NCBI RefSeq assembly: GCF_009687845.1
Contig: NZ_BLAD01000051.1
Span: forward strand, 1-64,000
Source: Acrocarpospora corrugata
Lineage (GTDB): Bacteria; Actinomycetota; Actinomycetes; Streptosporangiales; Streptosporangiaceae
Length of the DNA stretch: 64,000 nucleotides
Reading direction: 5' to 3'
The stretch's first letter is position 1. Every line of letters begins with the position of its first letter. Both the position numbers and the translations under genes were made by a program. Below the pieces are notes generated by a model that made no database searches, was not told where the DNA came from, and worked only from the letters and a program-made list of their open reading frames with translations. Below are positions 1-64,000 of this stretch, one piece after another.

Positions 1-233
1 CCTCCACCTGCCGCAACCCCGCCACCCCCGGCGACGCCACCTCCCTGACCGCCCGCGAACTGACGAACGCCCCCGCCACGAGCACCCCGGCCGCCGCCAC
101 CGAAAGCCCCGCGGCAACCCGCACCTGCCGCCCCGGAGGCCCCCAGAACCGCACCCAACCTCCCAGAATCCCACCCACCAACCCGCTTAGGGCACCACAC
201 GCCCCCACCAGCCGCAAGCCCGGACCGCTCCAC
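1..233 (-). CDS. N-terminus of a membrane protein, truncated by the window edge
   Basis: Only about 77 N-terminal residues are visible. On the minus strand the frame is open from a GTG at 233 (a stop lies at 252-254) to the window edge, with strong G/C bias in third positions. It contains a small-residue hydrophobic stretch (LSGLVGGILGGW), a basic linker (PPGRQVRVAA) and a second hydrophobic segment (LSVAAAGVLVAGAFV). This fits an integral membrane protein. The pattern resembles the N-terminal membrane part of actinobacterial alpha/beta hydrolases of the Abhydrolase_9 type, but that is a guess. A second GTG at 200 with a purine-rich stretch just upstream is an alternative start. The gene diverges from the radical SAM gene to its right. 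Confidence 0.5.
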   Translation of the reverse strand, partial: MERSGLAAGGGVWCPKRVGGWDSGRLGAVLGASGAAGAGCRGAFGGGGRGARGGGVRQFAGGQGGGVAGGGGVAAGG

Positions 234-391
234 GGACCCGGGAATCTTGGCTTAGGGTGAAAATTCGTGAGAGATAAGAATTGGTGCCAAATGCCCTCCC
301 GGAAATTCGGGGGAAGGTATGTAGAGAACGGCAGGGCTAAAGGGGACCGCGATCACGTTAGAGGTTGCCGGGATTGCTCGAAAACTCTGAA

Positions 392-1675
392 ATGGGACAG
401 CCGCCCTTTCCGGCTTCCCTCGATGTCGGGGCACTTCTGGCGTCGGGGTGGAAACCCTATGCCTTCCACCAGTTCATCCTGAAGATTCACAGCCGCTGTG
501 ACCTGGCCTGCCGCCACTGCTACGTGTACGAAATGGCCGATCAGGGCTGGCGTGACCAACCCCGCCGGATGTCCGAATCGATCGTCGACCGGGTCGCGCT
601 GCGCATCGGCGAGCACGTCATGGCGCACGAGCTCACCGAGGTCGACGTCATCCTGCACGGCGGCGAACCGCTGCTGGCCGGGCCCGGCTTCATCGCGTAC
701 GCGGTGCGCGCGATCCGCCGGGCGATGGACACCGGCAGCCGGGTCAACGTCAGCATCCAGACCAACGGGCTCCGCCTCGACGACACCTTCCTGCGCCTGT
801 TCGACCAGCTCGGCATCCGGGTCGGGGTCAGTCTGGACGGGGACGCCCAGGCGCACGACCGGCACCGGCTGTTCCGCGACGGGCGCGGTAGCCACGCCCA
901 GGTGGTGGATTCGCTGCGGGGGCTCGCCAGCGGGCCCTACCACCACCTGTTCAGCGGGCTGCTGTGCACCATCGACGTGCGCAACGACCCGGTCAGGACC
1001 TACGAGGCGCTGCTCGCGTTCGACCCGCCCGCGGTGGACTTCCTGCTGCCGCACGGCAACTGGTCGACGCCGCCGCCGTTCCGGGAGGCCGATTCGGCGG
1101 CGACGCCGTACGCGGACTGGCTGATGGCCGTCTTCGACCGCTGGTACGGCCCCGCCGAGACCGAGGTCCGGCTGTTCACCGAGATCCTCCGCCTGCTCAC
1201 CGGCCGCCCGTCCAGGAGCGAGTCGATCGGCCTGTCACCCGCCCTGATGGCCGTGGTCGAGACCGACGGCAGCATCGAGCAGTCCGACATCCTGAAGTCC
1301 GCCTACCACGGCGCCGCCGCCACCCGCCTGCACGTGCTCTCGCACCCCTTCGACGCCGCGCTCACCCTCCCGTCGCTGGTCGCCCGGCAGATCGGAAAGG
1401 GCGCCCTTTCCGAAACCTGCCACAAATGCGAGATCGTTTCCGTCTGCGGCGGCGGGCTTTACGCCCATCGCTATGACGACAATGCGGGATTTCTTAATCC
1501 CAGCGTCTACTGTCCAGATCTCTACCGGCTCATCGTGCATATCGCCGGGGCGCTCGGCGCGGACTTGGCCCGCCTGAGAGGACGCGTCGCTCAGATCGAC
1601 TGGGGGTCGAAGTCGCAATTGATCCGCACCCCGCGCGCTGCGAGCACCGCGTCCGGGTGTCCGCTGCCGTTCTGA
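392..1675 (+). CDS. FxsB-family radical SAM/SPASM peptide maturase, short form
   Basis: Predicted radical SAM peptide-modifying enzyme of about 427 residues. The [4Fe-4S] motif CxxxCxxC is Cys36-Cys40-Cys43 (CDLACRHC), followed by YVYE and HGGEPLLAG. A C-terminal SPASM-like cysteine cluster includes CHKCEIVSVCGGG and a later YC. It aligns by eye along most of its length with the maturase at 13663-15879 (VDFLLPH, YADWL, SVCGGGLY/SCGGGLY), placing it in the FxsB family of FxSxx-COOH systems, but it lacks the C-terminal HExxH domain of that protein. No FxSxx-ending precursor is visible beside it. Its last 28 codons overlap the 3' end of the convergent NB-ARC/TPR gene. The start is uncertain: ATG 392 is used here, with in-frame TTGs at 365 and 374 possible. 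Confidence 0.85.
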   Translation: MGQPPFPASLDVGALLASGWKPYAFHQFILKIHSRCDLACRHCYVYEMADQGWRDQPRRMSESIVDRVALRIGEHVMAHELTEVDVILHGGEPLLAGPGFIAYAVRAIRRAMDTGSRVNVSIQTNGLRLDDTFLRLFDQLGIRVGVSLDGDAQAHDRHRLFRDGRGSHAQVVDSLRGLASGPYHHLFSGLLCTIDVRNDPVRTYEALLAFDPPAVDFLLPHGNWSTPPPFREADSAATPYADWLMAVFDRWYGPAETEVRLFTEILRLLTGRPSRSESIGLSPALMAVVETDGSIEQSDILKSAYHGAAATRLHVLSHPFDAALTLPSLVARQIGKGALSETCHKCEIVSVCGGGLYAHRYDDNAGFLNPSVYCPDLYRLIVHIAGALGADLARLRGRVAQIDWGSKSQLIRTPRAASTASGCPLPF

Positions 1676-4128
1676 GCCCGGTAGCGGGCCAGGGTGTCCT
1701 GCAGAAGTCGGTCGCCTTCCTCGGCGGCGCCCGCCGCGCGCAGGTCGAGCGCCAGGTTGCCGGCGCACGACAGCGTTAGGAAGTGGTCCGCCCCGAATAG
1801 GGTGCGGAGCCGTTCCAGGGTCTCCTCGCCGAGCCGGCGGGCCGCCGCGGTCTCGCCCAGCGCCGCCAGGTCCGATTGCAGGTTCACCGCGGAGCTGAGG
1901 GTGTAGTCGTGCGGCCATCCCAGCCGGCGCACCAGCGCGTCCACTGCGGCCTGGTTCGTCTCCCGCGCCTTGGCCGGTTCGCCGCGCAGCCGGTGCAGCA
2001 CGGCAAGGTTGCCGTTGCAGGCGTGCGTGAACGGGTGGTCGCTGTCGTACACCAAGGAGTACTGCGGCACGGTCTCCAGCGCCAGCGCGAACGCCCTGTC
2101 CAGGTTACCCAGCATCCGGTACGCGTTTGACCGGCTGACCGCCGCCGCGAGCGTGTCTGGGTGCTGCTCACCGAGTAGTTGCCGGAGCCGGGTGTGGGTG
2201 TCCTCGGCCAGCTCCAGCGCGTCCTCCAGGTGGCCCAGGCGGCGCTTCGCGATGGACAGGTCCTTGGCCGCCAGCAGCGTCTGGTGGTGGTCCGGGGACA
2301 GCTGCTGCCGGCCGTAGTCGAAGGCGTCCTGGCCGAGGTCGCAGGCCATCTCGTAGTCGCCGCAGAGCCGTACCGCGCGGGACAGGCCGCTGTAGGTGCC
2401 GAGCAGCATCCGCGGGCCGACCCCGTGCCGGGCCGTGCTCAGGTCGCGCAGCAGGTTCTGCAGCAGGTCGCGGGAGCGGGCGTAGTCGCTGGTCAGCGAG
2501 TAGTCGATGGCCAGGTTGTGGCGGGCCCGGAACACATTGGCCGGGTCAGGATCCATGCATTCCTGGTAGCTGTTCAGCAGCTCCTCGTGCAGCTCGCGGG
2601 CTCGGTGGAACTCGCCCCGGCTGATCAGCGTGAGGCCATAGCTGTTGGTGGCCCACAGCGTCTCGGAGTGGCCTAGGCCGAGCACGGCGCGCATCTGGTC
2701 CAGGTTCGCGTGGTCGTTCTCGTACGCGGCCGCGTACATGCCCAGCCCGCGCAGGATGTTGCCGAGATGCTTGCGGGCCACCAGCACGTCGGCGTGGGTG
2801 GCGCCGTTGCGCTCGGTCCACCGGGCGATGAACTCCTCCACGAACGTGCGGGCCAGGGGGTAGTTGCCCGCCAGGTAGAGGTAGCGGACCGTGTCGAGGG
2901 CGAACTCGCGCACGTTCGGCGACTGGCACTCGGCCAGGTTGGAGTGCACGATGTGCGGGACCAGTTCCTCGAAGCTCTTCCAGTTGTTGTTGTCCTCGGC
3001 GTCCCGGGGGGCGCTGTGCGCCAGCAGCAGATGCACCTCGTGTCGGATGTCGTGCTGCTCGGCCTCGTTGAGTTCCTCCCGGAGCAGGGTCTGGATCAGC
3101 CGGTGCACCGTGATCGTCCGGGTGGCTGAGTCGATCTTGGCGAGGGCGTACCGGCCGAGCACGCTGAGCGCCTTGGTCAGCATCAGCGGGTCGGCCAGGA
3201 TCGGCGCGATGCGCGGCGTGTCGGTCTGGGTGCCGCGCCGGAACACGTCCCGCGGGATCGGCTCCGGGCCGAAGAACGCGCAGCAGCGGAGCACCTCGAT
3301 CGCCTCCGGCAGCCGCCGCCGCAGCTCGTGCACGGACAGGCCCCACGCCGCCGCCATGGACTGCGGGTAGCCTTCGGCCTTGTTCGCCGCCATCAGCCGG
3401 GTGGTCTGCTCGTCCAGTAACTCGATGTACTCGTCGATGGACATGGCCGTCTCGAACATGAGCGCGCCCGCCTGCTCCAGCGCCAGCGGCAGGTCCCCCA
3501 GCTTCTCGGCCAGCGTGTTCGCGGTCTCGTCGCGGATCTCCCGGCGCACCCGGTTCTTCAGGAAGGTCACGCTCTCCTCCCGGTCGAACACGCTGACCTC
3601 AAGGGTGGTGCCGTGACTGGTCCACAGCGTGTTCCGGGAGGTGATCAGCACGTGGCCGGAGCCGCGCGGGATGTAGTCCTCCAGGTCCGTCGGCTGGTTC
3701 GCGTTGTCGAAGATCACCAGCCAGCGCCGGTACGGCTCGCCGCGCTCCAGCGCCCGCTTGACCGAGGCCGCGGTCTCCTCGATCCCCATGCCGATGCCCG
3801 GCGGCAGCCCGAGGTGCGGCGCCAGCGCCGCCATCGAGGCCGGCACCAGCTCACGCTGCTCAGCCGGGACCCAGTAGATGACGTCGTAGTGGCGTCGATA
3901 GCGCCACGCGTACTCGATCGCGAGCTGGGTCTTGCCGATACCGCCCTGCCCCTGCAGGGCCTGCGGCTGCGCCTCCGGCACCACCGCGGTGACCTGGCTG
4001 ATCCCGTCCCGCAATTTCAGCAGGAGATCCTCCCGGCCGGTGAAGTGCGGATTACGCGGGGGAACACGTTCCCAGATGCTGGGTTGCCGATCCGGAGTCG
4101 AATGCACCGCGCCACCTGAAAGTTCCAT
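1591..4128 (-). CDS. NB-ARC/TPR protein of an FxSxx-COOH-type locus, short form
   Basis: 845-residue STAND-type protein. A GREDLL-type NB-ARC entry is followed by a P-loop at residues 60-68 (GQGGIGKTQ), a Walker B-like LVIFDNA, a sensor-like HVLITSR and a GLPL-like LGDLPLALEQ. The second half is a string of TPR units of the kind found in FxSxx-COOH system TPR proteins, and its last residues (RINCDFDPQSI) resemble those of the larger homologue at 7646-11548 (RVNRDLEPQPI). It lacks the ParA-like and TIR-like N-terminal parts of that homologue. ATG 4128 is chosen because GGTGGAGG precedes it by 6 nt; an in-frame ATG at 4191 exists. It converges on the FxsB-like gene with an 85-nt overlap. The role is probably regulation or sensing (inferred). 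Confidence 0.85.
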   Translation of the reverse strand: MELSGGAVHSTPDRQPSIWERVPPRNPHFTGREDLLLKLRDGISQVTAVVPEAQPQALQGQGGIGKTQLAIEYAWRYRRHYDVIYWVPAEQRELVPASMAALAPHLGLPPGIGMGIEETAASVKRALERGEPYRRWLVIFDNANQPTDLEDYIPRGSGHVLITSRNTLWTSHGTTLEVSVFDREESVTFLKNRVRREIRDETANTLAEKLGDLPLALEQAGALMFETAMSIDEYIELLDEQTTRLMAANKAEGYPQSMAAAWGLSVHELRRRLPEAIEVLRCCAFFGPEPIPRDVFRRGTQTDTPRIAPILADPLMLTKALSVLGRYALAKIDSATRTITVHRLIQTLLREELNEAEQHDIRHEVHLLLAHSAPRDAEDNNNWKSFEELVPHIVHSNLAECQSPNVREFALDTVRYLYLAGNYPLARTFVEEFIARWTERNGATHADVLVARKHLGNILRGLGMYAAAYENDHANLDQMRAVLGLGHSETLWATNSYGLTLISRGEFHRARELHEELLNSYQECMDPDPANVFRARHNLAIDYSLTSDYARSRDLLQNLLRDLSTARHGVGPRMLLGTYSGLSRAVRLCGDYEMACDLGQDAFDYGRQQLSPDHHQTLLAAKDLSIAKRRLGHLEDALELAEDTHTRLRQLLGEQHPDTLAAAVSRSNAYRMLGNLDRAFALALETVPQYSLVYDSDHPFTHACNGNLAVLHRLRGEPAKARETNQAAVDALVRRLGWPHDYTLSSAVNLQSDLAALGETAAARRLGEETLERLRTLFGADHFLTLSCAGNLALDLRAAGAAEEGDRLLQDTLARYRAQNGSGHPDAVLAARGVRINCDFDPQSI

Positions 4129-4416
4129 CTGAAACCTCCACCCCTGGAATCTGGGATATAGCCCAATACTAAAGCTTGATTTCGCACTCATGCTGACTAC
4201 AGAATCCTAAGGAAGCATGGCCGGTTTTCGGGGTGCCAGGCGGGGGAGAACCTGCCCCAAATAGATCAAGTGGTCGCCCTCGATATGTGGTGCGAGGAAA
4301 GTGCCGGGACCGGTTCGATCACGAGGTGATGCCGCTACCTGCATTGTGCTGATTGAGGACGATTACCTGGAGTTCGTCGTCAACCTGACTCACGAACGGG
4401 CTGCGGAGACCCGCCT

Positions 4417-4521
4417 GTGCTTCCGTCCACGACCACGCGGCCGCTCCCGTTCGTCGGCTACAGCGTGCAGGACTGGACCTCCGGTGAGCAGCTTTGCGAG
4501 CGGATGGGAACGGTCACGTGA
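4417..4521 (+). CDS. Possible 34-aa ORF coupled to the STAND ATPase
   Basis: A GTG-initiated 34-residue frame with a good GGAG Shine-Dalgarno (4405-4408) and a stop that overlaps the next gene's GTG start as GTGA (4518-4521). That overlap suggests translational coupling. The peptide reads RPLPFVGYSVQDW then TSGEQLCERMGTVT; it has one cysteine and three aromatics (F, Y, W). I recognise no family. It could be a small effector, a modified peptide for the orphan maturase at 392, a leader that couples translation, or chance. Size and composition alone do not settle this. Confidence 0.35.
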   Translation: MLPSTTTRPLPFVGYSVQDWTSGEQLCERMGTVT

Positions 4522-6545
4522 ATACGGGAACCGGAAAGGCAAGGGTCGACGGTCGGCCCTACGTGGGGCTGCGGGCCTTCCAGCGCGCTGACAGCCACAA
4601 GTTCTTCGGCCGCGAGCGGGAGGCGTACGAGGTCGCCACCCGGTGGCAGGCCAATCGGCTGACGATCATGCACGGCCCGTCCGGCGTCGGCAAGACGTCC
4701 CTGATCAACGCGGGGGTGCTGCCGCTGCTGGACCCGGACGCGACCGACGCGCTGCCGGTGGGCCGGGTCTCACACGGCTCTGCCTTCCCAGCCGCCGGTT
4801 CCGCCCGCGACCCCGCCGCCGCGCTACCGCCGCAACACAACCCGCACGTGTTCGCGCTGCTGTCCACCTGGGCGCCGCATGAGTCGCCGACCCGGCTGGC
4901 CCGGCTCACCCTGGCGAGCTTCCTGCGCGGCCGACCGCCCCGGCAGGACGCGTTCGGCGATCCGGTCCTGGTGCTGCTCGTCATCGACCAGGCGGAAGAG
5001 TTGTTCGACGACTTCGCGCACCGGCAGCCATACCGGGAGTGGTTCCTGGAGCAGTTACGGGCTGCGCTCCGCGCGGATGAGAACATCCGGCTGCTGCTGT
5101 GCATCCGGGACGATCACCTCGCCTCGATCATGCCGTACAGGTCCATGCTGGTCGGGCATAGCCACAGCCGGTTCTGTCTGGATCCGCTCGCCAGGGAGGA
5201 GGCCAGACAGGCGATCGAGGGGCCACTGGCCGGAACCGGGCGCAGTTTCACCCCGCCCGCGCTGCGCAAGCTGCTCAACGACCTGTGCGTGGAGCCCGGC
5301 GGGCCGCTGCCCGAGCAGGCGCAGGCCGAACCGGTGCAGCTGCAGGTGGCCTGCTCGATGCTCTGGCGGTCGCTCCCGGCCGGGGTCACGAAGATCACCC
5401 AGGTGCACGTGGGCGACGTGGCCGCCGCCGACGAGCAGGTGACCGATTTCTGCGAGGAGATGGTCCGCGAGGTCGCCACCGAGCACCTCAATGGCGACCT
5501 GCCCCGGCTGACCGGCTGGCTGGCCCGAACCTTCGTCACCGAGCTGGTCACCCGCCAGCGGGTCGACATGGGTGAGACCGTGACGGCCGGGATGGACAAC
5601 GCGCTCGTCCAGGCGCTGGTCGACCGGGACATCCTGCACGCCGACCGGGGCGGCTGGTGCGAGCTCTCGCACGACCGGCTAATCCACCCCATTCTTAAGG
5701 CCGCCGGGCCGATCGATCTGTCCCGCGAGGTCAGGGACCCTGACGACTTCCTGCGCGCGGCCGAACTCGCGCTCCGCGACCGCGACCTGGCGCTGGCCGA
5801 GAACCTGGCCGGTGAGGCGCTCCAGCGGGTCGCCGGGGACATCCGGCTGGAGGCCGAGATCCGGACCTTCCTCGGCAACGTGGCCTACCAGGCCGAGGGG
5901 TATGACACCGCGATCGAGCGGTACCGCGATGCGGCCCGCCTGTTCGAGATGCTGGGCGCGATCGACGCGGTCGGGCGGCTGCTGGTCGGCATCGGCCGGC
6001 TCCGGCTGGCCCAGGGCCGCCCCGGCGAGGCCGTGAACGAACTGGCCGCCGCGATGCGCAGACTCCCGCACGACCGCAGCGTCAAGATCGCGCTGGCCTG
6101 GGCGCTCTGGCACGACGGCGCCCCGCAGATGGCCCGGGACATCCTCACCGACGTGCTCGAACAGGAGGGTGGCTCGCTGGACGCGCTGCAGGCGCGTGGC
6201 GAGATCCTGGCCGGTATGGGGCTGAGCGCCGCCGCCCTGCGCGACCTCAATCGCGCCGGACCGCTGCAGTGGCCCTCCACCAAGGCCGCGCACGCGCTGG
6301 CCGCCACCCGGCTCGCCGCCCACGAGCCGACCGAGACCGCGCAGGAGATTGACAAGGAGATCATGGAGGCGCTCGCCGACGCGCCGGACAGCGGCCCGGT
6401 CCAGCTCTACGCCGCCTGGATCAGCGCCGCCGCGGGCAACCGGGAGGCCGCCGTCGCCCACGCCGAGCGCGCACTGTCAGCCCACACTCCGAGCCTGCCC
6501 GGCCACCTCGTCCCGGCGGCCCGCAGGCTGACCTCGGCCGCGTAA
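4518..6545 (+). CDS. nSTAND-type NTPase with C-terminal TPR-like repeats
   Basis: About 675 residues. The N-terminus has the nSTAND entry signature PYVGLRAFQ followed by FFGREREA, a P-loop at residues 53-60 (GPSGVGKT) leading into SLINAGVLP, and a Walker B-like LVLLVIDQAEELFDDF near residue 155. After the NTPase and winged-helix part, the last third is alpha-helical and TPR-like (the stretches around LAENLAGEAL, GYDTAIERY and GRPGEAVNEL). Such proteins act as signal-dependent ATPase switches in conflict or regulatory systems. No effector domain is fused, so output may lie in a neighbour. GTG 4518 is chosen because GATGGGA precedes it by 8 nt and the upstream small frame overlaps it by 4 nt. 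It diverges from the NB-ARC/TPR gene at 1591-4128. Confidence 0.8.
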   Translation: MNTGTGKARVDGRPYVGLRAFQRADSHKFFGREREAYEVATRWQANRLTIMHGPSGVGKTSLINAGVLPLLDPDATDALPVGRVSHGSAFPAAGSARDPAAALPPQHNPHVFALLSTWAPHESPTRLARLTLASFLRGRPPRQDAFGDPVLVLLVIDQAEELFDDFAHRQPYREWFLEQLRAALRADENIRLLLCIRDDHLASIMPYRSMLVGHSHSRFCLDPLAREEARQAIEGPLAGTGRSFTPPALRKLLNDLCVEPGGPLPEQAQAEPVQLQVACSMLWRSLPAGVTKITQVHVGDVAAADEQVTDFCEEMVREVATEHLNGDLPRLTGWLARTFVTELVTRQRVDMGETVTAGMDNALVQALVDRDILHADRGGWCELSHDRLIHPILKAAGPIDLSREVRDPDDFLRAAELALRDRDLALAENLAGEALQRVAGDIRLEAEIRTFLGNVAYQAEGYDTAIERYRDAARLFEMLGAIDAVGRLLVGIGRLRLAQGRPGEAVNELAAAMRRLPHDRSVKIALAWALWHDGAPQMARDILTDVLEQEGGSLDALQARGEILAGMGLSAAALRDLNRAGPLQWPSTKAAHALAATRLAAHEPTETAQEIDKEIMEALADAPDSGPVQLYAAWISAAAGNREAAVAHAERALSAHTPSLPGHLVPAARRLTSAA

Positions 6546-6677
6546 ACGTGGGCGCTTGATTCCGCCGTGATCACGAATGTAGTTGTTTTCGCTAATACGG
6601 GCTGTAAATGAAATGCAGCCGTAGCAACGGGGAACGGAGATCGTCGTCCGATATCCGGCAATGCGGTCCCCGGGGTT

Positions 6678-6706
6678 CTGGGCCTCCGAATCCCAGTATG
6701 GCCCAG
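6678..6706. promoter_or_regulatory. Inverted repeat upstream of the alpha/beta hydrolase
   Basis: Arms CTGGGCC (6678-6684) and GGCCCAG (6700-6706) flank 15 nt in the 226-nt gap before the hydrolase start. It could be an operator or an mRNA hairpin; the surroundings are less GC-rich than the coding DNA. No poly-T tract follows, so a simple terminator is less likely. Confidence 0.35.
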
Positions 6707-6771
6707 GTATGGACTCCGGGTGAAATGTGGGAAAACCTCATATAACGGGTGGTGTCGTGGGGAGGCTTCTC

Positions 6772-7677
6772 TTGTCGCGGATTGTTGTTGCGCCTGATGG
6801 TCGAAGCTTGGCAGTCGAGATATGGGGGAAGCCGGACGGGACGCCCGTCTTTCTGCTGCACGGCACCCCGGGGGGCCGGTTTCAGCCCAGGCCGCGGGAG
6901 AAGTCGCTGCACATGCTGGGGATCCGGCTGATCAGCTTCGACCGTCCGGGGTACGGGGGGTCGGCCCGGCGGCTCAACCGGACCGTGGGGGATGTCGCGG
7001 CCGATGTGGCGGCCATCGCGGACGCGCTCGGGCTGGGGGTCTTCGCGGTCGTCGGCAGGTCGGGTGGGGCGCCGCACGCGCTCGCCTGCGCCGCGCTGCT
7101 GCCCGACCGGGTGACCAGGGCGGCCGCGCTGGTCGGTCTCGCGCCGCGGACGGCCGAGGGGCTGGACTGGTTCGAGGGCATGATCGACGCCAATGTCATG
7201 GCGTACACGGAGGCGCGGGCGGGGCATCGGGCCATCACCGCCCGGCTGCGGGTGGCCGCCCGGGAGATCAGGGCCGATCCGGGCAGCAAGGTCCGTGGCA
7301 TCTACGAGCAGGTGCCGGAGTCGGACCGGCGGGTCGTCGGGGACAACGGGATCCGCCGGATGCTGGAGCGCAACTTCGTCGAGGGGCTGCGGGACTCGGT
7401 CGACGGCTGGGTGGACGATGTGATGGCCTTCTCCATCGGCTGGGGGTTCGAGGTGTCGGCCATCACGGCCCCCACCCTGCTCTGGCACGGCGAGAACGAC
7501 GTGTACTCGCCGGTCGGGCACGCGTACTGGCTGGCCGGCCGCATCCCGCACGCGGACGTGTGGATCCAGCGCGGGGCGGCGCACTTCGGGGCGCTGGAGG
7601 TGCTGCCCCGGGTGCTGGCCTGGCTGGTGCGCGGGAGCGGTGAGGTCAGATCGGCTGCGGCTCCAAGTCCCGGTTGA
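6772..7677 (+). CDS. Alpha/beta hydrolase
   Basis: 301-residue alpha/beta-hydrolase fold enzyme, cytosolic (no signal peptide). Visible elements are the oxyanion-hole region LLHGTPGG, the nucleophile elbow GRSGG (Ser), the acid in HGENDVYSP (Asp) and the catalytic His in AAHFGAL. The substrate cannot be told. TTG 6772 is preferred because GGGGAGG lies 6 nt upstream; a GTG at 6727 is in frame but has no clear ribosome-binding site. The 3' end overlaps the convergent fxsT gene by 32 nt. It follows the STAND gene on the same strand after a 226-nt gap, so membership in the fxs island is positional only. Confidence 0.85.
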   Translation: MSRIVVAPDGRSLAVEIWGKPDGTPVFLLHGTPGGRFQPRPREKSLHMLGIRLISFDRPGYGGSARRLNRTVGDVAADVAAIADALGLGVFAVVGRSGGAPHALACAALLPDRVTRAAALVGLAPRTAEGLDWFEGMIDANVMAYTEARAGHRAITARLRVAAREIRADPGSKVRGIYEQVPESDRRVVGDNGIRRMLERNFVEGLRDSVDGWVDDVMAFSIGWGFEVSAITAPTLLWHGENDVYSPVGHAYWLAGRIPHADVWIQRGAAHFGALEVLPRVLAWLVRGSGEVRSAAAPSPG

Positions 7678-10600
7678 CGCGGCGCCACTCCCGCAGCGCC
7701 AGGCTGCTGGGGTGGTGCTCGCCGAGGCGCGCGCTGACCGCCGCCAGCGCCTCCTTGTGCACCTGGGCCGACTGCGTGGTCTGCCCGAGGGCGCGCAGGG
7801 TGATGGCGTAGTTCGCCTGGCAGGCGAGAGTGTCCGGATGGTCCCGCCCGAGGGTGGTGAGCAGGCTGGTCAGGGCCTGCCGCTCCAGCCGCTCCGCGAG
7901 TTCGTTGTCGCCCGTGTCCGCCGCGCAGTTGGCCACGTTGATCGTGCACGACAGCGCGAACGGATGGTTGTCGCCGAGCCGGTCCCGCATGGTGGCGAGC
8001 GTCTGCTGGCCGAGGTCCAGCGCGCCGGCCAGGTCGCCGGTGCCCCGCCGGTAGGTCATCAGGTTGTTGGCCGCCACCAGCGTGTACGGGTGCTGCTCGC
8101 CGAGCCGGGCCCGGTAGCCGTCGAATACCGACGCCGCCAGATCGCGCGCGCTCTCCTTGTCGTCCACCGCCGACAGGCAGCAGGCCAGTTCGAGCGCGGC
8201 CGCGCTGGACTCCGGGTGGAATGGGAACAGCCGCTGGTAGTGATCATGGGTGTCCTGGGCCCGCTTCAGCGCCTCCTGCCGGTCGCCGGCCCGCCGCAGC
8301 GAGACCGCGATGCTCTTGGCGGCTCGCAGCGCGTCCGGGTAGTCGTCGAACTGCAGCATCGTGTAGCCATGCAGCGTCCGGGTCAGCAGCGCCACGGAAT
8401 CGGCGAACTCGCCCGCCTCCCGCATGTCCCTGGCCAGGTTCTGCGCGGTGCTCAGCGTGTACGGATGCCCGGGGCCGAACACCTCGCCCATCCGCCGCAG
8501 CGTGTCCTCGTCGAGCTCCTTCGCGCTGCGCCAGTCGCCGACCAGCCGGTAGGAGACCGCCAGGTTGTTGGCCGAGTTCAGCGTCCTCGGGTAGTCCTCG
8601 CCGTAGGTCTCCTTCCACTGCTCGTGGTTGTTGCGGTCCATCTCCAGCGCCCGGGGGAACTCGCCCAGCGCCCGCAGGTCGGCGGCCAGCCCGCCGGTCG
8701 TCATCAGCGTGTGCGGATGGTTCTCCTTCAGCGTCTTGCTCTGCTGGGCCAGCACCCACTCGTCGAGCTTCAGCGCCTCATCGAAGTTGCCCTGCGAGCG
8801 GAGCACATTGGCGATGTTGAACAGCATGTGCAGACGCTGCCGCTCCAACTGCCCGAACTTCTCCTCCCAGTAGTCGGCGAGCCGCTGGCCCAGCTGGATC
8901 GCGCTGTCGAACTCGCCGCGCTTCCACCAGTAGCGCACGCGCTCGGTGAGCAGCTGCCTGGTCTCCTCCTCCACGCACTTCTCGGCGTCGGAGGGGAGCA
9001 GGTGCGGCCAGATCAGGTCGTACTGCTGCCAGTTCTCCGGGTCGTCGACCTCGCCGGTCTGCGGGCGGGCCGCCACCAGGATGTGGTGCACCTGGTGCGA
9101 GATGGTCTCGATGTCGTCGGGCGACATCTGGTCTCTGATCACGGTCTGCACCAGCCGGTGGACCTGGATGGTCTTGCTGCCCTGGTCGATCTTCGCCAGC
9201 GCGAACCGGCTGATCTCCCGGATGACCCGGCCGAGCACCAGCTTCTCCCCGCGCAGCGAGTCGTCGTAGGGCAGCAGCGCGCGCATCATGTCGTCGCTGT
9301 AGATCAGCGACAGCGAGATCGGGTCCGGCGAGAAGTACGCGCAGAGCTGGAGCATCCGCTCGGCGGCGGGTGACCTGCTGCGCAGCTGTTCGAGCGAGAC
9401 GTTCCAGGTCGCGGCGACCGAGTTCTCGTAGTCCGTGGGCCGGTTCATGGCCAGGATCCTGGGCGCCTGCTTCTGCAGCTGGGTCACGTACTCGGAGGCG
9501 GACAGCCCGGTCTCGCTCAGCCAGGCGGCGGCCTGCTCGACCGCCAGTGGCAGGAAGCCGAGTTCCTCCGCGACGCTCAGCGCGTCCACCGGGGCCAGCC
9601 TGGGTACGCGGCGGAGCAGGTGCTCCACGCTCTCCTGCTGGCTGAACACGTCGACTTCCAGCGGGGCGGCGATGTTGGACCAGGTCTGGATCCGGGAGGT
9701 GACGATGACGTGCCCGCTGCCGCCCGGCAGGAACGGCTTGAGCTCCTCCGGGTCGCCCGCGTTGTCGAAGATCAACAGCCAGCGGGCGTGCGGCTCACCC
9801 CGGCGCAGCGCCTCGCGGGCGGCCAGTGCGCCCTCCACCACGCTGTCGCTGACCGGCAGCCCGATCCGCCTGGCCAGCTCCGCCAGCATGGGGTTGATGA
9901 GGTCGGGCTGTTCCGCGGGGATCCACCACACCAGGTCGTAGTCGGCCGCGAACCGGTGCGCGTACTCCAGCGCGACCTGGGTCTTGCCGACGCCGCCCAT
10001 GCCGTACAGCGCCTGCGGGAGCACCACGGCCTGGCTGCTGCCCAGCAACTGGTTGCGTAGCGTCTCCAGGGCCAGGTTCCGGCCGGTGAAGGAGGCGTTG
10101 CGGGTGCCGACGCTCCAGATGGACGGCTGGGTGCCCGGGTACCGGGTGCCGAGCTGGGAGAGCTCGATCATGTCGTGGCCGTGCCCGCCGCGCCCCACCG
10201 CCCGCAGGACCGCCTCGGCCGCGTCCTCCGGGCCCAGCCGGACCAGGTCGACCGGCGGCCGGTCGGCGATGGGCATGGTCAGCCGCACCGCTTCGGAGAC
10301 CCGGAGGGCGACCACCTCGGGAGCCATCCCGGTGGACAGGTCGCCGCTCGGCCACTCGTCGCGATGGAATCCGCGCAGGTACGCCGAGGAGAGGATGACG
10401 ACGGTGCTGGCCGACTCGGGCAGGTCCTGGGTGGGGGATCGGTCGCCGGTGCCGTACCGGGTCTGCGGGGTGACCCGGAAGCCGGCCTGTTCCAGCACGG
10501 CCATCACCCAGTCCGCCCACATCCGATCCTCCGGCGCGTAGCTCAGCCGCACGTCGGGATGCTGGGTCGGCTGCCGCCTGGTGAACGCCTCCAGCCACCG

Positions 10601-11548
10601 CAGCCGGACGCTCTCCTCCATCGGGGGCATGCCCGTGACGGAGGATTCGGTGATGGCGGCGGTGAGCCGCTCGTACGCCGAGAGCAGCGAGCCTGGCGAG
10701 CCGGGGCTGTCGCCGAAGGTGGCCAGCGTCTCCTCGAACGCGTAGAACCGCTTGTACGGAACCTCGATGGTGGCCCAGTAGCTTTTCACCGAGTCGCCGG
10801 ACAGCCCTTTCGGGAAGCCGATGAACTGGTCCCTGGCGTGCATACGCCCCGCGTCGACCTTCTTCTTCTCCCCGTCGTCGACCCGCATCAGCACCGGCAG
10901 AATCCGGATCCGCTGATCTGGATACTGCTTGTCGATGATCCGGGCGACTTCGGCGGCGCCGTCGATGCTCTGGTCGCTCATGGTGAAACAGTCGACCAGC
11001 ACATCCGGCAGCGCGATCGTGCAAATGTCGGCGATATCGCTGAACCCGGTGCGGCTGTCGATCAGCGTGTAGTCGTAGTGGCGGCGCATGTCGGCTTGCA
11101 GGGCGTCCAGGAACTGCCCGCCGCCCCGCTCATAGAAAACGTCGAGGTCGAATGTGGACAGCGAGGAATAGTCCCGGTTGCGGCGCCCGGCGGAGAGGAA
11201 GTCCAGCGTTCCGTCACCGGGGAAATCCCATTTCTCCAGGGAGACCGCGTGCCGGGTCACCCGGGCGAAGTCCTTGTGCCAGTCCGGCTCGGCATGCGGC
11301 GTCGTGGTGGCCCACTGATAGTCCGCGATCATGTCCACCACGCCTTTCGTGGCGGCGATCACGCTCACGTCCAGGAAGGGGTGAAAGAACCGGTGCAGCC
11401 CGGGTGATTCCAGGTCCCAGTCGATGACGAGAACACGCCGCCCCTGACTGGCCAGAATCCACGCGGTGTTGGCGAGGGCCATGGTGCGGCCGGTCCCGCC
11501 CTTGAACGAATAGAAGGTGATGATCTTGCCATTCAGGTCACTTGCCAT
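7646..11548 (-). CDS. fxsT: FxSxx-COOH system protein: ParA-like, TIR-like, NB-ARC, TPR
   Basis: 1300-residue multidomain protein and last gene of the fxs operon. Residues 1-300 are a ParA/MinD-like ATPase with the deviant Walker A KGGTGRT (residues 16-22), where Arg replaces the usual second Lys, and a switch-like DSRTGFSDI. From about residue 332 a degenerate TIR-like segment follows (DVRLSYAPEDRMWADWV, later VVILSSAYL). An NB-ARC with P-loop GMGGVGKT (about 516-523), LLIFDNAG and LGFLPLAVEQ comes next, then many TPR units to the C-terminus (ending RVNRDLEPQPI). Family knowledge: this is the 'FxSxx-COOH system tetratricopeptide repeat protein'. The start ATG 11548 overlaps the end of fxsC by 11 nt. 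It is likely a NTP-driven sensor or scaffold (inferred). The symbol fxsT is informal. Confidence 0.9.
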   Translation of the reverse strand: MASDLNGKIITFYSFKGGTGRTMALANTAWILASQGRRVLVIDWDLESPGLHRFFHPFLDVSVIAATKGVVDMIADYQWATTTPHAEPDWHKDFARVTRHAVSLEKWDFPGDGTLDFLSAGRRNRDYSSLSTFDLDVFYERGGGQFLDALQADMRRHYDYTLIDSRTGFSDIADICTIALPDVLVDCFTMSDQSIDGAAEVARIIDKQYPDQRIRILPVLMRVDDGEKKKVDAGRMHARDQFIGFPKGLSGDSVKSYWATIEVPYKRFYAFEETLATFGDSPGSPGSLLSAYERLTAAITESSVTGMPPMEESVRLRWLEAFTRRQPTQHPDVRLSYAPEDRMWADWVMAVLEQAGFRVTPQTRYGTGDRSPTQDLPESASTVVILSSAYLRGFHRDEWPSGDLSTGMAPEVVALRVSEAVRLTMPIADRPPVDLVRLGPEDAAEAVLRAVGRGGHGHDMIELSQLGTRYPGTQPSIWSVGTRNASFTGRNLALETLRNQLLGSSQAVVLPQALYGMGGVGKTQVALEYAHRFAADYDLVWWIPAEQPDLINPMLAELARRIGLPVSDSVVEGALAAREALRRGEPHARWLLIFDNAGDPEELKPFLPGGSGHVIVTSRIQTWSNIAAPLEVDVFSQQESVEHLLRRVPRLAPVDALSVAEELGFLPLAVEQAAAWLSETGLSASEYVTQLQKQAPRILAMNRPTDYENSVAATWNVSLEQLRSRSPAAERMLQLCAYFSPDPISLSLIYSDDMMRALLPYDDSLRGEKLVLGRVIREISRFALAKIDQGSKTIQVHRLVQTVIRDQMSPDDIETISHQVHHILVAARPQTGEVDDPENWQQYDLIWPHLLPSDAEKCVEEETRQLLTERVRYWWKRGEFDSAIQLGQRLADYWEEKFGQLERQRLHMLFNIANVLRSQGNFDEALKLDEWVLAQQSKTLKENHPHTLMTTGGLAADLRALGEFPRALEMDRNNHEQWKETYGEDYPRTLNSANNLAVSYRLVGDWRSAKELDEDTLRRMGEVFGPGHPYTLSTAQNLARDMREAGEFADSVALLTRTLHGYTMLQFDDYPDALRAAKSIAVSLRRAGDRQEALKRAQDTHDHYQRLFPFHPESSAAALELACCLSAVDDKESARDLAASVFDGYRARLGEQHPYTLVAANNLMTYRRGTGDLAGALDLGQQTLATMRDRLGDNHPFALSCTINVANCAADTGDNELAERLERQALTSLLTTLGRDHPDTLACQANYAITLRALGQTTQSAQVHKEALAAVSARLGEHHPSSLALREWRRVNRDLEPQPI

Positions 11549-12794
11549 CGGAATCCTCCGTCTTCGTCAGTCGCGGTCGGGTGCCAAGCGGGCCACTCGG
11601 GCGATGGATGGGCGCCGACTTGAAGTAGCTCTTGGCGGCGCTGCTGAAAATTCTCGGCAGATCACGCTGAAATGCGGCCAGGGAGGTGATGTGGCTGGCG
11701 GCGGGCAGTCCGGGCCGTTCCGGAATGGCGTCCAGGAGCAGTTCGCGCAGGACCGTCTCGGCTTCGGCGGTCTGCTCGTCCCGGAGGTTCCAGGGCACGA
11801 TCGGCAGCGGCCGCCGGTCCAGCCCGCAGACCCGGCGCAGCACCTCCCGCGACTCCGGGTGCTGGACCGCCCACGGGTCCACGACGAGCACGCTGGGGGC
11901 GTCGAGCCCGTCGGTCAGATGTTCCAGGTGGCTGTCCAGCGAGCCGACTTCGAGCAGATAACCGTGCCGCAGCGCCAGCTCCATGGCATAGGACGCCAGC
12001 GGCCGATGCTCCCCGGATTCGGGAAATGGATTCCACTCCTGCGGGGTCTGGCCATAGGTCGCCGCCTTACGTCCGCTGGGCAGCCGGGACAGATCCGGAG
12101 CGACCATGGTCAGGCGCATCCGCGGGGAGGAGGACTTGACCGCCGGTTCCGCGACGAGGTCGTTGAACGCGCTGGTCAGGCTCTGATAGTCGACGGGTTC
12201 CGCCACCGGGACGAGATCCTGCTCCGCCACCTTGATGATCCGGCGCGCGAGAGCTTTGATCGCGGTCTCGTAGTGGGTCCGCATCGACCGGGACTTCATG
12301 AGCCCGTAGAAGCCCTCCTGGCGATATCGAGGGCCGAACATCTCGTGATCGAACTGTATTTCCTGTGCGCATTTCGGAAGCTGCTCCGGGTCGAGGAGCG
12401 GCGCCCACAGAGCCGGGATGATGGCGGTCATCCGGTTGCCGTGATCAGTGGTCGTATGGAGTCGCTGCGCGAAAGCCGTCCATTCCTTCCCGCATTCTGC
12501 GCTGTCGAAGTATCGGGGGGAGTACAGCGGGATGAAAACCCGGCAAGTGGCCAATGCGTTGGCGAGCTGTTCCGGCCATCGATCGCCGGACTGAATGCCG
12601 CGATCCATGAAACCCGCGTGCGCGGCCTTGAGCTTGGTCTCGTTTAGCACGATCTCGGAAAGATCGAGAAATAGCTTCGCTACCCACCTGTTCGGATCGG
12701 GCCCTCGGTTCGAGTCGAGACCGGGGATGTGCGCATAGCTAAGAAAGAAGCAGGGGCCTTGGACCACTGATCGTGAGGTCGGGTTCGGTGGCAT
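11538..12794 (-). CDS. fxsC: TIR-like protein FxsC
   Basis: 418 residues. The N-terminal half is TIR-like: strand A FFLSYAH (residues 16-22), then FMDRGI, GDRWPEQL, VFIPLYSPRYF and CGKEW, with Glu104 in the place where TIR enzymes carry their catalytic glutamate. The C-terminal half (from about PSVLVVDPWA onward) matches the arrangement known for FxsC, whose C-terminal domain is specific to FxSxx-COOH systems. NADase activity is an inference and may be absent. ATG 12794 is chosen because AAGGAGG precedes it closely; an in-frame upstream extension to 12896 has no supporting signal and would run into the acetyltransferase gene. It lies 41 nt after that gene and overlaps fxsT by 11 nt. Confidence 0.9.
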   Translation of the reverse strand: MPPNPTSRSVVQGPCFFLSYAHIPGLDSNRGPDPNRWVAKLFLDLSEIVLNETKLKAAHAGFMDRGIQSGDRWPEQLANALATCRVFIPLYSPRYFDSAECGKEWTAFAQRLHTTTDHGNRMTAIIPALWAPLLDPEQLPKCAQEIQFDHEMFGPRYRQEGFYGLMKSRSMRTHYETAIKALARRIIKVAEQDLVPVAEPVDYQSLTSAFNDLVAEPAVKSSSPRMRLTMVAPDLSRLPSGRKAATYGQTPQEWNPFPESGEHRPLASYAMELALRHGYLLEVGSLDSHLEHLTDGLDAPSVLVVDPWAVQHPESREVLRRVCGLDRRPLPIVPWNLRDEQTAEAETVLRELLLDAIPERPGLPAASHITSLAAFQRDLPRIFSSAAKSYFKSAPIHRPSGPLGTRPRLTKTEDSDGK

Positions 12795-12835
12795 CCGCCT
12801 CCTTCCTCGCGGGGGCTTTACCGTAGGAACGCAGA

Positions 12836-13666
12836 TTAGTCCGAGGGAGTGCCTGCAAGGAATATTTCGTTCGGATTTCTCCGGTGTAACAACCAATTTG
12901 TGGCGAAATCGACCGCTATGGGCATGGCAAAGAACCGGGATTCCGCGTTTCCGACCATGCCGGCACTGACCGTTACGGCCTGTTCGAAATCAGCACCCAA
13001 CTGTGCGAAATCGCTGTCGTCGAGGACCATGTCCTGATATTCCCACCAGGTCCGACCGTAGCCGAAATCGACGACGCAGCGGTACGTCCGGATGGGAGGG
13101 CTGTCCGAATATCGATATTCGGCGAGGTGGAATGCGGTGCAGATGTCGAATCCGACGCCGAGGAGCAGCACCCGCGCGTCCGCCGCGTAGAGCCTCGCGA
13201 GCGGTGACTCCTCGCCGTAGTGGCAGGTCGGGGAATGGCCGGCCATGAGTTCCCCGGCTTGCGCGCCGACCGCCGCGAACGACGTCTGCGGGTGCGCGCT
13301 CCGGCGGGCTCCCGGTGTCAGGCGCACCTGCTCGGCCACCCGGCCCACGCCGGTGCTGGGCGTCCGCGCCGGGTCGAAGGCGGGCATGGCGGCCTGGTAG
13401 CGCGCGACCTCCTCGGCGCTCATGCCCTCGACGGCCTGCCGGTACAGGGGGGAGGTGTCCGAATTGTCGGCCGTGGAGGTGAGGGCGACCAGGGTTCCGG
13501 CCGGGCCCAGCAGCGCCCGAATCACCTCGACCAGGGTGGCCGCGCCGCCGGCCACCCTGCCGATCCGGGAGAGCGAGCAGTGCACCAGGACGGTCTGCCC
13601 GGAGTCGACCCCGAGCGCGCTCAGATCACGGAGCAGGTCCGCCCCGGTTACCGGTACGGCGGTCAC
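12836..13666 (-). CDS. AAC(3)-family N-acetyltransferase in the fxs operon
   Basis: 276-residue member of the aminoglycoside 3-N-acetyltransferase (antibiotic_NAT) family. Supporting motifs are LVHCSLSRIGRVAGGA near the N-terminus, HPQTSFAAVG in the middle, and LLLGVGFDICTAFHLAEY. The enzyme uses acetyl- or acyl-CoA to modify an amine. GTG 13666 overlaps the stop of fxsB as GTGA, so the two are translationally coupled; this ties it to peptide maturation rather than to free-standing antibiotic resistance. Possible roles are acylation of the FxsA product or a self-protection step (both inferred). The coding frame runs open further upstream, but that part is antisense of nothing useful and in the wrong frame of fxsB, so the short form is taken. 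Confidence 0.88.
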   Translation of the reverse strand: MTAVPVTGADLLRDLSALGVDSGQTVLVHCSLSRIGRVAGGAATLVEVIRALLGPAGTLVALTSTADNSDTSPLYRQAVEGMSAEEVARYQAAMPAFDPARTPSTGVGRVAEQVRLTPGARRSAHPQTSFAAVGAQAGELMAGHSPTCHYGEESPLARLYAADARVLLLGVGFDICTAFHLAEYRYSDSPPIRTYRCVVDFGYGRTWWEYQDMVLDDSDFAQLGADFEQAVTVSAGMVGNAESRFFAMPIAVDFATNWLLHRRNPNEIFLAGTPSD

Positions 13667-15879
13667 GCCGGGCTGGAACCGGGCCCGCTTTCCCAGCTCG
13701 CGACGGTCTCCCGCATCCGGCCGACGAGGCGCTCCCCGAAGGACGTGAGCCGGCCCGAGGAGGCCAGGGTCTCGATCGCCCGCGCGGTGTGCGCCCGCCA
13801 GAGAACGTACTGCTCGTGTGCCCTGACCCGCTCCGGGCCGGTGAGCCGGGCGCGCCAGAAGTCGCTGACCGCGATGTGCGCGTAGGTTCCCTGGAGCAGG
13901 CCCTCGAGCGGCCTCGGGTCGTCCCGCCAGGGCGCGTGGTAGAGCGTGCTGTCGGATTCGTCGTACAGATCGAACATGTCGAGCATCGCGCCCAGTTTGA
14001 CGTGCTGGAACTCGTGGATGAGCAGCAGCGCCAAGGTGGCGGGATCGGCGGGCAGGGCGGCGGCGACGGCGCCGAAGGCGTGCCTGGCGGTGGAGGACAC
14101 ATCCTTCCCGGCCGGGGCGGGCGCCAGCGGCATGATCGTGGACAGGCCCGCGCGCAGCCCGGGGGCATACTCGGGGTAGTCGGACTCGATCAGCTGCCAG
14201 GCCAGGCTGAAACAGCCGTGCCAGGCGTCGAAGTCCGTCTTCCCGAGCTTCGCCGCGGCCGGCCACTGATGGCAGTCCCGGCTGGGGTCGCGGTCTTCCA
14301 GCAGAACAGAGAAGCCGCCCGCGTCGAGCCGGCGAACCTCGGTCAGCGGGGTGGCCGGGCCGTCGATCCAGGTCGATCCGCCCTCGATGACCAGCGTCGC
14401 CGAGTCGCCGGTCACATCGTCGAAGGTGCCCACAGTGGGGAGGTGAACGCTGCCGCCGAGGACCTGGACGAGGATTTTGGCGTCGATGCCGGCACGGTAG
14501 GCCGCGGCGGCGGCGACGTTGGCCAGGTATCCGCCATGGGTCCGGCTGGCCGCCCAGACCCGGACGTACGGGTGGGCCAGTACGGTGCGCAGGGCGGCAG
14601 GATCGGTCCGGTCGGCCTGGACCAGGAGTTCCCAGGCGGCCGCCGGACGCTCCGGCACCGAGGCGATGATCATGCGCTGGATGCTCGCCTGGGAGCGGGC
14701 GAGCGCTTCGATGTCCTCGGCGCCGCCGTACCCGGCCGCCAGGGCGTCGAAGGTGGAGGGAGGGAGGCCGTGGTTGGTCATCGTCGTGTGATCCTGGACG
14801 TGGGTGATGAGAGCCAGCAGGTCGGCGCAGTAGACGCTGGGGTGGTCGAAGGAGTCCTCGCGGAACCGGTGCGGGTAGAGCCCGCCGCCGCAGCTCCGGA
14901 CCACCGGGCATTTCTGGCATGTCGCGGAGAGCCCCTGGAGTCCCCGCTGGCGGGCCTGGACGCCAGGGTGCCGCGCCACTTCGTTCAGTGAGCTTCCGGC
15001 CAGGTCGAACCCGGTGGCGGGCGCGCCGTCGAAGGCGACTTTCAGGGAGTCGACCTGCTCGTAGCCGCCGTCGGTCTCGATGACGACGAGCGTGCTGGGT
15101 TCGAGGCCGATCGCCTCGCTCAGGCTGCTGCGCTCGTGGGTGGTGTTGATGATCGATTCGAACAGGCGGACCGGGATGGGACGGCCGCCCGCGTGCCAGC
15201 GATCGAAGATCGCGATCAGCCAGTCGGCGTAGGCCGTGGCGGACGGGCGCGGCGGGGGGTCTTCCCAGGTCGCGTGCGGGAGCAGGAAGTCCACGCGGGG
15301 AGGTTCGAGGGAGAGCAAGGCGTCGTACACCTTGATCGGGTCATTGGCGACGTCGATGGTGCAGAGCAGGCCCGCGTAGATCTCCGGACGGGCCCGGAGC
15401 AGGGACACCGCTTGAATTACCTGCTGGTAGCTGCTGCGGCCGTTCCTGAAGAGGCGATGGCGGTCATTCGCGATCTTGTCGCCGTCCAGGGAGATTCCGA
15501 CTTTAACCCCGTTTTCGGTGAAAAGGTCGCAGAACTTCTCGTCAAGGGTGACGCCGTTTGTATGGATGGCAAGATTGAGGTGGCAGAGCCCGTCGAGTTG
15601 TTCCCGCAGCAGGGTGACGATCTCGGCCAGCCGGTCATGCCCGGCCAGCAACGGCTCGCCCCCGTGGAGCACGACGTGAATCGTGCTCACGTCGTGCTGT
15701 TTCACGTGCTCGGCGATACGCTTTGCGGCTAATATCGCCGTTTCGACGGACATGACATTGGGGCGGCTGCGCCAGGTCTGATCAGCATGTTCGTAGACGT
15801 AGCAGTGGTCACAAGCAAGATCGCACCGACTATGAACCTTTAGTACATACTGATCGAATGGCAGGGTTATCCCACTCAC
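13663..15879 (-). CDS. fxsB: FxsB radical SAM/SPASM maturase fused to a HExxH domain
   Basis: 738 residues in two parts. Residues 1-380 are a radical SAM/SPASM enzyme with CxxxCxxC at Cys19, Cys23 and Cys26 (CDLACDHC), HGGEPLLAG and a C-terminal cluster including CQKCPVVRSCGGG and YC. Residues about 400-738 form a HEXXH-motif domain with HEFQH at 622-626; relatives of this domain have been described as iron/alpha-ketoglutarate peptide beta-hydroxylases. Family knowledge: FxsB enzymes form cyclophane-type crosslinks in FxSxx-COOH peptides. So two modifications of FxsA, crosslinking and oxidation, may be made by one protein (inferred). The GTG start at 15879 follows a GGGGCGAC stretch and lies 17 nt after the fxsA stop; the end overlaps the acetyltransferase start by 4 nt. 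Confidence 0.93.
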   Translation of the reverse strand: MSGITLPFDQYVLKVHSRCDLACDHCYVYEHADQTWRSRPNVMSVETAILAAKRIAEHVKQHDVSTIHVVLHGGEPLLAGHDRLAEIVTLLREQLDGLCHLNLAIHTNGVTLDEKFCDLFTENGVKVGISLDGDKIANDRHRLFRNGRSSYQQVIQAVSLLRARPEIYAGLLCTIDVANDPIKVYDALLSLEPPRVDFLLPHATWEDPPPRPSATAYADWLIAIFDRWHAGGRPIPVRLFESIINTTHERSSLSEAIGLEPSTLVVIETDGGYEQVDSLKVAFDGAPATGFDLAGSSLNEVARHPGVQARQRGLQGLSATCQKCPVVRSCGGGLYPHRFREDSFDHPSVYCADLLALITHVQDHTTMTNHGLPPSTFDALAAGYGGAEDIEALARSQASIQRMIIASVPERPAAAWELLVQADRTDPAALRTVLAHPYVRVWAASRTHGGYLANVAAAAAYRAGIDAKILVQVLGGSVHLPTVGTFDDVTGDSATLVIEGGSTWIDGPATPLTEVRRLDAGGFSVLLEDRDPSRDCHQWPAAAKLGKTDFDAWHGCFSLAWQLIESDYPEYAPGLRAGLSTIMPLAPAPAGKDVSSTARHAFGAVAAALPADPATLALLLIHEFQHVKLGAMLDMFDLYDESDSTLYHAPWRDDPRPLEGLLQGTYAHIAVSDFWRARLTGPERVRAHEQYVLWRAHTARAIETLASSGRLTSFGERLVGRMRETVASWESGPGSSPA

Positions 15880-15896
15880 GTCGCCCCGATCCGCCG

Positions 15897-16079
15897 CTAT
15901 AGAGACGACTGGAAGGCGGCCACGGCGACTCTCGGGTTGTCCGACGCCATCGGGACGATTCGAGCGAGCGTGGAGCGGTGCGATCCCTGAGCCGCGAGCT
16001 CCTCAAGCGAAAAATCATGAACATCCATGACCGCTGAGACCAGGTTCGGCGTGTCTGCCTTAGTGATCATCGTATCCAT
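15897..16079 (-). CDS. fxsA: FxSxx-COOH RiPP precursor FxsA
   Basis: 60-residue peptide ending in AAFQSSL, an exact F-x-S-x-x C-terminus (Phe-Gln-Ser-Ser-Leu) directly before the stop codon. The front part is acidic and Leu-rich (SAVMDVHDFSLEELAAQG), as expected of a leader read by the radical SAM maturase, and the stop lies 17 nt before fxsB. Known family behaviour: the conserved C-terminal segment is the modified core. ATG 16079 is used; an ATG at 16070 is also possible and gives 57 residues. A longer in-frame reading up to 16289 adds a low-complexity segment without a matching start signal and is rejected. This is the first gene of the operon fxsA-fxsB-aac(3)-fxsC-fxsT. Confidence 0.88.
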   Translation of the reverse strand: MDTMITKADTPNLVSAVMDVHDFSLEELAAQGSHRSTLARIVPMASDNPRVAVAAFQSSL

Positions 16080-16389
16080 TCCGGTGTAGGCCGCGTCGGC
16101 TCCAGGAAGCGCTCGCGCAGAGTACCAAGACCCTACGCACTTTAACGCTTCGCCACTGCCTTGTTGCGGGAAGTGACAGCTTGCTCTCGGTGTCATTTTC
16201 CATTGCGCGCTTCCAGGAGCGGGCAATGGGGATGGGAGGGGTGAGTCAAATTGCCATCCGTGATCGACCGAATATCGAGGTGGCAACACTATCTTAAAGG
16301 TAAGTAGTTGGTAAGGATGAAAAGCTGCCGCGATTTTGCTCGATTGCGCTTATTGTCCAAATAGTGTGGATTGTGAGTTTAGTCGTTGT
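16080..16389 (-). promoter_or_regulatory. Upstream region of the fxs operon
   Basis: A 310-nt noncoding stretch between the SLOG gene and fxsA, clearly more AT-rich than its surroundings around 16290-16389. Because fxsA opens the operon and the gap is long, the operon promoter probably lies here. I could not pick a convincing -35/-10 pair or a strong palindrome by eye, so no exact site is claimed. Confidence 0.45.
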
Positions 16390-16869
16390 TCAGTCCCCCG
16401 CGCGGGTGGCGCCATCGGGCCAGAGAATCTTCACGGGGATGGCCCGGCGTAGCGCCGCGTCCACGACCTCGGCGGTCCCGCCCGGCCCCCGGGCCGGTCC
16501 GCCGTCCCAGACGGCCACCAGCACGTCGGCGCTCGCCAGCATCACTTCGTTGGCCGCCGCGTAGACGGCCGGGGTGGGCGCGTCATGGGTGAGGCAGCGT
16601 ACCGGATCCGCCTGATCCAGAAGTCCCTCGAACCGTTCGCGTTCCTCGGAAGGGAGCACGGATCCGTAGCCGCGGACCGGGAGGATGGCCTCCAGCCTTC
16701 CGCCCAGGCTCAGGACCGTCTCGGCGAAGATCTGATCTGCCCCCGGCGCCAGGCAGGAGATTCCCACCACGGCGGTTCCGTGGGGCGTGAGCAGACCTTC
16801 CATCGCAGCCCGGACCAGATCCTCGGTCTCGGGGGTCAGGTCCCGGTGCCCGGTGACCGCTACCCGCAT
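16390..16869 (-). CDS. Stand-alone SLOG/LOG-like nucleotide-binding protein
   Basis: 159 residues with a Rossmann-like layout: strand plus loop RVAVTGHRDL at the N-terminus, GISCLAPGADQIFAE, VLVAVWDGGPA and GPGGTAEVVDAAL. This is the pattern of SLOG (SMF/DprA-LOG) domains, which bind nucleotides or nucleotide-derived ligands. There is no fused effector. ATG 16869 has GGTGGAG just upstream; the in-frame GTG at 16884 is less likely. It starts 24 nt after the stop of the M20 peptidase, so the two may be co-transcribed, and it lies 310 nt upstream of fxsA on the same strand. In Thoeris a SLOG domain senses a TIR-made nucleotide, which makes the neighbourhood with FxsC worth noting; any link here is inference. 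Confidence 0.65.
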   Translation of the reverse strand: MRVAVTGHRDLTPETEDLVRAAMEGLLTPHGTAVVGISCLAPGADQIFAETVLSLGGRLEAILPVRGYGSVLPSEERERFEGLLDQADPVRCLTHDAPTPAVYAAANEVMLASADVLVAVWDGGPARGPGGTAEVVDAALRRAIPVKILWPDGATRAGD

Positions 16870-16893
16870 GGTCTCCACCTTCACCGCGTCGGT

Positions 16894-18159
16894 TTAGCCG
16901 CCAACGAGATGGTTCAGCACCCGTACGCCGAAGTCGAGGCCCGCGACGGGTACACGTTCGTCCACGCCGTGGAACATGCCGAAGTAGTCGAGTTCCGGGG
17001 GTAGCAGGAGCGGGGTGAATCCGTAGCCTCGGATGCCGATGCGGGCGAAGGACTTCGCGTCGGTTCCGCCGGTCATCACGTAGGGGACCGGGTGCGCCGC
17101 CGGGTCCTCGCGGCGGAGGGCGGCGCACATGTCGTCGAAGAGGCCGTGGACGGGGGCCGTGGGGGCCTCCTCCAGGTTGAGGAACTCGCGGGTGATCTTC
17201 GGGCCCATCAGGCGGTCGATGGTGTCCAGGAACTCCTGCTGGGAGCCGGGCAGGAAACGGCCGTCCACGTGCGCCTCCGCCTTGCCGGGGATCGAGTTGA
17301 CCTTGTAGCCGGCGTTCAGCATGGTCGGGTTGGCGGAGTTGCGGATCACGCCCTTGAACAGGGCCGCCGCGGACGGGGGGAGGCGGCGCAGTTCGGCGTC
17401 GAGGGCGTCGAGGTCGATGGGGGTGCCGAGGGCGGTCCCGAGGCCCTGGATGAGGGTGGCGACCGGCGGGGTGAGGTGGATCGGCCAGGTGTAGTCGGCC
17501 AGCCGGGTCAGGGCGCGGGCCAGTTCGGCGACCGGGTTGTCGACGGGGGGTTTGGAGCCGTGGCCGGGTACGCCGCGGGCGGTGAGCTTCATCCACGCCG
17601 TGCCGCGTTCGGCGACGGCCACCGGGTAGATCCGGGCGCCCTCCGCGGTGACCGTGAACCCGCCCGATTCGCTGATGGCCTCGGTGCAGCCGTCGAAGAG
17701 GTCGCGGTGGTTCTCCGCGACGTAGCGGGAGCCGTACGCGCCGGTGGACTCCTCGTCGGCGAGGAAGGCGAGGACGAGGTCGCGGCGGGGGCGGACGCCG
17801 CGGCGGGCCAGGTCGCGGACCAGGGCGAGGGTCATCGCCAGGCTGCCCTTCATGTCGACCGCGCCCCGGCCGTGCACGCTGCCGTCGGCGATGTCGCCGG
17901 AGAACGGGTGGCGTTTCCATTCGTCCGGGTCGGCGGGGACGACGTCGAGGTGGCCGTGGATCAGAAGGGCGGCGGGGGAGTCGCCGGGGATCCTGGCGAT
18001 CACATTGGTCCGGCGGGGGGCCGATTCCAGCACGATTGGTTCGACGCCGACCTCGGCCAGCAGGTCGGCCACGTACTCGGCGGCGGGGCGTTCGCCCGGG
18101 CCGGGGTTGGTGGTGTCGAAACGGATCAGCTGGGCGCAGATCTCGGCTACCTCGGTCAT
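16894..18159 (-). CDS. M20-family metallopeptidase/acylase
   Basis: 421 residues, cytosolic. M20 signatures in order: the metal site IHGHLDVVP (His, Asp), GAVDMKGS (bridging Asp), and ADEESTG (catalytic Glu-Glu), with a dimerisation domain in the middle (GHGSKPPVDNP) and a late TGGTDAKSFA. Members hydrolyse peptide or N-acyl-amino-acid bonds with two zinc ions (ArgE, DapE, Acy1 and carboxypeptidase relatives). The exact substrate cannot be decided. ATG 18159 is preceded by GATGAGG. The SLOG gene follows after 24 nt. Confidence 0.92.
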   Translation of the reverse strand: MTEVAEICAQLIRFDTTNPGPGERPAAEYVADLLAEVGVEPIVLESAPRRTNVIARIPGDSPAALLIHGHLDVVPADPDEWKRHPFSGDIADGSVHGRGAVDMKGSLAMTLALVRDLARRGVRPRRDLVLAFLADEESTGAYGSRYVAENHRDLFDGCTEAISESGGFTVTAEGARIYPVAVAERGTAWMKLTARGVPGHGSKPPVDNPVAELARALTRLADYTWPIHLTPPVATLIQGLGTALGTPIDLDALDAELRRLPPSAAALFKGVIRNSANPTMLNAGYKVNSIPGKAEAHVDGRFLPGSQQEFLDTIDRLMGPKITREFLNLEEAPTAPVHGLFDDMCAALRREDPAAHPVPYVMTGGTDAKSFARIGIRGYGFTPLLLPPELDYFGMFHGVDERVPVAGLDFGVRVLNHLVGG

Positions 18160-19348
18160 CGGTCCTCATCCGGGAGTGGGGGCAGTTCGATCTCCAATCG
18201 TGTCGGATCGAGGCCGGAAGATGGCTGACGAATGGTCCTGCCGGTGTGGCTCATCACGTTTTAGGTAGGGGTGTACTCATGTGTCGGCAGCCGGTCCGGG
18301 CCAGGCTGCCGCCATGGCAGACAATCTGCTCGTATACGTCCCGGGGTTGGACGGCGACCCGTCGCCATGCGACCGGCTGGCCGCGGGGCTGGGGGAGTCG
18401 TGGCGGGCCGAGGTGTCCCCGATCCAGGTCCGGCCCTGGAGTAACCGGGCCGCGGGTGAGCTGGCCAGGGAACTGAGCGAATGGATCGCGCGCGTCTGGT
18501 GGGAGATGGGCGGGCTCGGGCGTGTCGTCCTGGTGGGGCACAGTGCCGGCGGGCTGCTGATCCGGCACGCGTACCTGATCGCGCATGGTGACGAGGACAG
18601 CAGGCAGGCGCGGGCCTGGGCCCGGCGGGTGAGCAGGATCGTGCTGCTGGCCGCGCCCAACCGGGGGTTCGACGCGCGGCGATGGTCGGTCACCGGGCGG
18701 ACGCTCTCGGAGCTGCGGCGCGGCGCGCCGTACCTGACGGATCTGCGGCTGCGCTGGCTGGACCATTTCGACCGGGGGGAGCGGACCCAGGTCGTGCAGC
18801 TGCTCGGCACCCGCGACCCGCTGGTCACCCGGGACGACAGCCTGGACGTCGAGCAGTTCCCCGGCGGACGGCACGTCACCGTCCCCGGCGCCGGCCACGA
18901 CACGCTGACCGGCGCCCACCGGCTGATCTGGGCGGCGGTGGCCGGGCCGTTCCGGGCGACCACGCCGATCCTGGCGGTCGAACCCCGGACGGTGGTGTTC
19001 CTGACCCGCTCCCGGGACCGGAACTGGCACGCCCTGCGGCGGGCCCTGGCCGGGCGCGCGGAGGTCAGGACCGTGGCGGCGCACGGATTCCTCGACGAGT
19101 ACGGCCAGGCCTACGCGCGGCACCGGCACGGCGGCATGCACTTCGCGGGGCACGGCCGGGGCGCGCGGATGCTCGGCCAGGCCCTCGCGGAGGTGCCCGC
19201 CATGCTGTTCGGGAACGTCTACCTGGCCGAATCCACGCTGCCGGCCGGTTTTCCGTGGAGCCGGGCCATCGACAGGGAGCAGGCCGGGCGGATCCGCGAC
19301 GACGGCGAGCTGACCGGTGGCCAGGTCGCCGGCGTCGCGGACTATCTG

Positions 19349-20464
<1,116 letters not shown>

Positions 20465-20633
20465 ACCCTCATGATCCTCACCTGGGACGATGATTGTCGA
20501 CGCATTTTCCGCCTAAGGCCGGGAGCACGTGTAACCTCCTCGAAACTCTGGCACACCGGGTGTGAAATTGGGCTGGCATAGGAGTGGGGAGTAGCCGTAA
20601 CCGGAACATCGACCTGGCCACTTTGGAGGATAA

Positions 20634-21755
20634 GTGGGGATCGATCCGTTCGTGTTGTGGGGAACTCCGCCGGAATCGCCCGGTGGAGCGGGGCCGCTCG
20701 CCGGGGTCCGGCTGGCCGTCAAGGACGTCTTCGACGTCGCCGGCACGCCCACCGGCGCGGGGCATCCGCGCTGGCTGGAGAGACAGGAACCGGCCGCGGC
20801 TGACGCGGCGGCGGTGGCCAGGCTGCGGGCGGCGGGAGCCGTGCTGGCGGGGAAGACGCACACCGACGAGCTGGCCTACAGCCTGGGCGGGACGAACGCG
20901 CACTACGGCGCGCCCGATAATCCGGCCGCTCCCGGGCATGTCTGCGGCGGGTCGTCCAGCGGCTCCGCGGCGGCGGTCGCCGCCGGGCGCGCCGATCTCG
21001 GGCTGGGCACCGACACCGCAGGCTCCATCCGGGTGCCGGCCTCCTACACCGGCCTGTACGGCTTCCGCCCCACCCACGCCCGCGCCCCACGCGAAGGCAT
21101 GCTCCCGCTCGCCCCCGCCTTCGACGTCCCCGGCCTGCTCACCCGCGACCTCACCCTGCTCCGCGCGGCGGCCGGCGCGCTCCTGGACGGCGAGGGCGGC
21201 GGCCGGGCCACCCGGCTCTGCGTGCCCCCCGACCTGTGGTCCGACCTGTCCCCCCGGGTCGGCGCGGCCCTCGCGCCCGCCATCGCCCGGCTGGGCCTCC
21301 CGGTGCACCGCACCCCGCTCGGCCACGACGTCACCGACGCGTTCGCGATCGCGCAGGCGGCCCAGGCGTGGCAGAGCCACGGCGACTGGATCATCAGGGA
21401 ACGCCCGGAGTTCGGCCCCGGCGTCGCCGCCAGGTTCGCGCGGGCGGAGTCGCTCACCGGCGAGGAGGTCGCCCTCGCCCGCAAGGCGCTGGACGAGGCG
21501 GCCGACCGGCTCCGGGTGCTGCTCGGCGACGGCGGCGTGCTCGTGCTGCCCACCGCGCCCGGCGTGGCCCCCGCGTTCGGCCGCCCGGAGAACCGGCGGC
21601 CGGCGACCCTGCGGCTGACCTGCCTGGCCCCGCTCTCCGGCACCCCCGCGCTCAGCCTGCCCGCCGGGCTGCTGGACGGGCGGCCGCTCGGCCTGACCCT
21701 GATGGTCGCCCGGGGGTGCGACGAGGTGCTCTTCGACCTGGCGGCCCGCGTCTAG
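20634..21755 (+). CDS. Amidase-signature family protein
   Basis: 373 residues, cytosolic. The Ser-cisSer-Lys triad is visible: Lys in LAVKDVFDV, cis-Ser in CGGSSSGSAAAVAAG, and the nucleophile Ser in TDTAGSIRVPAS. At 373 residues it is shorter than GatA or typical amidases (450-500), closer to the AtzF/plant AMI1-like size range. The substrate is unknown; hydrolysis of a small amide is expected. GTG 20634 follows GGAGGATAA. mtnA begins 11 nt after the stop, so the two probably form an operon. Confidence 0.9.
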   Translation: MGIDPFVLWGTPPESPGGAGPLAGVRLAVKDVFDVAGTPTGAGHPRWLERQEPAAADAAAVARLRAAGAVLAGKTHTDELAYSLGGTNAHYGAPDNPAAPGHVCGGSSSGSAAAVAAGRADLGLGTDTAGSIRVPASYTGLYGFRPTHARAPREGMLPLAPAFDVPGLLTRDLTLLRAAAGALLDGEGGGRATRLCVPPDLWSDLSPRVGAALAPAIARLGLPVHRTPLGHDVTDAFAIAQAAQAWQSHGDWIIRERPEFGPGVAARFARAESLTGEEVALARKALDEAADRLRVLLGDGGVLVLPTAPGVAPAFGRPENRRPATLRLTCLAPLSGTPALSLPAGLLDGRPLGLTLMVARGCDEVLFDLAARV

Positions 21756-21766
21756 GCTGACCAGAT

Positions 21767-22720
21767 ATGAGAACGATTGACTGGATCGACGAGGCGATCG
21801 TGCTCGTCGACCAGACCCGGTTGCCCGGCGATCTGACGTACCTGCGGATCACCACCGTCGCGGAGCTGATCGACGCGATCAAGCGGCTGGCGGTCCGGGG
21901 CGCGCCGGCGCTCGGCGTCGCGGGCGCGCTGGGGGTCGCGCTCGCGGCGCGGACCGGCGAGCCGATCGGGCCGCTCCGGGAGGCCCGGCCGACGGCCGTC
22001 AACCTGGCGTGGGGGGTCGACCAGGCGGCGGCGGCCCCCGACCCGCTGGCCAGGGCGCTGCGGATCAGGGACGAGGACATCGCGGCCTGCCTGGCCATGG
22101 GCGTGCTCGGCGCGGACCTGCTGGCCGGCCACGGCGCCACCCGGGTGATGACGGTCTGCAACACCGGCGGCCTGGCCGCGGTGGAACGCGGCACCGCGCT
22201 CGGCGTCATCCAGACCATGCACGAGCGCGGCACGCTCCGCGAGGCGCTCGCCCTGGAGACCAGGCCGCTGCTGCAGGGCGCCAGGCTGACCGCCTGGGAA
22301 CTGGCCAGGATGGGCGCGCCGCACCGCCTGATCGTCGACTCGGCCGGGCCCTTCCTGCTGGCCAGGGGCGCGGCCGACGCCGTGCTCATCGGCGCGGACC
22401 GGATCGCCGCCAACGGCGACACCGCCAACAAGATCGGCTCGTACGCCCTCGCCCTGGGCGCCCGCAGAGCCGGGGTGCCGTTCCTGGTCATCGCCCCCGA
22501 GACCACGATCGACCTGGCCACCCCCGGCGGCGACGTGATCACCATCGAGGACCGCGGCCCCGCCGAGGTCCTCTCCATCGGCGGCGTACGGCTCGCGCCC
22601 GAGGGCGCCGGCGCGCTCAACCCGGCCTTCGACGTCACCCCCGCCGACCTGATCACCGCCATCGTCACCGACCGCCGGGTGATTCGCCTGGATCGCGGCG
22701 AGACGCCGGATCACGCATAG
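21767..22720 (+). CDS. mtnA: S-methyl-5-thioribose-1-phosphate isomerase
   Basis: 317 residues, MtnA/eIF2B-alpha-like fold. Diagnostic stretches are RGAPALGVAGALGVAL near the N-terminus, VMTVCNTGGLA (catalytic Cys region), and LIGADRIAANGDTANKIG (catalytic Asp region). It isomerises methylthioribose-1-phosphate to methylthioribulose-1-phosphate in methionine salvage, or acts on 5-deoxyribose-1-phosphate. No other methionine-salvage gene lies in the window. ATG 21767 lies 11 nt after the amidase stop. Confidence 0.92.
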   Translation: MRTIDWIDEAIVLVDQTRLPGDLTYLRITTVAELIDAIKRLAVRGAPALGVAGALGVALAARTGEPIGPLREARPTAVNLAWGVDQAAAAPDPLARALRIRDEDIAACLAMGVLGADLLAGHGATRVMTVCNTGGLAAVERGTALGVIQTMHERGTLREALALETRPLLQGARLTAWELARMGAPHRLIVDSAGPFLLARGAADAVLIGADRIAANGDTANKIGSYALALGARRAGVPFLVIAPETTIDLATPGGDVITIEDRGPAEVLSIGGVRLAPEGAGALNPAFDVTPADLITAIVTDRRVIRLDRGETPDHA

Positions 22721-22803
22721 TCGATGCCGATTCGGGCATTCGGGCACTGCGGTGGAGCGTTCCCCAATACGCTCGGATATTGACACCAGAACGGGAGATC
22801 TTC

Positions 22804-23574
22804 GTGGCTATCGACCTCGTGACCCGCAGTACCTGGGGCGCGCGAGCCCCGAAGGGCTCCTATTCGCCGCTCAGTTCGACGCGCGGCGTGAAGGTGCACT
22901 ACACGGGCGGGCGAGTGGATCCGGCCATCATCGACGACCACGCCAAATGCGTGGCAATGGTGAAATCAATTCAGGATTTTCACATGGATGGAAATGGCTG
23001 GATTGACATCGGCTACTCGATGGTGGTTTGCCCGCATCGGAAGGTTTTCGTGGGGCGTGGGGCCAAGCACGTGCCCGCCGCCAACGGGGCCGGGCTCAAC
23101 TCCGGTCACTACGCGGTGCTCGGGCTGGTCGGGAACGCCGGGCTGGTGGAGCCCACCGACGAGATCCTGCACGGGATCCTGGACGCGATCGAGTACCTGC
23201 GGGCCGAGGGCGGCGCGGGCCGGGAGATCCAGGGGCACCGGGACGGCTACGCCACCGACTGCCCCGGCGGACCGCTCTACGCCTGGGTGCGGCGCGGCGC
23301 GCCGCGGCCGGGTGGCGGCGACCCGCCGCCGGTGGTCCCCGGCACGCCGAAGTGGCCCGGGCGGCTGCTCAGATTCCCGCCGGTGATGCGCGGGGACGAC
23401 GTCAAGGCCTGGCAGGCCCAGATGAAGCTGATCGGCTTCGAGCTCGACGCGGACGGGGCTTACGGGCAGCGTTCGCGGGACGTCTGCAAGACCTTCCAGC
23501 GGCGAGTAGATCTTCCTGACGACGGCATCGTGGGCCGTCTGACCTGGGAGGCTTCGTTCACGGCTAAGCCGTGA
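22804..23574 (+). CDS. Endolysin-like N-acetylmuramoyl-L-alanine amidase with PG-binding domain
   Basis: 256 residues. The N-terminal part is an Amidase_2/PGRP domain with zinc ligands in VKVHYTGG (His) and GHRDGYATDCPGG (His, Cys). A Pro-rich linker (GGGDPPPVVPGTPKWPG) leads to a PG_binding_1 domain (MRGDDVKAWQ ... DGIVGRLTWEASF). It would cleave the amide between muramic acid and the stem peptide. No signal peptide is visible, as in phage endolysins, yet no holin or phage gene is near. GTG 22804 has ACGGGAG 6-7 nt upstream; longer frames upstream overlap mtnA and are rejected. Confidence 0.9.
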   Translation: MAIDLVTRSTWGARAPKGSYSPLSSTRGVKVHYTGGRVDPAIIDDHAKCVAMVKSIQDFHMDGNGWIDIGYSMVVCPHRKVFVGRGAKHVPAANGAGLNSGHYAVLGLVGNAGLVEPTDEILHGILDAIEYLRAEGGAGREIQGHRDGYATDCPGGPLYAWVRRGAPRPGGGDPPPVVPGTPKWPGRLLRFPPVMRGDDVKAWQAQMKLIGFELDADGAYGQRSRDVCKTFQRRVDLPDDGIVGRLTWEASFTAKP

Positions 23575-23634
23575 CGCGCCGATAGGGGCCCCCAGGGGCG
23601 CGAATGGGGTCTCTGTCGGCTTAGCATCCGGTGC

Positions 23635-25368
23635 ATGACGGTGTCACCACTGGACCTCGCCGCAGAGTTCCCGCCGGGTTCCCGCGAGCGGTGGCGCGAG
23701 CTCGCCCTCGGCGTGCTGCGCAAATCGGGCTTCGAAGGCGATGATCCGGAGGCCGCGCTCTCCTCCGTGACCTACGACGGGATCACCGTCGAGCCCCTGT
23801 ACGACCGGCTTCCCGCCGCGCCCCGGGTGCTGCGCGCCGAGAGCTCCTGGGACGTCAGGCAGCGGCACGCGCACCCGGATCCCGCCGTGACCAGGGAGGC
23901 GATCCAGGCCGACCTGGAGAACGGCGTCACCTCGCTCTGGCTGGACCTGACCTCACTCGACCCGGCCGCGCTGCCGGCCGTGCTCGACGGGGTCTTCCTC
24001 GACCTCGCGCCGGTCGTGCTGGACGCGGGGCCGCGCACCGAGGAGGCGGCCCGGATCTTCCTGGCGATCGCCGCCGGCACCGCGCTGGCGGGCGGCAACC
24101 TGGGCGCGGGCCCGCTCCACCCGGGGCTGCCCGACCTGGTACGGCGCTGCGTCGCCGAACAGCCCGCCGTGCTGGCGGTGACCGTGGACGCGCTGCCGTA
24201 CCACGACGCGGGCGGCGGCGACGCGGCCGAGCTGGGCTGCTCGATCGCGGCCGGCGTGGCCGCGCTGCGCACCCTCACCGACGCCGGGATCTCCGCCGGG
24301 CAGGCGTTCGCGCAACTGGAGTTCCGGTACGCGGCCAGCGCCGACCAGTTCCTCACCATCGCCAAGTTCCGGGCCGCCCGCCGCCTGTGGTCGCGGGTCG
24401 CCGAGGTCTGCGGCGTGCCGGAGGCCGTGCAGCGGCAGCACGCGGTGACCTCGTCGGCGATGATGACCGCCCGCGACCCGTGGGTGAACATGCTGCGCAC
24501 CACGCTGGCCTGCTTCGGCGCGGGCGTCGGCGGCGCGGACGCGGTGACCGTGCAGCCGTTCGACGCCGCGCTCGGCCTGCCCGACGGCTTCGCCCGCCGG
24601 ATCGCCCGCAACACCCAGGCCCTGCTGGTCGAGGAGGCCGGGGTGGCCCGGGTGATCGACCCGGCGGGCGGCTCCTGGTACGTGGAGAACCTCACCGCCG
24701 CCCTCGCCGAACGGGCCTGGACCTGGTTCCAGGAGATCGAGCGGGCGGGCGGCTACGCGGCGGCGCTGGAGACCCTGATCCCCGGGCGCCTGGCCACGGC
24801 GCGGGCGGCGCGGGCGCGGGAAATCGCCCGCAGGAAGAGCCCGGTCACCGGCGTCAGCGAGTTCCCCAACCTGGGCGAGCGCGCCGTCGTCCGCGAACCG
24901 GGACCCGGCTTGCCGGCCTCCCCCGGCCGGGTGCGGTACGCGGCCGAGTACGAGGCGCTCCGCGACCACGCCGACGCCCAGCCGGAGCGCCCGCTGGTGT
25001 TCCTGGCCACCATCGGCCCGGTCGCCGTGCACACCGCGCGCGCCTCGTTCGCGGCCAACCTGTTCGCCGCCGGCGGCATCGCCACCGTCACCAGCGGCCC
25101 CGGCACCGACGCGGCCGCCCTGGCGGAGGCCTTCCGCGACGCGGGCACGCCGGTCGCCTGCCTCTGCTCCAGCGACCGCCTGTACGGCGAGCACGCCGAA
25201 ACCGTCGCGGCCGCGCTCCGCGCCGCGGGGGCGGAGCGGATCTGGCTGGCGGGCAAGGGCGATCACCCCGGCGTGGACGGCAACATCCGGGCCGGCGGCG
25301 ACGCCCTCGACGTGCTGAGAACGACTTTCGCCGACCTGGGCATCGCACCGAAGGGGGACGCCCGATGA
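23635..25368 (+). CDS. mutA: Methylmalonyl-CoA mutase small subunit
   Basis: 577 residues, non-catalytic beta subunit of the adenosylcobalamin-dependent mutase that interconverts succinyl-CoA and methylmalonyl-CoA. It has the mutase barrel ([61 protein letters not shown]) and a C-terminal flavodoxin-like domain without the B12-binding DxHxxG, as expected of the small subunit. The stop overlaps the large-subunit start as ATGA. It opens a three-gene operon feeding propionate metabolism or polyketide extender supply. Confidence 0.96.
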
Positions 25369-27473
25369 GCATTCCCAATTTCTCCGAAATCGGGCTCGGA
25401 ATCGGGAAGGACCGCGTGGCCGTCCCAAGCGCCGAACCGTGGGACACCCCCGAGGGCATCGCCGTGAAACCCCTCTACGACGCCGGCGACCTCCCCGGCT
25501 ACCTGCCGACCTATCCGGGGCTGGCGCCGTTCCTGCGCGGGCCGTACCCGACCATGTACGTCAACCAGCCCTGGACCATCCGCCAGTACGCCGGATTCTC
25601 CACCGCCGCGGAGTCCAACGCCTTCTACCGCCGCAACCTGGCCGCCGGGCAGAAGGGCCTGTCGGTCGCCTTCGACCTGGCCACCCACCGCGGCTACGAC
25701 TCCGACCACCCGAGGGTGGCCGGCGACGTCGGCATGGCGGGCGTGGCCATCGACTCCATCTACGACATGCGCCAGCTCTTCGACGGCATCCCGCTGGACC
25801 GCATGTCCGTCTCGATGACCATGAACGGCGCCGTTCTGCCCATCCTGGCCCTGTTCATCGTGGCCGCCGAGGAGCAGGGCGTCGCGCCGGAGCAGCTGCA
25901 GGGGACCATCCAGAACGACATCCTCAAGGAGTTCATGGTCCGCAACACCTACATCTACCCGCCCGGCCCGTCGATGCGGATCATCTCCGACATCTTCGAG
26001 TACAGCGCCGCCCGGATGCCCAAGTTCAACTCGATCTCCATCTCCGGGTACCACATCCAGGAGGCCGGGGCCACACTCGACCTGGAGCTCGCCTACACCC
26101 TCGCCGACGGCGTCGAATACCTGCGGGCGGGCGTCGCCGCGGGCATGGACGTGGACGCGTTCGCGCCCCGCCTGTCGTTCTTCTGGTGCATCGGCATGAA
26201 CTTCTTCATGGAGGTCGCCAAGCTGCGCGCGGCCCGGCTGCTCTGGGCCGAGCTGGTCCGCGGCTTCGGCGCCCGCAACCCGAAGTCGCTGTCGCTGCGC
26301 ACCCACTCGCAGACCTCCGGCTGGTCGCTGACCGCCCAGGACGTCTTCAACAACGTGGTACGCACCTGCGTGGAGGCGATGGCCGCAACCCAGGGCCACA
26401 CCCAGTCGCTGCACACCAACGCGCTGGACGAGGCGCTCGCGCTGCCCACCGACTTCTCCGCCAGGATCGCCCGCAACACCCAGCTGCTGCTCCAGCAGGA
26501 GTCCGGCACCACCCGGGTGATCGACCCGTGGGGCGGCTCCTACTACGTCGAACGCCTCACCGCCGAGCTGGCCGAGCGCGCCTGGGCGCACATCAGGGAG
26601 GTCGAGGAGTTCGGCGGGATGGCCCGCGCCATCGACAAGGGCCTGCCCAAGCTGCGGATCGAGGAGGCGGCGGCCCGCACCCAGGCCAGGATCGACTCCG
26701 GCCGCCAGCCGGTGATCGGCGTGAACCGTTACCGGCCGGAGGCGGACGAGCCGATCGAGGTGCTCAAGGTGGACAACACCTCGGTCCGCGACCAGCAGCT
26801 GGCCAAGCTGCGCCGCCTGCGTGAGGAGCGCTCGCCCGACCGGGTCGCCGCCGCCCTGGAGGCCCTCGGCAAGGGCGCCGCGGGGAACGGCAACCTGCTG
26901 GAGCTGGCGGTCGAGGCGGCCAGGGCGATGGCCACCGTGGGGGAGATCTCGGACGCGCTGGAGAAGGTGTTCGGCCGGCACGAGGCGCAGATTCGCACCA
27001 TCACCGGCGTCTACCGGGAGGAGGCGGGGTCCGGCATGGACGAGGTGCGCGCCGCCTGCGACGCGTTCGCCGGGGCGGAGGGCCGCCGCCCCCGCATCCT
27101 GGTCGCCAAGATGGGCCAGGACGGCCACGACCGCGGCCAGAAGGTGATCGCCACCGGCTTCGCCGACCTCGGCTTCGACGTGGACGTCGGCCCGCTGTTC
27201 CAGACGCCGGAGGAGGTCGCCAGGCAGGCGGTCGAGGCCGACGTGCACATCGTCGGCGTCTCCTCGCTCGCGGCCGGGCACCTCACCCTGGTGCCGGCCC
27301 TGAAGAAGGCCCTGGACGAGCTCGGCGCGGGCGACATCATGATCGCCGTCGGCGGCGTGATCCCGCCAGGCGACTTCGACGAGCTCCGCGCCGCCGGCGC
27401 CGCCGCGATCTTCCCGCCCGGCACGGTCATCGCGGAGGCAGCCCTGGACCTGCTGCGACAGCTGCGCGGATGA
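25365..27473 (+). CDS. mutB: Methylmalonyl-CoA mutase large subunit
   Basis: 702 residues, catalytic alpha subunit. The barrel carries [48 protein letters not shown] and [16 protein letters not shown]. The C-terminal domain has the cobalamin-binding DGHDRG (DxHxxG, His588), then SSLAAGH and GGVIPPGDF. It is translationally coupled to the small subunit (ATGA at 25365-25368) and to meaB (ATGA at 27470-27473). Confidence 0.97.
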
Positions 27474-28408
27474 GCTGGCGGGAATACGCGGAGGGCGTGC
27501 TGTCCGGCTCCCGCCGGGGCATCGCGCGGGCCATCACCCTGGTCGAGTCCACCCGGCCCGACCACCGGGAGCTGGCCCAGCAGCTCCTGGCCGAGCTGAC
27601 CCCGTACGCCGGGAAGGCGCGCAGGGTCGGCGTCAGCGGCGTGCCCGGCGTCGGCAAGTCCACCTTCATCGAAGCGCTGGGCACCCACCTCACCGGCCTG
27701 GAAAATCAGGTCGCGGTGCTCGCGGTCGATCCTTCGTCGACCCGCTCCGGCGGCAGCATTCTGGGCGACAAGACGCGGATGGCCCGCCTCTCGGTCGACC
27801 CCAGGGCGTTCATCCGCCCGTCCCCGACGGCGGGCACCCTCGGCGGCGTCGCCAAGGCCACCCGCGAGGCGATGGTGGTGGTGGAGGCGGCCGGTTACGA
27901 CACCGTCCTGGTGGAGACCGTCGGCGTCGGCCAGTCCGAGACCGCCGTCGCCGAGATGGTGGACACTTTCCTGCTGCTCACCCTGGCCCGCACGGGCGAT
28001 CAGCTCCAGGGCATCAAGAAAGGGGTGCTCGAACTCGCCGACGTGATCGCCGTGAACAAGGCCGACGGCGACCACGAGCTCTCCGCCAGCCGGGCCGCCC
28101 GCGAACTCGGCGGCGCGCTGCGGCTGATCCGCTCGGAAACCCCCGTGCTCACCTGCAGCGGCCTCACCGGCGCGGGCCTGCAGGATCTGTGGGCGCACGT
28201 GCTGCGCCATCAGGAGAACACCGACCTGGTCGCGAAACGCCGCCGCCAGGCGGTTGACTGGACCTGGGCGATGGTCCGCGAACGGGTGCTCGCCGACCTC
28301 GGGGACCGCACCCGCGCGCAGGCCGCGCGGATCGAGGCTCAGGTCCTGGACGGCACCCTGACCCCCGCCCAGGCCGCCGACCTCCTCTACGGCATGAATA
28401 CGGCCTGA
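27470..28408 (+). CDS. meaB: MeaB-type G3E GTPase, methylmalonyl-CoA mutase chaperone
   Basis: 312 residues. GTPase motifs: Walker [39 protein letters not shown] (switch) and NKADGD (G4). MeaB protects and reloads methylmalonyl-CoA mutase with its cobalamin cofactor, and its coupling to mutB fits. The stop lies one base from the stop of the convergent TelA-operon membrane gene. Confidence 0.96.
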
Positions 28409-28409
28409 G

Positions 28410-29003
28410 CTAAAGGTCTAGTTCGGAGCCGCCGAAGCGGTCCCGCAGGAAGCGGCTCTGGGCGCGGAGGGCCTGTTCGTCGCCCTGGTAGACGGCGTCG
28501 GCGACGCGGCCGAGGCCGGTGCGGAGCAGGTCGAGCTGGGCGAGGAGTTCGGCGTGGGCGGCCTGTCGGCGGGATGGTGGCAGGTTGGCGTAGCCGTTCA
28601 GGCTGGTCGGGAGGTAGTCCAGGATCGACTGGGAGACGATGTGCAGCTGGTCGGGGGCGGTGGTGAGGACCTCGGCGCGGTCCAGGACCTCGATGAGCAT
28701 GCCGCCCAGTTCGCCGACGCGGGCGACCACGTCGGCGGGGAACGCGCCGGGCACCCGGGCCAGCAGGGCGTCCAGTTCGGCGCGGAGCCCGGCCGTCTCC
28801 ACCTCGGCGTGCGAGATGACCACGCGGGTGCGGTCGGCGGGGGCGAGCAGGGCGCCGATGCCGTACAGGCCGGCGACGACGACCGGCCAGAGCGCGCCTG
28901 CGACGCCCGCGAAGACCAGGCCGACGCCGATCAGCGCCAGGATCGAGCCGGCGATGTTCTTGGTGGAGCCCAGGTAGGCCAGCACCCGGTTACTGATACC
29001 CAC
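28410..29003 (-). CDS. Membrane protein of the TelA operon
   Basis: 197 residues. Two closely spaced hydrophobic segments occupy residues 16-55 (SILALIGVGLVFAGVAGALW and VVVAGLYGIGALLA); the rest is helical and soluble (ELDALLARVPG, AELLAQLDLLRTGLGRVADAV). It resembles the small membrane partner found beside TelA genes (XpaC-like); that identification is tentative. Its start overlaps the end of the VWA gene by 14 nt, so it is the last gene of the operon. Confidence 0.75.
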   Translation of the reverse strand: MGISNRVLAYLGSTKNIAGSILALIGVGLVFAGVAGALWPVVVAGLYGIGALLAPADRTRVVISHAEVETAGLRAELDALLARVPGAFPADVVARVGELGGMLIEVLDRAEVLTTAPDQLHIVSQSILDYLPTSLNGYANLPPSRRQAAHAELLAQLDLLRTGLGRVADAVYQGDEQALRAQSRFLRDRFGGSELDL

Positions 29004-30483
29004 GGATTTCCTTGAACGCGGCGGCCAGCGAGCCGGAGCGGGCGTCGAAGACCGCGCCGCCGGTGAGTTCGGCGATCCTGGTCATCTCGGCGACGTCGCT
29101 GTCGCCGAACAGGACGACGAAGGTGGGGACTGTGCGCTGCCCCTCGGGGAGCGCGCGGTAGAAGGCGCCGAACTCCTCGGCGCCGGAGCCGTCGGTGTTC
29201 TCGCCGTCCGTCATCAGCACGATCGAGGTGTAGTGCCCGGCCTCCACCGGTTCCTGGTACGCCGTGCGGAGCGCGTCGAAGATGGCGGTGCCGCCTTCGG
29301 CCTGGAGGTTCTCGGCGAACGACCGGATCTCGCCCAGGGCCTGCTCGGGGTCGCGTTCCGGCAGGGTGAACACCCGCGGCGGCCGCGGGGCGCTGTTGAA
29401 GGGGATCATGGTGACGGTCTCGCGGTTGCGGAACCGGGAGAACGTGCCGGACGCCGAGGTGTCCGCGCCGGTCAGGGTCACCAGGGCGGCCCGCAGGGCG
29501 GCGATCCTGTCGCCCTCCATCGAACCGGAGGTGTCCAGCACGAACCGGGCCCTGGCCGGGACCCGCACGTCGTTCAGGTAGGCGCCGATCAGCTCGTCGG
29601 CGGCCGACCGCTTGTTCGGGAACGGCAGCTCCAGCAGGGGTTCGGCCGAGCCGAGGCCGGGCACGATCGGCCGCCGGAACGTGGTGTCCATGATCTTGCG
29701 CTGCACGTCGGGGGTGCGCAGCCAGGCGGCGAGCTCGTCGTAGGCGGTCTTGCGCGGCGAGGCGGCCAGCAGGGTCAGCGGGTAGTCGGCCGAGACGACG
29801 CCGTCGGTCGGGTAGATCAGGGTGAGCTTCATGCCGCGCAGCACCGACTCGTAGTTGATCAGGCCGTCCACGCCGGGGGTCCGGGCGTAAGCGTCGGCGA
29901 GCCAGCCGGACGAGCCCGAGGTCAGCCGCTGCGCGGAGAAGAACCCCTTCAGTTTCGGGGTGACCGCGTCGATCTGCTCCGCGCTGAGCGCCTCGTCGGC
30001 GTCCGACAGCGCCGCCGCCACGCCCACCAGCGCGGAGAAGCCGGAGTTGGAGGAGGCCGGGTTGGTCATGCCGAAGGTGAACTTGCCCGCGCTGGCGGCG
30101 GCGGCGATGTCGGACCAGGACGGGGGAGTGGTGTCCCAGCCCAGTTCGGTGGCCTTGGCGGGGTTCAGGCCGAGCACGACCGGGGAAACCATGATCTTGG
30201 TCTGGGTGGACAGGCGCTCCCGGGCGCCGTCGATCAGCGACAGGTAGCGGTTGGAGGAGAACCAGATCGCGTCGTACTGGCCGGCGCCGCCGCTGGCGAC
30301 CTGCTCGGCGCCGTCCAGGGTGCCGGTGTAGGTGAGCTCGACGTTCAGCCCGGACTCCTTGAGCAGCGGCTCCAGGTCCTTGACCTCGCTGCCGGCCAGG
30401 ATCTTGAGGGTGTCCTCCTCGCCGGAGCAGGCGCCGGTCGCCAGCAGGGCGAAGACCAGGAGCAGCCGGGCCAGGCGGGTCAT
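28990..30483 (-). CDS. Lipoprotein with solute-binding-like and VWA domains
   Basis: 497 residues. A lipoprotein signal with lipobox-like LLATGAC sits at the N-terminus. Residues 25-310 look like a type-2 periplasmic solute-binding fold (AGSEVKDLEPLL, YDAIWFSSNRYL, VVLGLNPAKATELGW). From about 315 a von Willebrand factor A domain follows with an intact MIDAS (DTSGSMEG) and LMTDGENTDGS. The N-terminal ATG overlaps the TelA stop as ATGA. The fusion suggests a cell-surface metal-dependent adhesion or assembly role linked to TelA (inferred). Confidence 0.88.
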   Translation of the reverse strand: MTRLARLLLVFALLATGACSGEEDTLKILAGSEVKDLEPLLKESGLNVELTYTGTLDGAEQVASGGAGQYDAIWFSSNRYLSLIDGARERLSTQTKIMVSPVVLGLNPAKATELGWDTTPPSWSDIAAAASAGKFTFGMTNPASSNSGFSALVGVAAALSDADEALSAEQIDAVTPKLKGFFSAQRLTSGSSGWLADAYARTPGVDGLINYESVLRGMKLTLIYPTDGVVSADYPLTLLAASPRKTAYDELAAWLRTPDVQRKIMDTTFRRPIVPGLGSAEPLLELPFPNKRSAADELIGAYLNDVRVPARARFVLDTSGSMEGDRIAALRAALVTLTGADTSASGTFSRFRNRETVTMIPFNSAPRPPRVFTLPERDPEQALGEIRSFAENLQAEGGTAIFDALRTAYQEPVEAGHYTSIVLMTDGENTDGSGAEEFGAFYRALPEGQRTVPTFVVLFGDSDVAEMTRIAELTGGAVFDARSGSLAAAFKEIRGYQ

Positions 30484-31571
30484 CCCCTGCTCCTGGCCAG
30501 ATACGTCTGGGCGTGTTCCAGTTCCACGGTGAGGCTGGACACGGTGGTCGCCATGTTCTCGGTGGCCTGCGCCCGGAAGGTGTCGATCATGTCGATGGTG
30601 GCGTAGATGTTGTCGAAGGCGCGGCGGAGCGAGTCCAGGTCGACCGTGGTGGAGGCGCTCTGGGTCTGGATCTCGGCCGCCTGGGTGCGCAGCAGTTCGC
30701 TGGTGGCCACGATCAGGTCGGAGGTGGTCTGGTTGAGTGCGGTGATCTGGTCCAGGACGAGCTTCTGGCCGGCCAGGGCCTGGGCCACCGTGACGGCGGT
30801 GCGCAGCGCCGCGATCGTGGTGGTGGTGGCGCGGTCGACACCTTTGATGAGTTCCAGGTTGTTCTTCCGCACCAGGTCGAGGGCCAAGTAGCCCTGCGCG
30901 GAGACGGCCAGCTGGGTGAGCAGGTCCTGGTGTTTCTGGCGGACGCCGTACAGGGCGTCGGAGCGGAGGGCGACGGCGTGTTCCTCGTCGGCGGTGAGCA
31001 GGTGGCGTTCCAGTTCGGCGTCCAGGGCGGCGGCGAGGGTGGCGTACTCCTGGAGTTTGAGCATCGACTCCCAGAGGACGCGGCGTTCGCCGTCGATCGC
31101 GGCGTTGTCCTTCAGCAGTTCGTCCTGGCCGGATTTGAGGGCGCGGACGATGTCGTCCAGGTGCTTCTGCGCGCTCTGAAATTTCGCGAAATAGTCGCGT
31201 AAACCGGCGGGGATGAGGCCGAGGAACTTGCGCGCCCCGGTGGCCTGGCGGGGGTCCAGGTCGACGATCGTGCGGCGCAGCGCGACCAGCTGGCCGGGCA
31301 CCGGGCCGGTCGCCGCCGCCACCGGGCGCTTCAGCATGCGGTTGGCGACCTGGGCGGAGGAGCGGATGTCGGTGTCGCCCATGGCGGTGATGCCCGCGAC
31401 CTTCTTGGTGAACTCCGGCGCGCGCGGGTCCAGCGCGGCCAGTTCCGCGGCGAAGGCCCGGGCGCGTTCGGTCAGTTCGTCGCCGCGCTCGGCCGGGATC
31501 GGCAGCATCGAGGCGGCCTTCTCGACGGGCACCGGCGGGACCGGATCCGGCGGGGTCAGTACAAGGTCCAA
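30480..31571 (-). CDS. TelA-family toxic anion resistance protein
   Basis: 363 residues, almost fully alpha-helical and coiled-coil-like, with the TelA (PF05816) pattern: an N-terminal variable region, then PGQLVALRRTIVDLDP, FAKFQSAQKHLDDIV, LKDNAAIDGERRVLWE and DLVRKNNLELIKGVDRATTT. Family members are linked to tellurite and other stress tolerance and to the Ter stress-response network. No TerD-type gene is in the window. It is second in the minus-strand operon, 10 nt after the solute-binding gene. Confidence 0.93.
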   Translation of the reverse strand: MDLVLTPPDPVPPVPVEKAASMLPIPAERGDELTERARAFAAELAALDPRAPEFTKKVAGITAMGDTDIRSSAQVANRMLKRPVAAATGPVPGQLVALRRTIVDLDPRQATGARKFLGLIPAGLRDYFAKFQSAQKHLDDIVRALKSGQDELLKDNAAIDGERRVLWESMLKLQEYATLAAALDAELERHLLTADEEHAVALRSDALYGVRQKHQDLLTQLAVSAQGYLALDLVRKNNLELIKGVDRATTTTIAALRTAVTVAQALAGQKLVLDQITALNQTTSDLIVATSELLRTQAAEIQTQSASTTVDLDSLRRAFDNIYATIDMIDTFRAQATENMATTVSSLTVELEHAQTYLARSRG

Positions 31572-31581
31572 CAGAGGATCC

Positions 31582-32643
31582 TCACGGCTTGAGGTAGCGC
31601 TCCTCGATCAACGAGATGAGCTGCTCCAAGTGGTCATATGTCGGTGGCTCGACCACGTTGACCAGGTTCGTGGTTAGCGGGGTGTTCTTGGCGAGATCGG
31701 CGAAGACCTGGGGGTTCGCGGTGCGGAAGCCGTACCGGGCGGCCAGGGCGGCGAACTCGGGGTCCTCGGTGAGCAGGCGGCCGACCCGGGTGGCCGGCTC
31801 GTCGAAGGGGACCAGGGTGTGCTTGCTGAGCACGGTCGGCGAGGGGTACAGCAGCCGCATCTCCGGGCGGATCGCGCCGTCGGCGGCGAACAGGCGGGCC
31901 GCGTACTGCGCCTCGTAGATCACGACCATCGGCGTCTTGCCCATGCCCACGGCCAGATAGTCCTCGAAGGGCGCCTCGGTGGTCGACTCGGAGTACCCCT
32001 GGTCGAGGAAGAGCGGCGCCACCGCCTCGGCTGCCTTCGCGGTCTGGTCCGCCGACTTGACCACGTCGTCGCCGTTGGCGACGTAGCTGGTCATCGCCAG
32101 GTACATGGCGGCCGAGTTGGAGGTACGGACGTCCGTCGTGGTCAGCAGCACCCGCTTACGCGCCCGATAAGTGGACCCCGGCAGGGCGTCCCACCGGGTC
32201 CCCTGCGCCACCAGATCCAGATATTTCCGGACGTCGAGGGTTTCGCCGGTCACGACGCCCGCCTGCGTCAGGGTGGCCACGATCGGCTCGAAGGTCGCCA
32301 CGCTCATCGGCGAATAGAACGGGGAGAACGTCACGGTCGCGCCGCGATCCTTCTTGATCTTCTCGGCGGCCGGCACGCTCGACGGGAACGCGAACGCGTA
32401 CTTGGCCAGGTCCACAGAACCGGCGATCTCCCGCGACCCGGCCGTGTCCACCTCGACCCGCAGCCCGTGCTTCTCGAAGGCGGCCTTGACCTGCGGATCG
32501 TCGAAGAACGGTTTCTTCTCCGACCCGATCACCCCGCGTACCACGGTGAGCTCGGAGCCTTCCCGGTTCCCCAGCACCAGGGCCGCGACGACCGCCCCAC
32601 CGAGCAGGAGCGCCAATACGGCGCCGATCCAGCGTCTAGTCAT
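31582..32643 (-). CDS. Membrane-anchored solute-binding-like protein, TelA operon
   Basis: 353 residues. An N-terminal signal anchor (WIGAVLALLLGGAVVAALVL) precedes a solute-binding fold: VVRGVIGSEKKPFFDDP, YAFAFPSSVPAAEKI, YLAMTSYVANGDD and MVVIYEAQYAARL. No cysteine lipobox is seen. It opens the operon and is followed by telA after 10 nt. There are no ABC permease genes, so transport in the usual sense is unlikely. ATG 32643 has GGATGAG just upstream. Confidence 0.85.
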   Translation of the reverse strand: MTRRWIGAVLALLLGGAVVAALVLGNREGSELTVVRGVIGSEKKPFFDDPQVKAAFEKHGLRVEVDTAGSREIAGSVDLAKYAFAFPSSVPAAEKIKKDRGATVTFSPFYSPMSVATFEPIVATLTQAGVVTGETLDVRKYLDLVAQGTRWDALPGSTYRARKRVLLTTTDVRTSNSAAMYLAMTSYVANGDDVVKSADQTAKAAEAVAPLFLDQGYSESTTEAPFEDYLAVGMGKTPMVVIYEAQYAARLFAADGAIRPEMRLLYPSPTVLSKHTLVPFDEPATRVGRLLTEDPEFAALAARYGFRTANPQVFADLAKNTPLTTNLVNVVEPPTYDHLEQLISLIEERYLKP

Positions 32644-32859
32644 CTCATCCAGAATTATGTGAGTCGCACAGTTTGCCCGGTGCGTCCGATAGCGAGAATT
32701 CAGCGGGTGTTCATTTGTGAGTAATTAGGAGGGGAGTCCACCCTGAGACTGCCTGTTTATCCCACCTGGGCGAAGAGAACTCCACCAGAACGCACGATTG
32801 CATTTTTTGGGTTCCTGGCCAGATGTGATGCTTTCGTTTCCGACTACGGGGAGGCGAAG

Positions 32860-34821
32860 ATGCATCACGATCCGATGTTGCCGCCGGTGGTGGCGCGGGC
32901 GCTGGGGGAGTACCGGACGCTGCTGGCCGAACATGGCATCACCTGGGGCGAACCACCGCTGGGCTATGTACGCATGATGAGCTTCCTCCGGTTCCCGGAT
33001 GAGGCGTATGAGATGTCCAAAGAGCCGGACCTGGACCGGGCGTTCCGGGACGCGCTGCGCGGGCGCACCACGCCGGACGGCCTGACCGTCCTCCGGCTGA
33101 CCCGCACCGGGCTGCGCCTGGAGGCCCGCCCGCTGGCCGTGCTCTCGGCGCACCCGCTGCCGGGCGTGCTGCTGATCGACTCCGGCCGCGACGGCGCCAC
33201 GCCGGTGGTCGTGGACGGGGAGCCGTACGAGATCCCGGCCGGCGGGGCCCGGCTGATCGAGATCACCACCGCCAGCGCGGTCGCCGTGGCGGGGGAGGAG
33301 GTCGACCTGTCGGTGCTGACCAGGGCCGCAGTCCCGGCCAGGCTGCGGCTGCGGGCCGGCTTCCCGTGCCGGTGGAGCGTCACCACCACCGACGGCCAGG
33401 GCTGGTACCCGGAGGGCGCCGACCGCCGCCGCGACTACCACGGCGAGCCCTTCTTCCACGGCGACGACCTGATCGTGGAGGTCCCGTCGGAACCGCTCAC
33501 CGTACGGGTCGGCCGCGGCATGGAGTACGGCACCGCCGAAGCCGAGGTGCACCCCGCGCCCTGGCTGGAGACCACGGTCGACCTCGCGCCGAGCCGCATC
33601 TACGACGCGGCCGCCCGCGGCTGGTACGGCGCCGACCTGCACGTCCACCTCAACTGGGCCGGCGACATCGTCGCCACCCCCGCCGCGGCCGCCGCCATGC
33701 AGCACGGCGAGGACCTGCACGTGCTCAACCTGGTGGCCGGCAACGTGTCCGGCGAGCGGGTCTACGACAAGGAGGCGCTGCAGCACTGGGCCGGCCGTGA
33801 CCTGCCCTGGTCGGACGCCTCGCACGTGGCCCGGATGGGCGTGGAGTACCGCAACGACCTGCTCGGCCACGTGCACGCGTTCGGCCTGGCCGCGCCGCCG
33901 TCCGTCTACCACACCGGCTTCCTCGGCCAGGCCGACTGGCCGCCCAACGGCACGGCCTGCGGCGAGCTGAAGGAGCTGCAGGCCGTGCTCGGCTACGCGC
34001 ACCCCTTCCACCGCCCGATCGCGGAGCCCAGCGAGATCACCGGCACAGGCGAGCGCAACTGCGACGCGCGCGCCCTGGTCGTGGACGCGGCCCTCGGCCT
34101 GGTGGACGGGCTGGAGCTGCTGCACTTCTCCGAGATCTCCGGCACGGTGAGCGTCTACCGCCGCCTGATCGGCGCGGGCAACCGCCTGGCCGCCCTGGCC
34201 GGGACCGACACCATGCTCTCCTTCACCCGGCAGGACACCGTCTCCAGCCCGCCCGGCTGGGAACGCGTCTACGCCCGACTCGGCGGACCCCTCTCCGCCG
34301 AGTCCTTCGCCGGCGCGGTCCGGCAGGGCCGTACCTTCGCCACCACCGGGCCCTGGCTGGAGCTGGCCGTCACCGACGAGCACACCGGCGCAGTCCACGA
34401 CGTCGGCGACACCCTGCACCTGCAGCCAGGAGACCGGGTCACCATCACCGCCCGCACCATCGGCCCCGAGGTGGAACGGCTCGAACTGCACACCGCGGGC
34501 GGCGTACTCGCGGCCGGGCCCGGCGGTGAGCTGTCGGCCACCTTCGACGTCCTGGAGCCCACCTACGTGGTCGCCGCGGCCTCCGGCGGACGCCATCCCC
34601 GCTCGCTGCACCGCGAGGTCTACGCCCACACCAGCCCGATCTACCTGGACGTCGCCGGCCGGCACGTGGCCCGCGCCGAGGACGTCCGGTGGTGTCTGGA
34701 GTGGCTCAACTTACTGGCGGGCACGGTACGCGACCATGCCCGGCTGGACTCCGCCGACCAGCTCCGCGACCATCTGGACCTGATCGAGAAGGCGGTGACC
34801 ATCTACCGTTCCCGGCTTTAG
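32860..34821 (+). CDS. CehA/McbA-family metallohydrolase
   Basis: 653 residues. The PHP-like metal site GADLHVHLNWAGD occurs near residue 265, with later AYAHPFHRP and LAGTDTML consistent with the CehA/McbA family of metal-dependent hydrolases (named after carbamate and related ester hydrolases). The first 250 residues are beta-rich and the C-terminus ends in a helical tail. No signal peptide is visible. The natural substrate is unknown. ATG 32860 is preceded by GGGGAGG with good spacing. Confidence 0.85.
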   Translation: MHHDPMLPPVVARALGEYRTLLAEHGITWGEPPLGYVRMMSFLRFPDEAYEMSKEPDLDRAFRDALRGRTTPDGLTVLRLTRTGLRLEARPLAVLSAHPLPGVLLIDSGRDGATPVVVDGEPYEIPAGGARLIEITTASAVAVAGEEVDLSVLTRAAVPARLRLRAGFPCRWSVTTTDGQGWYPEGADRRRDYHGEPFFHGDDLIVEVPSEPLTVRVGRGMEYGTAEAEVHPAPWLETTVDLAPSRIYDAAARGWYGADLHVHLNWAGDIVATPAAAAAMQHGEDLHVLNLVAGNVSGERVYDKEALQHWAGRDLPWSDASHVARMGVEYRNDLLGHVHAFGLAAPPSVYHTGFLGQADWPPNGTACGELKELQAVLGYAHPFHRPIAEPSEITGTGERNCDARALVVDAALGLVDGLELLHFSEISGTVSVYRRLIGAGNRLAALAGTDTMLSFTRQDTVSSPPGWERVYARLGGPLSAESFAGAVRQGRTFATTGPWLELAVTDEHTGAVHDVGDTLHLQPGDRVTITARTIGPEVERLELHTAGGVLAAGPGGELSATFDVLEPTYVVAAASGGRHPRSLHREVYAHTSPIYLDVAGRHVARAEDVRWCLEWLNLLAGTVRDHARLDSADQLRDHLDLIEKAVTIYRSRL

Positions 34822-34897
34822 CGTTTGACCTGGAGCGTGCTCCAGAACCCAGACTTCCTCCCAGCGCCCGATCCGCGGGCGCGGGAGAGGAATCCGG

Positions 34898-35890
34898 ATG
34901 AGATACCGCACGATCGGCACCGACCCGGACACCCGCCGCGAGGTGAGCGTGCTCAGTCTCGGCGCCATGCTGTTCGGGACGGCCACCGACGAGCCCACGT
35001 CGATGGCCATCCTCGACCGTTACGTCGAGGCAGGCGGCACGTTCGTCGACACCTCCGACAACTACGCGTTCTGGATGAACGGCGGCCAGGGCGGCGAGAG
35101 CGAGGAGCTCCTGGGCCGCTGGCGGCGCAGCCGGGGCGTCGGCGACGAGATCGTCATCGCCACCAAGCTGGGGGCCCGCCCGCTGGCCCCCGGCACCAGC
35201 TACCTGGACAACGCCGAGGGCCTGTCCGCCAAGGTGATCAGGGAGTCGGCGGAGCGGAGCAGGGAACGCCTCGGGATGGACCGGCTGCACGTCCTGTACG
35301 CGCACATCGAGGACAACACGGTCCCGCTCAGGGAGACCGTGGAAGGCTTCGCCGAACTGGTCGCCGAGGGCGCCGTCGGCCTGCTGGGGGTGAGTAACCA
35401 CTGGACCTGGCGGATCGAGCGCGCCCGCAACCTCGCGGCGGCGGCAGGACTGCCCGGCTACGAACTGCTCCAGTACCAGCACAGCTACCTGCGCCGCAGG
35501 ACGGACCGCCCCACCCCGCTGTCTGCGGACGGCGACCCGGCCGCGACCAGCGGGGACCTGCTCAGCTACGTCCGCGAGAACCCGGAGCTGACTCTGGTGG
35601 CGTACACCCCGCTGCTCAGCGGCGGCTACGTCCGGGCGGACAAGCCGCTCGACCCGGCGTACGGGCTGCCCGCCAAGCAGCCGCGCCTGGCCGCGCTCGC
35701 GGAGGTGGCCGGGGAGACCGGGGCGACCGTCAACCAGGTCGTGCTGTCCTGGCTGATCGGCGGCCAGGTGCCGGTGCTGCCGCTGATCGGCGTCTCCTCG
35801 GTGGCGCAGCTGGACGAGGCGCTGGCAGCGGTCGAGCTGGACCTGACCGCGGACCAGCGGGCCCGCCTGGACGCGGCCGGCGTCAGCTGA
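34898..35890 (+). CDS. Aldo/keto reductase
   Basis: 330 residues, TIM-barrel NADPH-dependent oxidoreductase. The tetrad is visible: Asp and Tyr in VDTSDNYAFW, Lys in IATKLGA, His in LYAHIED. A cofactor-binding tail includes VLPLIGVSSVAQLDEAL. ATG 34898 has GGGAGAGGAA upstream. It lies 76 nt after the CehA-like gene on the same strand and may share its transcript. The 3' end overlaps efeB by 8 nt (convergent). Confidence 0.92.
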   Translation: MRYRTIGTDPDTRREVSVLSLGAMLFGTATDEPTSMAILDRYVEAGGTFVDTSDNYAFWMNGGQGGESEELLGRWRRSRGVGDEIVIATKLGARPLAPGTSYLDNAEGLSAKVIRESAERSRERLGMDRLHVLYAHIEDNTVPLRETVEGFAELVAEGAVGLLGVSNHWTWRIERARNLAAAAGLPGYELLQYQHSYLRRRTDRPTPLSADGDPAATSGDLLSYVRENPELTLVAYTPLLSGGYVRADKPLDPAYGLPAKQPRLAALAEVAGETGATVNQVVLSWLIGGQVPVLPLIGVSSVAQLDEALAAVELDLTADQRARLDAAGVS

Positions 35891-37157
35891 ACAGGGCCCG
35901 GCCCCAGTAGTCGCCGGCGTCCCGGACGCCCGGCGGGACCGCGAACAGGCCGCTGGAGACGTGCTTGATGTACTCGTTGAGCACGTCCTGGCGGGCCAGC
36001 GCCAGCTGCACGGGGACGAACTGGCGATGCGCGTCCCGCTGGTAGGAGATGAAGAACAACCCGGCGTCCAGGCGCCCGAGGCCGTCGGAGCCGTCCACGA
36101 AGTTGTAGCCGCGCCGGAGCATGCGCACTCCGCCGTGGCTGGACGGGTGCGCCAGCCGGACGTGGGCGACGTCGGCGATCAGGGATTCGCCGTCGGGGCC
36201 CTTACGGGTGAAGTCGGGTTCGTCGAACTCCTTCGCGCTGCCGTGGGCGGCCCCCTCGCCCTTGGTGCGGCCGATGATGGCCTCCTGCTCGGCCAGCGAG
36301 GTCCGGTCCCAGGTCTCGATGTGCATCCGGATCTTCCGGGTGACCAGGTAGCTCCCGCCGGTCAGCCAGTCCGCGCCATCATCAGCGCCATCATCAGCGC
36401 CGTCCTCGGCGGCCACCCAAAGGTGGTCGCCGAGCATGGCGGTGTCCTCCAGCTTCAGGTTGGCGGTGCCGTCCTTGAAGCCCATCAGGTTGCGCGGCGT
36501 GGCCTGGGCCCGCGAAGTGGAGGAGGTACGGCCGAAGCCGAGCTGCGAGTAGCGCACCGAGACCCGGCCGAACCCGATCCTGGCCAGGTTGCGGATCGCG
36601 TGCACGGCCACCTGCGGGTCGTGCGCGCACGCCTGCACGCACAGGTCGCCGCCGGACAGCTCAGGCAGCAGCGCGTCGCCGGGGAACTTCGGCAGGTCGG
36701 CCAGGGCCTTCGGCTTCCGTCCCGCCAGCCCGAACCGCTCGTCGAACAGCGTCGGCCCGAACCCGATCGTCAGGGTCAGGCCGGAGGCGGGCAGGCCGAG
36801 GGCCTCGCCGGTGTCGTCCGGCGGGGCCTCGGGCACGCCGCCGACCGCGCCGAACGCCCCGGCCTCCTGGCCCTGGGTCATCCGGGCGGCGGCGGCCGTC
36901 CACGACTGGAGCAGGTCGACGAGCTCGGCGCGGTCCTTGGTGGTCACGTCGAAGGCGACGAAGTGCAGGCGGTCCTGGGCGGGCGTGACGATCCCGGCCT
37001 GGTGCTCGCCGTAGAACGGCACCGCGTCGGAAGTGGCCGCCGCGTGCGTGGTGGCGTCCTCCCCCGGCAGGGACCGTACGGCCAGCGTGCCCGCGCCGGC
37101 GGCGGCCACTCCGGCCGCGCCGAGCCCGAACAGCTTTCTACGGCTGATTCCCGACAT
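35883..37157 (-). CDS. efeB: EfeB, Tat-exported Dyp-type heme peroxidase
   Basis: 424 residues. A Tat signal (SRRKLFG, then a small-residue hydrophobic stretch) starts the protein. Dyp-type peroxidase motifs are GFKDGTANL (GxxDG, distal) and, late, RRGYNF with ISYQRD. EfeB is the extracytoplasmic peroxidase of the EfeUOB iron-uptake system, thought to oxidise ferrous iron or act on heme. A small internal repeat, GADD-GADD-GAD, sits in a loop around residues 250-262 and is not typical of the family. It is the last gene of efeUOB. Confidence 0.95.
   Translation of the reverse strand: MSGISRRKLFGLGAAGVAAAGAGTLAVRSLPGEDATTHAAATSDAVPFYGEHQAGIVTPAQDRLHFVAFDVTTKDRAELVDLLQSWTAAAARMTQGQEAGAFGAVGGVPEAPPDDTGEALGLPASGLTLTIGFGPTLFDERFGLAGRKPKALADLPKFPGDALLPELSGGDLCVQACAHDPQVAVHAIRNLARIGFGRVSVRYSQLGFGRTSSTSRAQATPRNLMGFKDGTANLKLEDTAMLGDHLWVAAEDGADDGADDGADWLTGGSYLVTRKIRMHIETWDRTSLAEQEAIIGRTKGEGAAHGSAKEFDEPDFTRKGPDGESLIADVAHVRLAHPSSHGGVRMLRRGYNFVDGSDGLGRLDAGLFFISYQRDAHRQFVPVQLALARQDVLNEYIKHVSSGLFAVPPGVRDAGDYWGRALFS
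36373..36408. repeat. 12-bp tandem repeat inside efeB
   Basis: The unit GCGCCATCATCA occurs at 36373-36384 and 36385-36396, followed by a diverged partial third copy (36397-36408). On the coding strand it encodes GADD-GADD-GAD. The unit is a multiple of three, so copy-number change would keep the frame. Confidence 0.85.
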
Positions 37158-37189
37158 TTCGCCTCTCCAATGGATGTGCCGCGTGCGAC

Positions 37190-38335
37190 TTACTGGGCGA
37201 CCAGCGCGGCGATCTTACTGACCGGCTCGGCCAGCGCGTTGATCGTGTCCGAGAGGACCTTCAGCTCGTCCTTGGACAGTTCGGTGTGCAGCTTCCAGCC
37301 GTCGCCCTTCCTGTGCGCCTCAAGCGCGGTCTCGGCGGCGGCGAACTTCTCGTCCAGGGTCTTCACCAGGGCCGCGTCCCGCGCTTCGAGCACCGGGCGG
37401 AGCGCCTGCACGGCCGCCTGCGAACCCTCCAGGTTGGCCGCGAAGTCCCACAGGTCGGTGTGCGAGTAACGGTCCTCCTCGCCGGTGATCTTCCCGGTGG
37501 CCACCTCGTCGAGCAGTTCCTTCGCGCCGTTGCCCAGCTGCAACGGGGACAGCTTCTCCGCGTTCGCCTTCTCCACGATCAGCTTCACGTCGCTCATCAG
37601 CTGGTCGGCGATCGGCCCGGAGCCGCTGACGTCCTTGGTCTGCCAGAGGTCCTTCTCCAGGCGGTGGTAGCCGGTGAACTCCATGCCCTCCTCGATGACC
37701 TCCTCGCGGCCGTCGATCTTGGGGTCCAGGTCGCCGAAGATCTCGGCCACCGGCTCGATCCGCTCCCAGTAGGTCCGCGCCACCGGGAACAGCGCCTTGG
37801 CCTTCTCCTGGTCGCCCGCCTTGACCGCGTCCACGAACTCCTGCGTCTTGACCAGCAGCGCGTCGGTCTGGCTCTTCACGTACCGCTGGTAGCTGGCGGT
37901 GGCCTCGGCCAGCTGGGCGTCGTCGGTGAGCGGCTTGTGCTCGCCGGTCACCTTGAGCGGGCCGCGGATGCCCTTGCCGATCATGCCGGGCTTGCAGGCC
38001 GTCTCGTACGTCCCGGCCGGCAGTTCGATCACCAGGTCGCGGGTGAGGCCGGGGACGATGTTCTCCACCTCGCCCATGACCCGGTCGCCCGGGGCGTACA
38101 CGTAGAACTCGGTGACCTTGCTGCCGGCGTTGGTGATCGAGAACGTCGAGGTGCCGGCCGCGAGCTCGGCCGAGCCGACCTGGCAGGCGGTGTCGTTGGC
38201 GGCCACCGCCACCTTCCCGTTCCCGGCCGGGGCCGAACCGCTCGCGCCGCCCGCGGCGGTCGGCGCGGGGTCGGTGCCGCCACAGGCGGTGAGGGTGGCC
38301 AGAGTCAGGGCACCGAGGAGAAGGGTCTTGCGCAT
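37190..38335 (-). CDS. efeO: EfeO iron-uptake lipoprotein
   Basis: 381 residues. Lipobox LATLTAC at the N-terminus predicts a surface lipoprotein. A cupredoxin-like domain follows (residues about 40-120, FSITNAGSKVTEFYVYAPGD), then an M75/imelysin-type peptidase-like domain with the HxxE motif in GYHRLEKDLW. EfeO captures iron for the EfeU permease. It lies between efeU and efeB with 16- and 32-nt gaps. Confidence 0.95.
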   Translation of the reverse strand: MRKTLLLGALTLATLTACGGTDPAPTAAGGASGSAPAGNGKVAVAANDTACQVGSAELAAGTSTFSITNAGSKVTEFYVYAPGDRVMGEVENIVPGLTRDLVIELPAGTYETACKPGMIGKGIRGPLKVTGEHKPLTDDAQLAEATASYQRYVKSQTDALLVKTQEFVDAVKAGDQEKAKALFPVARTYWERIEPVAEIFGDLDPKIDGREEVIEEGMEFTGYHRLEKDLWQTKDVSGSGPIADQLMSDVKLIVEKANAEKLSPLQLGNGAKELLDEVATGKITGEEDRYSHTDLWDFAANLEGSQAAVQALRPVLEARDAALVKTLDEKFAAAETALEAHRKGDGWKLHTELSKDELKVLSDTINALAEPVSKIAALVAQ

Positions 38336-38351
38336 GAGTGCACTCCAGTTG

Positions 38352-39188
38352 TTACGAGACGGACTCGGCGGCGACCTTGGGCGGGCCGGCCGTCGCGGCG
38401 GGACGGAGGAAGAGGAACAGCACCGGCAGCACGTAGACCACCCAGGCGACGACCTCCAGCACGGTCGGCGCGGCGGTGATGTTGAACATGCCGCCGAGCA
38501 GCGCCGAGTACCAGGCGCCGGGGTCCAGGACGCCGCTGATGTCGAAGGCGAGGTTGTTCAGGCCGGGCAGGATGGCGGCTTCCTGGAGGTCGTGCACGCC
38601 GTACTTGAGGATGCCGCCGGCGACCAGGATGAGCAGCAGGCCGGTCCAGGTGAAGAACTTGGTGAGGTTGACCCGGATCGCGCTGGCGTAGATGCCCCAG
38701 CCGATCAGGATCGAGGTGAGCACGCCCAGGCTGATCCCGATCAGCGGGGTGGCGGTGGTCGAGGCGCCCTGGGCCGAGGCGAAGAACAGCAGCGAGGTCT
38801 CCAGGCCCTCCCTGACCACCGACAGGAACGCCATCACGGCCACCGCGACCGAGCCGACCTGGAGCGCGTCGCCGAGCTTGGCGCGCAGGTCGGAGGCGAT
38901 CTTGCGGGCCGCGCCGCGCATCCAGAAGATCATCCAGGTGACGAAGACGGTCGCGGCGATGGAGGCCACCGCCTCGAACAGCTCCTGCTGCTCGAAGGCC
39001 AGGTGGGCGGCGGTGAAGGAGAGTAGCGCGCCGAACGCGATCGACAGCGCGACGGCGGCGGCGACTCCCGTCCAGACCAGGGACAGCTTGTCCCGCCGGT
39101 CGCTCTTGACGAGGAAGGCCACCAGGATCGAGACCACGAGAGTGGCTTCCAAGCCTTCCCGGAGACCGATGAGGTAACTGGCGAGCAT
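38352..39188 (-). CDS. efeU: EfeU, FTR1-type high-affinity iron permease
   Basis: 278 residues with about seven membrane segments. The two REGLE iron-coordination motifs of FTR1/EfeU are present: LIGLREGLEATLV at the N-terminus and VVREGLETSLLF in the middle. It moves iron across the cytoplasmic membrane. ATG 39188 is chosen, with GGAAG about 6 nt upstream. The iron box at 39199-39217 lies directly upstream, so iron-dependent repression of the whole efeUOB operon is expected. Confidence 0.96.
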   Translation of the reverse strand: MLASYLIGLREGLEATLVVSILVAFLVKSDRRDKLSLVWTGVAAAVALSIAFGALLSFTAAHLAFEQQELFEAVASIAATVFVTWMIFWMRGAARKIASDLRAKLGDALQVGSVAVAVMAFLSVVREGLETSLLFFASAQGASTTATPLIGISLGVLTSILIGWGIYASAIRVNLTKFFTWTGLLLILVAGGILKYGVHDLQEAAILPGLNNLAFDISGVLDPGAWYSALLGGMFNITAAPTVLEVVAWVVYVLPVLFLFLRPAATAGPPKVAAESVS

Positions 39189-39198
39189 GATCACTTCC

Positions 39199-39217
39199 AC
39201 AGGTGAGGCTAGCCTAA
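39199..39217. promoter_or_regulatory. IdeR/DtxR/DmdR-type iron box upstream of efeUOB
   Basis: ACAGGTGAGGCTAGCCTAA matches the 19-bp IdeR consensus TTAGGTTAGGCTAACCTAA at 15 of 19 positions. It lies 11 nt upstream of the efeU start, so a bound repressor would block the promoter or elongation. A second, weaker match (13 of 19) is at 39219-39237. Confidence 0.82.
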
Positions 39218-39310
39218 TTTAGGCGAGCTTTACCTTACCCATAAGGATGCGCGGCCACGCGGGCAGGGGGCGGTATTTAATTCGTTTGGTACGCGGGGAT
39301 GGGGCACGTA

Positions 39311-39439
39311 ATGTGGTCCGCGTCCTACTGCCGTCCCCCTGGAGCATCCGTTGAGGATCTGAGGTTCGACGCCGCGTCTGATCGTCGGCGTCCACGTGTG
39401 TTCGTACACGACCTCATAGGGACGGCTTTCTCATGTTGA
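39311..39439 (+). CDS. Possible leader ORF (42 aa) upstream of the ABC-F gene
   Basis: An ATG-initiated 42-codon frame (starting MWSASYCRPPG) runs through the leader and stops at 39437-39439, overlapping the ABC-F start (39433) out of frame. ABC-F resistance genes in several phyla are controlled by short leader ORFs with attenuation, so this is worth noting, but the ribosome-binding site is weak and the frame may be chance. Confidence 0.35.
   Translation: MWSASYCRPPGASVEDLRFDAASDRRRPRVFVHDLIGTAFSC
39368..39410 (+). promoter_or_regulatory. Two leader hairpins before the ABC-F gene
   Basis: Hairpin one has arms GACGCCG (39368-39374) and CGGCGTC (39386-39392); hairpin two has arms CGTGT (39395-39399) and ACACG (39406-39410). 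Both lie in the 120 nt before the ABC-F start and within the short upstream frame. They could form an attenuator-like leader. Confidence 0.45.
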
Positions 39440-41052
39440 CGATTCATGATCTTTCTTTTGCGTGGGCCGACGGGACTCCGGTGCTGGACGGGGTCGATCT
39501 CGCGTTCGGGCCGGGGCGTACCGGTCTGGTCGGGGTCAACGGGTCGGGGAAGTCCACGCTGATGCGGCTGATGGCCGGGGAACTGACGCCGGGCCGGGGC
39601 CGCGTGCACGCCGGCGGGGCCGTCGGGTACCTGCCGCAGAACCTGCCGCTGGGGGTGGCCAGGACGGTCTCCGACCTGCTCGGGATCACCCCGGCGCGGG
39701 AGGCGCTGCACGCGATCGAGCGGGGCGAGGTGTCGGAGGCCGCCTACGCGGACGTCGTCTGGGACGTCGAGGAGCGGGCGCGCGCGGAGCTCGACCGGCT
39801 GGGGCTGCCGGAGGTGGGTCTGGACCGGACCGTGGCGGCGCTGTCGGGCGGCGAGGCCGTCCTGGTCGGGCTGGCCGCGCAGTTCCTGCGCGAGCCGGAC
39901 GTGCTGCTGCTGGACGAGCCCACCAACAACCTCGACCGGGAGGCGCGGCGGCGGCTCTGCGACGCCGTGGTGGCCTGGCGGGGCACGCTCGTGGTGATCA
40001 GCCATGACCGGACGCTGCTCGGGCTGGTGGACCAGATCGTCGAGCTGCCGTCGGGGCGGGTGTTCGGCGGGAACTTCGCGGCGTACGAGGAGATCCTGGC
40101 CGTGGAGCGGTCCGCGGCGGACCGCGCGGTGCGGACCGCCGAGGGGGATCTCAAGCGGCAGCGGCGGCAGCTGGCCGAGGCGCGGGTCAAGCTGGACCGG
40201 CGGGCCAGCTACGGCCGGAAGATGAACGAGACCAACAACGAGCCGAAGATCCTGATGGGGAAGCGGCAGCGGCAGGCGCAGGAGACCGCGGGCCGGCATC
40301 GCAACCTGCACGAGGAGAAGGTCGAGCAGGCCCGCGAGCGCCTGACCGAGGCGGAGCAGGGGGTCCGCGACGAGGCCGAGATCCGGGTCGCCCTGCCCGC
40401 GACGACGGTCCCCGCCGGCCGGATCGTCCTGTCCATCCCGCTCGGCCCGCTGACCGCCACAGACCACGATATTTCCGAAATTTCGGTCGATAGTGTGACC
40501 TCGGGGCGGGAGCTGGAGCGGCTCGTCGTCAAAGGGCCGGAGCGGATCGCGCTGGTCGGGCCGAACGGGTCGGGGAAGACGACGCTGCTGGGGAAGATCG
40601 CGGCCCACACCCGGGCCGCCGGATCCTCCGACGGGGTCTTCGTGCCGATGCGATATCTCCCGCAACGCCTGGACATCCTCGACGACGAGCTGAGCGTGCT
40701 CGACAACGTCCGGGCGGTCGCGCCCGAGATATCGGTCAACGACATCCGGGCCGGCCTGGCGCGTTTCCTCTTCCGCGGCGCCCGGGTCGGCCAGCCCGCC
40801 GGCACCCTGTCCGGCGGCGAGCGGTTCCGCGCCGTCCTGGCCGCGCTGCTGCTCGCCGGACCGCAACTCCTGCTCCTGGACGAGCCGACGAACAACCTCG
40901 ACCTGGCCAGCGTGCGGCAACTCGGCCAGGCGCTGTCGGCCTACCGGGGCGCGCTGATCGTCGCCAGCCACGATCTCCCGTTCCTGGAGTCGATCAGGCC
41001 GACTCGCCGGATTGACACCTCAGGACTTGTCAGTAAACAGTTGGACGGGTGA
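39433..41052 (+). CDS. ABC-F family ATPase
   Basis: 539 residues without membrane segments. Two ABC cassettes: Walker A GVNGSGKST and GPNGSGKTT, signatures LSGGEAVL and LSGGERFR, Walker B LLLDEPTNNLD in both, and a charged inter-domain linker (residues about 215-310, with ERSAADRAVRTAEGDLKRQR) that corresponds to the P-site-reaching element of ABC-F proteins. They act on the ribosome, either protecting it from antibiotics or rescuing stalled complexes; which applies here is open. A spaced AGGGACGG lies upstream of ATG 39433. The lipoprotein gene starts in the stop (GTGA). Confidence 0.92.
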   Translation: MLTIHDLSFAWADGTPVLDGVDLAFGPGRTGLVGVNGSGKSTLMRLMAGELTPGRGRVHAGGAVGYLPQNLPLGVARTVSDLLGITPAREALHAIERGEVSEAAYADVVWDVEERARAELDRLGLPEVGLDRTVAALSGGEAVLVGLAAQFLREPDVLLLDEPTNNLDREARRRLCDAVVAWRGTLVVISHDRTLLGLVDQIVELPSGRVFGGNFAAYEEILAVERSAADRAVRTAEGDLKRQRRQLAEARVKLDRRASYGRKMNETNNEPKILMGKRQRQAQETAGRHRNLHEEKVEQARERLTEAEQGVRDEAEIRVALPATTVPAGRIVLSIPLGPLTATDHDISEISVDSVTSGRELERLVVKGPERIALVGPNGSGKTTLLGKIAAHTRAAGSSDGVFVPMRYLPQRLDILDDELSVLDNVRAVAPEISVNDIRAGLARFLFRGARVGQPAGTLSGGERFRAVLAALLLAGPQLLLLDEPTNNLDLASVRQLGQALSAYRGALIVASHDLPFLESIRPTRRIDTSGLVSKQLDG

Positions 41053-41987
41053 TCACTCCCCGGTTCCTCGCCGTCGCCGCGGCGGCGGTCACGCTCACCG
41101 CCTGCACCTCGGATCCCGGGACGCCGGCGAACCCCGGCGCCGCGCCCGGCACCGCCGCGGGCTCGCCGTCGCCGTCCGGCCTCAGCCCCGCCGCGTACCG
41201 GACCAGCCTGGACGAGGCGGGCGGCGCGGTGAACGCCGCGCTGAAGGACCTGGCCAAGGCCAAGACCCCCAAGACGCTGGGGGACCGGCTGACCCGGGCC
41301 GAGACGGCGGTCGCCGCGGCCCTGTCCCAGCTCCAGCCGCTCCAGCCACCCGTCGACATCACCACCGAGCACGCCGACTACCTGGCCGCGCTGCGCGGCA
41401 TGGAGACCACCCTCGGCGACTTACAGACCGGCGTGGACGAGGGCGGGCTGTGCACGGCCACCGCGGTGCTGGCCAGGCTCGGCAAGTCCGACGACTTCGG
41501 CGCGCTCAAGGAGGCGGGCGTCGACCTGGCCTCGCTCGGCGACTACCCGGGCGGCAAGGTCACCGTCAAACCGCCCAAGGAGCAGAACCGGCGGCAGCCG
41601 AACGGGAAGGTGCTGCGCTCGGCCGTACGCGGCGGGCGGAGCAAGCTGATCGTGAAGAACGGCGGCGGGCAGGACGCGGTGCTCACCATGATGCTCGGCA
41701 AGCGCAAGGCCGTCTCGGTCTACGTGCGCAAGAAGAGCCGGGCCACCGTGCCGAACATCAAGGACGGCAGCTACCGGGTGTTCTTCGCGACCGGGATCGA
41801 CTACGACAGCAAGAAGCGGCGGTTCAACCGGACCTGCGCGTTCGAGCGGTTCGACGACCCGGTCAGGTTCCGGACCACCTTCAGCGGCAGCTCGATCCGG
41901 TGGAGCGACTGGACGCTCACCCTCAACAAGGTGACAGGCGGCAACGCGCCGTCCAGCCGGGTCGACCCGGACGACTTCCCGATCTGA
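41049..41987 (+). CDS. Lipoprotein of unknown function
   Basis: 312 residues. The signal ends in TLTAC, a lipobox, then a Gly/Pro/Ser/Ala-rich tether and a helical stretch (SLDEAGGAVNAALKDLAKAK). The C-terminal 120 residues are beta-rich (LIVKNGGGQDAVLTM, YRVFFATGIDYDSKKRRF, DWTLTLNKV). I do not recognise the family. GTG 41049 overlaps the ABC-F stop as GTGA, so it is co-transcribed with it. Confidence 0.85.
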   Translation: MITPRFLAVAAAAVTLTACTSDPGTPANPGAAPGTAAGSPSPSGLSPAAYRTSLDEAGGAVNAALKDLAKAKTPKTLGDRLTRAETAVAAALSQLQPLQPPVDITTEHADYLAALRGMETTLGDLQTGVDEGGLCTATAVLARLGKSDDFGALKEAGVDLASLGDYPGGKVTVKPPKEQNRRQPNGKVLRSAVRGGRSKLIVKNGGGQDAVLTMMLGKRKAVSVYVRKKSRATVPNIKDGSYRVFFATGIDYDSKKRRFNRTCAFERFDDPVRFRTTFSGSSIRWSDWTLTLNKVTGGNAPSSRVDPDDFPI

Positions 41988-42002
41988 CCCCGCCCAATGG
42001 AA

Positions 42003-42029
42003 AGCCGCGGTCCCGGCGGGACCGCGGCT
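42003..42029. terminator. Intrinsic-type terminator between convergent genes
   Basis: Perfect 12-bp stem: AGCCGCGGTCCC (42003-42014), loop GGC, GGGACCGCGGCT (42018-42029). It sits between the lipoprotein gene and the convergent zinc-ribbon gene and could serve both directions; no strong T-tract follows. Confidence 0.85.
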
Positions 42030-42044
42030 GGAAGGCTTAGCCGG

Positions 42045-42311
42045 TCAGCTGGAGAAGAGCGCGTTGACCCAGCTCTTCCGGTGGCCGTGGTGGTAGCCGT
42101 GGCCGCCGTGGTGGCCGCCGCCCCAGGCCGGGCCGGCAGCGGGGGGCGGGGGAGCCGCGTAGTTCTGCTGCGCCCACTGGTTCTCCATGCGGGAGAGGGT
42201 CTCCAGCTCGCCATAGTCGAGGAAGATTCCGCGGCAGCCGTCGCACTGCTCGATGTGGACGCCGTTACGGTCAAAAGTCCGCATGTTCCCGCGGCACTTG
42301 GGGCACTGCAT
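42045..42311 (-). CDS. TFIIB-type zinc-ribbon protein
   Basis: 88 residues. N-terminal zinc ribbon with CPKC and CDGC pairs and the typical GIFLDYGELE tail (zf-TFIIB family). The rest is low complexity, Pro- and Gly/His-rich (PPPPAAGPAWGGG, HHGGHGYHHGH). Function unknown; similar small proteins are common in actinobacteria. An AAGGAG stretch precedes ATG 42311. Confidence 0.88.
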   Translation of the reverse strand: MQCPKCRGNMRTFDRNGVHIEQCDGCRGIFLDYGELETLSRMENQWAQQNYAAPPPPAAGPAWGGGHHGGHGYHHGHRKSWVNALFSS

Positions 42312-42350
42312 TGAGCGTCATCTCCTTAAGAGGCGTTTAACCATTCCACC

Positions 42351-43172
42351 CTATGACGGAGCCGGTGTGGCCATAATCCTCTCGCAGGAGGAGATCAGAG
42401 CCTCCGCCGCCTCGTCAAGGGCGGTGTTGTCGCGGCGCGCGGTGGCCATTGCCGTGGCGGCCAGTTGGACCGTCAACGCGCGGGCCGGCCCGTCGAGTTC
42501 CCGCCACGGATCCTCGGGCGAGACGGCGGTCCCCCCGGCGGCCAGGTAGGAGCCGAGAAACCGGTCCCATTCATCCGGCGAGACCAGCCCGGACGCGAAC
42601 CAGGCGGCCGGCCGGGCGAGGTCCCAGACGGGGTCGCCGTACCCGAGGTCGTCGGGGTCGATCAGCAGCCACGCGCCATCCAAGCGGATCAGCTGCCCCA
42701 GATGCCAGTCGCCATGCGTCAGGCCGTGCCCGCGCTGCCGCAGGTCCAGCGTCCGGTACGCCAGCCGGGGCAGATCGCCCGGTTCGAGCCGTCCGACGGC
42801 CCGGGTGACCCGCTCAGGCCCGCGCATCGGCGGCAGCCCCGGCGGGACGGGCTGGGCGTGCAGCCGGGCCAGCAGCCGCCCGCCCTCCTCCCACGGCGGG
42901 GCCTCCAGGTCGTCGGGGGTGACCGGCTGCCCGGCGGGCCAGATGGTGACAATCCTGTCCCCGGCCCGGTCGATGCCGAGCGGCTCCAGCAGCAGCCCGG
43001 GTAAGCGCACGTTCAGCCGGGCCCGCAGGTCGGCCTCGTCGGTGCCCGCCGGGTGCGCCTTCACCACGACGTCGCCCACCCGGATCACCAGCACCCGGGT
43101 GTCCTTCAGGACGGTCGGCGGGCCCTCGCGGCCGGACAGCCGGACGAGGTGGGCGAGCAGGTCGGGGGGCAC
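42351..43172 (-). CDS. Aminoglycoside phosphotransferase-like kinase (APH family)
   Basis: 273 residues with the protein-kinase-like APH fold. The catalytic loop is THGDWHLGQL and the metal-binding motif is LLIDPDDLGYGDPVWDLAR. It probably phosphorylates a small molecule; resistance is possible but not shown. It diverges from the luciferase-like gene with a 55-nt gap. Confidence 0.88.
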   Translation of the reverse strand: MPPDLLAHLVRLSGREGPPTVLKDTRVLVIRVGDVVVKAHPAGTDEADLRARLNVRLPGLLLEPLGIDRAGDRIVTIWPAGQPVTPDDLEAPPWEEGGRLLARLHAQPVPPGLPPMRGPERVTRAVGRLEPGDLPRLAYRTLDLRQRGHGLTHGDWHLGQLIRLDGAWLLIDPDDLGYGDPVWDLARPAAWFASGLVSPDEWDRFLGSYLAAGGTAVSPEDPWRELDGPARALTVQLAATAMATARRDNTALDEAAEALISSCERIMATPAPS

Positions 43173-43227
43173 CGGGACAATCTACCCGGCGGCCGGGCCG
43201 TGGGCGGCGGCCTCTAATGTTGCCGGT

Positions 43228-44118
43228 ATGAGGATTGGGTTCGGGGTGCCGGTGTCGGGGACGTGGGCGACGCCAGGGAACATGGTCCAGGTCGCGACCC
43301 GCGCGGAGGAACTGGGCTACCACGAGGTCTGGACGTTCCAGCGGCTGCTCTATCCGGTGGGGCACGCGATGGGCGCCACCTACCGGAGCGTGCAGGACCC
43401 GATCGTCACACTTTCGTACGTCGCGGGGGTCACCAGCACGATCCAGCTGGGCGTGGCCGTGCTCAACCTGCCGTTCTACTCGCCTGCCATGCTGGCCAAG
43501 CAGCTCGCCACCCTGCAGAGCGTCTCCGGCGGACGCCTGGACGTGGGCCTGGGCCTCGGCTGGGTGGAGGAGGAGTTCGCCGCCTCCGCGGTCCCGATGG
43601 AGCGCCGGGGCAAGCGCGCCGAGGAGTATGTCCAGCTGCTCCGCAAACTCTGGACCGAGGACCCGGTCGAGTATCGGGGCGAGTTCTACGCCCTGCCGCC
43701 CGTGCACCAGGACCCGAAGCCGCCGACCGTCCCGCCGATCCTGATGGGCGGGGCCGCGCCGGCCGCGCTGCGCCGGGCGGGCCGGCTGGCCGACGGCTGG
43801 ATCAGCTCCAGCCGGATGGACCTCTCCAAGATCCACGAGCAGATCGCGGTGGTGAAGGAGTCGGCGAGCGAGGCCGGGCGCGACCCGGAGGCGCTGCGTT
43901 TCATCTGCCGTGGCGTGACCCGTCCCGGCTCCGACGGCTCGGCGCTGCTGGCCGGTTCGTACGAGAAGATCCGGCAGGACGTCGCGGACCTGGCCGCCCA
44001 GGGCGTGACCGAGGTCTTCCACGACCTCAACTTCAACCCCGAGATCGGTTCGCCGGACGCCGATCCCGCCTCGTCGATGCGCCTGGCCGAGGAGGCGCTG
44101 GAGGCGCTCAAGCCCTAG
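43228..44118 (+). CDS. Luciferase-like (LLM) F420/flavin-dependent oxidoreductase
   Basis: 296 residues, TIM-barrel luciferase-like monooxygenase family. Indicators are RIGFGVPVSGTWATP, AEELGYHEVWTF, GGRLDVGLGLGW, RRGKRAEEYVQLLRKLW and PPILMGGAAPAALRRAGRLADGW. Actinobacterial members of this subgroup often use F420; the substrate is unknown. ATG 43228 gives the standard N-terminus. Convergent 4-nt overlap with the following solute-binding gene. Confidence 0.9.
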   Translation: MRIGFGVPVSGTWATPGNMVQVATRAEELGYHEVWTFQRLLYPVGHAMGATYRSVQDPIVTLSYVAGVTSTIQLGVAVLNLPFYSPAMLAKQLATLQSVSGGRLDVGLGLGWVEEEFAASAVPMERRGKRAEEYVQLLRKLWTEDPVEYRGEFYALPPVHQDPKPPTVPPILMGGAAPAALRRAGRLADGWISSSRMDLSKIHEQIAVVKESASEAGRDPEALRFICRGVTRPGSDGSALLAGSYEKIRQDVADLAAQGVTEVFHDLNFNPEIGSPDADPASSMRLAEEALEALKP

Positions 44119-45011
44119 TCCTGGGCGCCGTTGATCTTCGGGTCGGCGATGGCGCCCTGCTGGACGCCCCACTTGGTGAGGATCGCCTGGTAGGTGCCGT
44201 CGGCCATGGTCTGCTTGAGGGCGGCCAGGATCGCGTCCTGGAGGCGGTCGGCGTCCTTGCCGAGGGCGTAGCCGTACGGGGCGGGGTCGTGGGGGGTGCC
44301 GAGGGTGCGCAGTTTGCCGCCGGTCTGTTTGACCGCGAAGCCGATGACGGGGGTGTCGGCCAGCATCGCGTCGGTCCTGCCGGCGACCAGGTCGGCGTTG
44401 ACCTCGGTCTGCTGTTCGCGGGTGAGACTCAGGATGGCGGGTTTTCCGGCGTGGACGCAGGCGTCGCTGAGGGCGGCGACCTCGCCCACCTGTGCCGTTC
44501 CTCGCCGGACTCCGACGGTCAGGCCGCAGGGGTTGCCCGGGTCGGCCTTTTCCGGATTGCCTTCACGGGTGGCCCACGCGGTTCCCGAATCGTAGTAAGT
44601 CACGAAATCGACGACCTGCTCGCGTTCTTTGTTGTCCGTCAGCGAAGAGACGCCCATTTCGTATTTCCGGGATTGCACCCCGGGGATTATGGTGTCGATT
44701 CCGGCATTCTGGAATTCGGGTCTGAGGCCGAGTTTCCGGGCGATCGCGGCGGCGAGTTCGATGTCCCAGCCGACGGCCCGCCGGGTGTCGGGGTCCACGG
44801 ACTCGTTGGGCGGATGTGAGGCGTCCGTGCCCATCAGCAGGACCCCGTCGATCCGCACCCAGTCCGGCACCAGGGCGGCCGGTCCGCTCGGTACCGCCAG
44901 CATCCGGCTGCGCTCCACGTTGCTCACGGCGTTGTACTGGCCGCCGTATCCGCACCCGGCGAGCCCGACGCCAAGCAAGACGATCACCGGAATTTTCGCG
45001 CGCGAAAGCAT
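44115..45011 (-). CDS. Solute-binding lipoprotein, SBP_bac_3 family (orphan)
   Basis: 298 residues. Lipobox GVGLAGC predicts membrane attachment outside. The family-3 solute-binding fold is indicated by GVLLMGTDASHPPNE, RRAVGWDIELAAAIARKLG, ADTPVIGFAVKQ and GYALGKDADRLQDAILAAL. Such proteins bind amino acids or opines for ABC importers, but no permease or ATPase gene is adjacent, so it probably serves a transporter encoded elsewhere. Confidence 0.9.
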   Translation of the reverse strand: MLSRAKIPVIVLLGVGLAGCGYGGQYNAVSNVERSRMLAVPSGPAALVPDWVRIDGVLLMGTDASHPPNESVDPDTRRAVGWDIELAAAIARKLGLRPEFQNAGIDTIIPGVQSRKYEMGVSSLTDNKEREQVVDFVTYYDSGTAWATREGNPEKADPGNPCGLTVGVRRGTAQVGEVAALSDACVHAGKPAILSLTREQQTEVNADLVAGRTDAMLADTPVIGFAVKQTGGKLRTLGTPHDPAPYGYALGKDADRLQDAILAALKQTMADGTYQAILTKWGVQQGAIADPKINGAQD

Positions 45012-45070
45012 ATATCCCCCCGAAAAGATTTCCCGGCCGGCGAGAAACCTGATTTGGGGCGGCCCCTACC

Positions 45071-46093
45071 CTAGGGAGTCATCTCATATGCCCGCGCGAT
45101 CAGTTCGTAGGACCGGATCCGCGTCTCCGTCCCGTGCACCATCGTGGTGAGCATGAGCTCGTCCGCGCCCGTGCGCTTCCGCAGCTCCTCCAGCCCGGTC
45201 CTGACCTGCTCAGGGTCGCCGTAGACGACATCCGCGAGCCGCCCGTACACGAACTCGGTCTCCGCCGCAGAATACGGATACGCGGCGGCCTCCTCCGGCG
45301 TCGGGAACCGGCTCGGCCGCCCGAGCCGCATCCGCAGGAACGCCAGCGCCCCCGGCATCGCCTGCCGCAGCGCCTCCTCCTCGCTCGCCGCCGCCAGCGC
45401 GGACACGCCGATCATCGCGTACGGCTCCGCGAGCACCTCCGACGGCCGGAACGACTCGCGGTAGAGCTCCAGCGCGGGCTCGGTGTTGGCCGCGCTGAAG
45501 TGGTGCGCGAACGCGAAAGGCAACCCCAGCAGCCCCGCCAGCCGCGCGCTGAACCCGCTGGACCCCAGCAGCCAGATCGGCGGCCGGTCGTCCCCGCGCG
45601 GGATCGCCTGCACCCGGGCGTTGGTGCCGTCCAGGAACGCGGTCAGCGCGGCGACCTCCTGCGGGAACTCGTCGGGGTCGACGTTGGCGCTGCGGCGCAG
45701 CGCCTGCGCGGTGACCATGTCGGTGCCGGGCGCCCGGCCAAGGCCCAGGTCGATCCGCCCGGGATGCAGCGCGTGCAGCGTGCCGAACTGCTCGGCGACG
45801 ACCAGCGGCGCGTGGTTGGGCAGCATGACCCCGCCGGATCCGACCCGGATCGTGCTCGTCGACGCCGCCAGGTGGGCGATGATCACCGCGGGGGAGGAAC
45901 TGGCCACCCCCGGCATGCCGTGGTGCTCGGCCACCCAGATCCGGTGGTATCCCCACTCCTCCGCACGTCTGGCCAGCTCGGTCGCGCCCCGCAACGCCTC
46001 GGCCGGAGTGCTCCCCTCGCCGACCGTGGCCAGTTCGAGCACCGACAACGGAACCTCGGCCGCACCCCGCGCGACGCCGCGAATGTTCTCCAT
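45071..46093 (-). CDS. LLM-class flavin-dependent oxidoreductase
   Basis: 340 residues from ATG 46093. TIM-barrel luciferase-like fold: LSVLELATVGEG, WVAEHHGMPGVASS, IRVGSGGVMLPNH, LGLGRAPGTD and LLGSSGFSARLAGLLG, the pattern of bacterial-luciferase-like FMN-dependent enzymes (TIGR03558-like). The start is uncertain; an in-frame ATG at 46150 exists but would overlap the divergent NTF2-like gene. Substrate unknown. Confidence 0.88.
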   Translation of the reverse strand: MENIRGVARGAAEVPLSVLELATVGEGSTPAEALRGATELARRAEEWGYHRIWVAEHHGMPGVASSSPAVIIAHLAASTSTIRVGSGGVMLPNHAPLVVAEQFGTLHALHPGRIDLGLGRAPGTDMVTAQALRRSANVDPDEFPQEVAALTAFLDGTNARVQAIPRGDDRPPIWLLGSSGFSARLAGLLGLPFAFAHHFSAANTEPALELYRESFRPSEVLAEPYAMIGVSALAAASEEEALRQAMPGALAFLRMRLGRPSRFPTPEEAAAYPYSAAETEFVYGRLADVVYGDPEQVRTGLEELRKRTGADELMLTTMVHGTETRIRSYELIARAYEMTP

Positions 46094-46148
46094 AACGGGG
46101 CATAACCGGAGAGCTGCTCCGGATATTTCGCCGTGGTTAGATTCCTCC

Positions 46149-46556
46149 ATGGACGAAATTGCCCAAGTGCTTGCTCGGTATACCTACGCGATCGACACGG
46201 GCGACTGGGATCGCCTCGACGAGGTGTTCACCGAGGACGCGGTGCTCGACTACACCTCGGCGGGCGGCATCAAGGGCTCCCGCGCCGAGGCCAAGGCCTG
46301 GCTGGCCGAGGTGCTCGGCGCCTGGCCGGGACGGCTGCACCTGATCGGGGCCGCGTCCGTCGAGATCACCGGCGACGAGGCCGTGGTCGTCGCGTCGTTC
46401 ACCGACACGCTCTCGCCGTCCCGGCAGATGATCTTGGCGGGCACGCCGGGTCTCATTCAGGGCGGTGGCTACTATCACCACCGGCTGCGCCGTACCGAAC
46501 TGGGGTGGCGGAGCCGGGAACTGGTCGAGGAGCAGGCCTGGCGGACGATCACCTGA
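46149..46556 (+). CDS. SnoaL/NTF2-like protein
   Basis: 135 residues, cone-shaped NTF2-like fold: [29 protein letters not shown] near the N-terminus, then [17 protein letters not shown] and a beta-rich C-terminus. Members are small enzymes or binding proteins in secondary metabolism; no function can be assigned. There is no Shine-Dalgarno; TTAGAT lies 7-12 nt before ATG, so the mRNA may be leaderless. The HAD gene follows after 20 nt. Confidence 0.85.
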
Positions 46557-46576
46557 GGACCTGCGATGCTTGGGTA

Positions 46577-47359
46577 ATGATTGAGCGCAAGCCCATCGAC
46601 TGCTGGCTGTCGGACATGGACGGCGTCCTGGTCCACGAGGGCAAGCCCGTGCCCGGCGCCGACGACTTCATCAAGAAGCTCAGCGATTCCGGCAAACGTT
46701 TCCTCGTGCTCACCAACAACTCCATCTACACCCCCCGCGACCTCTCGGTCCGGCTCCGCGTGGCCGGGCTCAACGTGCCGCCTGAGGCGATCTGGACCTC
46801 CGCGATGGCCACCGCCGACTTCCTGTCCGGGCAGCGCCCGGAGGGCTCGGCGTACGTGATCGGCGAGTCGGGCCTGACCACGGCCCTGCACGAGGCCGGT
46901 TACATCCTCACCGATTTGGACCCCGACTACGTCGTCCTGGGCGAGACCAGGACCTACAGTTTCTCCCACATCACCCGCGCGATCCGCCTGATCGAGAACG
47001 GCGCGCGTTTCATCGCCACCAACCCCGACGCGGTCGGCCCCTCCCACGAGGGCAACCTGCCGGCCTGCGGCGCGGTCGCCGCGATGATCACCAAGGCCAC
47101 GGGGGTCGAGCCGTACTTCGTCGGGAAGCCGAATCCGATGATGATGCGCAGCGCGCTCAACCGGATCGAAGGGCACAGCGAGAGCACGGCCATGATCGGC
47201 GACCGGATGGACACCGACATCGTCTGCGGCATGGAGGCCGGGCTGCACACCATCCTGGTCCTCACCGGCGTCACCCAGCGCGAGCAGATCGACCGATTCC
47301 CGTTCCGGCCGTCGCAGATCGTGTCCTCGGTGGCCGACCTGATCGATCTCGTCGAGTAG
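46577..47359 (+). CDS. HAD-IIA family phosphatase (NagD-like)
   Basis: 260 residues. HAD motif I is [12 protein letters not shown], motif II NNSIYT context (VLTNNS), and late [11 protein letters not shown] with [10 protein letters not shown] (motif IV). The cap type and [13 protein letters not shown] arrangement fit NagD-like phosphatases acting on nucleotide or sugar phosphates. It probably shares a transcript with the NTF2-like gene. Confidence 0.92.
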
Positions 47360-47398
47360 CTGCCATGCCCTGTCAGGATCCCGTGCGAGGCTGAGGGG

Positions 47399-48025
47399 AT
47401 GAATCACCTCTACTTGGAGAACGGCCCCAAGAAGGTCTTCGCGTGCTCCATCGACTGGCCCGGCTGGTGCCGTATCGGCAACTCCGAGGACTTGGCGATC
47501 GAGGCGTTTCTCGAATACGAGCCGCGTTACCGGGTCATCGCCGAACGCGCCGGGCTGGCGTTCGACCCGGGTGAGGCGGTGGTGACCGAGCATGTCAAAG
47601 GTGACAGGACAACCGATTTCGGTGCGCCGCACGCTATTCCGCCCAGTGACTTCACCGCGGTGGCGGCGGCCGAAGCCGAGCGTGCGGCCGCGCTGCTGCG
47701 TGCCGCCTGGGACGAGCTTGACGACTACGCCGCCGTCGCTCCGGAATCTCTGCGCAAGGGGCCCCGGGGCGGCGGCCGGGACCGGACCAAGATGCTCGAC
47801 CACGTCACCGCGGCCGAGCGCGCCTATGCCCGGAAGATCGGGCTGAAGCACAAGCCGCTCAAGTCCCCCGCCGATCTGGCCGCCATGCGGGCCGACATCG
47901 CCGAAACCGTCGCGCTGCCGTCCGAGGGCGGCGCGGAACACGGCTGGCCGGTCCGGTACACCACCCGGCGCATCATCTGGCACGTCCTGGACCATCTCTG
48001 GGAGATGCAGGACCGCTCGGACTGA
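47399..48025 (+). CDS. DinB-like protein
   Basis: 208 residues. The C-terminal half has DinB-type helical bundle features (MLDHVTAAERAYARKIG and RRIIWHVLDHLWEMQDR). The N-terminal 80 residues (starting MNHLYLENGPKKVF) form a separate small domain (CSIDWPGWCRIG). Function unknown. GGGG lies just before the ATG. It converges with arfB (gap of 5 nt). Confidence 0.8.
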   Translation: MNHLYLENGPKKVFACSIDWPGWCRIGNSEDLAIEAFLEYEPRYRVIAERAGLAFDPGEAVVTEHVKGDRTTDFGAPHAIPPSDFTAVAAAEAERAAALLRAAWDELDDYAAVAPESLRKGPRGGGRDRTKMLDHVTAAERAYARKIGLKHKPLKSPADLAAMRADIAETVALPSEGGAEHGWPVRYTTRRIIWHVLDHLWEMQDRSD

Positions 48026-48030
48026 CCGGT

Positions 48031-48453
48031 TCAGTCCTCGGGGCGGCGCAGGCGCTTGAGGTTGGAACGGCGCTTCTTGTCCGCCAGGCGGTGCTCGACC
48101 GCGCCTCTGGACGGCTTGGTGGCGCGGCGTTTGCGGGGCGGCGGCGCGACGGCCTCGCGGAGCAGCTGGGCCAGGCGCATCTCGGCGGCCTCCCGGTTGC
48201 GCAGCTGCGAGCGGTACTCGGAGGCGGCGATGGTGATCGCGCCGTCGACCAGGCGGGGAGCCAGGCGGATGAGGGCCCTGGCCTTCAGGGCCGGGGTCAG
48301 CGCGGTGGTCTCGGCCACGCTGAAGGTGAGCTCGGCCCGGCTGTCGGTAGTGTTGACACCCTGCCCGCCGGGGCCGGAGGAGCGCGAGAAACGCCAGTTC
48401 AGCTCGGCCTCCGGCACGGTGATGGAAGCCGTGACGATCAGCGGTCCTGGCAT
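48031..48453 (-). CDS. arfB: Alternative ribosome-rescue factor ArfB (YaeJ-like)
   Basis: 140 residues. The catalytic GGQ loop is in SRSSGPGGQGVNTTDSR, and the C-terminal tail is rich in Arg and Lys (RKRRATKPSRGAVEHRLADK), as in ArfB, which inserts into the empty mRNA channel and hydrolyses peptidyl-tRNA on stalled ribosomes. ATG 48453 has GAGGAGGAGA upstream; the longer frame to 48513 is rejected. Confidence 0.93.
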   Translation of the reverse strand: MPGPLIVTASITVPEAELNWRFSRSSGPGGQGVNTTDSRAELTFSVAETTALTPALKARALIRLAPRLVDGAITIAASEYRSQLRNREAAEMRLAQLLREAVAPPPRKRRATKPSRGAVEHRLADKKRRSNLKRLRRPED

Positions 48454-48569
48454 TGGGCTCTCCTCCTCTCGGTGCTCGCCCCAGGGTATCCGGGCTGCAT
48501 ACCCACTGATCAACGTATTTATCGGGGTATCGGGTGACGGGATCCTGGCGGCTCGGGCAAAGTGGGCGC

Positions 48570-49403
48570 GTGACGATTGTGGGCGTGCACGGGATCGGGA
48601 AATATCACTATTTCGAGGAGGCGGGCCGGTCGCCGAGCGGCGCGGCCGAGGTGATGCGGGGAAAGTGGAACACCTACCTGCACAAGGGCCTGGGCACCGG
48701 GCGGTCGTACTCAGGGGAGCAATACCTGGCCGAGATCGCGTATTACGCGCATCACCTCCGGAAAGGCGAGCCGAAGCCGCCCAAGAAGATGGCCCCCGCC
48801 GAGAAGATGATTTTCGCCGACTGGACCAAGCAGCTCAACGGGCGGTTCGCGGCGGCGGCCGGGGAGTCGCTGACCGGGATCGCGCACCGGATGGCCGAAT
48901 GGCTGCTCGGGCGGCTGGGGGAGGGCGCGGTCCGGTTCGCCGAGGACTTCTGCCCCGAAGTGGCGACTTATCTGGGCGGCGGCGATCCGCGCACCAAGTC
49001 ACGGGACGCGGTCGCCGACACCATCCGGCGGCGCAAACCCACGGTCGTGCTCGCCCACTCCCTCGGCAGCGTCGTCACCTACGAGGCGTTCTGGGCGCAC
49101 AAAGACCTCAGGACCGACCTGCTGATCACCCTGGGCAGCCCGCTCGGCATGCGAAACGTCGTCTTCGAGCGGCTCGCCCCGGTTCCGGTCTCCGGGCGCG
49201 GCGCCCGCCCGCCCGGCGTGGCCCGCTGGATCAACGTCGCCGACAAGGACGACATCGCCGCCATCCCGCCGGGCCTGCGCCCGGCCTTCGACGGGATCGA
49301 GCGTGACATCTCCTGCAATATCGACTGGCTGGACTTTCACACCGTACGTAACTACCTCGGCAGCGGGGCGGTCACCGATCTGGTGAAGACCCACCTCCGC
49401 TGA
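48570..49403 (+). CDS. Alpha/beta-hydrolase-like protein
   Basis: 277 residues. The N-terminal VGVHGIGKY and the nucleophile elbow AHSLGS (in LAHSLGSVV) indicate an alpha/beta hydrolase of the lipase/esterase type. Proteins of this pattern are seen in actinobacterial genomes beside conflict-type loci, but here the neighbours are housekeeping. The start is GTG 48570, with GTG 48534 as alternative. Confidence 0.75.
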   Translation: MTIVGVHGIGKYHYFEEAGRSPSGAAEVMRGKWNTYLHKGLGTGRSYSGEQYLAEIAYYAHHLRKGEPKPPKKMAPAEKMIFADWTKQLNGRFAAAAGESLTGIAHRMAEWLLGRLGEGAVRFAEDFCPEVATYLGGGDPRTKSRDAVADTIRRRKPTVVLAHSLGSVVTYEAFWAHKDLRTDLLITLGSPLGMRNVVFERLAPVPVSGRGARPPGVARWINVADKDDIAAIPPGLRPAFDGIERDISCNIDWLDFHTVRNYLGSGAVTDLVKTHLR

Positions 49404-49547
49404 ACACGTTTCTGTCGCTGACTCGACGTCACTCGTTCGGCGTGCGTTCAATTACGGTGGGTAATCCAGTTGTCTGTTCACTTATGGTTTCTTCGCAGGT
49501 CAGCGGGCTAACGCGTATTCGACAACCGGGTCGTCTTTCCTGTTAGT

Positions 49548-51077
49548 GTGCAGGGAAAAGCGTCACGCAGAGTGTTCCTGTCCAGTGTGGCCGCCGGCGG
49601 GCTCCTGCTGACCGGAGCCGGATACGCGCCCACTCGATCCCTTCGTCAGGACCCGTTCGGCGCCGGTGTCGCCTCGGGTGACCCGTCGGCCGACGGCTTC
49701 GTGTTATGGACCCGGCTGGTCCTCGATCCGCTCGGGCTGAACGGCCGGGGCGGGATGCCGTCCAGGGACTACGACGTGCAGTGGCAGGTGGCCACGGACG
49801 AGCGGTTCGCCGACATCGTCCGTACCGGCACCGAGACGGCGTCGTGGCGGGCCGCGCACAGTGTGCACGTCGAGCCGGCGGGGCTTCAGGCCGGGCGGGA
49901 GTACTTCTACCGGTTCAGGACCGACGGGCACGTGTCGCCGGTGGGGCGGACCCGGACGTCGCCGGCCGGAATGTCCGCGCTGTCGTTCGCGATCGCCGCC
50001 TGCGCGCACTATGAGCACGGCTACTACACGGCGTACAAACGCCTCGCCGAGCAGGAACCCGAGCTGGTCGTGCATCTCGGGGACTACATGTACGAATACC
50101 AGCCCGACGGATACACCGCCCCCGGCGGGAACATCCGGCAGCACTCCGGCGGGCACAAGTGCGCCACCCTCGCCGACTACCGGATGCGGCACGCCCAGTA
50201 CAAGAGCGACCCCGACCTGCAGGCCGCGCACGCGGTCGCGCCCTGGCTGGTCGCCTTCGACGACCACGAGATCGAGAACAACTGGGCCGGCTCCAAGTCC
50301 AGCAGCGGCGCGCCCGCCTTCGAGCGCCGCCGCGCCAACGCGTTCCAGGCCTACTACGAGAACATGCCGCTGCGCCGCTCCAGCATCCCGCACGGCGCCG
50401 CCATCAAGATCAACAGACGGGTGACGTGGGGCGGGCTGGCCCAGTTCCACCTGCTCGACACCCGCCAGTTCCGCGACGACCAGGCCTGCGAGGACGGCGT
50501 GCGGATGGGCTGCGACGACCGCCTCGACGCGGGCCGCACCCTCCTCGGCGCGGACCAGCACCGCTGGCTGCTGGACGGCCTGGGGCGCTCGGGGGCCCGC
50601 TGGAACCTGATCGGCCAGCAGATCATCATGGCCCAGAAGGACTTCAAGCTCGGCCCCGGCAACGAGGTCAACCTCGACTCCTGGGACGGCTACGCGGCCG
50701 AGCGCACCTCGCTGCTCAAGGGCCTGCGCGGCGTCGCCAACCCGGTCGTGCTCACCGGCGACGCGCACATGCACCACGCCGCCGAGCTCTACGCCGACCC
50801 CGGCGACCCGGACACCAAGGCCGCCGTGGAGCTGGTCACCTCCTCGATCGCCAGCGACGGCGACGGCTACCGCGACACCGAGCGCACCGCCGCGACCCTC
50901 GCCGAGAATCCGCACATCTCCTACATCGACCAGCGGCGCGGCTACATCATGGCCCGGCTCACCCAGGACGAGCTCATCGCCGACTTCCGCACCCTCGACT
51001 ACATCAGTCGCCGCGGCGCGCCCGCCCGCACCTCGGCCCGCTTCACCATCCCCTCGGATGAGCGGAGTCTGGTGTGA
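49548..51077 (+). CDS. phoD: PhoD-type alkaline phosphatase, Tat-exported
   Basis: 509 residues. Tat signal ASRRVFLSS, then the PhoD N-terminal Ig-like domain (GVASGDPSADGFVLWTRL) and the metallophosphatase core: CAHYEHGY, VHLGDYMYEY, FDDHEIENNW and LTGDAHMHH. It hydrolyses phosphomonoesters or diesters in the extracytoplasm to supply phosphate. GTG 49548. The FG-GAP gene starts in its stop (GTGA). Confidence 0.93.
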   Translation: MQGKASRRVFLSSVAAGGLLLTGAGYAPTRSLRQDPFGAGVASGDPSADGFVLWTRLVLDPLGLNGRGGMPSRDYDVQWQVATDERFADIVRTGTETASWRAAHSVHVEPAGLQAGREYFYRFRTDGHVSPVGRTRTSPAGMSALSFAIAACAHYEHGYYTAYKRLAEQEPELVVHLGDYMYEYQPDGYTAPGGNIRQHSGGHKCATLADYRMRHAQYKSDPDLQAAHAVAPWLVAFDDHEIENNWAGSKSSSGAPAFERRRANAFQAYYENMPLRRSSIPHGAAIKINRRVTWGGLAQFHLLDTRQFRDDQACEDGVRMGCDDRLDAGRTLLGADQHRWLLDGLGRSGARWNLIGQQIIMAQKDFKLGPGNEVNLDSWDGYAAERTSLLKGLRGVANPVVLTGDAHMHHAAELYADPGDPDTKAAVELVTSSIASDGDGYRDTERTAATLAENPHISYIDQRRGYIMARLTQDELIADFRTLDYISRRGAPARTSARFTIPSDERSLV

Positions 51078-52423
51078 ATGCCCTGCTCGCGGCCCTGCTG
51101 CTGCCGATGCTGCCGATGGCGCCGACGTCGGCGGCGGCCTGCCCCGGCGTCGCGGCCGACTACAACGGCGACGGCCGGCCCGACCTGGCGGTGGCCATGC
51201 CGTACGCGACGGTGGGCGGCCACCTCCGGGCCGGCTCGGTCGCCCTGTTCACCGGCACCGGCGGCGGCTTCCGCAAGGGCCCGGTGATCTCCCAGGACAG
51301 CGCGGGCATCCCCGGCGAAGCCGAGCGCGGCGACGCGTTCGGCTCGGCCCTGGCCTCCGGCGACTTCAACGGCGACGGCTGCGCCGACCTGGCCGTCGGC
51401 GCGTCCGAGGAGTTCGTCGGCCGCGAGCCGGTCAACGGCGCCGACGGCCACGGCATGGTCCACCTCCTGTACGGCTCCCGCACAGGACTCCACCACGGCA
51501 AGGTCCTGGACCTGCCGGAACACGGCAGCGACCGGTTCGGGGCCGCCCTCGCGGCCGGTGACCTGGACGGCGACGGCGACGACGAACTGGCCATCGGCGC
51601 CCCCGGCTACCAGGGCGGCGGCGCGGTCGTGATCCACGGCGCCAAAATCAAAATGATCAAGAATTCCGGCACCTCGACCGACCAGTTCGGGGCCGCCCTC
51701 GCCACCGGCGACTTCGACGGCGACGGCACCGCGGAACTCGCCATCGGCGCGCCGGGCGACAACCTGACCAAGAAGGCGGAAGGCTCGGTGACCGTCCTGG
51801 CGAACGGCCGCCGGACCCTGTACAGCCAGGACAGCCCTTGGGTGAAGGGCTTCGCGGAGAGCTGGGACGGCTTCGGCTCGGCCCTGGCCGCCGCCGACTT
51901 CAACGGCGACGGCCGCGACGATCTGGCCATCGGCGTCCCCGGCGAGGGCCTGTCGATCTACGCGCGGGCGATGGAGTACGGCGAGGGCACCGTCCACGTG
52001 ATCTACGGCTCCGGCGGCGGCCTGAAGACCTCCACCACCGAGGGCTGGACCCAGAACAGCCTCGTCGGCATCCCCCGCATGTACGACCGTTTCGGCGCGG
52101 CCCTCGCCGCCGGCGACCTCAACGGCGACGGAGACGCCGAACTCGCGGTGGGCATTCCCGGCGAGAACGCCGTCCAGGTTCTCGCGGGCACCAAGTCCGG
52201 CGGCCTCACCAAGAACCACAACCTGCTCATCCCCGGCCCGAAGACCAGCGAGTTCGGCGCGGCCCTCACCATCGTGGGCGGCAACCTGGTCGTGGGCGCC
52301 CCCATGCTCGGCGAGATCACCCTCTTCCGCGGCCACCGCAAGATCGGCTCCTACCCCGGCGTCACCAAGAAGGGCGTGCGCCTGGGCAAAGGCCCCGGTC
52401 TGTACGGCTACAGCTTGATCTGA
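51074..52423 (+). CDS. Secreted FG-GAP/VCBS repeat protein
   Basis: 449 residues. Signal peptide LLAALLLPMLPM with AxA-type end (TSAAA). Six or so calcium-binding repeats of the form DxNGDGxxDLAxG (DYNGDGRPDLAV, DFNGDGCADLAVG, DLDGDGDDELAIG, DFDGDGTAELAIG, DFNGDGRDDLAIG, DLNGDGDAELAVG) make a beta-propeller. It is probably a secreted or cell-wall structural or binding protein. GTG 51074 overlaps the PhoD stop as GTGA. The 3' end overlaps the convergent MFS gene by 16 nt. Confidence 0.93.
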   Translation: MNALLAALLLPMLPMAPTSAAACPGVAADYNGDGRPDLAVAMPYATVGGHLRAGSVALFTGTGGGFRKGPVISQDSAGIPGEAERGDAFGSALASGDFNGDGCADLAVGASEEFVGREPVNGADGHGMVHLLYGSRTGLHHGKVLDLPEHGSDRFGAALAAGDLDGDGDDELAIGAPGYQGGGAVVIHGAKIKMIKNSGTSTDQFGAALATGDFDGDGTAELAIGAPGDNLTKKAEGSVTVLANGRRTLYSQDSPWVKGFAESWDGFGSALAAADFNGDGRDDLAIGVPGEGLSIYARAMEYGEGTVHVIYGSGGGLKTSTTEGWTQNSLVGIPRMYDRFGAALAAGDLNGDGDAELAVGIPGENAVQVLAGTKSGGLTKNHNLLIPGPKTSEFGAALTIVGGNLVVGAPMLGEITLFRGHRKIGSYPGVTKKGVRLGKGPGLYGYSLI

Positions 52424-53769
52424 ATCGCGACCAGCGAAATCAGCGCCGAGATGCCCATCAGCACCGCACAAATGATCATCGCCAGCTGGAACCCCGGCGA
52501 CAGCACCGCCGGATTGTCATAGGACTCTCCGGTGAGCCCGACGATCGGGGGGATCGCCGCGACCGCGAGCAGGCTGCCCGTCCGCGCGACCGCGTTGTTG
52601 ATGCCGCTCGCGATCCCCGCGTGCCGGTCGTCCGCGCTGGCCAGCACGGTCGCGGTCAGCGGCGCCACGGCCGCCGACAGCCCGAGCCCGAACACCGTCG
52701 CCGCCGGCAGCACCCCCGTCAGATAGCTGGTCCCCGCGTCGATCCTGCTCATCATCAGAAACCCCACCCCGCAGGTCAGGATCCCGGCCGTCATCGGGAT
52801 CCTCGGCCCGATCCGGCGGGCCAGCTCACCGGCCCTGGCGGAGAGCAGCAGCATCAGCACCGTCACCGGCAGCATGGCCGAACCCGCCGCGATCGGGGTG
52901 AACCCCGCCGTCACCTGAAGCTGCAGGACCAGCAGGAAGAACACCACGCCCATCGCCGCGTACATGAACAGCGTGACCACGTTCACCGAGGTGAACGTCC
53001 GCGACCTGAAGATGTCCACCGGGATCAGCGGGTTCCGGCGGGAGCGTTCGACCAGCACGAACACCACCAGCAGCACGAACCCGCCGATCATCGGCAGGTT
53101 CAGCTCCTCGATCAGGCCGTAGGTGATCCCCGCCAGCGCGAGCGCCGCCAGCGCGGAGCCGAGCAGGTCGAAGTCGCCCGACGCGCTCTCGTCCCGGCTC
53201 TCCGGCACGTGCCGCATCGCCACCGCGACCACCAGCGCCGCCAGTGGCAGGTTGATCAGGAAGATCCAGCGCCAGCCGGCCGCCTCCACGATCCACCCGC
53301 CCAGCAGCGGCCCGATCGCGGCGGCCGTGCCGCCCAGCCCCGACCAGAGGCCGATCGCCCTGGGCCGGTCCGCGCGGGCGAAACTGGCCTGGATGATCGC
53401 CAGCGACCCCGGCGTGAGCAGCGCCCCGCCGACGCCCTGGAGCGCCCGCGCCAGGATCAGGGTCTCGATGTTCGGCGCGAGCCCGCATAATGCCGACGCC
53501 ACCGCGAACCAGACCACGCCGATCAGGAAGACCTTGCGGCGGCCGTACCGGTCGCCGAGCGAGCCGCCCAGCAGGATCAGCCCGGCCAGCGTCAGCGTGT
53601 ACGCGTTGATCGTCCACTGCAGCCCGGCCACATCGGCCTCAAGGTCGGTGCCCAGCGCCCGCAGCGCCACGTTGACCACGGTGCCGTCCAGCATCGCGAT
53701 CCCCGACCCGAGCACGGTCGTGAACACGATCCACCGCCCGGCCCCCGACCTCAACTGCACAGGATTCAT
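52408..53769 (-). CDS. MFS drug:H+ transporter, DHA2-like
   Basis: 453 residues, 12-14 membrane segments. Motif A is GSLGDRYGRRKV and the N-terminal LDGTVVNVALRAL is the DHA2-type TM1 signature. It exports drugs or metabolites with protons. ATG 53769 follows GAGG. It lies 41 nt after the TetR gene and is the last gene of the heme oxygenase-TetR-MFS operon. Confidence 0.93.
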   Translation of the reverse strand: MNPVQLRSGAGRWIVFTTVLGSGIAMLDGTVVNVALRALGTDLEADVAGLQWTINAYTLTLAGLILLGGSLGDRYGRRKVFLIGVVWFAVASALCGLAPNIETLILARALQGVGGALLTPGSLAIIQASFARADRPRAIGLWSGLGGTAAAIGPLLGGWIVEAAGWRWIFLINLPLAALVVAVAMRHVPESRDESASGDFDLLGSALAALALAGITYGLIEELNLPMIGGFVLLVVFVLVERSRRNPLIPVDIFRSRTFTSVNVVTLFMYAAMGVVFFLLVLQLQVTAGFTPIAAGSAMLPVTVLMLLLSARAGELARRIGPRIPMTAGILTCGVGFLMMSRIDAGTSYLTGVLPAATVFGLGLSAAVAPLTATVLASADDRHAGIASGINNAVARTGSLLAVAAIPPIVGLTGESYDNPAVLSPGFQLAMIICAVLMGISALISLVAIQIKL

Positions 53770-53810
53770 AGAGCCATCCTCAGCCCTCCCGGGCCCTGCT
53801 CAGGACGGGC

Positions 53811-54401
53811 CTACGTCAGGGCGCGCAGGATGAAGCCGCCGGTGAACTCCTCGGCCTCTTCGGCCGTGAGGGAGCCGTCGAGCAGGGGGAGGCGTTGCGC
53901 GCCCAGGATGGCGAGAATGATCCGGGCCGTCGCGGTGACGTCGGACGGGCGGAACTCGCCGGTGGCCACGCCCGCTTCGATGATCTCGCAGAGGATGCTC
54001 TGCATGGGCGCGACGTGGGCGGCGAGGCGCTGGTAGGCGTCGGGGCCGAGGGTGACCGACAGGTCGGCAGCGCCGGGGTGCGGGTGCGCGAGCAGGCCGG
54101 TCAGCTGGAGGCGGACGAAGGCGCGGAGCCGGGCCGACGGGGAGGCGTCGGCGGGCAGGTCGCGGTGGTAGCTCTCGACGAAGTACTGGGTGACGCGTTC
54201 GGTGAAGCCCAGCAGCAGGGCGGCCTTGTCGGGGAAGTAGTTGTAGAGGACCGTGCGGGTGATGCCCGCCTCGGCCGCCACGTCGGTCATCGAGATCGCG
54301 TCGATGCCCTGACGGCGGGACAGCCGCGCCACCGCCTCCAGGATGCGTTCCTGGGTCTGGGCGCGGTGCTCGCCGATCGTCGCGGCCGAGATCCGGGGCA
54401 C
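53811..54401 (-). CDS. TetR-family transcriptional regulator
   Basis: 196 residues. N-terminal HTH: AQTQERILEAVARL, then SMTDVAAEAGITRTVLYNYF (recognition helix region), and a helical C-terminal ligand domain. GTG 54401 lies one base after the heme oxygenase stop (TGAcGTG). It is likely to autoregulate the operon through the palindromes at 55062-55125 (inferred). Confidence 0.92.
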   Translation of the reverse strand: MPRISAATIGEHRAQTQERILEAVARLSRRQGIDAISMTDVAAEAGITRTVLYNYFPDKAALLLGFTERVTQYFVESYHRDLPADASPSARLRAFVRLQLTGLLAHPHPGAADLSVTLGPDAYQRLAAHVAPMQSILCEIIEAGVATGEFRPSDVTATARIILAILGAQRLPLLDGSLTAEEAEEFTGGFILRALT

Positions 54402-54402
54402 G

Positions 54403-55041
54403 TCAGGCCGCTGTCCTGGCGAGTCGGCCGAGGTCGCCGAGGACCTCGGTGTTGAGCTGGTAGGCGAGCTTGGTCTCCCGGATGATCCGCTGCTGCTCGG
54501 CCTCGTCGACGTCGAGCGCGTCCAGGCGGCGGCGGTACTCGTCCTTGAACCGGGGCAGGCTGCCGATGTCGAAGTAGTAGAAGTCCACGCCGCCCCCGCC
54601 CTTCTCGTACCCGTAGATCTTCTGCAGTTCCATCCGGATGAACTGCCCGCCGGACAGGTCACCGAGGTATCGAGTGTAGTGGTGGGCGATATATCCGCCG
54701 GGCCAGTCGGCCACCTGGTTGATCCGGGCGACCAGGGTCCTGGTCGGCTTGCTGGGCTCGATCCGGTCGGCCCAGCCGGCTCCGAAGATCGTGGTCAGGT
54801 CGCGGACCAGGGCCTCCTCCCGGTAGAGCTCCGGGAACACGAAGGCGCCCGCGACCGGATGATCGGCGAGTGTCCGCGCGGCCCCGTCCAGCGCCAGATA
54901 GGCGAAGTAGTGCTGCGCCACCATCTCGCCGTACGCCTCGGGACTGAGCCGTCCGGACATCAGGCTCTTCAGATAGCCGTCGTCCTCGGCGGACCCGTGA
55001 TCGCCCCAGGTCGCCGCCCGCAGAACCTCTGAAAAGCCCAT
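54403..55041 (-). CDS. Heme oxygenase (biliverdin-producing)
   Basis: 212 residues, all-helical. The distal-helix glycine-rich motif TRYLGDLSGGQ is diagnostic, and the proximal heme ligand is probably the His of WGDHGSAEDDGYL. It converts heme to biliverdin, CO and iron. ATG 55041 follows AAAGGAG. First gene of the HO-TetR-MFS operon. Confidence 0.93.
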   Translation of the reverse strand: MGFSEVLRAATWGDHGSAEDDGYLKSLMSGRLSPEAYGEMVAQHYFAYLALDGAARTLADHPVAGAFVFPELYREEALVRDLTTIFGAGWADRIEPSKPTRTLVARINQVADWPGGYIAHHYTRYLGDLSGGQFIRMELQKIYGYEKGGGGVDFYYFDIGSLPRFKDEYRRRLDALDVDEAEQQRIIRETKLAYQLNTEVLGDLGRLARTAA

Positions 55042-55061
55042 CTGATCTCCTTTAAGGGTTG

Positions 55062-55125
55062 TTCATGACGAAGTGTCACAAAAAACCGGCGGGCTCGTCA
55101 ACGGGTTGACGACAGTGTGTCATGA
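55062..55125. promoter_or_regulatory. Operator region with nested palindromes upstream of the HO-TetR-MFS operon
   Basis: Outer arms TTCATGAC (55062-55069) and GTCATGAA (55118-55125); inner perfect palindrome CGTCAAC-GG-GTTGACG (55095-55110); plus TGAC-N5-GTCA (55066-55078). The spacing 20-84 nt upstream of the heme oxygenase ATG fits a promoter covered by operators, probably for the TetR protein of the same operon. The right outer arm slightly enters the response-regulator stop. Confidence 0.7.
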
Positions 55126-55761
55126 ACCTGGCCGCACCAGCCCGATCTCGTACGCGTGCACGATGGCCTGCGCCCGATCGCGTAACCCCAGCTTGGCCAG
55201 AATCCGCCCGATATGCGTCTTGACCGTCTGCTCGGACAGCACCAGCTCCTGGGCGATCTCCCGGTTCGACAGCCCCTGCGCGATCAGCGTGAGCACCTCC
55301 GTCTCCCGTTCGGTCAGGCGCTCCACCCGCCGCAGCCCGCCCGGCCGGGGCAGCCGGGTGAACTCGGCGATCAGCCGCCGCGTCACCCGGGGCGACAGCA
55401 GCGCCTCCCCGGCCGCGACCACCCTGACCGCCTCGGCCAGCTGCGCCGCGGACGCGTCCTTCAGCAGGAACCCGCTGGCGCCCGCGCGGAGCGCCGCGTA
55501 GAGGTACTCGTCGAGGTCGAAGGTGGTGAGGATGAGCACCCGCGCGGTGCTGATCCGGGCGGTGGCGGCGATGCCGTCCATGCCCGGCATCCGGATGTCC
55601 ATCAGCACCACGTCGGGTTTCAGCTGCTCGGTCTGGAAAACCGCCTCCGCCCCGTCCGCGGCTTCGCCGACGACCTCGATGTCCGGCTGGGCGTTCAGGA
55701 ACGCGGCGAAACCGGCCCGGACCATGCCCTGGTCGTCGGCGATCAGCACCCGGATCGTCAC
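55120..55761 (-). CDS. NarL/FixJ-type response regulator
   Basis: 213 residues. Receiver domain: IADDQGMVRAGF (acidic pair), VVLMDIRMPGMDG (phospho-Asp), ILTTF and LLKDAS (Lys). LuxR-type HTH: LTERETEVLTLIAQGLSNRE and SEQTVKTHIGRIL. GTG 55761 overlaps the kinase stop by 4 nt (GTGA). Confidence 0.95.
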   Translation of the reverse strand: MTIRVLIADDQGMVRAGFAAFLNAQPDIEVVGEAADGAEAVFQTEQLKPDVVLMDIRMPGMDGIAATARISTARVLILTTFDLDEYLYAALRAGASGFLLKDASAAQLAEAVRVVAAGEALLSPRVTRRLIAEFTRLPRPGGLRRVERLTERETEVLTLIAQGLSNREIAQELVLSEQTVKTHIGRILAKLGLRDRAQAIVHAYEIGLVRPGS

Positions 55762-57005
55762 GGTTCCTCCGTGAGCGGCAGGGTGGCCTCGACCAGGTAG
55801 CCGCCCCCGGGCGCCGGCCCCGCGCTCAGCGAACCGCCCAGCATCGCCGCCCGCTCCCGCATCCCGATCAGCCCCTGCCCCTCGCCCGACCCCAGCCCGG
55901 TACGGCTGCCGCACCCGTTGGCGACCACCACCGTCAGCTCGGTCGCGGACCGGGACACTTCCACCCGTACCCAACTTCCGGGAGCGTGCCGCATCGCGTT
56001 GCTGAGCGACTCCTGCACGATCCGGTACGCCGAGAGCCCCACCGCCGGCGGCACCTCGGGCACCTCGCCGGTCAGCGTCACGGTGAGCCCCGCGCTCCGG
56101 GCGTTGGCCGCCAGCTCCGCCAGCCGATCCAGGCCGGGCTGCGGCGCGGTGTCGAGTCCGCCGCCCTCGTCCCGCAGCACGCCCAGCACCCGCCGCATCT
56201 CCCGTAACGCCTCCAGCGACAGCTCGCGGATCCCCGCCAGCCCCGCCTCCAGCCGGTCCCGGTCCCCGCCCGCCTGGAGCGGCACGGCCTCGGCCTGGAT
56301 GGCGATCACCGACACGTGGTGCGCGATCACGTCGTGCAGCTCCCTGGCGATCCTGGCCCGCTCCGCCAGCAGCGCGCGGGCGTCGTGCTCCACGGCCAGC
56401 TCCCCGCTGGCCTGCCTGCGCCGCCGGACGTTGTACCCGAGCGCCAGCACCCCCGCCACCACCGGCGGCCCGGAAACCATCAGCTCGACGTTCTCCGGCA
56501 CGAACAGGATTGCCACCGCCGACAGGATCCCGACCCCGGCCGAGGTCGGCCCCGGGCACCGGGTCGCCACGGTGTAGAGGCAGATCACGTACGCGACGAC
56601 CGCCCCGGGCGTGAGCGGCGCCCACCCGACCTGCAGCACGATCGGCGCGGCCGGCACGGCGGCCACGGTCGCGTACCGCCAGGCCCACAACGGCCAGCGG
56701 CGCAGCAGCAGCGGCGAGGCCGCCGCGAACGCGGCCAGCGCCAGCAGGCCGTCGTGCACGCGTTCCGAGCTGGACGTCCACTCGCGGACGAGATCCCCGC
56801 CCATGATCGAGAACCTGCCTCCGTCCGGCACGCTCACCTCGTCCGCGAGCAGGATGGCGAAGGTGAAGTAGAACAGGATCAGGAAGAGCCCGGCGTCGGT
56901 CGCGAAGGCCCGCCAGGGTTTCACCGGCGGGCCCGGATCGGGCCGGCCGAGGGCGAGGGCGTCGAGCAGTCCCCGCGGCAGCCGTACCAACTGATTAAGA
57001 ATCAT
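55758..57005 (-). CDS. Sensor histidine kinase, HisKA_3 type
   Basis: 415 residues. Several N-terminal membrane segments, then the dimerisation/phosphoacceptor motif ARIARELHDVIAHHVSVIA (His) and a HATPase with N-box NAMRHAP and a G-box GLGSGEGQGLIGMRERA. It pairs with the response regulator that follows, coupled by a 4-nt overlap. The signal is unknown. Confidence 0.94.
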   Translation of the reverse strand: MILNQLVRLPRGLLDALALGRPDPGPPVKPWRAFATDAGLFLILFYFTFAILLADEVSVPDGGRFSIMGGDLVREWTSSSERVHDGLLALAAFAAASPLLLRRWPLWAWRYATVAAVPAAPIVLQVGWAPLTPGAVVAYVICLYTVATRCPGPTSAGVGILSAVAILFVPENVELMVSGPPVVAGVLALGYNVRRRRQASGELAVEHDARALLAERARIARELHDVIAHHVSVIAIQAEAVPLQAGGDRDRLEAGLAGIRELSLEALREMRRVLGVLRDEGGGLDTAPQPGLDRLAELAANARSAGLTVTLTGEVPEVPPAVGLSAYRIVQESLSNAMRHAPGSWVRVEVSRSATELTVVVANGCGSRTGLGSGEGQGLIGMRERAAMLGGSLSAGPAPGGGYLVEATLPLTEEP

Positions 57006-57147
57006 GACCTCACGCTAGAAATCAGCCTTTGTCCCCACATCACACCGTGGTGCCATGTTTCGCGTCACCCCGCAGGGTCTGATTACACGATTACGCTCGC
57101 TCACAGCGAACACGCGCAGATCTGGGAACACGGTGGCACTCCTGTTA

Positions 57148-57168
57148 GTTGAGCGTGCATAACTCAAC
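57148..57168. promoter_or_regulatory. HAIR-like inverted repeat upstream of lon
   Basis: GTTGAGC-N7-ACTCAAC versus the HspR-binding HAIR consensus CTTGAGT-N7-ACTCAAG: 5/7 and 6/7 matches with exact spacing. It lies 14 nt upstream of the lon start. In Streptomyces, HspR represses lon through HAIR, so heat-shock control of lon is expected here. Confidence 0.82.
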
Positions 57169-57182
57169 CTTTGGGAGTACGC

Positions 57183-59537
<2,355 letters not shown>

Positions 59538-59547
59538 CCCCCGAACG

Positions 59548-59579
59548 GCCGGGCCCCGCGAAGCTTCGCGGGGCCCGGC
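59548..59579. terminator. Terminator after lon
   Basis: 32-nt perfect palindrome centred on AAGCTT: GCCGGGCCCCGCGAAG with its complement. Very stable, directly after the lon stop. Confidence 0.85.
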
Positions 59580-59670
59580 GCCATTCCTGTCGGAATGGTG
59601 ACAGAGATCTTTCCTTATGGTGAGTCGGGTGTGTCAGAAGGTGTGATCATCTCTCCTGGGGGACTTGGGT

Positions 59671-59692
59671 CGGGTCCCGAAAGGAGGGCCCG
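59671..59692 (+). promoter_or_regulatory. Hairpin around the Shine-Dalgarno of the first secreted-protein gene
   Basis: CGGGTCCC (59671-59678) can pair with GGGCCCG (59686-59692), leaving one bulged T and a loop GAAAGGA. The SD sequence AAGGAGG lies in the loop and right arm, so folding could reduce initiation at ATG 59696. Confidence 0.4.
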
Positions 59693-59695
59693 AGT

Positions 59696-60259
59696 ATGCG
59701 ATTGGCAACCCGAGTCGCGGCTGGATTCGGTTCGGCGGCGCTGTTCCTGGTCGCCGCGCCGGTGGCGTCCGCGAACGCGGCCGAAGCCGCGACTGCCCCC
59801 ATTGCGTGGGGTCCGTACGCGTCGAGTGACGGCAAGGCGAAAGCGTCTGGAACCGTCACCGTGACGGAGAAGGTGAAGAAGGTCGGCTACTGGAAACGGT
59901 GGTCGAGCTGGGAGCGCAAGTGTTCCTGGCGCGACGGTGACAGGGTCTGCAAGAAGGTCAAGGTGTGGCACAAGAAGCGGGCGTTCAAGAACGTCCGCTA
60001 CGAGGTGTTCACCGTGGACTCCACCCTGGTGAACCACCGGGCGAAGCAGCGGAAGTTCCGCTGCGCCTGGGAGACCTTCCGGGTCGTGCAGAAGAACGGC
60101 GACCGCGTCCTGCGCAGCGTGAAGGCCTGCGGGGGCTCCGCCAAGCTGTCCTTCACCGTGGAGAACGCCGACAAGATCTTGGTCGACGTCTCGCGCGGCA
60201 CGTGGAAGGCCCCGACGGGCAAGCACTCCGGCTGGAAGGCCGTCTACCCGGCGGTCTGA
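59696..60259 (+). CDS. Secreted Lys/Trp/Cys-rich protein, paralogue A
   Basis: 187 residues. Sec signal (AAGFGSAALFLVAAPVAS, cleavage near ANA). The mature part is strongly basic with four cysteines (KCSW, VCKK, RCAW, ACGG contexts) and the motif WGPYASSDGKAKASG. It shares with the next gene WGxYxSSD, the RKFRCAW block, four similarly placed cysteines and a closing VSRGxWxAP. I do not recognise the family. The start has AAAGGAGG upstream. Lack of other domains suggests a cell-wall or secreted binding protein. Confidence 0.85.
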   Translation: MRLATRVAAGFGSAALFLVAAPVASANAAEAATAPIAWGPYASSDGKAKASGTVTVTEKVKKVGYWKRWSSWERKCSWRDGDRVCKKVKVWHKKRAFKNVRYEVFTVDSTLVNHRAKQRKFRCAWETFRVVQKNGDRVLRSVKACGGSAKLSFTVENADKILVDVSRGTWKAPTGKHSGWKAVYPAV

Positions 60260-60273
60260 TCCGGAGCCGAATC

Positions 60274-60309
60274 GAGGCCGCGCCCCTGAGCGCTCAGGGG
60301 CGCGGCCTC
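60274..60309. terminator. Terminator after paralogue A
   Basis: 36-bp perfect palindrome, GAGGCCGCGCCCCTGAGC with its complement, 14 nt after the stop. Very stable; separates the paralogues' transcription. Confidence 0.85.
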
Positions 60310-60391
60310 CCGGGTTCCATGGCCGGGGTCTGAGCAGGCGGTTAAAGCGTGCTGAAAGCCGCCGTCAACTGCCTCGGCTTATCCATGGGGT

Positions 60392-60406
60392 GACAGAAAT
60401 TCTGTC
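60392..60406. promoter_or_regulatory. Small palindrome upstream of paralogue B
   Basis: GACAGAA-A-TTCTGTC, 15 bp, perfect arms, 17 nt before the start. Could be an operator or a short mRNA hairpin. Confidence 0.4.
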
Positions 60407-60423
60407 TCCCGAGAGGACCCGCA

Positions 60424-60999
60424 ATGAGATTCATCAAAAAGTTCGCGGTGAGCGCGGTGGCAGCAGCCGCTCTCATCGGCGGCGCGCTGCTTTCGCCGGC
60501 TTCGGCGAACGCCGCGGTGCCGTACTTCGACGGCCCGTGGGGGTCGTACTTCTCCTCCGACGCACAGGCCGAGGCCAGCGGCTTCGTGTCCGTCGAAAAG
60601 CACAAGGTCAAGAAGTGGTACTGGAGCAAGAAGCACGTCAAGATCGAGAAGTGCCACTGGAAGAACCACAAGAAGAAGTGCCACGATGAGTGGGTCTGGA
60701 AGAAGCACTGGACCTTCAAGTGGGTGGACGAGTTCCGCTTCACCGTGAAGGGCAAGCTCACCAACCACGGCTGGGACTCCCACCACAAGAAGTTCCGGTG
60801 CGCGTGGGCGACCTTCAAGGTCGAGCCGTTCTTCGGCCCGAGCTACGTCAAGAAGTTCAAGAACTGCGGCGAGGACCCGAAGCACTTCTGGTTCAGCGGC
60901 AAGAACGCGGAGCACATCTCCGTCGTGGTCTCCCGTGGCGACCACTGGGCGCCGAAGGGCTTCTTCGGCCCGGCGGGGACGGTGTACGACCACGCCTGA
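60424..60999 (+). CDS. Secreted Lys/His/Trp/Cys-rich protein, paralogue B
   Basis: 191 residues. Sec signal (FAVSAVAAAALIGGALLS, then ASANA). The mature protein is very rich in Lys, His and Trp (HKVKKWYWSKKHVKIEKC, HWKNHKKKCHDEWVW) and has four cysteines at positions that line up with paralogue A (KCHW, KCHD, RCAW, NCGE). Shared blocks are SSDxxAxASG, NH then KKFRCAWATFKV, and VVSRGDHWAPKG. The His-rich stretches could bind metal (inferred). No known family. ATG 60424 is preceded by GAGAGGA. Confidence 0.87.
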   Translation: MRFIKKFAVSAVAAAALIGGALLSPASANAAVPYFDGPWGSYFSSDAQAEASGFVSVEKHKVKKWYWSKKHVKIEKCHWKNHKKKCHDEWVWKKHWTFKWVDEFRFTVKGKLTNHGWDSHHKKFRCAWATFKVEPFFGPSYVKKFKNCGEDPKHFWFSGKNAEHISVVVSRGDHWAPKGFFGPAGTVYDHA

Positions 61000-61031
61000 T
61001 CCCCTCGTCAGGTCCCTGAGATAGCAGATAT

Positions 61032-61067
61032 ACGGCTCGCGCGTTCCTCTCCCGCGCGGGCCGTTTC
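61032..61067. terminator. Terminator after paralogue B
   Basis: 12-bp stem ACGGCTCGCGCG (61032-61043) with CGCGCGGGCCGT (61053-61064), one T-G wobble, 9-nt loop, followed by TTT. A plausible intrinsic terminator. Confidence 0.8.
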
Positions 61068-61097
61068 CCATTGCCGCCACGCTTCCCCGCGAACATC

Positions 61098-61118
61098 GAA
61101 CCGATTAACGTTCGGTTC
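61098..61118. promoter_or_regulatory. Perfect inverted repeat abutting the acyl-CoA synthetase start
   Basis: GAACCGA-N7-TCGGTTC ends one base before ATG 61119. The 7-nt centre TTAACGT suits a TetR-type operator. No Shine-Dalgarno precedes the ATG, so the mRNA is probably leaderless and a bound repressor would cover the start region. Confidence 0.65.
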
Positions 61119-62645
61119 ATGCACCCGGGAGCCATCGCCGCCGCCACTCCGGACCGAGCAGCCGTGATCATGGCCGGTTCCGGCCGGGTCGTCACCTACC
61201 GCGAACTGGACGAGGAGTCCAACCGGCTGGCCCACCTGCTCCGCGCGGCCGGGCTCAGGCCCGGCGACCACATCGCGTTCATGCTGGAGAACCACCCGCT
61301 GTTCCTGGCGATCGCCTGGGCCGCGCACCGGTCCGGCCTCTACTACACCGCGATCAGCTCCCGCCTCCAGCCCGGCGAGATCGCCTACATCGTGGCGAAC
61401 TGCCGGGCCCGCGCGTTCATCTCGTCCAAGGCCCTGGAAGCGGTGGCGGCCACCGTCACCGGCGTCGAACTCCGGCTGATGCTGGACGGCGTCGCCCCCG
61501 GCTTCACCTCCTACGAGCAGGCCACGGCCGCCTGCCCCGGCACGCCGATCGCGGACGAGTGCCAGGGCGCCGACATGCTCTACTCCTCCGGCACGACCGG
61601 CCGCCCGAAAGGCGTGAAACCGGCGCTGTCCCTGGCCCCGCTCGACACCCCAGGCCCGCTGATGAAGCTGGTGGGGTTCCTGTTCGCGCCCACCGCCGAC
61701 AGCGTCTACCTGTCGCCCGCGCCGCTCTACCACGCCGCGCCGCTGCGCTACTGCCTGACCTTCCTCCGCTTCGGCGCCACCGTCGTGGTCATGGAGAAGT
61801 TCGAGCCGGAGGCGGCGCTCGCCGCCATCGAGAGGTACGGCGTGACCCACTCCCAATGGGTCCCCACCATGTTCATCAAACTCCTCAAACTGCCCGCGGA
61901 GGCGCGGACCCGGCACGACCTGTCGTCGCTGCGCTGCGCCATCCACGCCGCCGCGCCCTGCCCCATCCCGGTCAAGGAACAGATGATGGACTGGTGGGGG
62001 CCGATCGTGCACGAGTACTACGCGGGCACCGAGGGCAACGGCTTCCTGTACGCCGGCCCCGAGGACTGGCTGAAACACCGCGGCACGGTGGGCCGCCCGC
62101 TGCTCGGCGTGCCGCACGTGTGCGACGAGGACGGCCGGGAGCTGGCGGCGGGGGAGCACGGGACCGTGTACATCTCCGACGGCCCGGCCTTCGAGTACCA
62201 CGACGACCCCGAGAAGACCGAGTCCGCCCGGGATCCGCTCGGGCGGGGATGGACGACGCTGGGGGACATCGGGTACCTGGACGAGGAGGGATTCCTCTAT
62301 CTCACCGACCGCAGGTCGTACATGATCATCTCGGGTGGGGTGAACATCTACCCGCAGGAGGCCGAGAACCTGCTCGCCGTACACCCGAAAGTGGCCGACG
62401 TCGCCGTCTTCGGCGTGCCGGACGAGGAGATGGGCGAGCAGGTCAAAGCCGTCGTCCAGGCCGCCGACTCCTCGGCGGCCGGGCCGGACCTCGAAGCCGA
62501 GCTGATCGCCTACTGCCGGGCCAATCTCGCCCACTACAAGTGCCCGAAGAGCGTCGACTTCCGCCCCGAACTGCCACGCCACCCGACCGGCAAACTTTAC
62601 AAACGACTTATCCGGGACGAGTACTGGCCATCCGAACAGCGCTGA
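61119..62645 (+). CDS. Acyl-CoA synthetase (AMP-forming)
   Basis: 508 residues, ANL superfamily. A motif: YSSGTTGRPKGVK (P-loop). YYAGTEGNGF, GWTTLGDIGYLDEEGFLYLTD (ATP/hinge) and the C-terminal PRHPTGKLYKR Lys region. It activates a fatty or aryl acid as an acyl-AMP then CoA thioester. ATG 61119 is chosen over the in-frame upstream start because the inverted repeat and a leaderless layout fit; a longer frame from 61071 is open. Confidence 0.94.
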   Translation: MHPGAIAAATPDRAAVIMAGSGRVVTYRELDEESNRLAHLLRAAGLRPGDHIAFMLENHPLFLAIAWAAHRSGLYYTAISSRLQPGEIAYIVANCRARAFISSKALEAVAATVTGVELRLMLDGVAPGFTSYEQATAACPGTPIADECQGADMLYSSGTTGRPKGVKPALSLAPLDTPGPLMKLVGFLFAPTADSVYLSPAPLYHAAPLRYCLTFLRFGATVVVMEKFEPEAALAAIERYGVTHSQWVPTMFIKLLKLPAEARTRHDLSSLRCAIHAAAPCPIPVKEQMMDWWGPIVHEYYAGTEGNGFLYAGPEDWLKHRGTVGRPLLGVPHVCDEDGRELAAGEHGTVYISDGPAFEYHDDPEKTESARDPLGRGWTTLGDIGYLDEEGFLYLTDRRSYMIISGGVNIYPQEAENLLAVHPKVADVAVFGVPDEEMGEQVKAVVQAADSSAAGPDLEAELIAYCRANLAHYKCPKSVDFRPELPRHPTGKLYKRLIRDEYWPSEQR

Positions 62646-62769
62646 TAAGGATTCTGTAGGGCTTTCGCGAGGTCAGCGGGTTGATCGCTTAGCCGGGCCT
62701 TATCGAGTCTTTGTCATCGTAGAGGAGTACCGGCGGACAGCCGGGGGCTTCTGAAGGGGATGGCACACA

Positions 62770-64000
62770 ATGAACGCTGACGAGCCGCGCGAGCAGACTC
62801 CGGGTTCTCCGGCGAGCGCTGCGAACGAGAACACCGACCCGGCCGCCGACCGCACCGAGCCGGGGACCGGCGACGCCGGGGCGAGCGGGCCGACCGAGGT
62901 GCTCAACACGCAGGGGTGGAGCCAGTTCGGGAACCGTCCGCCGGCGACCGGGCAGTTCCGCTCCGGCGACACCGCCGCGTTCGCGGTGCCGCCGCCCCCG
63001 CCCGGACCTCCCGCCGCCGCGGCCAAGCCGGCGACCGGCGGGCTCAGGAAGGGCGGCGCCGTGCTCGCGCTCGCAGCCATGGCGCTGGGCGGCGGGGTCG
63101 CGGGGGCCCTCGTCACCAACGCCGTCGCCGGGCCGCGCACCATCATCTCCAGCCCCGTGCTCAACTCCGGCAACTCCAGCGGGACCACGGTGGCCGACGT
63201 CGCGCGCCGGGTGCAGCCCTCGGTCGTGATGATCACCGTCACCTCCCAGATGGGCGGCGGCGAAGGCTCCGGCGTCATCCTCTCCGACGACGGGCTCATC
63301 CTCACCAACAACCACGTCGTCTCCGGCGCCGGCCAGAACGCCGAGCTCAGCGTCAAGTTCAGCGACGGCAGGACGGCCAGGGCCACCCTGGTCGGCACCG
63401 ACCCGACCACCGACATCGCGGTCATCCGCGCCGAGAACGTGTCCGGCCTCACCAAGGCCGCCCTCGGCGACAGCGACCGCCTCCAGGTCGGCGACTCGGT
63501 GCTGGCCATCGGCAGCCCGCTCGGCCTGGCCGGCTCGGTCACCGCGGGCATCGTCAGCGCCCTGGACCGCACGGTCACCTCGGGCGACGGCGGCCAGCCC
63601 GACCAGCAGCAGTTCCCGCCCGGCTGGGGCCAGCAGCAGCCCGCCCAGAGCGAGACCACCACCATCGGCGGCATGATCCAGACCGACGCCGCGATCAACC
63701 CCGGCAACTCGGGCGGCGCCCTGGTCAACGCGGCCGGGCAGGTCATCGGCGTCAACACCGCGATCGCCACCTCGGGCGGCAACGGCAACATCGGCGTCGG
63801 CTTCGCCATCCCGATCACCACCGCCAAGCAGGTGGCCGAGCAGCTGATCAACACCGGCAAGGCCGTCCACGTCTACCTGGGCGTCAGCGTCAGCGACGCC
63901 ACCGGCGGCACCCCCGGCGCGCTGGTCGGCCCGGTGACCCCGGGCAGCCCCGCCGCCAAGGCCGGGCTCCAGCAGGGCGACATCATCACCAAGATCGACG
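62770..64000 (+). CDS. HtrA/DegP-type trypsin-like protease with PDZ, truncated by the window end
   Basis: At least 410 residues visible. A Pro/Ala-rich cytosolic N-terminus, one membrane segment (GAVLALAAMALGGGVAGALV), then a chymotrypsin-like protease with the triad His in LTNNHVVSG, Asp in TTDIAVI and Ser in GNSGGAL; the PDZ begins near YLGVSV (DATGGTPGALVGPV, GLQQGDIITKID). The layout is that of actinobacterial membrane-anchored HtrA/PepD protein-quality-control proteases. The stop is outside the window. Confidence 0.95.
   Translation, partial: MNADEPREQTPGSPASAANENTDPAADRTEPGTGDAGASGPTEVLNTQGWSQFGNRPPATGQFRSGDTAAFAVPPPPPGPPAAAAKPATGGLRKGGAVLALAAMALGGGVAGALVTNAVAGPRTIISSPVLNSGNSSGTTVADVARRVQPSVVMITVTSQMGGGEGSGVILSDDGLILTNNHVVSGAGQNAELSVKFSDGRTARATLVGTDPTTDIAVIRAENVSGLTKAALGDSDRLQVGDSVLAIGSPLGLAGSVTAGIVSALDRTVTSGDGGQPDQQQFPPGWGQQQPAQSETTTIGGMIQTDAAINPGNSGGALVNAAGQVIGVNTAIATSGGNGNIGVGFAIPITTAKQVAEQLINTGKAVHVYLGVSVSDATGGTPGALVGPVTPGSPAAKAGLQQGDIITKID

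What the first reader, a model, noticed from the sequence alone, without database searches (positions are those of the whole stretch)
7646..16079. Complete FxSxx-COOH RiPP operon: fxsA, fxsB-HExxH, aac(3), fxsC, fxsT
Five minus-strand genes with gaps or overlaps of -11 to +41 nt: a 60-aa precursor ending F-Q-S-S-L-COOH, its radical SAM/SPASM maturase, an AAC(3)-type acyltransferase coupled by a 4-nt overlap, a TIR-like protein and a multidomain STAND protein. The gene families are known from comparative genomics, but what the peptide does and why it travels with TIR/NB-ARC proteins is, to my knowledge, unresolved. A peptide that triggers or is guarded by an immune-type switch is one reading.
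Basis: partly seen in the sequence, partly recalled or inferred. Interest (0 to 1): 0.9.

Follow-up and report, generated by a model that had tools for sequence, protein, structure and literature searches.

The report
Peptide-gated TIR immune-type switch operon
A soil actinomycete carries a complete operon that makes a small ring-bearing peptide together with proteins resembling an NLR-type immune switch; the family is known, and relatives show a sixth conserved gene, a dedicated but optional acetyltransferase, and a sister version that uses a different NAD-destroying fold.

Summary
The five genes are real and at the stated places. FxsB-HExxH, FxsC and FxsT pass their NCBIfam cut-offs; FxsA has motif and position but 22.1 bits against a cut-off of 28. 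It is the standalone FxSxx-COOH system already outlined by Kaur et al. 2020 (PMC7159879), in a genome near Acrocarpospora phusangensis. Added here: (1) a sixth gene, an alpha/beta-hydrolase at 6727-7677, converges on fxsT in 68 of 73 named loci. (2) AAC(3) is optional (26 of 73) but dedicated: 46 fxs rows (36 distinct) form one clade apart from 11 others. (3) FxsC is a TIR with the Glu at the catalytic position in 84 of 84 rows. (4) A SLATT gene lies upstream in 45 of 73 loci and a SLOG-like gene in 40. (5) A sister 'type 2' locus joins the same peptide kind, maturase and NB-ARC-TPR protein to nSTAND1 and often SIR2; a degenerate copy lies at 365-6545 in this window. Best reading: the cyclophane peptide is the intracellular ligand of a STAND/NADase switch. 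Whether it triggers or restrains the switch is unresolved and directly testable.

The parts
15897..16079 (-). fxsA, 60-aa precursor; leader-type motif around DVHDFSL, C-terminal core AVAAFQSSL
   Evidence: Translation; TIGR04268 22.1 bits, below cut-off 28; recurrent in position in relatives; dN/dS 0.10 against A. phusangensis
13663..15879 (-). fxsB: radical SAM/SPASM cyclophane synthase (res. 8-363) fused to aKG-HExxH beta-hydroxylase-type domain (res. 559-722)
   Evidence: TIGR04269 566.6, TIGR04267 170.8 bits; closest solved: ChlB 9gm3 and HExxH chain 22nu; cluster Cys 67/68, SPASM Cys 321, 324, 330 68/68 but Cys351 56/68; HEFQH intact
12836..13666 (-). aac(3)-fold acyltransferase, optional tailoring gene, 4-nt overlap with fxsB
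   Evidence: PF02522 252.4 bits; NF033082 179.2, below cut-off 270; His180 in 46 of 46 rows, 36 of them distinct; fxs-specific clade
11538..12794 (-). fxsC: N-terminal TIR (predicted NADase) plus C-terminal flavodoxin-like domain
   Evidence: NF040588 199.5, TIGR04276 110.2; Glu104 84/84; structure models and fold comparison
7646..11548 (-). fxsT: KGGxGR MinD-like domain, second TIR-like domain, NB-ARC, TPRs
   Evidence: NF040586 1061.7, NF047398 140.6; Walker A Lys522 and Walker B Asp595 77/77, Glu398 of the second TIR only 40/77
6727..7677 (+). sixth conserved gene: alpha/beta-hydrolase convergent with fxsT (32-nt overlap)
   Evidence: PF00561 64.4 bits; convergent in 68 of 73 named loci; S112, D258, H286 69/69; tracks FxsC in 120 genomes
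16390..16884 (-). SLOG-like small protein upstream of fxsA; possible accessory part
   Evidence: Only sub-threshold Pfam hits: DNA_processg_A 21.3 of 29.6, YpsA SLOG 19.6 of 27.7; SLOG-like gene upstream in 40 of 73 loci, SLATT gene in 45, both in 38; homologues also common without fxs; no SLATT found at 16000-22000 here
365..1675 (+). second FxsB maturase, of the unfused type-2 kind, without its HExxH partner
   Evidence: TIGR04269 477 bits; type-2 comparison
1591..4191 (-). NB-ARC-TPR protein of the degenerate type-2 locus, convergent with the second FxsB
   Evidence: NF040586 984.7 bits; PF00931 35.6
4304..4479 (+). remnant of a SIR2-like gene in the type-2 slot
   Evidence: tblastn: all 32 SIR2 queries hit, best E 1.2e-11, in two frames
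4494..6545 (+). nSTAND1-TPR protein of the type-2 locus
   Evidence: PF20703 146.9 bits; divergent partner in type-2 loci

Best explanation
A standalone FxSxx-COOH system acting as an intracellular peptide-gated switch. Steps: FxsB recognises the FxsA leader and joins Phe to the Ser two residues on in the terminal F-Q-S-S-L (shown for MscB of the family, inferred here); the fused HExxH domain beta-hydroxylates a residue near the ring (inferred; optional in the family); the AAC(3) caps a free amine, most likely a new N-terminus after cleavage because the core rarely holds Lys (inferred, optional). The mature C-terminal peptide stays in the cell and is read by the TPRs of the STAND protein FxsT, perhaps together with the C-terminal domain of FxsC. 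When the ligand state changes, FxsT oligomerises and activates the FxsC TIR, which cleaves NAD+ (inferred from fold and invariant Glu); where SLOG/SLATT-like neighbours exist, the NAD-derived product may open a membrane effector (inferred). The convergent hydrolase trims or destroys the peptide and so sets its level (inferred). Shown here: gene content, conservation, and which parts are constant or optional. Whether the ligand turns the switch on or holds it off is open.
Confidence: 0.52

Rival explanations
1. The peptide is a toxin or antibiotic released from FxsA; TIR and STAND proteins regulate its production, and AAC(3) and hydrolase are self-protection.
For: RiPP maturation enzymes; Kaur et al. 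allow 'peptide toxin or signal'; AAC(3) resembles self-resistance enzymes; Streptomyces loci have a protease and a membrane gene downstream.
Against: Among clusters of at least 15 loci in the flanks, no exporter or protease family is shared beyond Streptomyces (Pfam was run on representatives, not on every flanking gene); core nearly invariant from Streptosporangiaceae to Streptomyces, unlike diversifying toxins; AAC(3) absent from 47 of 73 loci.
Confidence: 0.2
2. The system regulates development or specialised metabolism: FxsT is an AfsR-like NB-ARC-TPR regulator with the peptide as an internal pheromone-like cofactor.
For: FxsT matches AfsR over the NB-ARC region (NF053617 56.8 bits, far below cut-off); the 80 named loci kept are all from Actinomycetota, mostly filamentous genera (filamentous habit recalled); purifying selection.
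Against: No DNA-binding domain among the Pfam hits of FxsT; the TIR with invariant Glu and the SIR2 of type 2 point to NAD chemistry.
Confidence: 0.2
3. The AAC(3) is a passenger aminoglycoside-resistance gene that merely sits in the operon.
Against: 46 fxs rows (36 distinct) from two orders form one clade against 11 others from the family (SH-aLRT 97.7, quick tree); in the loci it lies between fxsB and fxsC; the 9 best hits in 61 genomes all lie in fxs loci; it misses the equivalog cut-off.
Confidence: 0.07

Closest known systems
Standalone FxSxx-COOH peptide-processing systems (Kaur et al. 2020, PMC7159879; section 24 read in full, other passages)
   Same: Peptide, rSAM-SPASM, HExxH zincin-like domain, AP-ATPase with MinD/ParA-like domain; SLOG and TIR named among effectors of related systems
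   Different: That paper calls the HExxH domain a peptidase; its main text has no occurrence of 'AAC', 'Sir2' or 'sirtuin'; its alpha/beta-hydrolase is paired with caspases and shown as exclusive of peptide-modification genes, unlike the convergent hydrolase here
Triceptides / 3-CyFE maturases (MscB; passages of PMC11002830)
   Same: FxsB-family enzyme (recalled), Phe-x-Ser core
   Different: Peptide sits at the very C-terminus and is tied to TIR and STAND proteins
ChlB/ChlBH fused rSAM-aKG-HExxH (cited in PMC12636437; PDB 9gm3, 8s5f)
   Same: Same domains by sequence
   Different: Context differs; the HExxH motif is lost in 46 of 85 distinct type-1 loci
TIR-NADase defence modules (SPARTA, Thoeris ThsB, plant TIR-NLR)
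   Same: TIR fold with catalytic-position Glu; STAND partner as in NLRs
   Different: Gated, on this reading, by a ribosomal modified peptide; no PADLOC-DB 2.0.0 system matched
Avs5 / DSR2 SIR2 defence (abstract starts of PMC12931631 and PMC11087589 in a search listing)
   Same: SIR2-like gene with STAND genes in type-2 loci
   Different: SIR2 and STAND are separate genes beside an FxSxx precursor

Membership tests
FxSxx-COOH system (NCBIfam) | FxsB passes TIGR04269 | tested here: met
   566.6 bits, cut-off 370
FxSxx-COOH system (NCBIfam) | Precursor passes TIGR04268 | tested here: not met
   22.1 bits, cut-off 28; a different locus on C39 passes at 30.7
FxSxx-COOH system (NCBIfam) | Short ORF ending F-x-S-x-x directly upstream of fxsB | tested here: met
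   FQSSL, 17 nt upstream
FxSxx-COOH system (NCBIfam) | FxsC and FxsT pass NF040588, TIGR04276, NF040586 | tested here: met
   199.5/130, 110.2/55, 1061.7/300
FxSxx-COOH system (NCBIfam) | HExxH domain with intact motif | tested here: met
   TIGR04267 170.8/40; HEFQH
FxSxx-COOH system (NCBIfam) | Cyclophane actually formed | not testable with these tools
   Needs mass spectrometry or NMR
TIR NADase | TIR fold | tested here: met
TIR NADase | Conserved catalytic-position Glu | tested here: met
   E104 in S-x-x-C-G-[KR]-E-W, 84/84; that this is the catalytic position rests on the motif (recalled), not on a printed residue pairing
TIR NADase | NAD+ cleavage | not testable with these tools
   No assay
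AAC(3) aminoglycoside acetyltransferase (NF033082 equivalog) | Curated cut-off | tested here: not met
   179.2 bits, cut-off 270
AAC(3) fold (PF02522) | Fold family and His of the HLxE motif | tested here: met
   252.4 bits; in the printed alignments the His of 3e4f/3ijw is Ala in 3n0s; 46/46 rows
Catalogued anti-phage defence systems (PADLOC-DB 2.0.0) | Match to a system | tested here: not met
   10 proteins: generic rSAM (pVip), MinD-part (PDC-M28B), weak ShosA for 16390-16884 and weak AAA hits for 19349-20464
VMAP/FtsH ternary systems | vWA and MoxR partners | not tested
   No search for them was run; none appeared among the window proteins scanned with Pfam

The most novel reading that the evidence does not exclude
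FxSxx-COOH loci are a family of RiPP-gated NLR-like immune switches: one conserved C-terminal cyclophane peptide and one NB-ARC-TPR receptor are combined with interchangeable NAD-consuming folds (TIR in type 1, SIR2 in many type-2 loci), with SLOG/SLATT as an optional membrane output and a dedicated hydrolase setting the ligand level in type 1. The peptide is an endogenous ligand whose ring reports that the cell is intact; loss or damage of the modified peptide during infection or stress releases NAD+ depletion.
Probability: 0.3. Interest if true: 0.9.

Novelty: new variant of a known kind. Interest (0 to 1): 0.63.

Why it matters
In the searches run (mostly listings seen) I met no tested function for FxSxx-COOH peptides. 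If the peptide is the ligand of a TIR/STAND switch, it would be a ribosomal, chemically modified internal ligand for an NLR-like protein, a mode of control not known to me in bacteria. The comparison narrows what to test: cyclophane core, maturase, TIR Glu, NB-ARC and hydrolase are the constant parts; hydroxylation and acetylation are optional.

Tried and rejected
Passenger view of AAC(3): not preferred because of the single fxs clade, though only 11 non-fxs AAC(3)s of the family were sampled (two fragment hits, L256 and L262, were left out) and no wider AAC(3) set.

Hydrolase as plain synteny: not preferred. Of 12 flanking clusters with at least 15 loci, five are confined to Streptomyces by genus count and several look like reverse-strand shadows of other genes; the others of note are the SLATT gene (48 loci by clustering, 8 genus groups) and the SLOG-like gene (43 loci, 9 genus groups). 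In 120 genomes (taken to be handles G000-G119, lists entered by hand): 30 both, 1 FxsC only, 3 hydrolase only, 86 neither, Fisher p 9.6e-24. The genomes are related, so that p is too small, and the 280-bit line was chosen after seeing the list.

AAC(3) against HExxH: no link (14 of 39 against 17 of 46). Core FNSAL/FSSAL goes with a lost HExxH, but largely within Streptomyces, so not used to name the hydroxylated residue.

Rows dropped: of 80 named loci, 7 without both fxsB and fxsT in the stretch; 112 type-1 rows reduced to 85 distinct, 5 of these without a recognised FxsA; type-2: 45 NB-ARC rows, 43 with convergent rSAM, 2 at an edge, 41 counted (the window's own degenerate copy among them), 13 with an FxsA by the strict pattern. 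A1 used 16 rows including the window out of 45 FxsC rows; A2 used the window plus 42 of 76.

Confidence in the best explanation moved from 0.50 to 0.52 for that reason.
Full report
OBSERVATION. NCBIfam models confirm FxsB (566.6 of 370), the HExxH domain (170.8 of 40), FxsC (199.5 of 130 and 110.2 of 55) and FxsT (1061.7 of 300). The precursor misses the TIGR04268 cut-off (22.1 of 28), and the AAC(3) misses the resistance equivalog (179.2 of 270) while matching PF02522 at 252.4 bits.

WHERE. The nearest named relative is Acrocarpospora phusangensis (FxsC 85% identical). The genome holds five FxsB-family genes over the cut-off, two of them in this window.

THE OPERON IN RELATIVES. FxsC occurs in 40 of 150 genomes drawn from the family and FxsB (E up to 1e-60) in 71 of 120. 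One scan of named genomes kept the best 80 of 397 FxsC relatives, from Streptosporangiaceae, Streptomycetaceae and one unplaced Actinomycetota MAG; records of the window's own genome may be left out. In 73 of the 80 the stretch holds fxsB, fxsC and fxsT, in this order in the listing; 26 of these 73 have aac(3) between fxsB and fxsC.

PRECURSOR. 82 distinct precursors end in an almost fixed core: Phe at -5 in 81, Ser at -3 in 78; the detection pattern itself limited these positions, and some loci gave none. Lys is found in the last ten residues of 3 of 82. A review passage reports that MscB, of InterPro IPR026335, joins Phe C4 to Ser C-beta (PMC11002830); that this entry is the FxsB family is recalled. 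So a Phe-Ser cyclophane at F-Q-S is the expected product here.

A SIXTH GENE. The alpha/beta-hydrolase at 6727-7677 converges on fxsT in 68 of 73 named loci, stop to stop at a median of 24 nt; three more carry it elsewhere and two show none in the stretch. S112, D258 and H286 are conserved in 69 of 69. The 73 loci fall in 16 named genera plus an unassigned group, and its cluster is in all of them. In 120 family genomes a strong homologue is present in 30 of 31 with FxsC and 3 of 89 without; read off the coordinates, 29 of the 30 lie on the FxsC contig within 5 kb. The closest solved chain is 9wlv, named a pimeloyl-ACP methyl ester carboxylesterase (179 bits); prolyl aminopeptidases reach 47 bits. 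It is a candidate for the missing peptide-processing step, but its substrate is unknown. Its presence in AAC-less loci argues that it does not act on the acyl group.

UPSTREAM NEIGHBOURS. A gene with SLATT_3 and SLATT_1 domains (two representatives, 121-144 bits) lies upstream of fxsA in 45 of 73 loci and a SLOG-like gene in 40, both in 38; 35 and 31 of these are in 39 Streptomyces loci, the rest spread over seven and eight other genus groups. The window has the SLOG-like gene (16390-16884) and no SLATT match at 16000-22000. SLOG-like homologues are present in 65 of 120 family genomes, mostly away from fxs loci, so the link is suggestive only. Pfam's name for SLATT is 'SMODS and SLOG-associating 2TM effector domain'; Thoeris passages show SLOG domains binding TIR-made cyclic ADP-ribose (PMC11204291).

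A SISTER TYPE. Unfused FxsB genes head a second architecture: rSAM and a separate HExxH gene converge on an NB-ARC-TPR gene, behind which an FxSxx-type precursor, an optional SIR2 gene and nSTAND1-TPR are read divergently. Of 41 such loci counted, 36 have HExxH, 33 nSTAND1, 17 SIR2 and 13 a precursor by a strict pattern (by eye about 19 in the looser list). SIR2_2 was confirmed by Pfam at 90-95 bits in three proteins, and GAG, Asn and His positions are kept in 30-32 of 32. The left end of this window (365-6545) is a degenerate copy: HExxH is gone, no precursor was found, and the SIR2 gene is a remnant at 4304-4479 hit by all 32 SIR2 queries. Tail-to-tail joining of fxsT with nSTAND1, as here, occurs in six Herbidospora and two other Acrocarpospora named genomes, not in A. 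phusangensis.

MECHANISM. Peptide kind, maturase and NB-ARC-TPR are shared by both types; the NAD-consuming fold differs. No exporter or protease family was found shared beyond Streptomyces among the larger flanking clusters, where Streptomyces loci do have a serine protease and an ABC-2-like gene downstream. The six genes tested (fxsA, fxsB, fxsC, fxsT, hydrolase, SLOG-like) are under purifying selection (dN/dS 0.10-0.25). I take this to favour an internal ligand for a STAND/NADase switch over an exported toxin. Whether the peptide switches it on or keeps it off is not decided by any result here. Kaur et al. [quoted passage not shown]

VERDICT. The locus is an intact member of a known kind. 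The convergent hydrolase, the dedicated AAC(3) clade and the SIR2-bearing sister type did not turn up in the searches and passages seen, in a library that lacks most subscription journals.

Noticed in passing
window 365-6545: Degenerate type-2 FxSxx locus: second FxsB, NB-ARC-TPR, SIR2 remnant, nSTAND1, at the edge of contig C51.
   Followed up: yes
L192:6301-7356 (-) and L164:5009-6181 (+): SLATT_3 + SLATT_1 effector gene upstream of fxsA, with a SLOG-like gene beside it, in many type-1 loci; absent near the window's fxsA.
   Followed up: partly
L070, L080, L082, L085: An extra TIR-only protein just upstream of fxsC; in L080 and L085 it follows fxsB directly, in L082 it follows aac(3), and in L070 no fxsB was detected in the stretch.
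   Followed up: no
L089 (own genome, C39 end): SIR2, FxSxx precursor and NB-ARC at a contig end; its precursor is the only match the TIGR04268 search listed in the genome.
   Followed up: partly
L158:11008-11847: Fragmentary AAC(3)-like frames beside a type-2 rSAM gene.
   Followed up: no
L078, L211, L212: FxsC found without fxsB or fxsT detected in the stretch fetched.
   Followed up: no
L124-L128: Inward-facing unfused FxsB genes about 15-18 kb apart, one side with a much longer NB-ARC-TPR protein whose N-terminal part has no Pfam match.
   Followed up: partly
Streptomyces type-1 loci among L192-L240: HExxH motif lost in every Streptomyces row, together with cores ending SAL instead of SSI; 38 of these loci also have a trypsin-like gene (alpha-lytic prodomain in the one tested) downstream.
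   Followed up: partly
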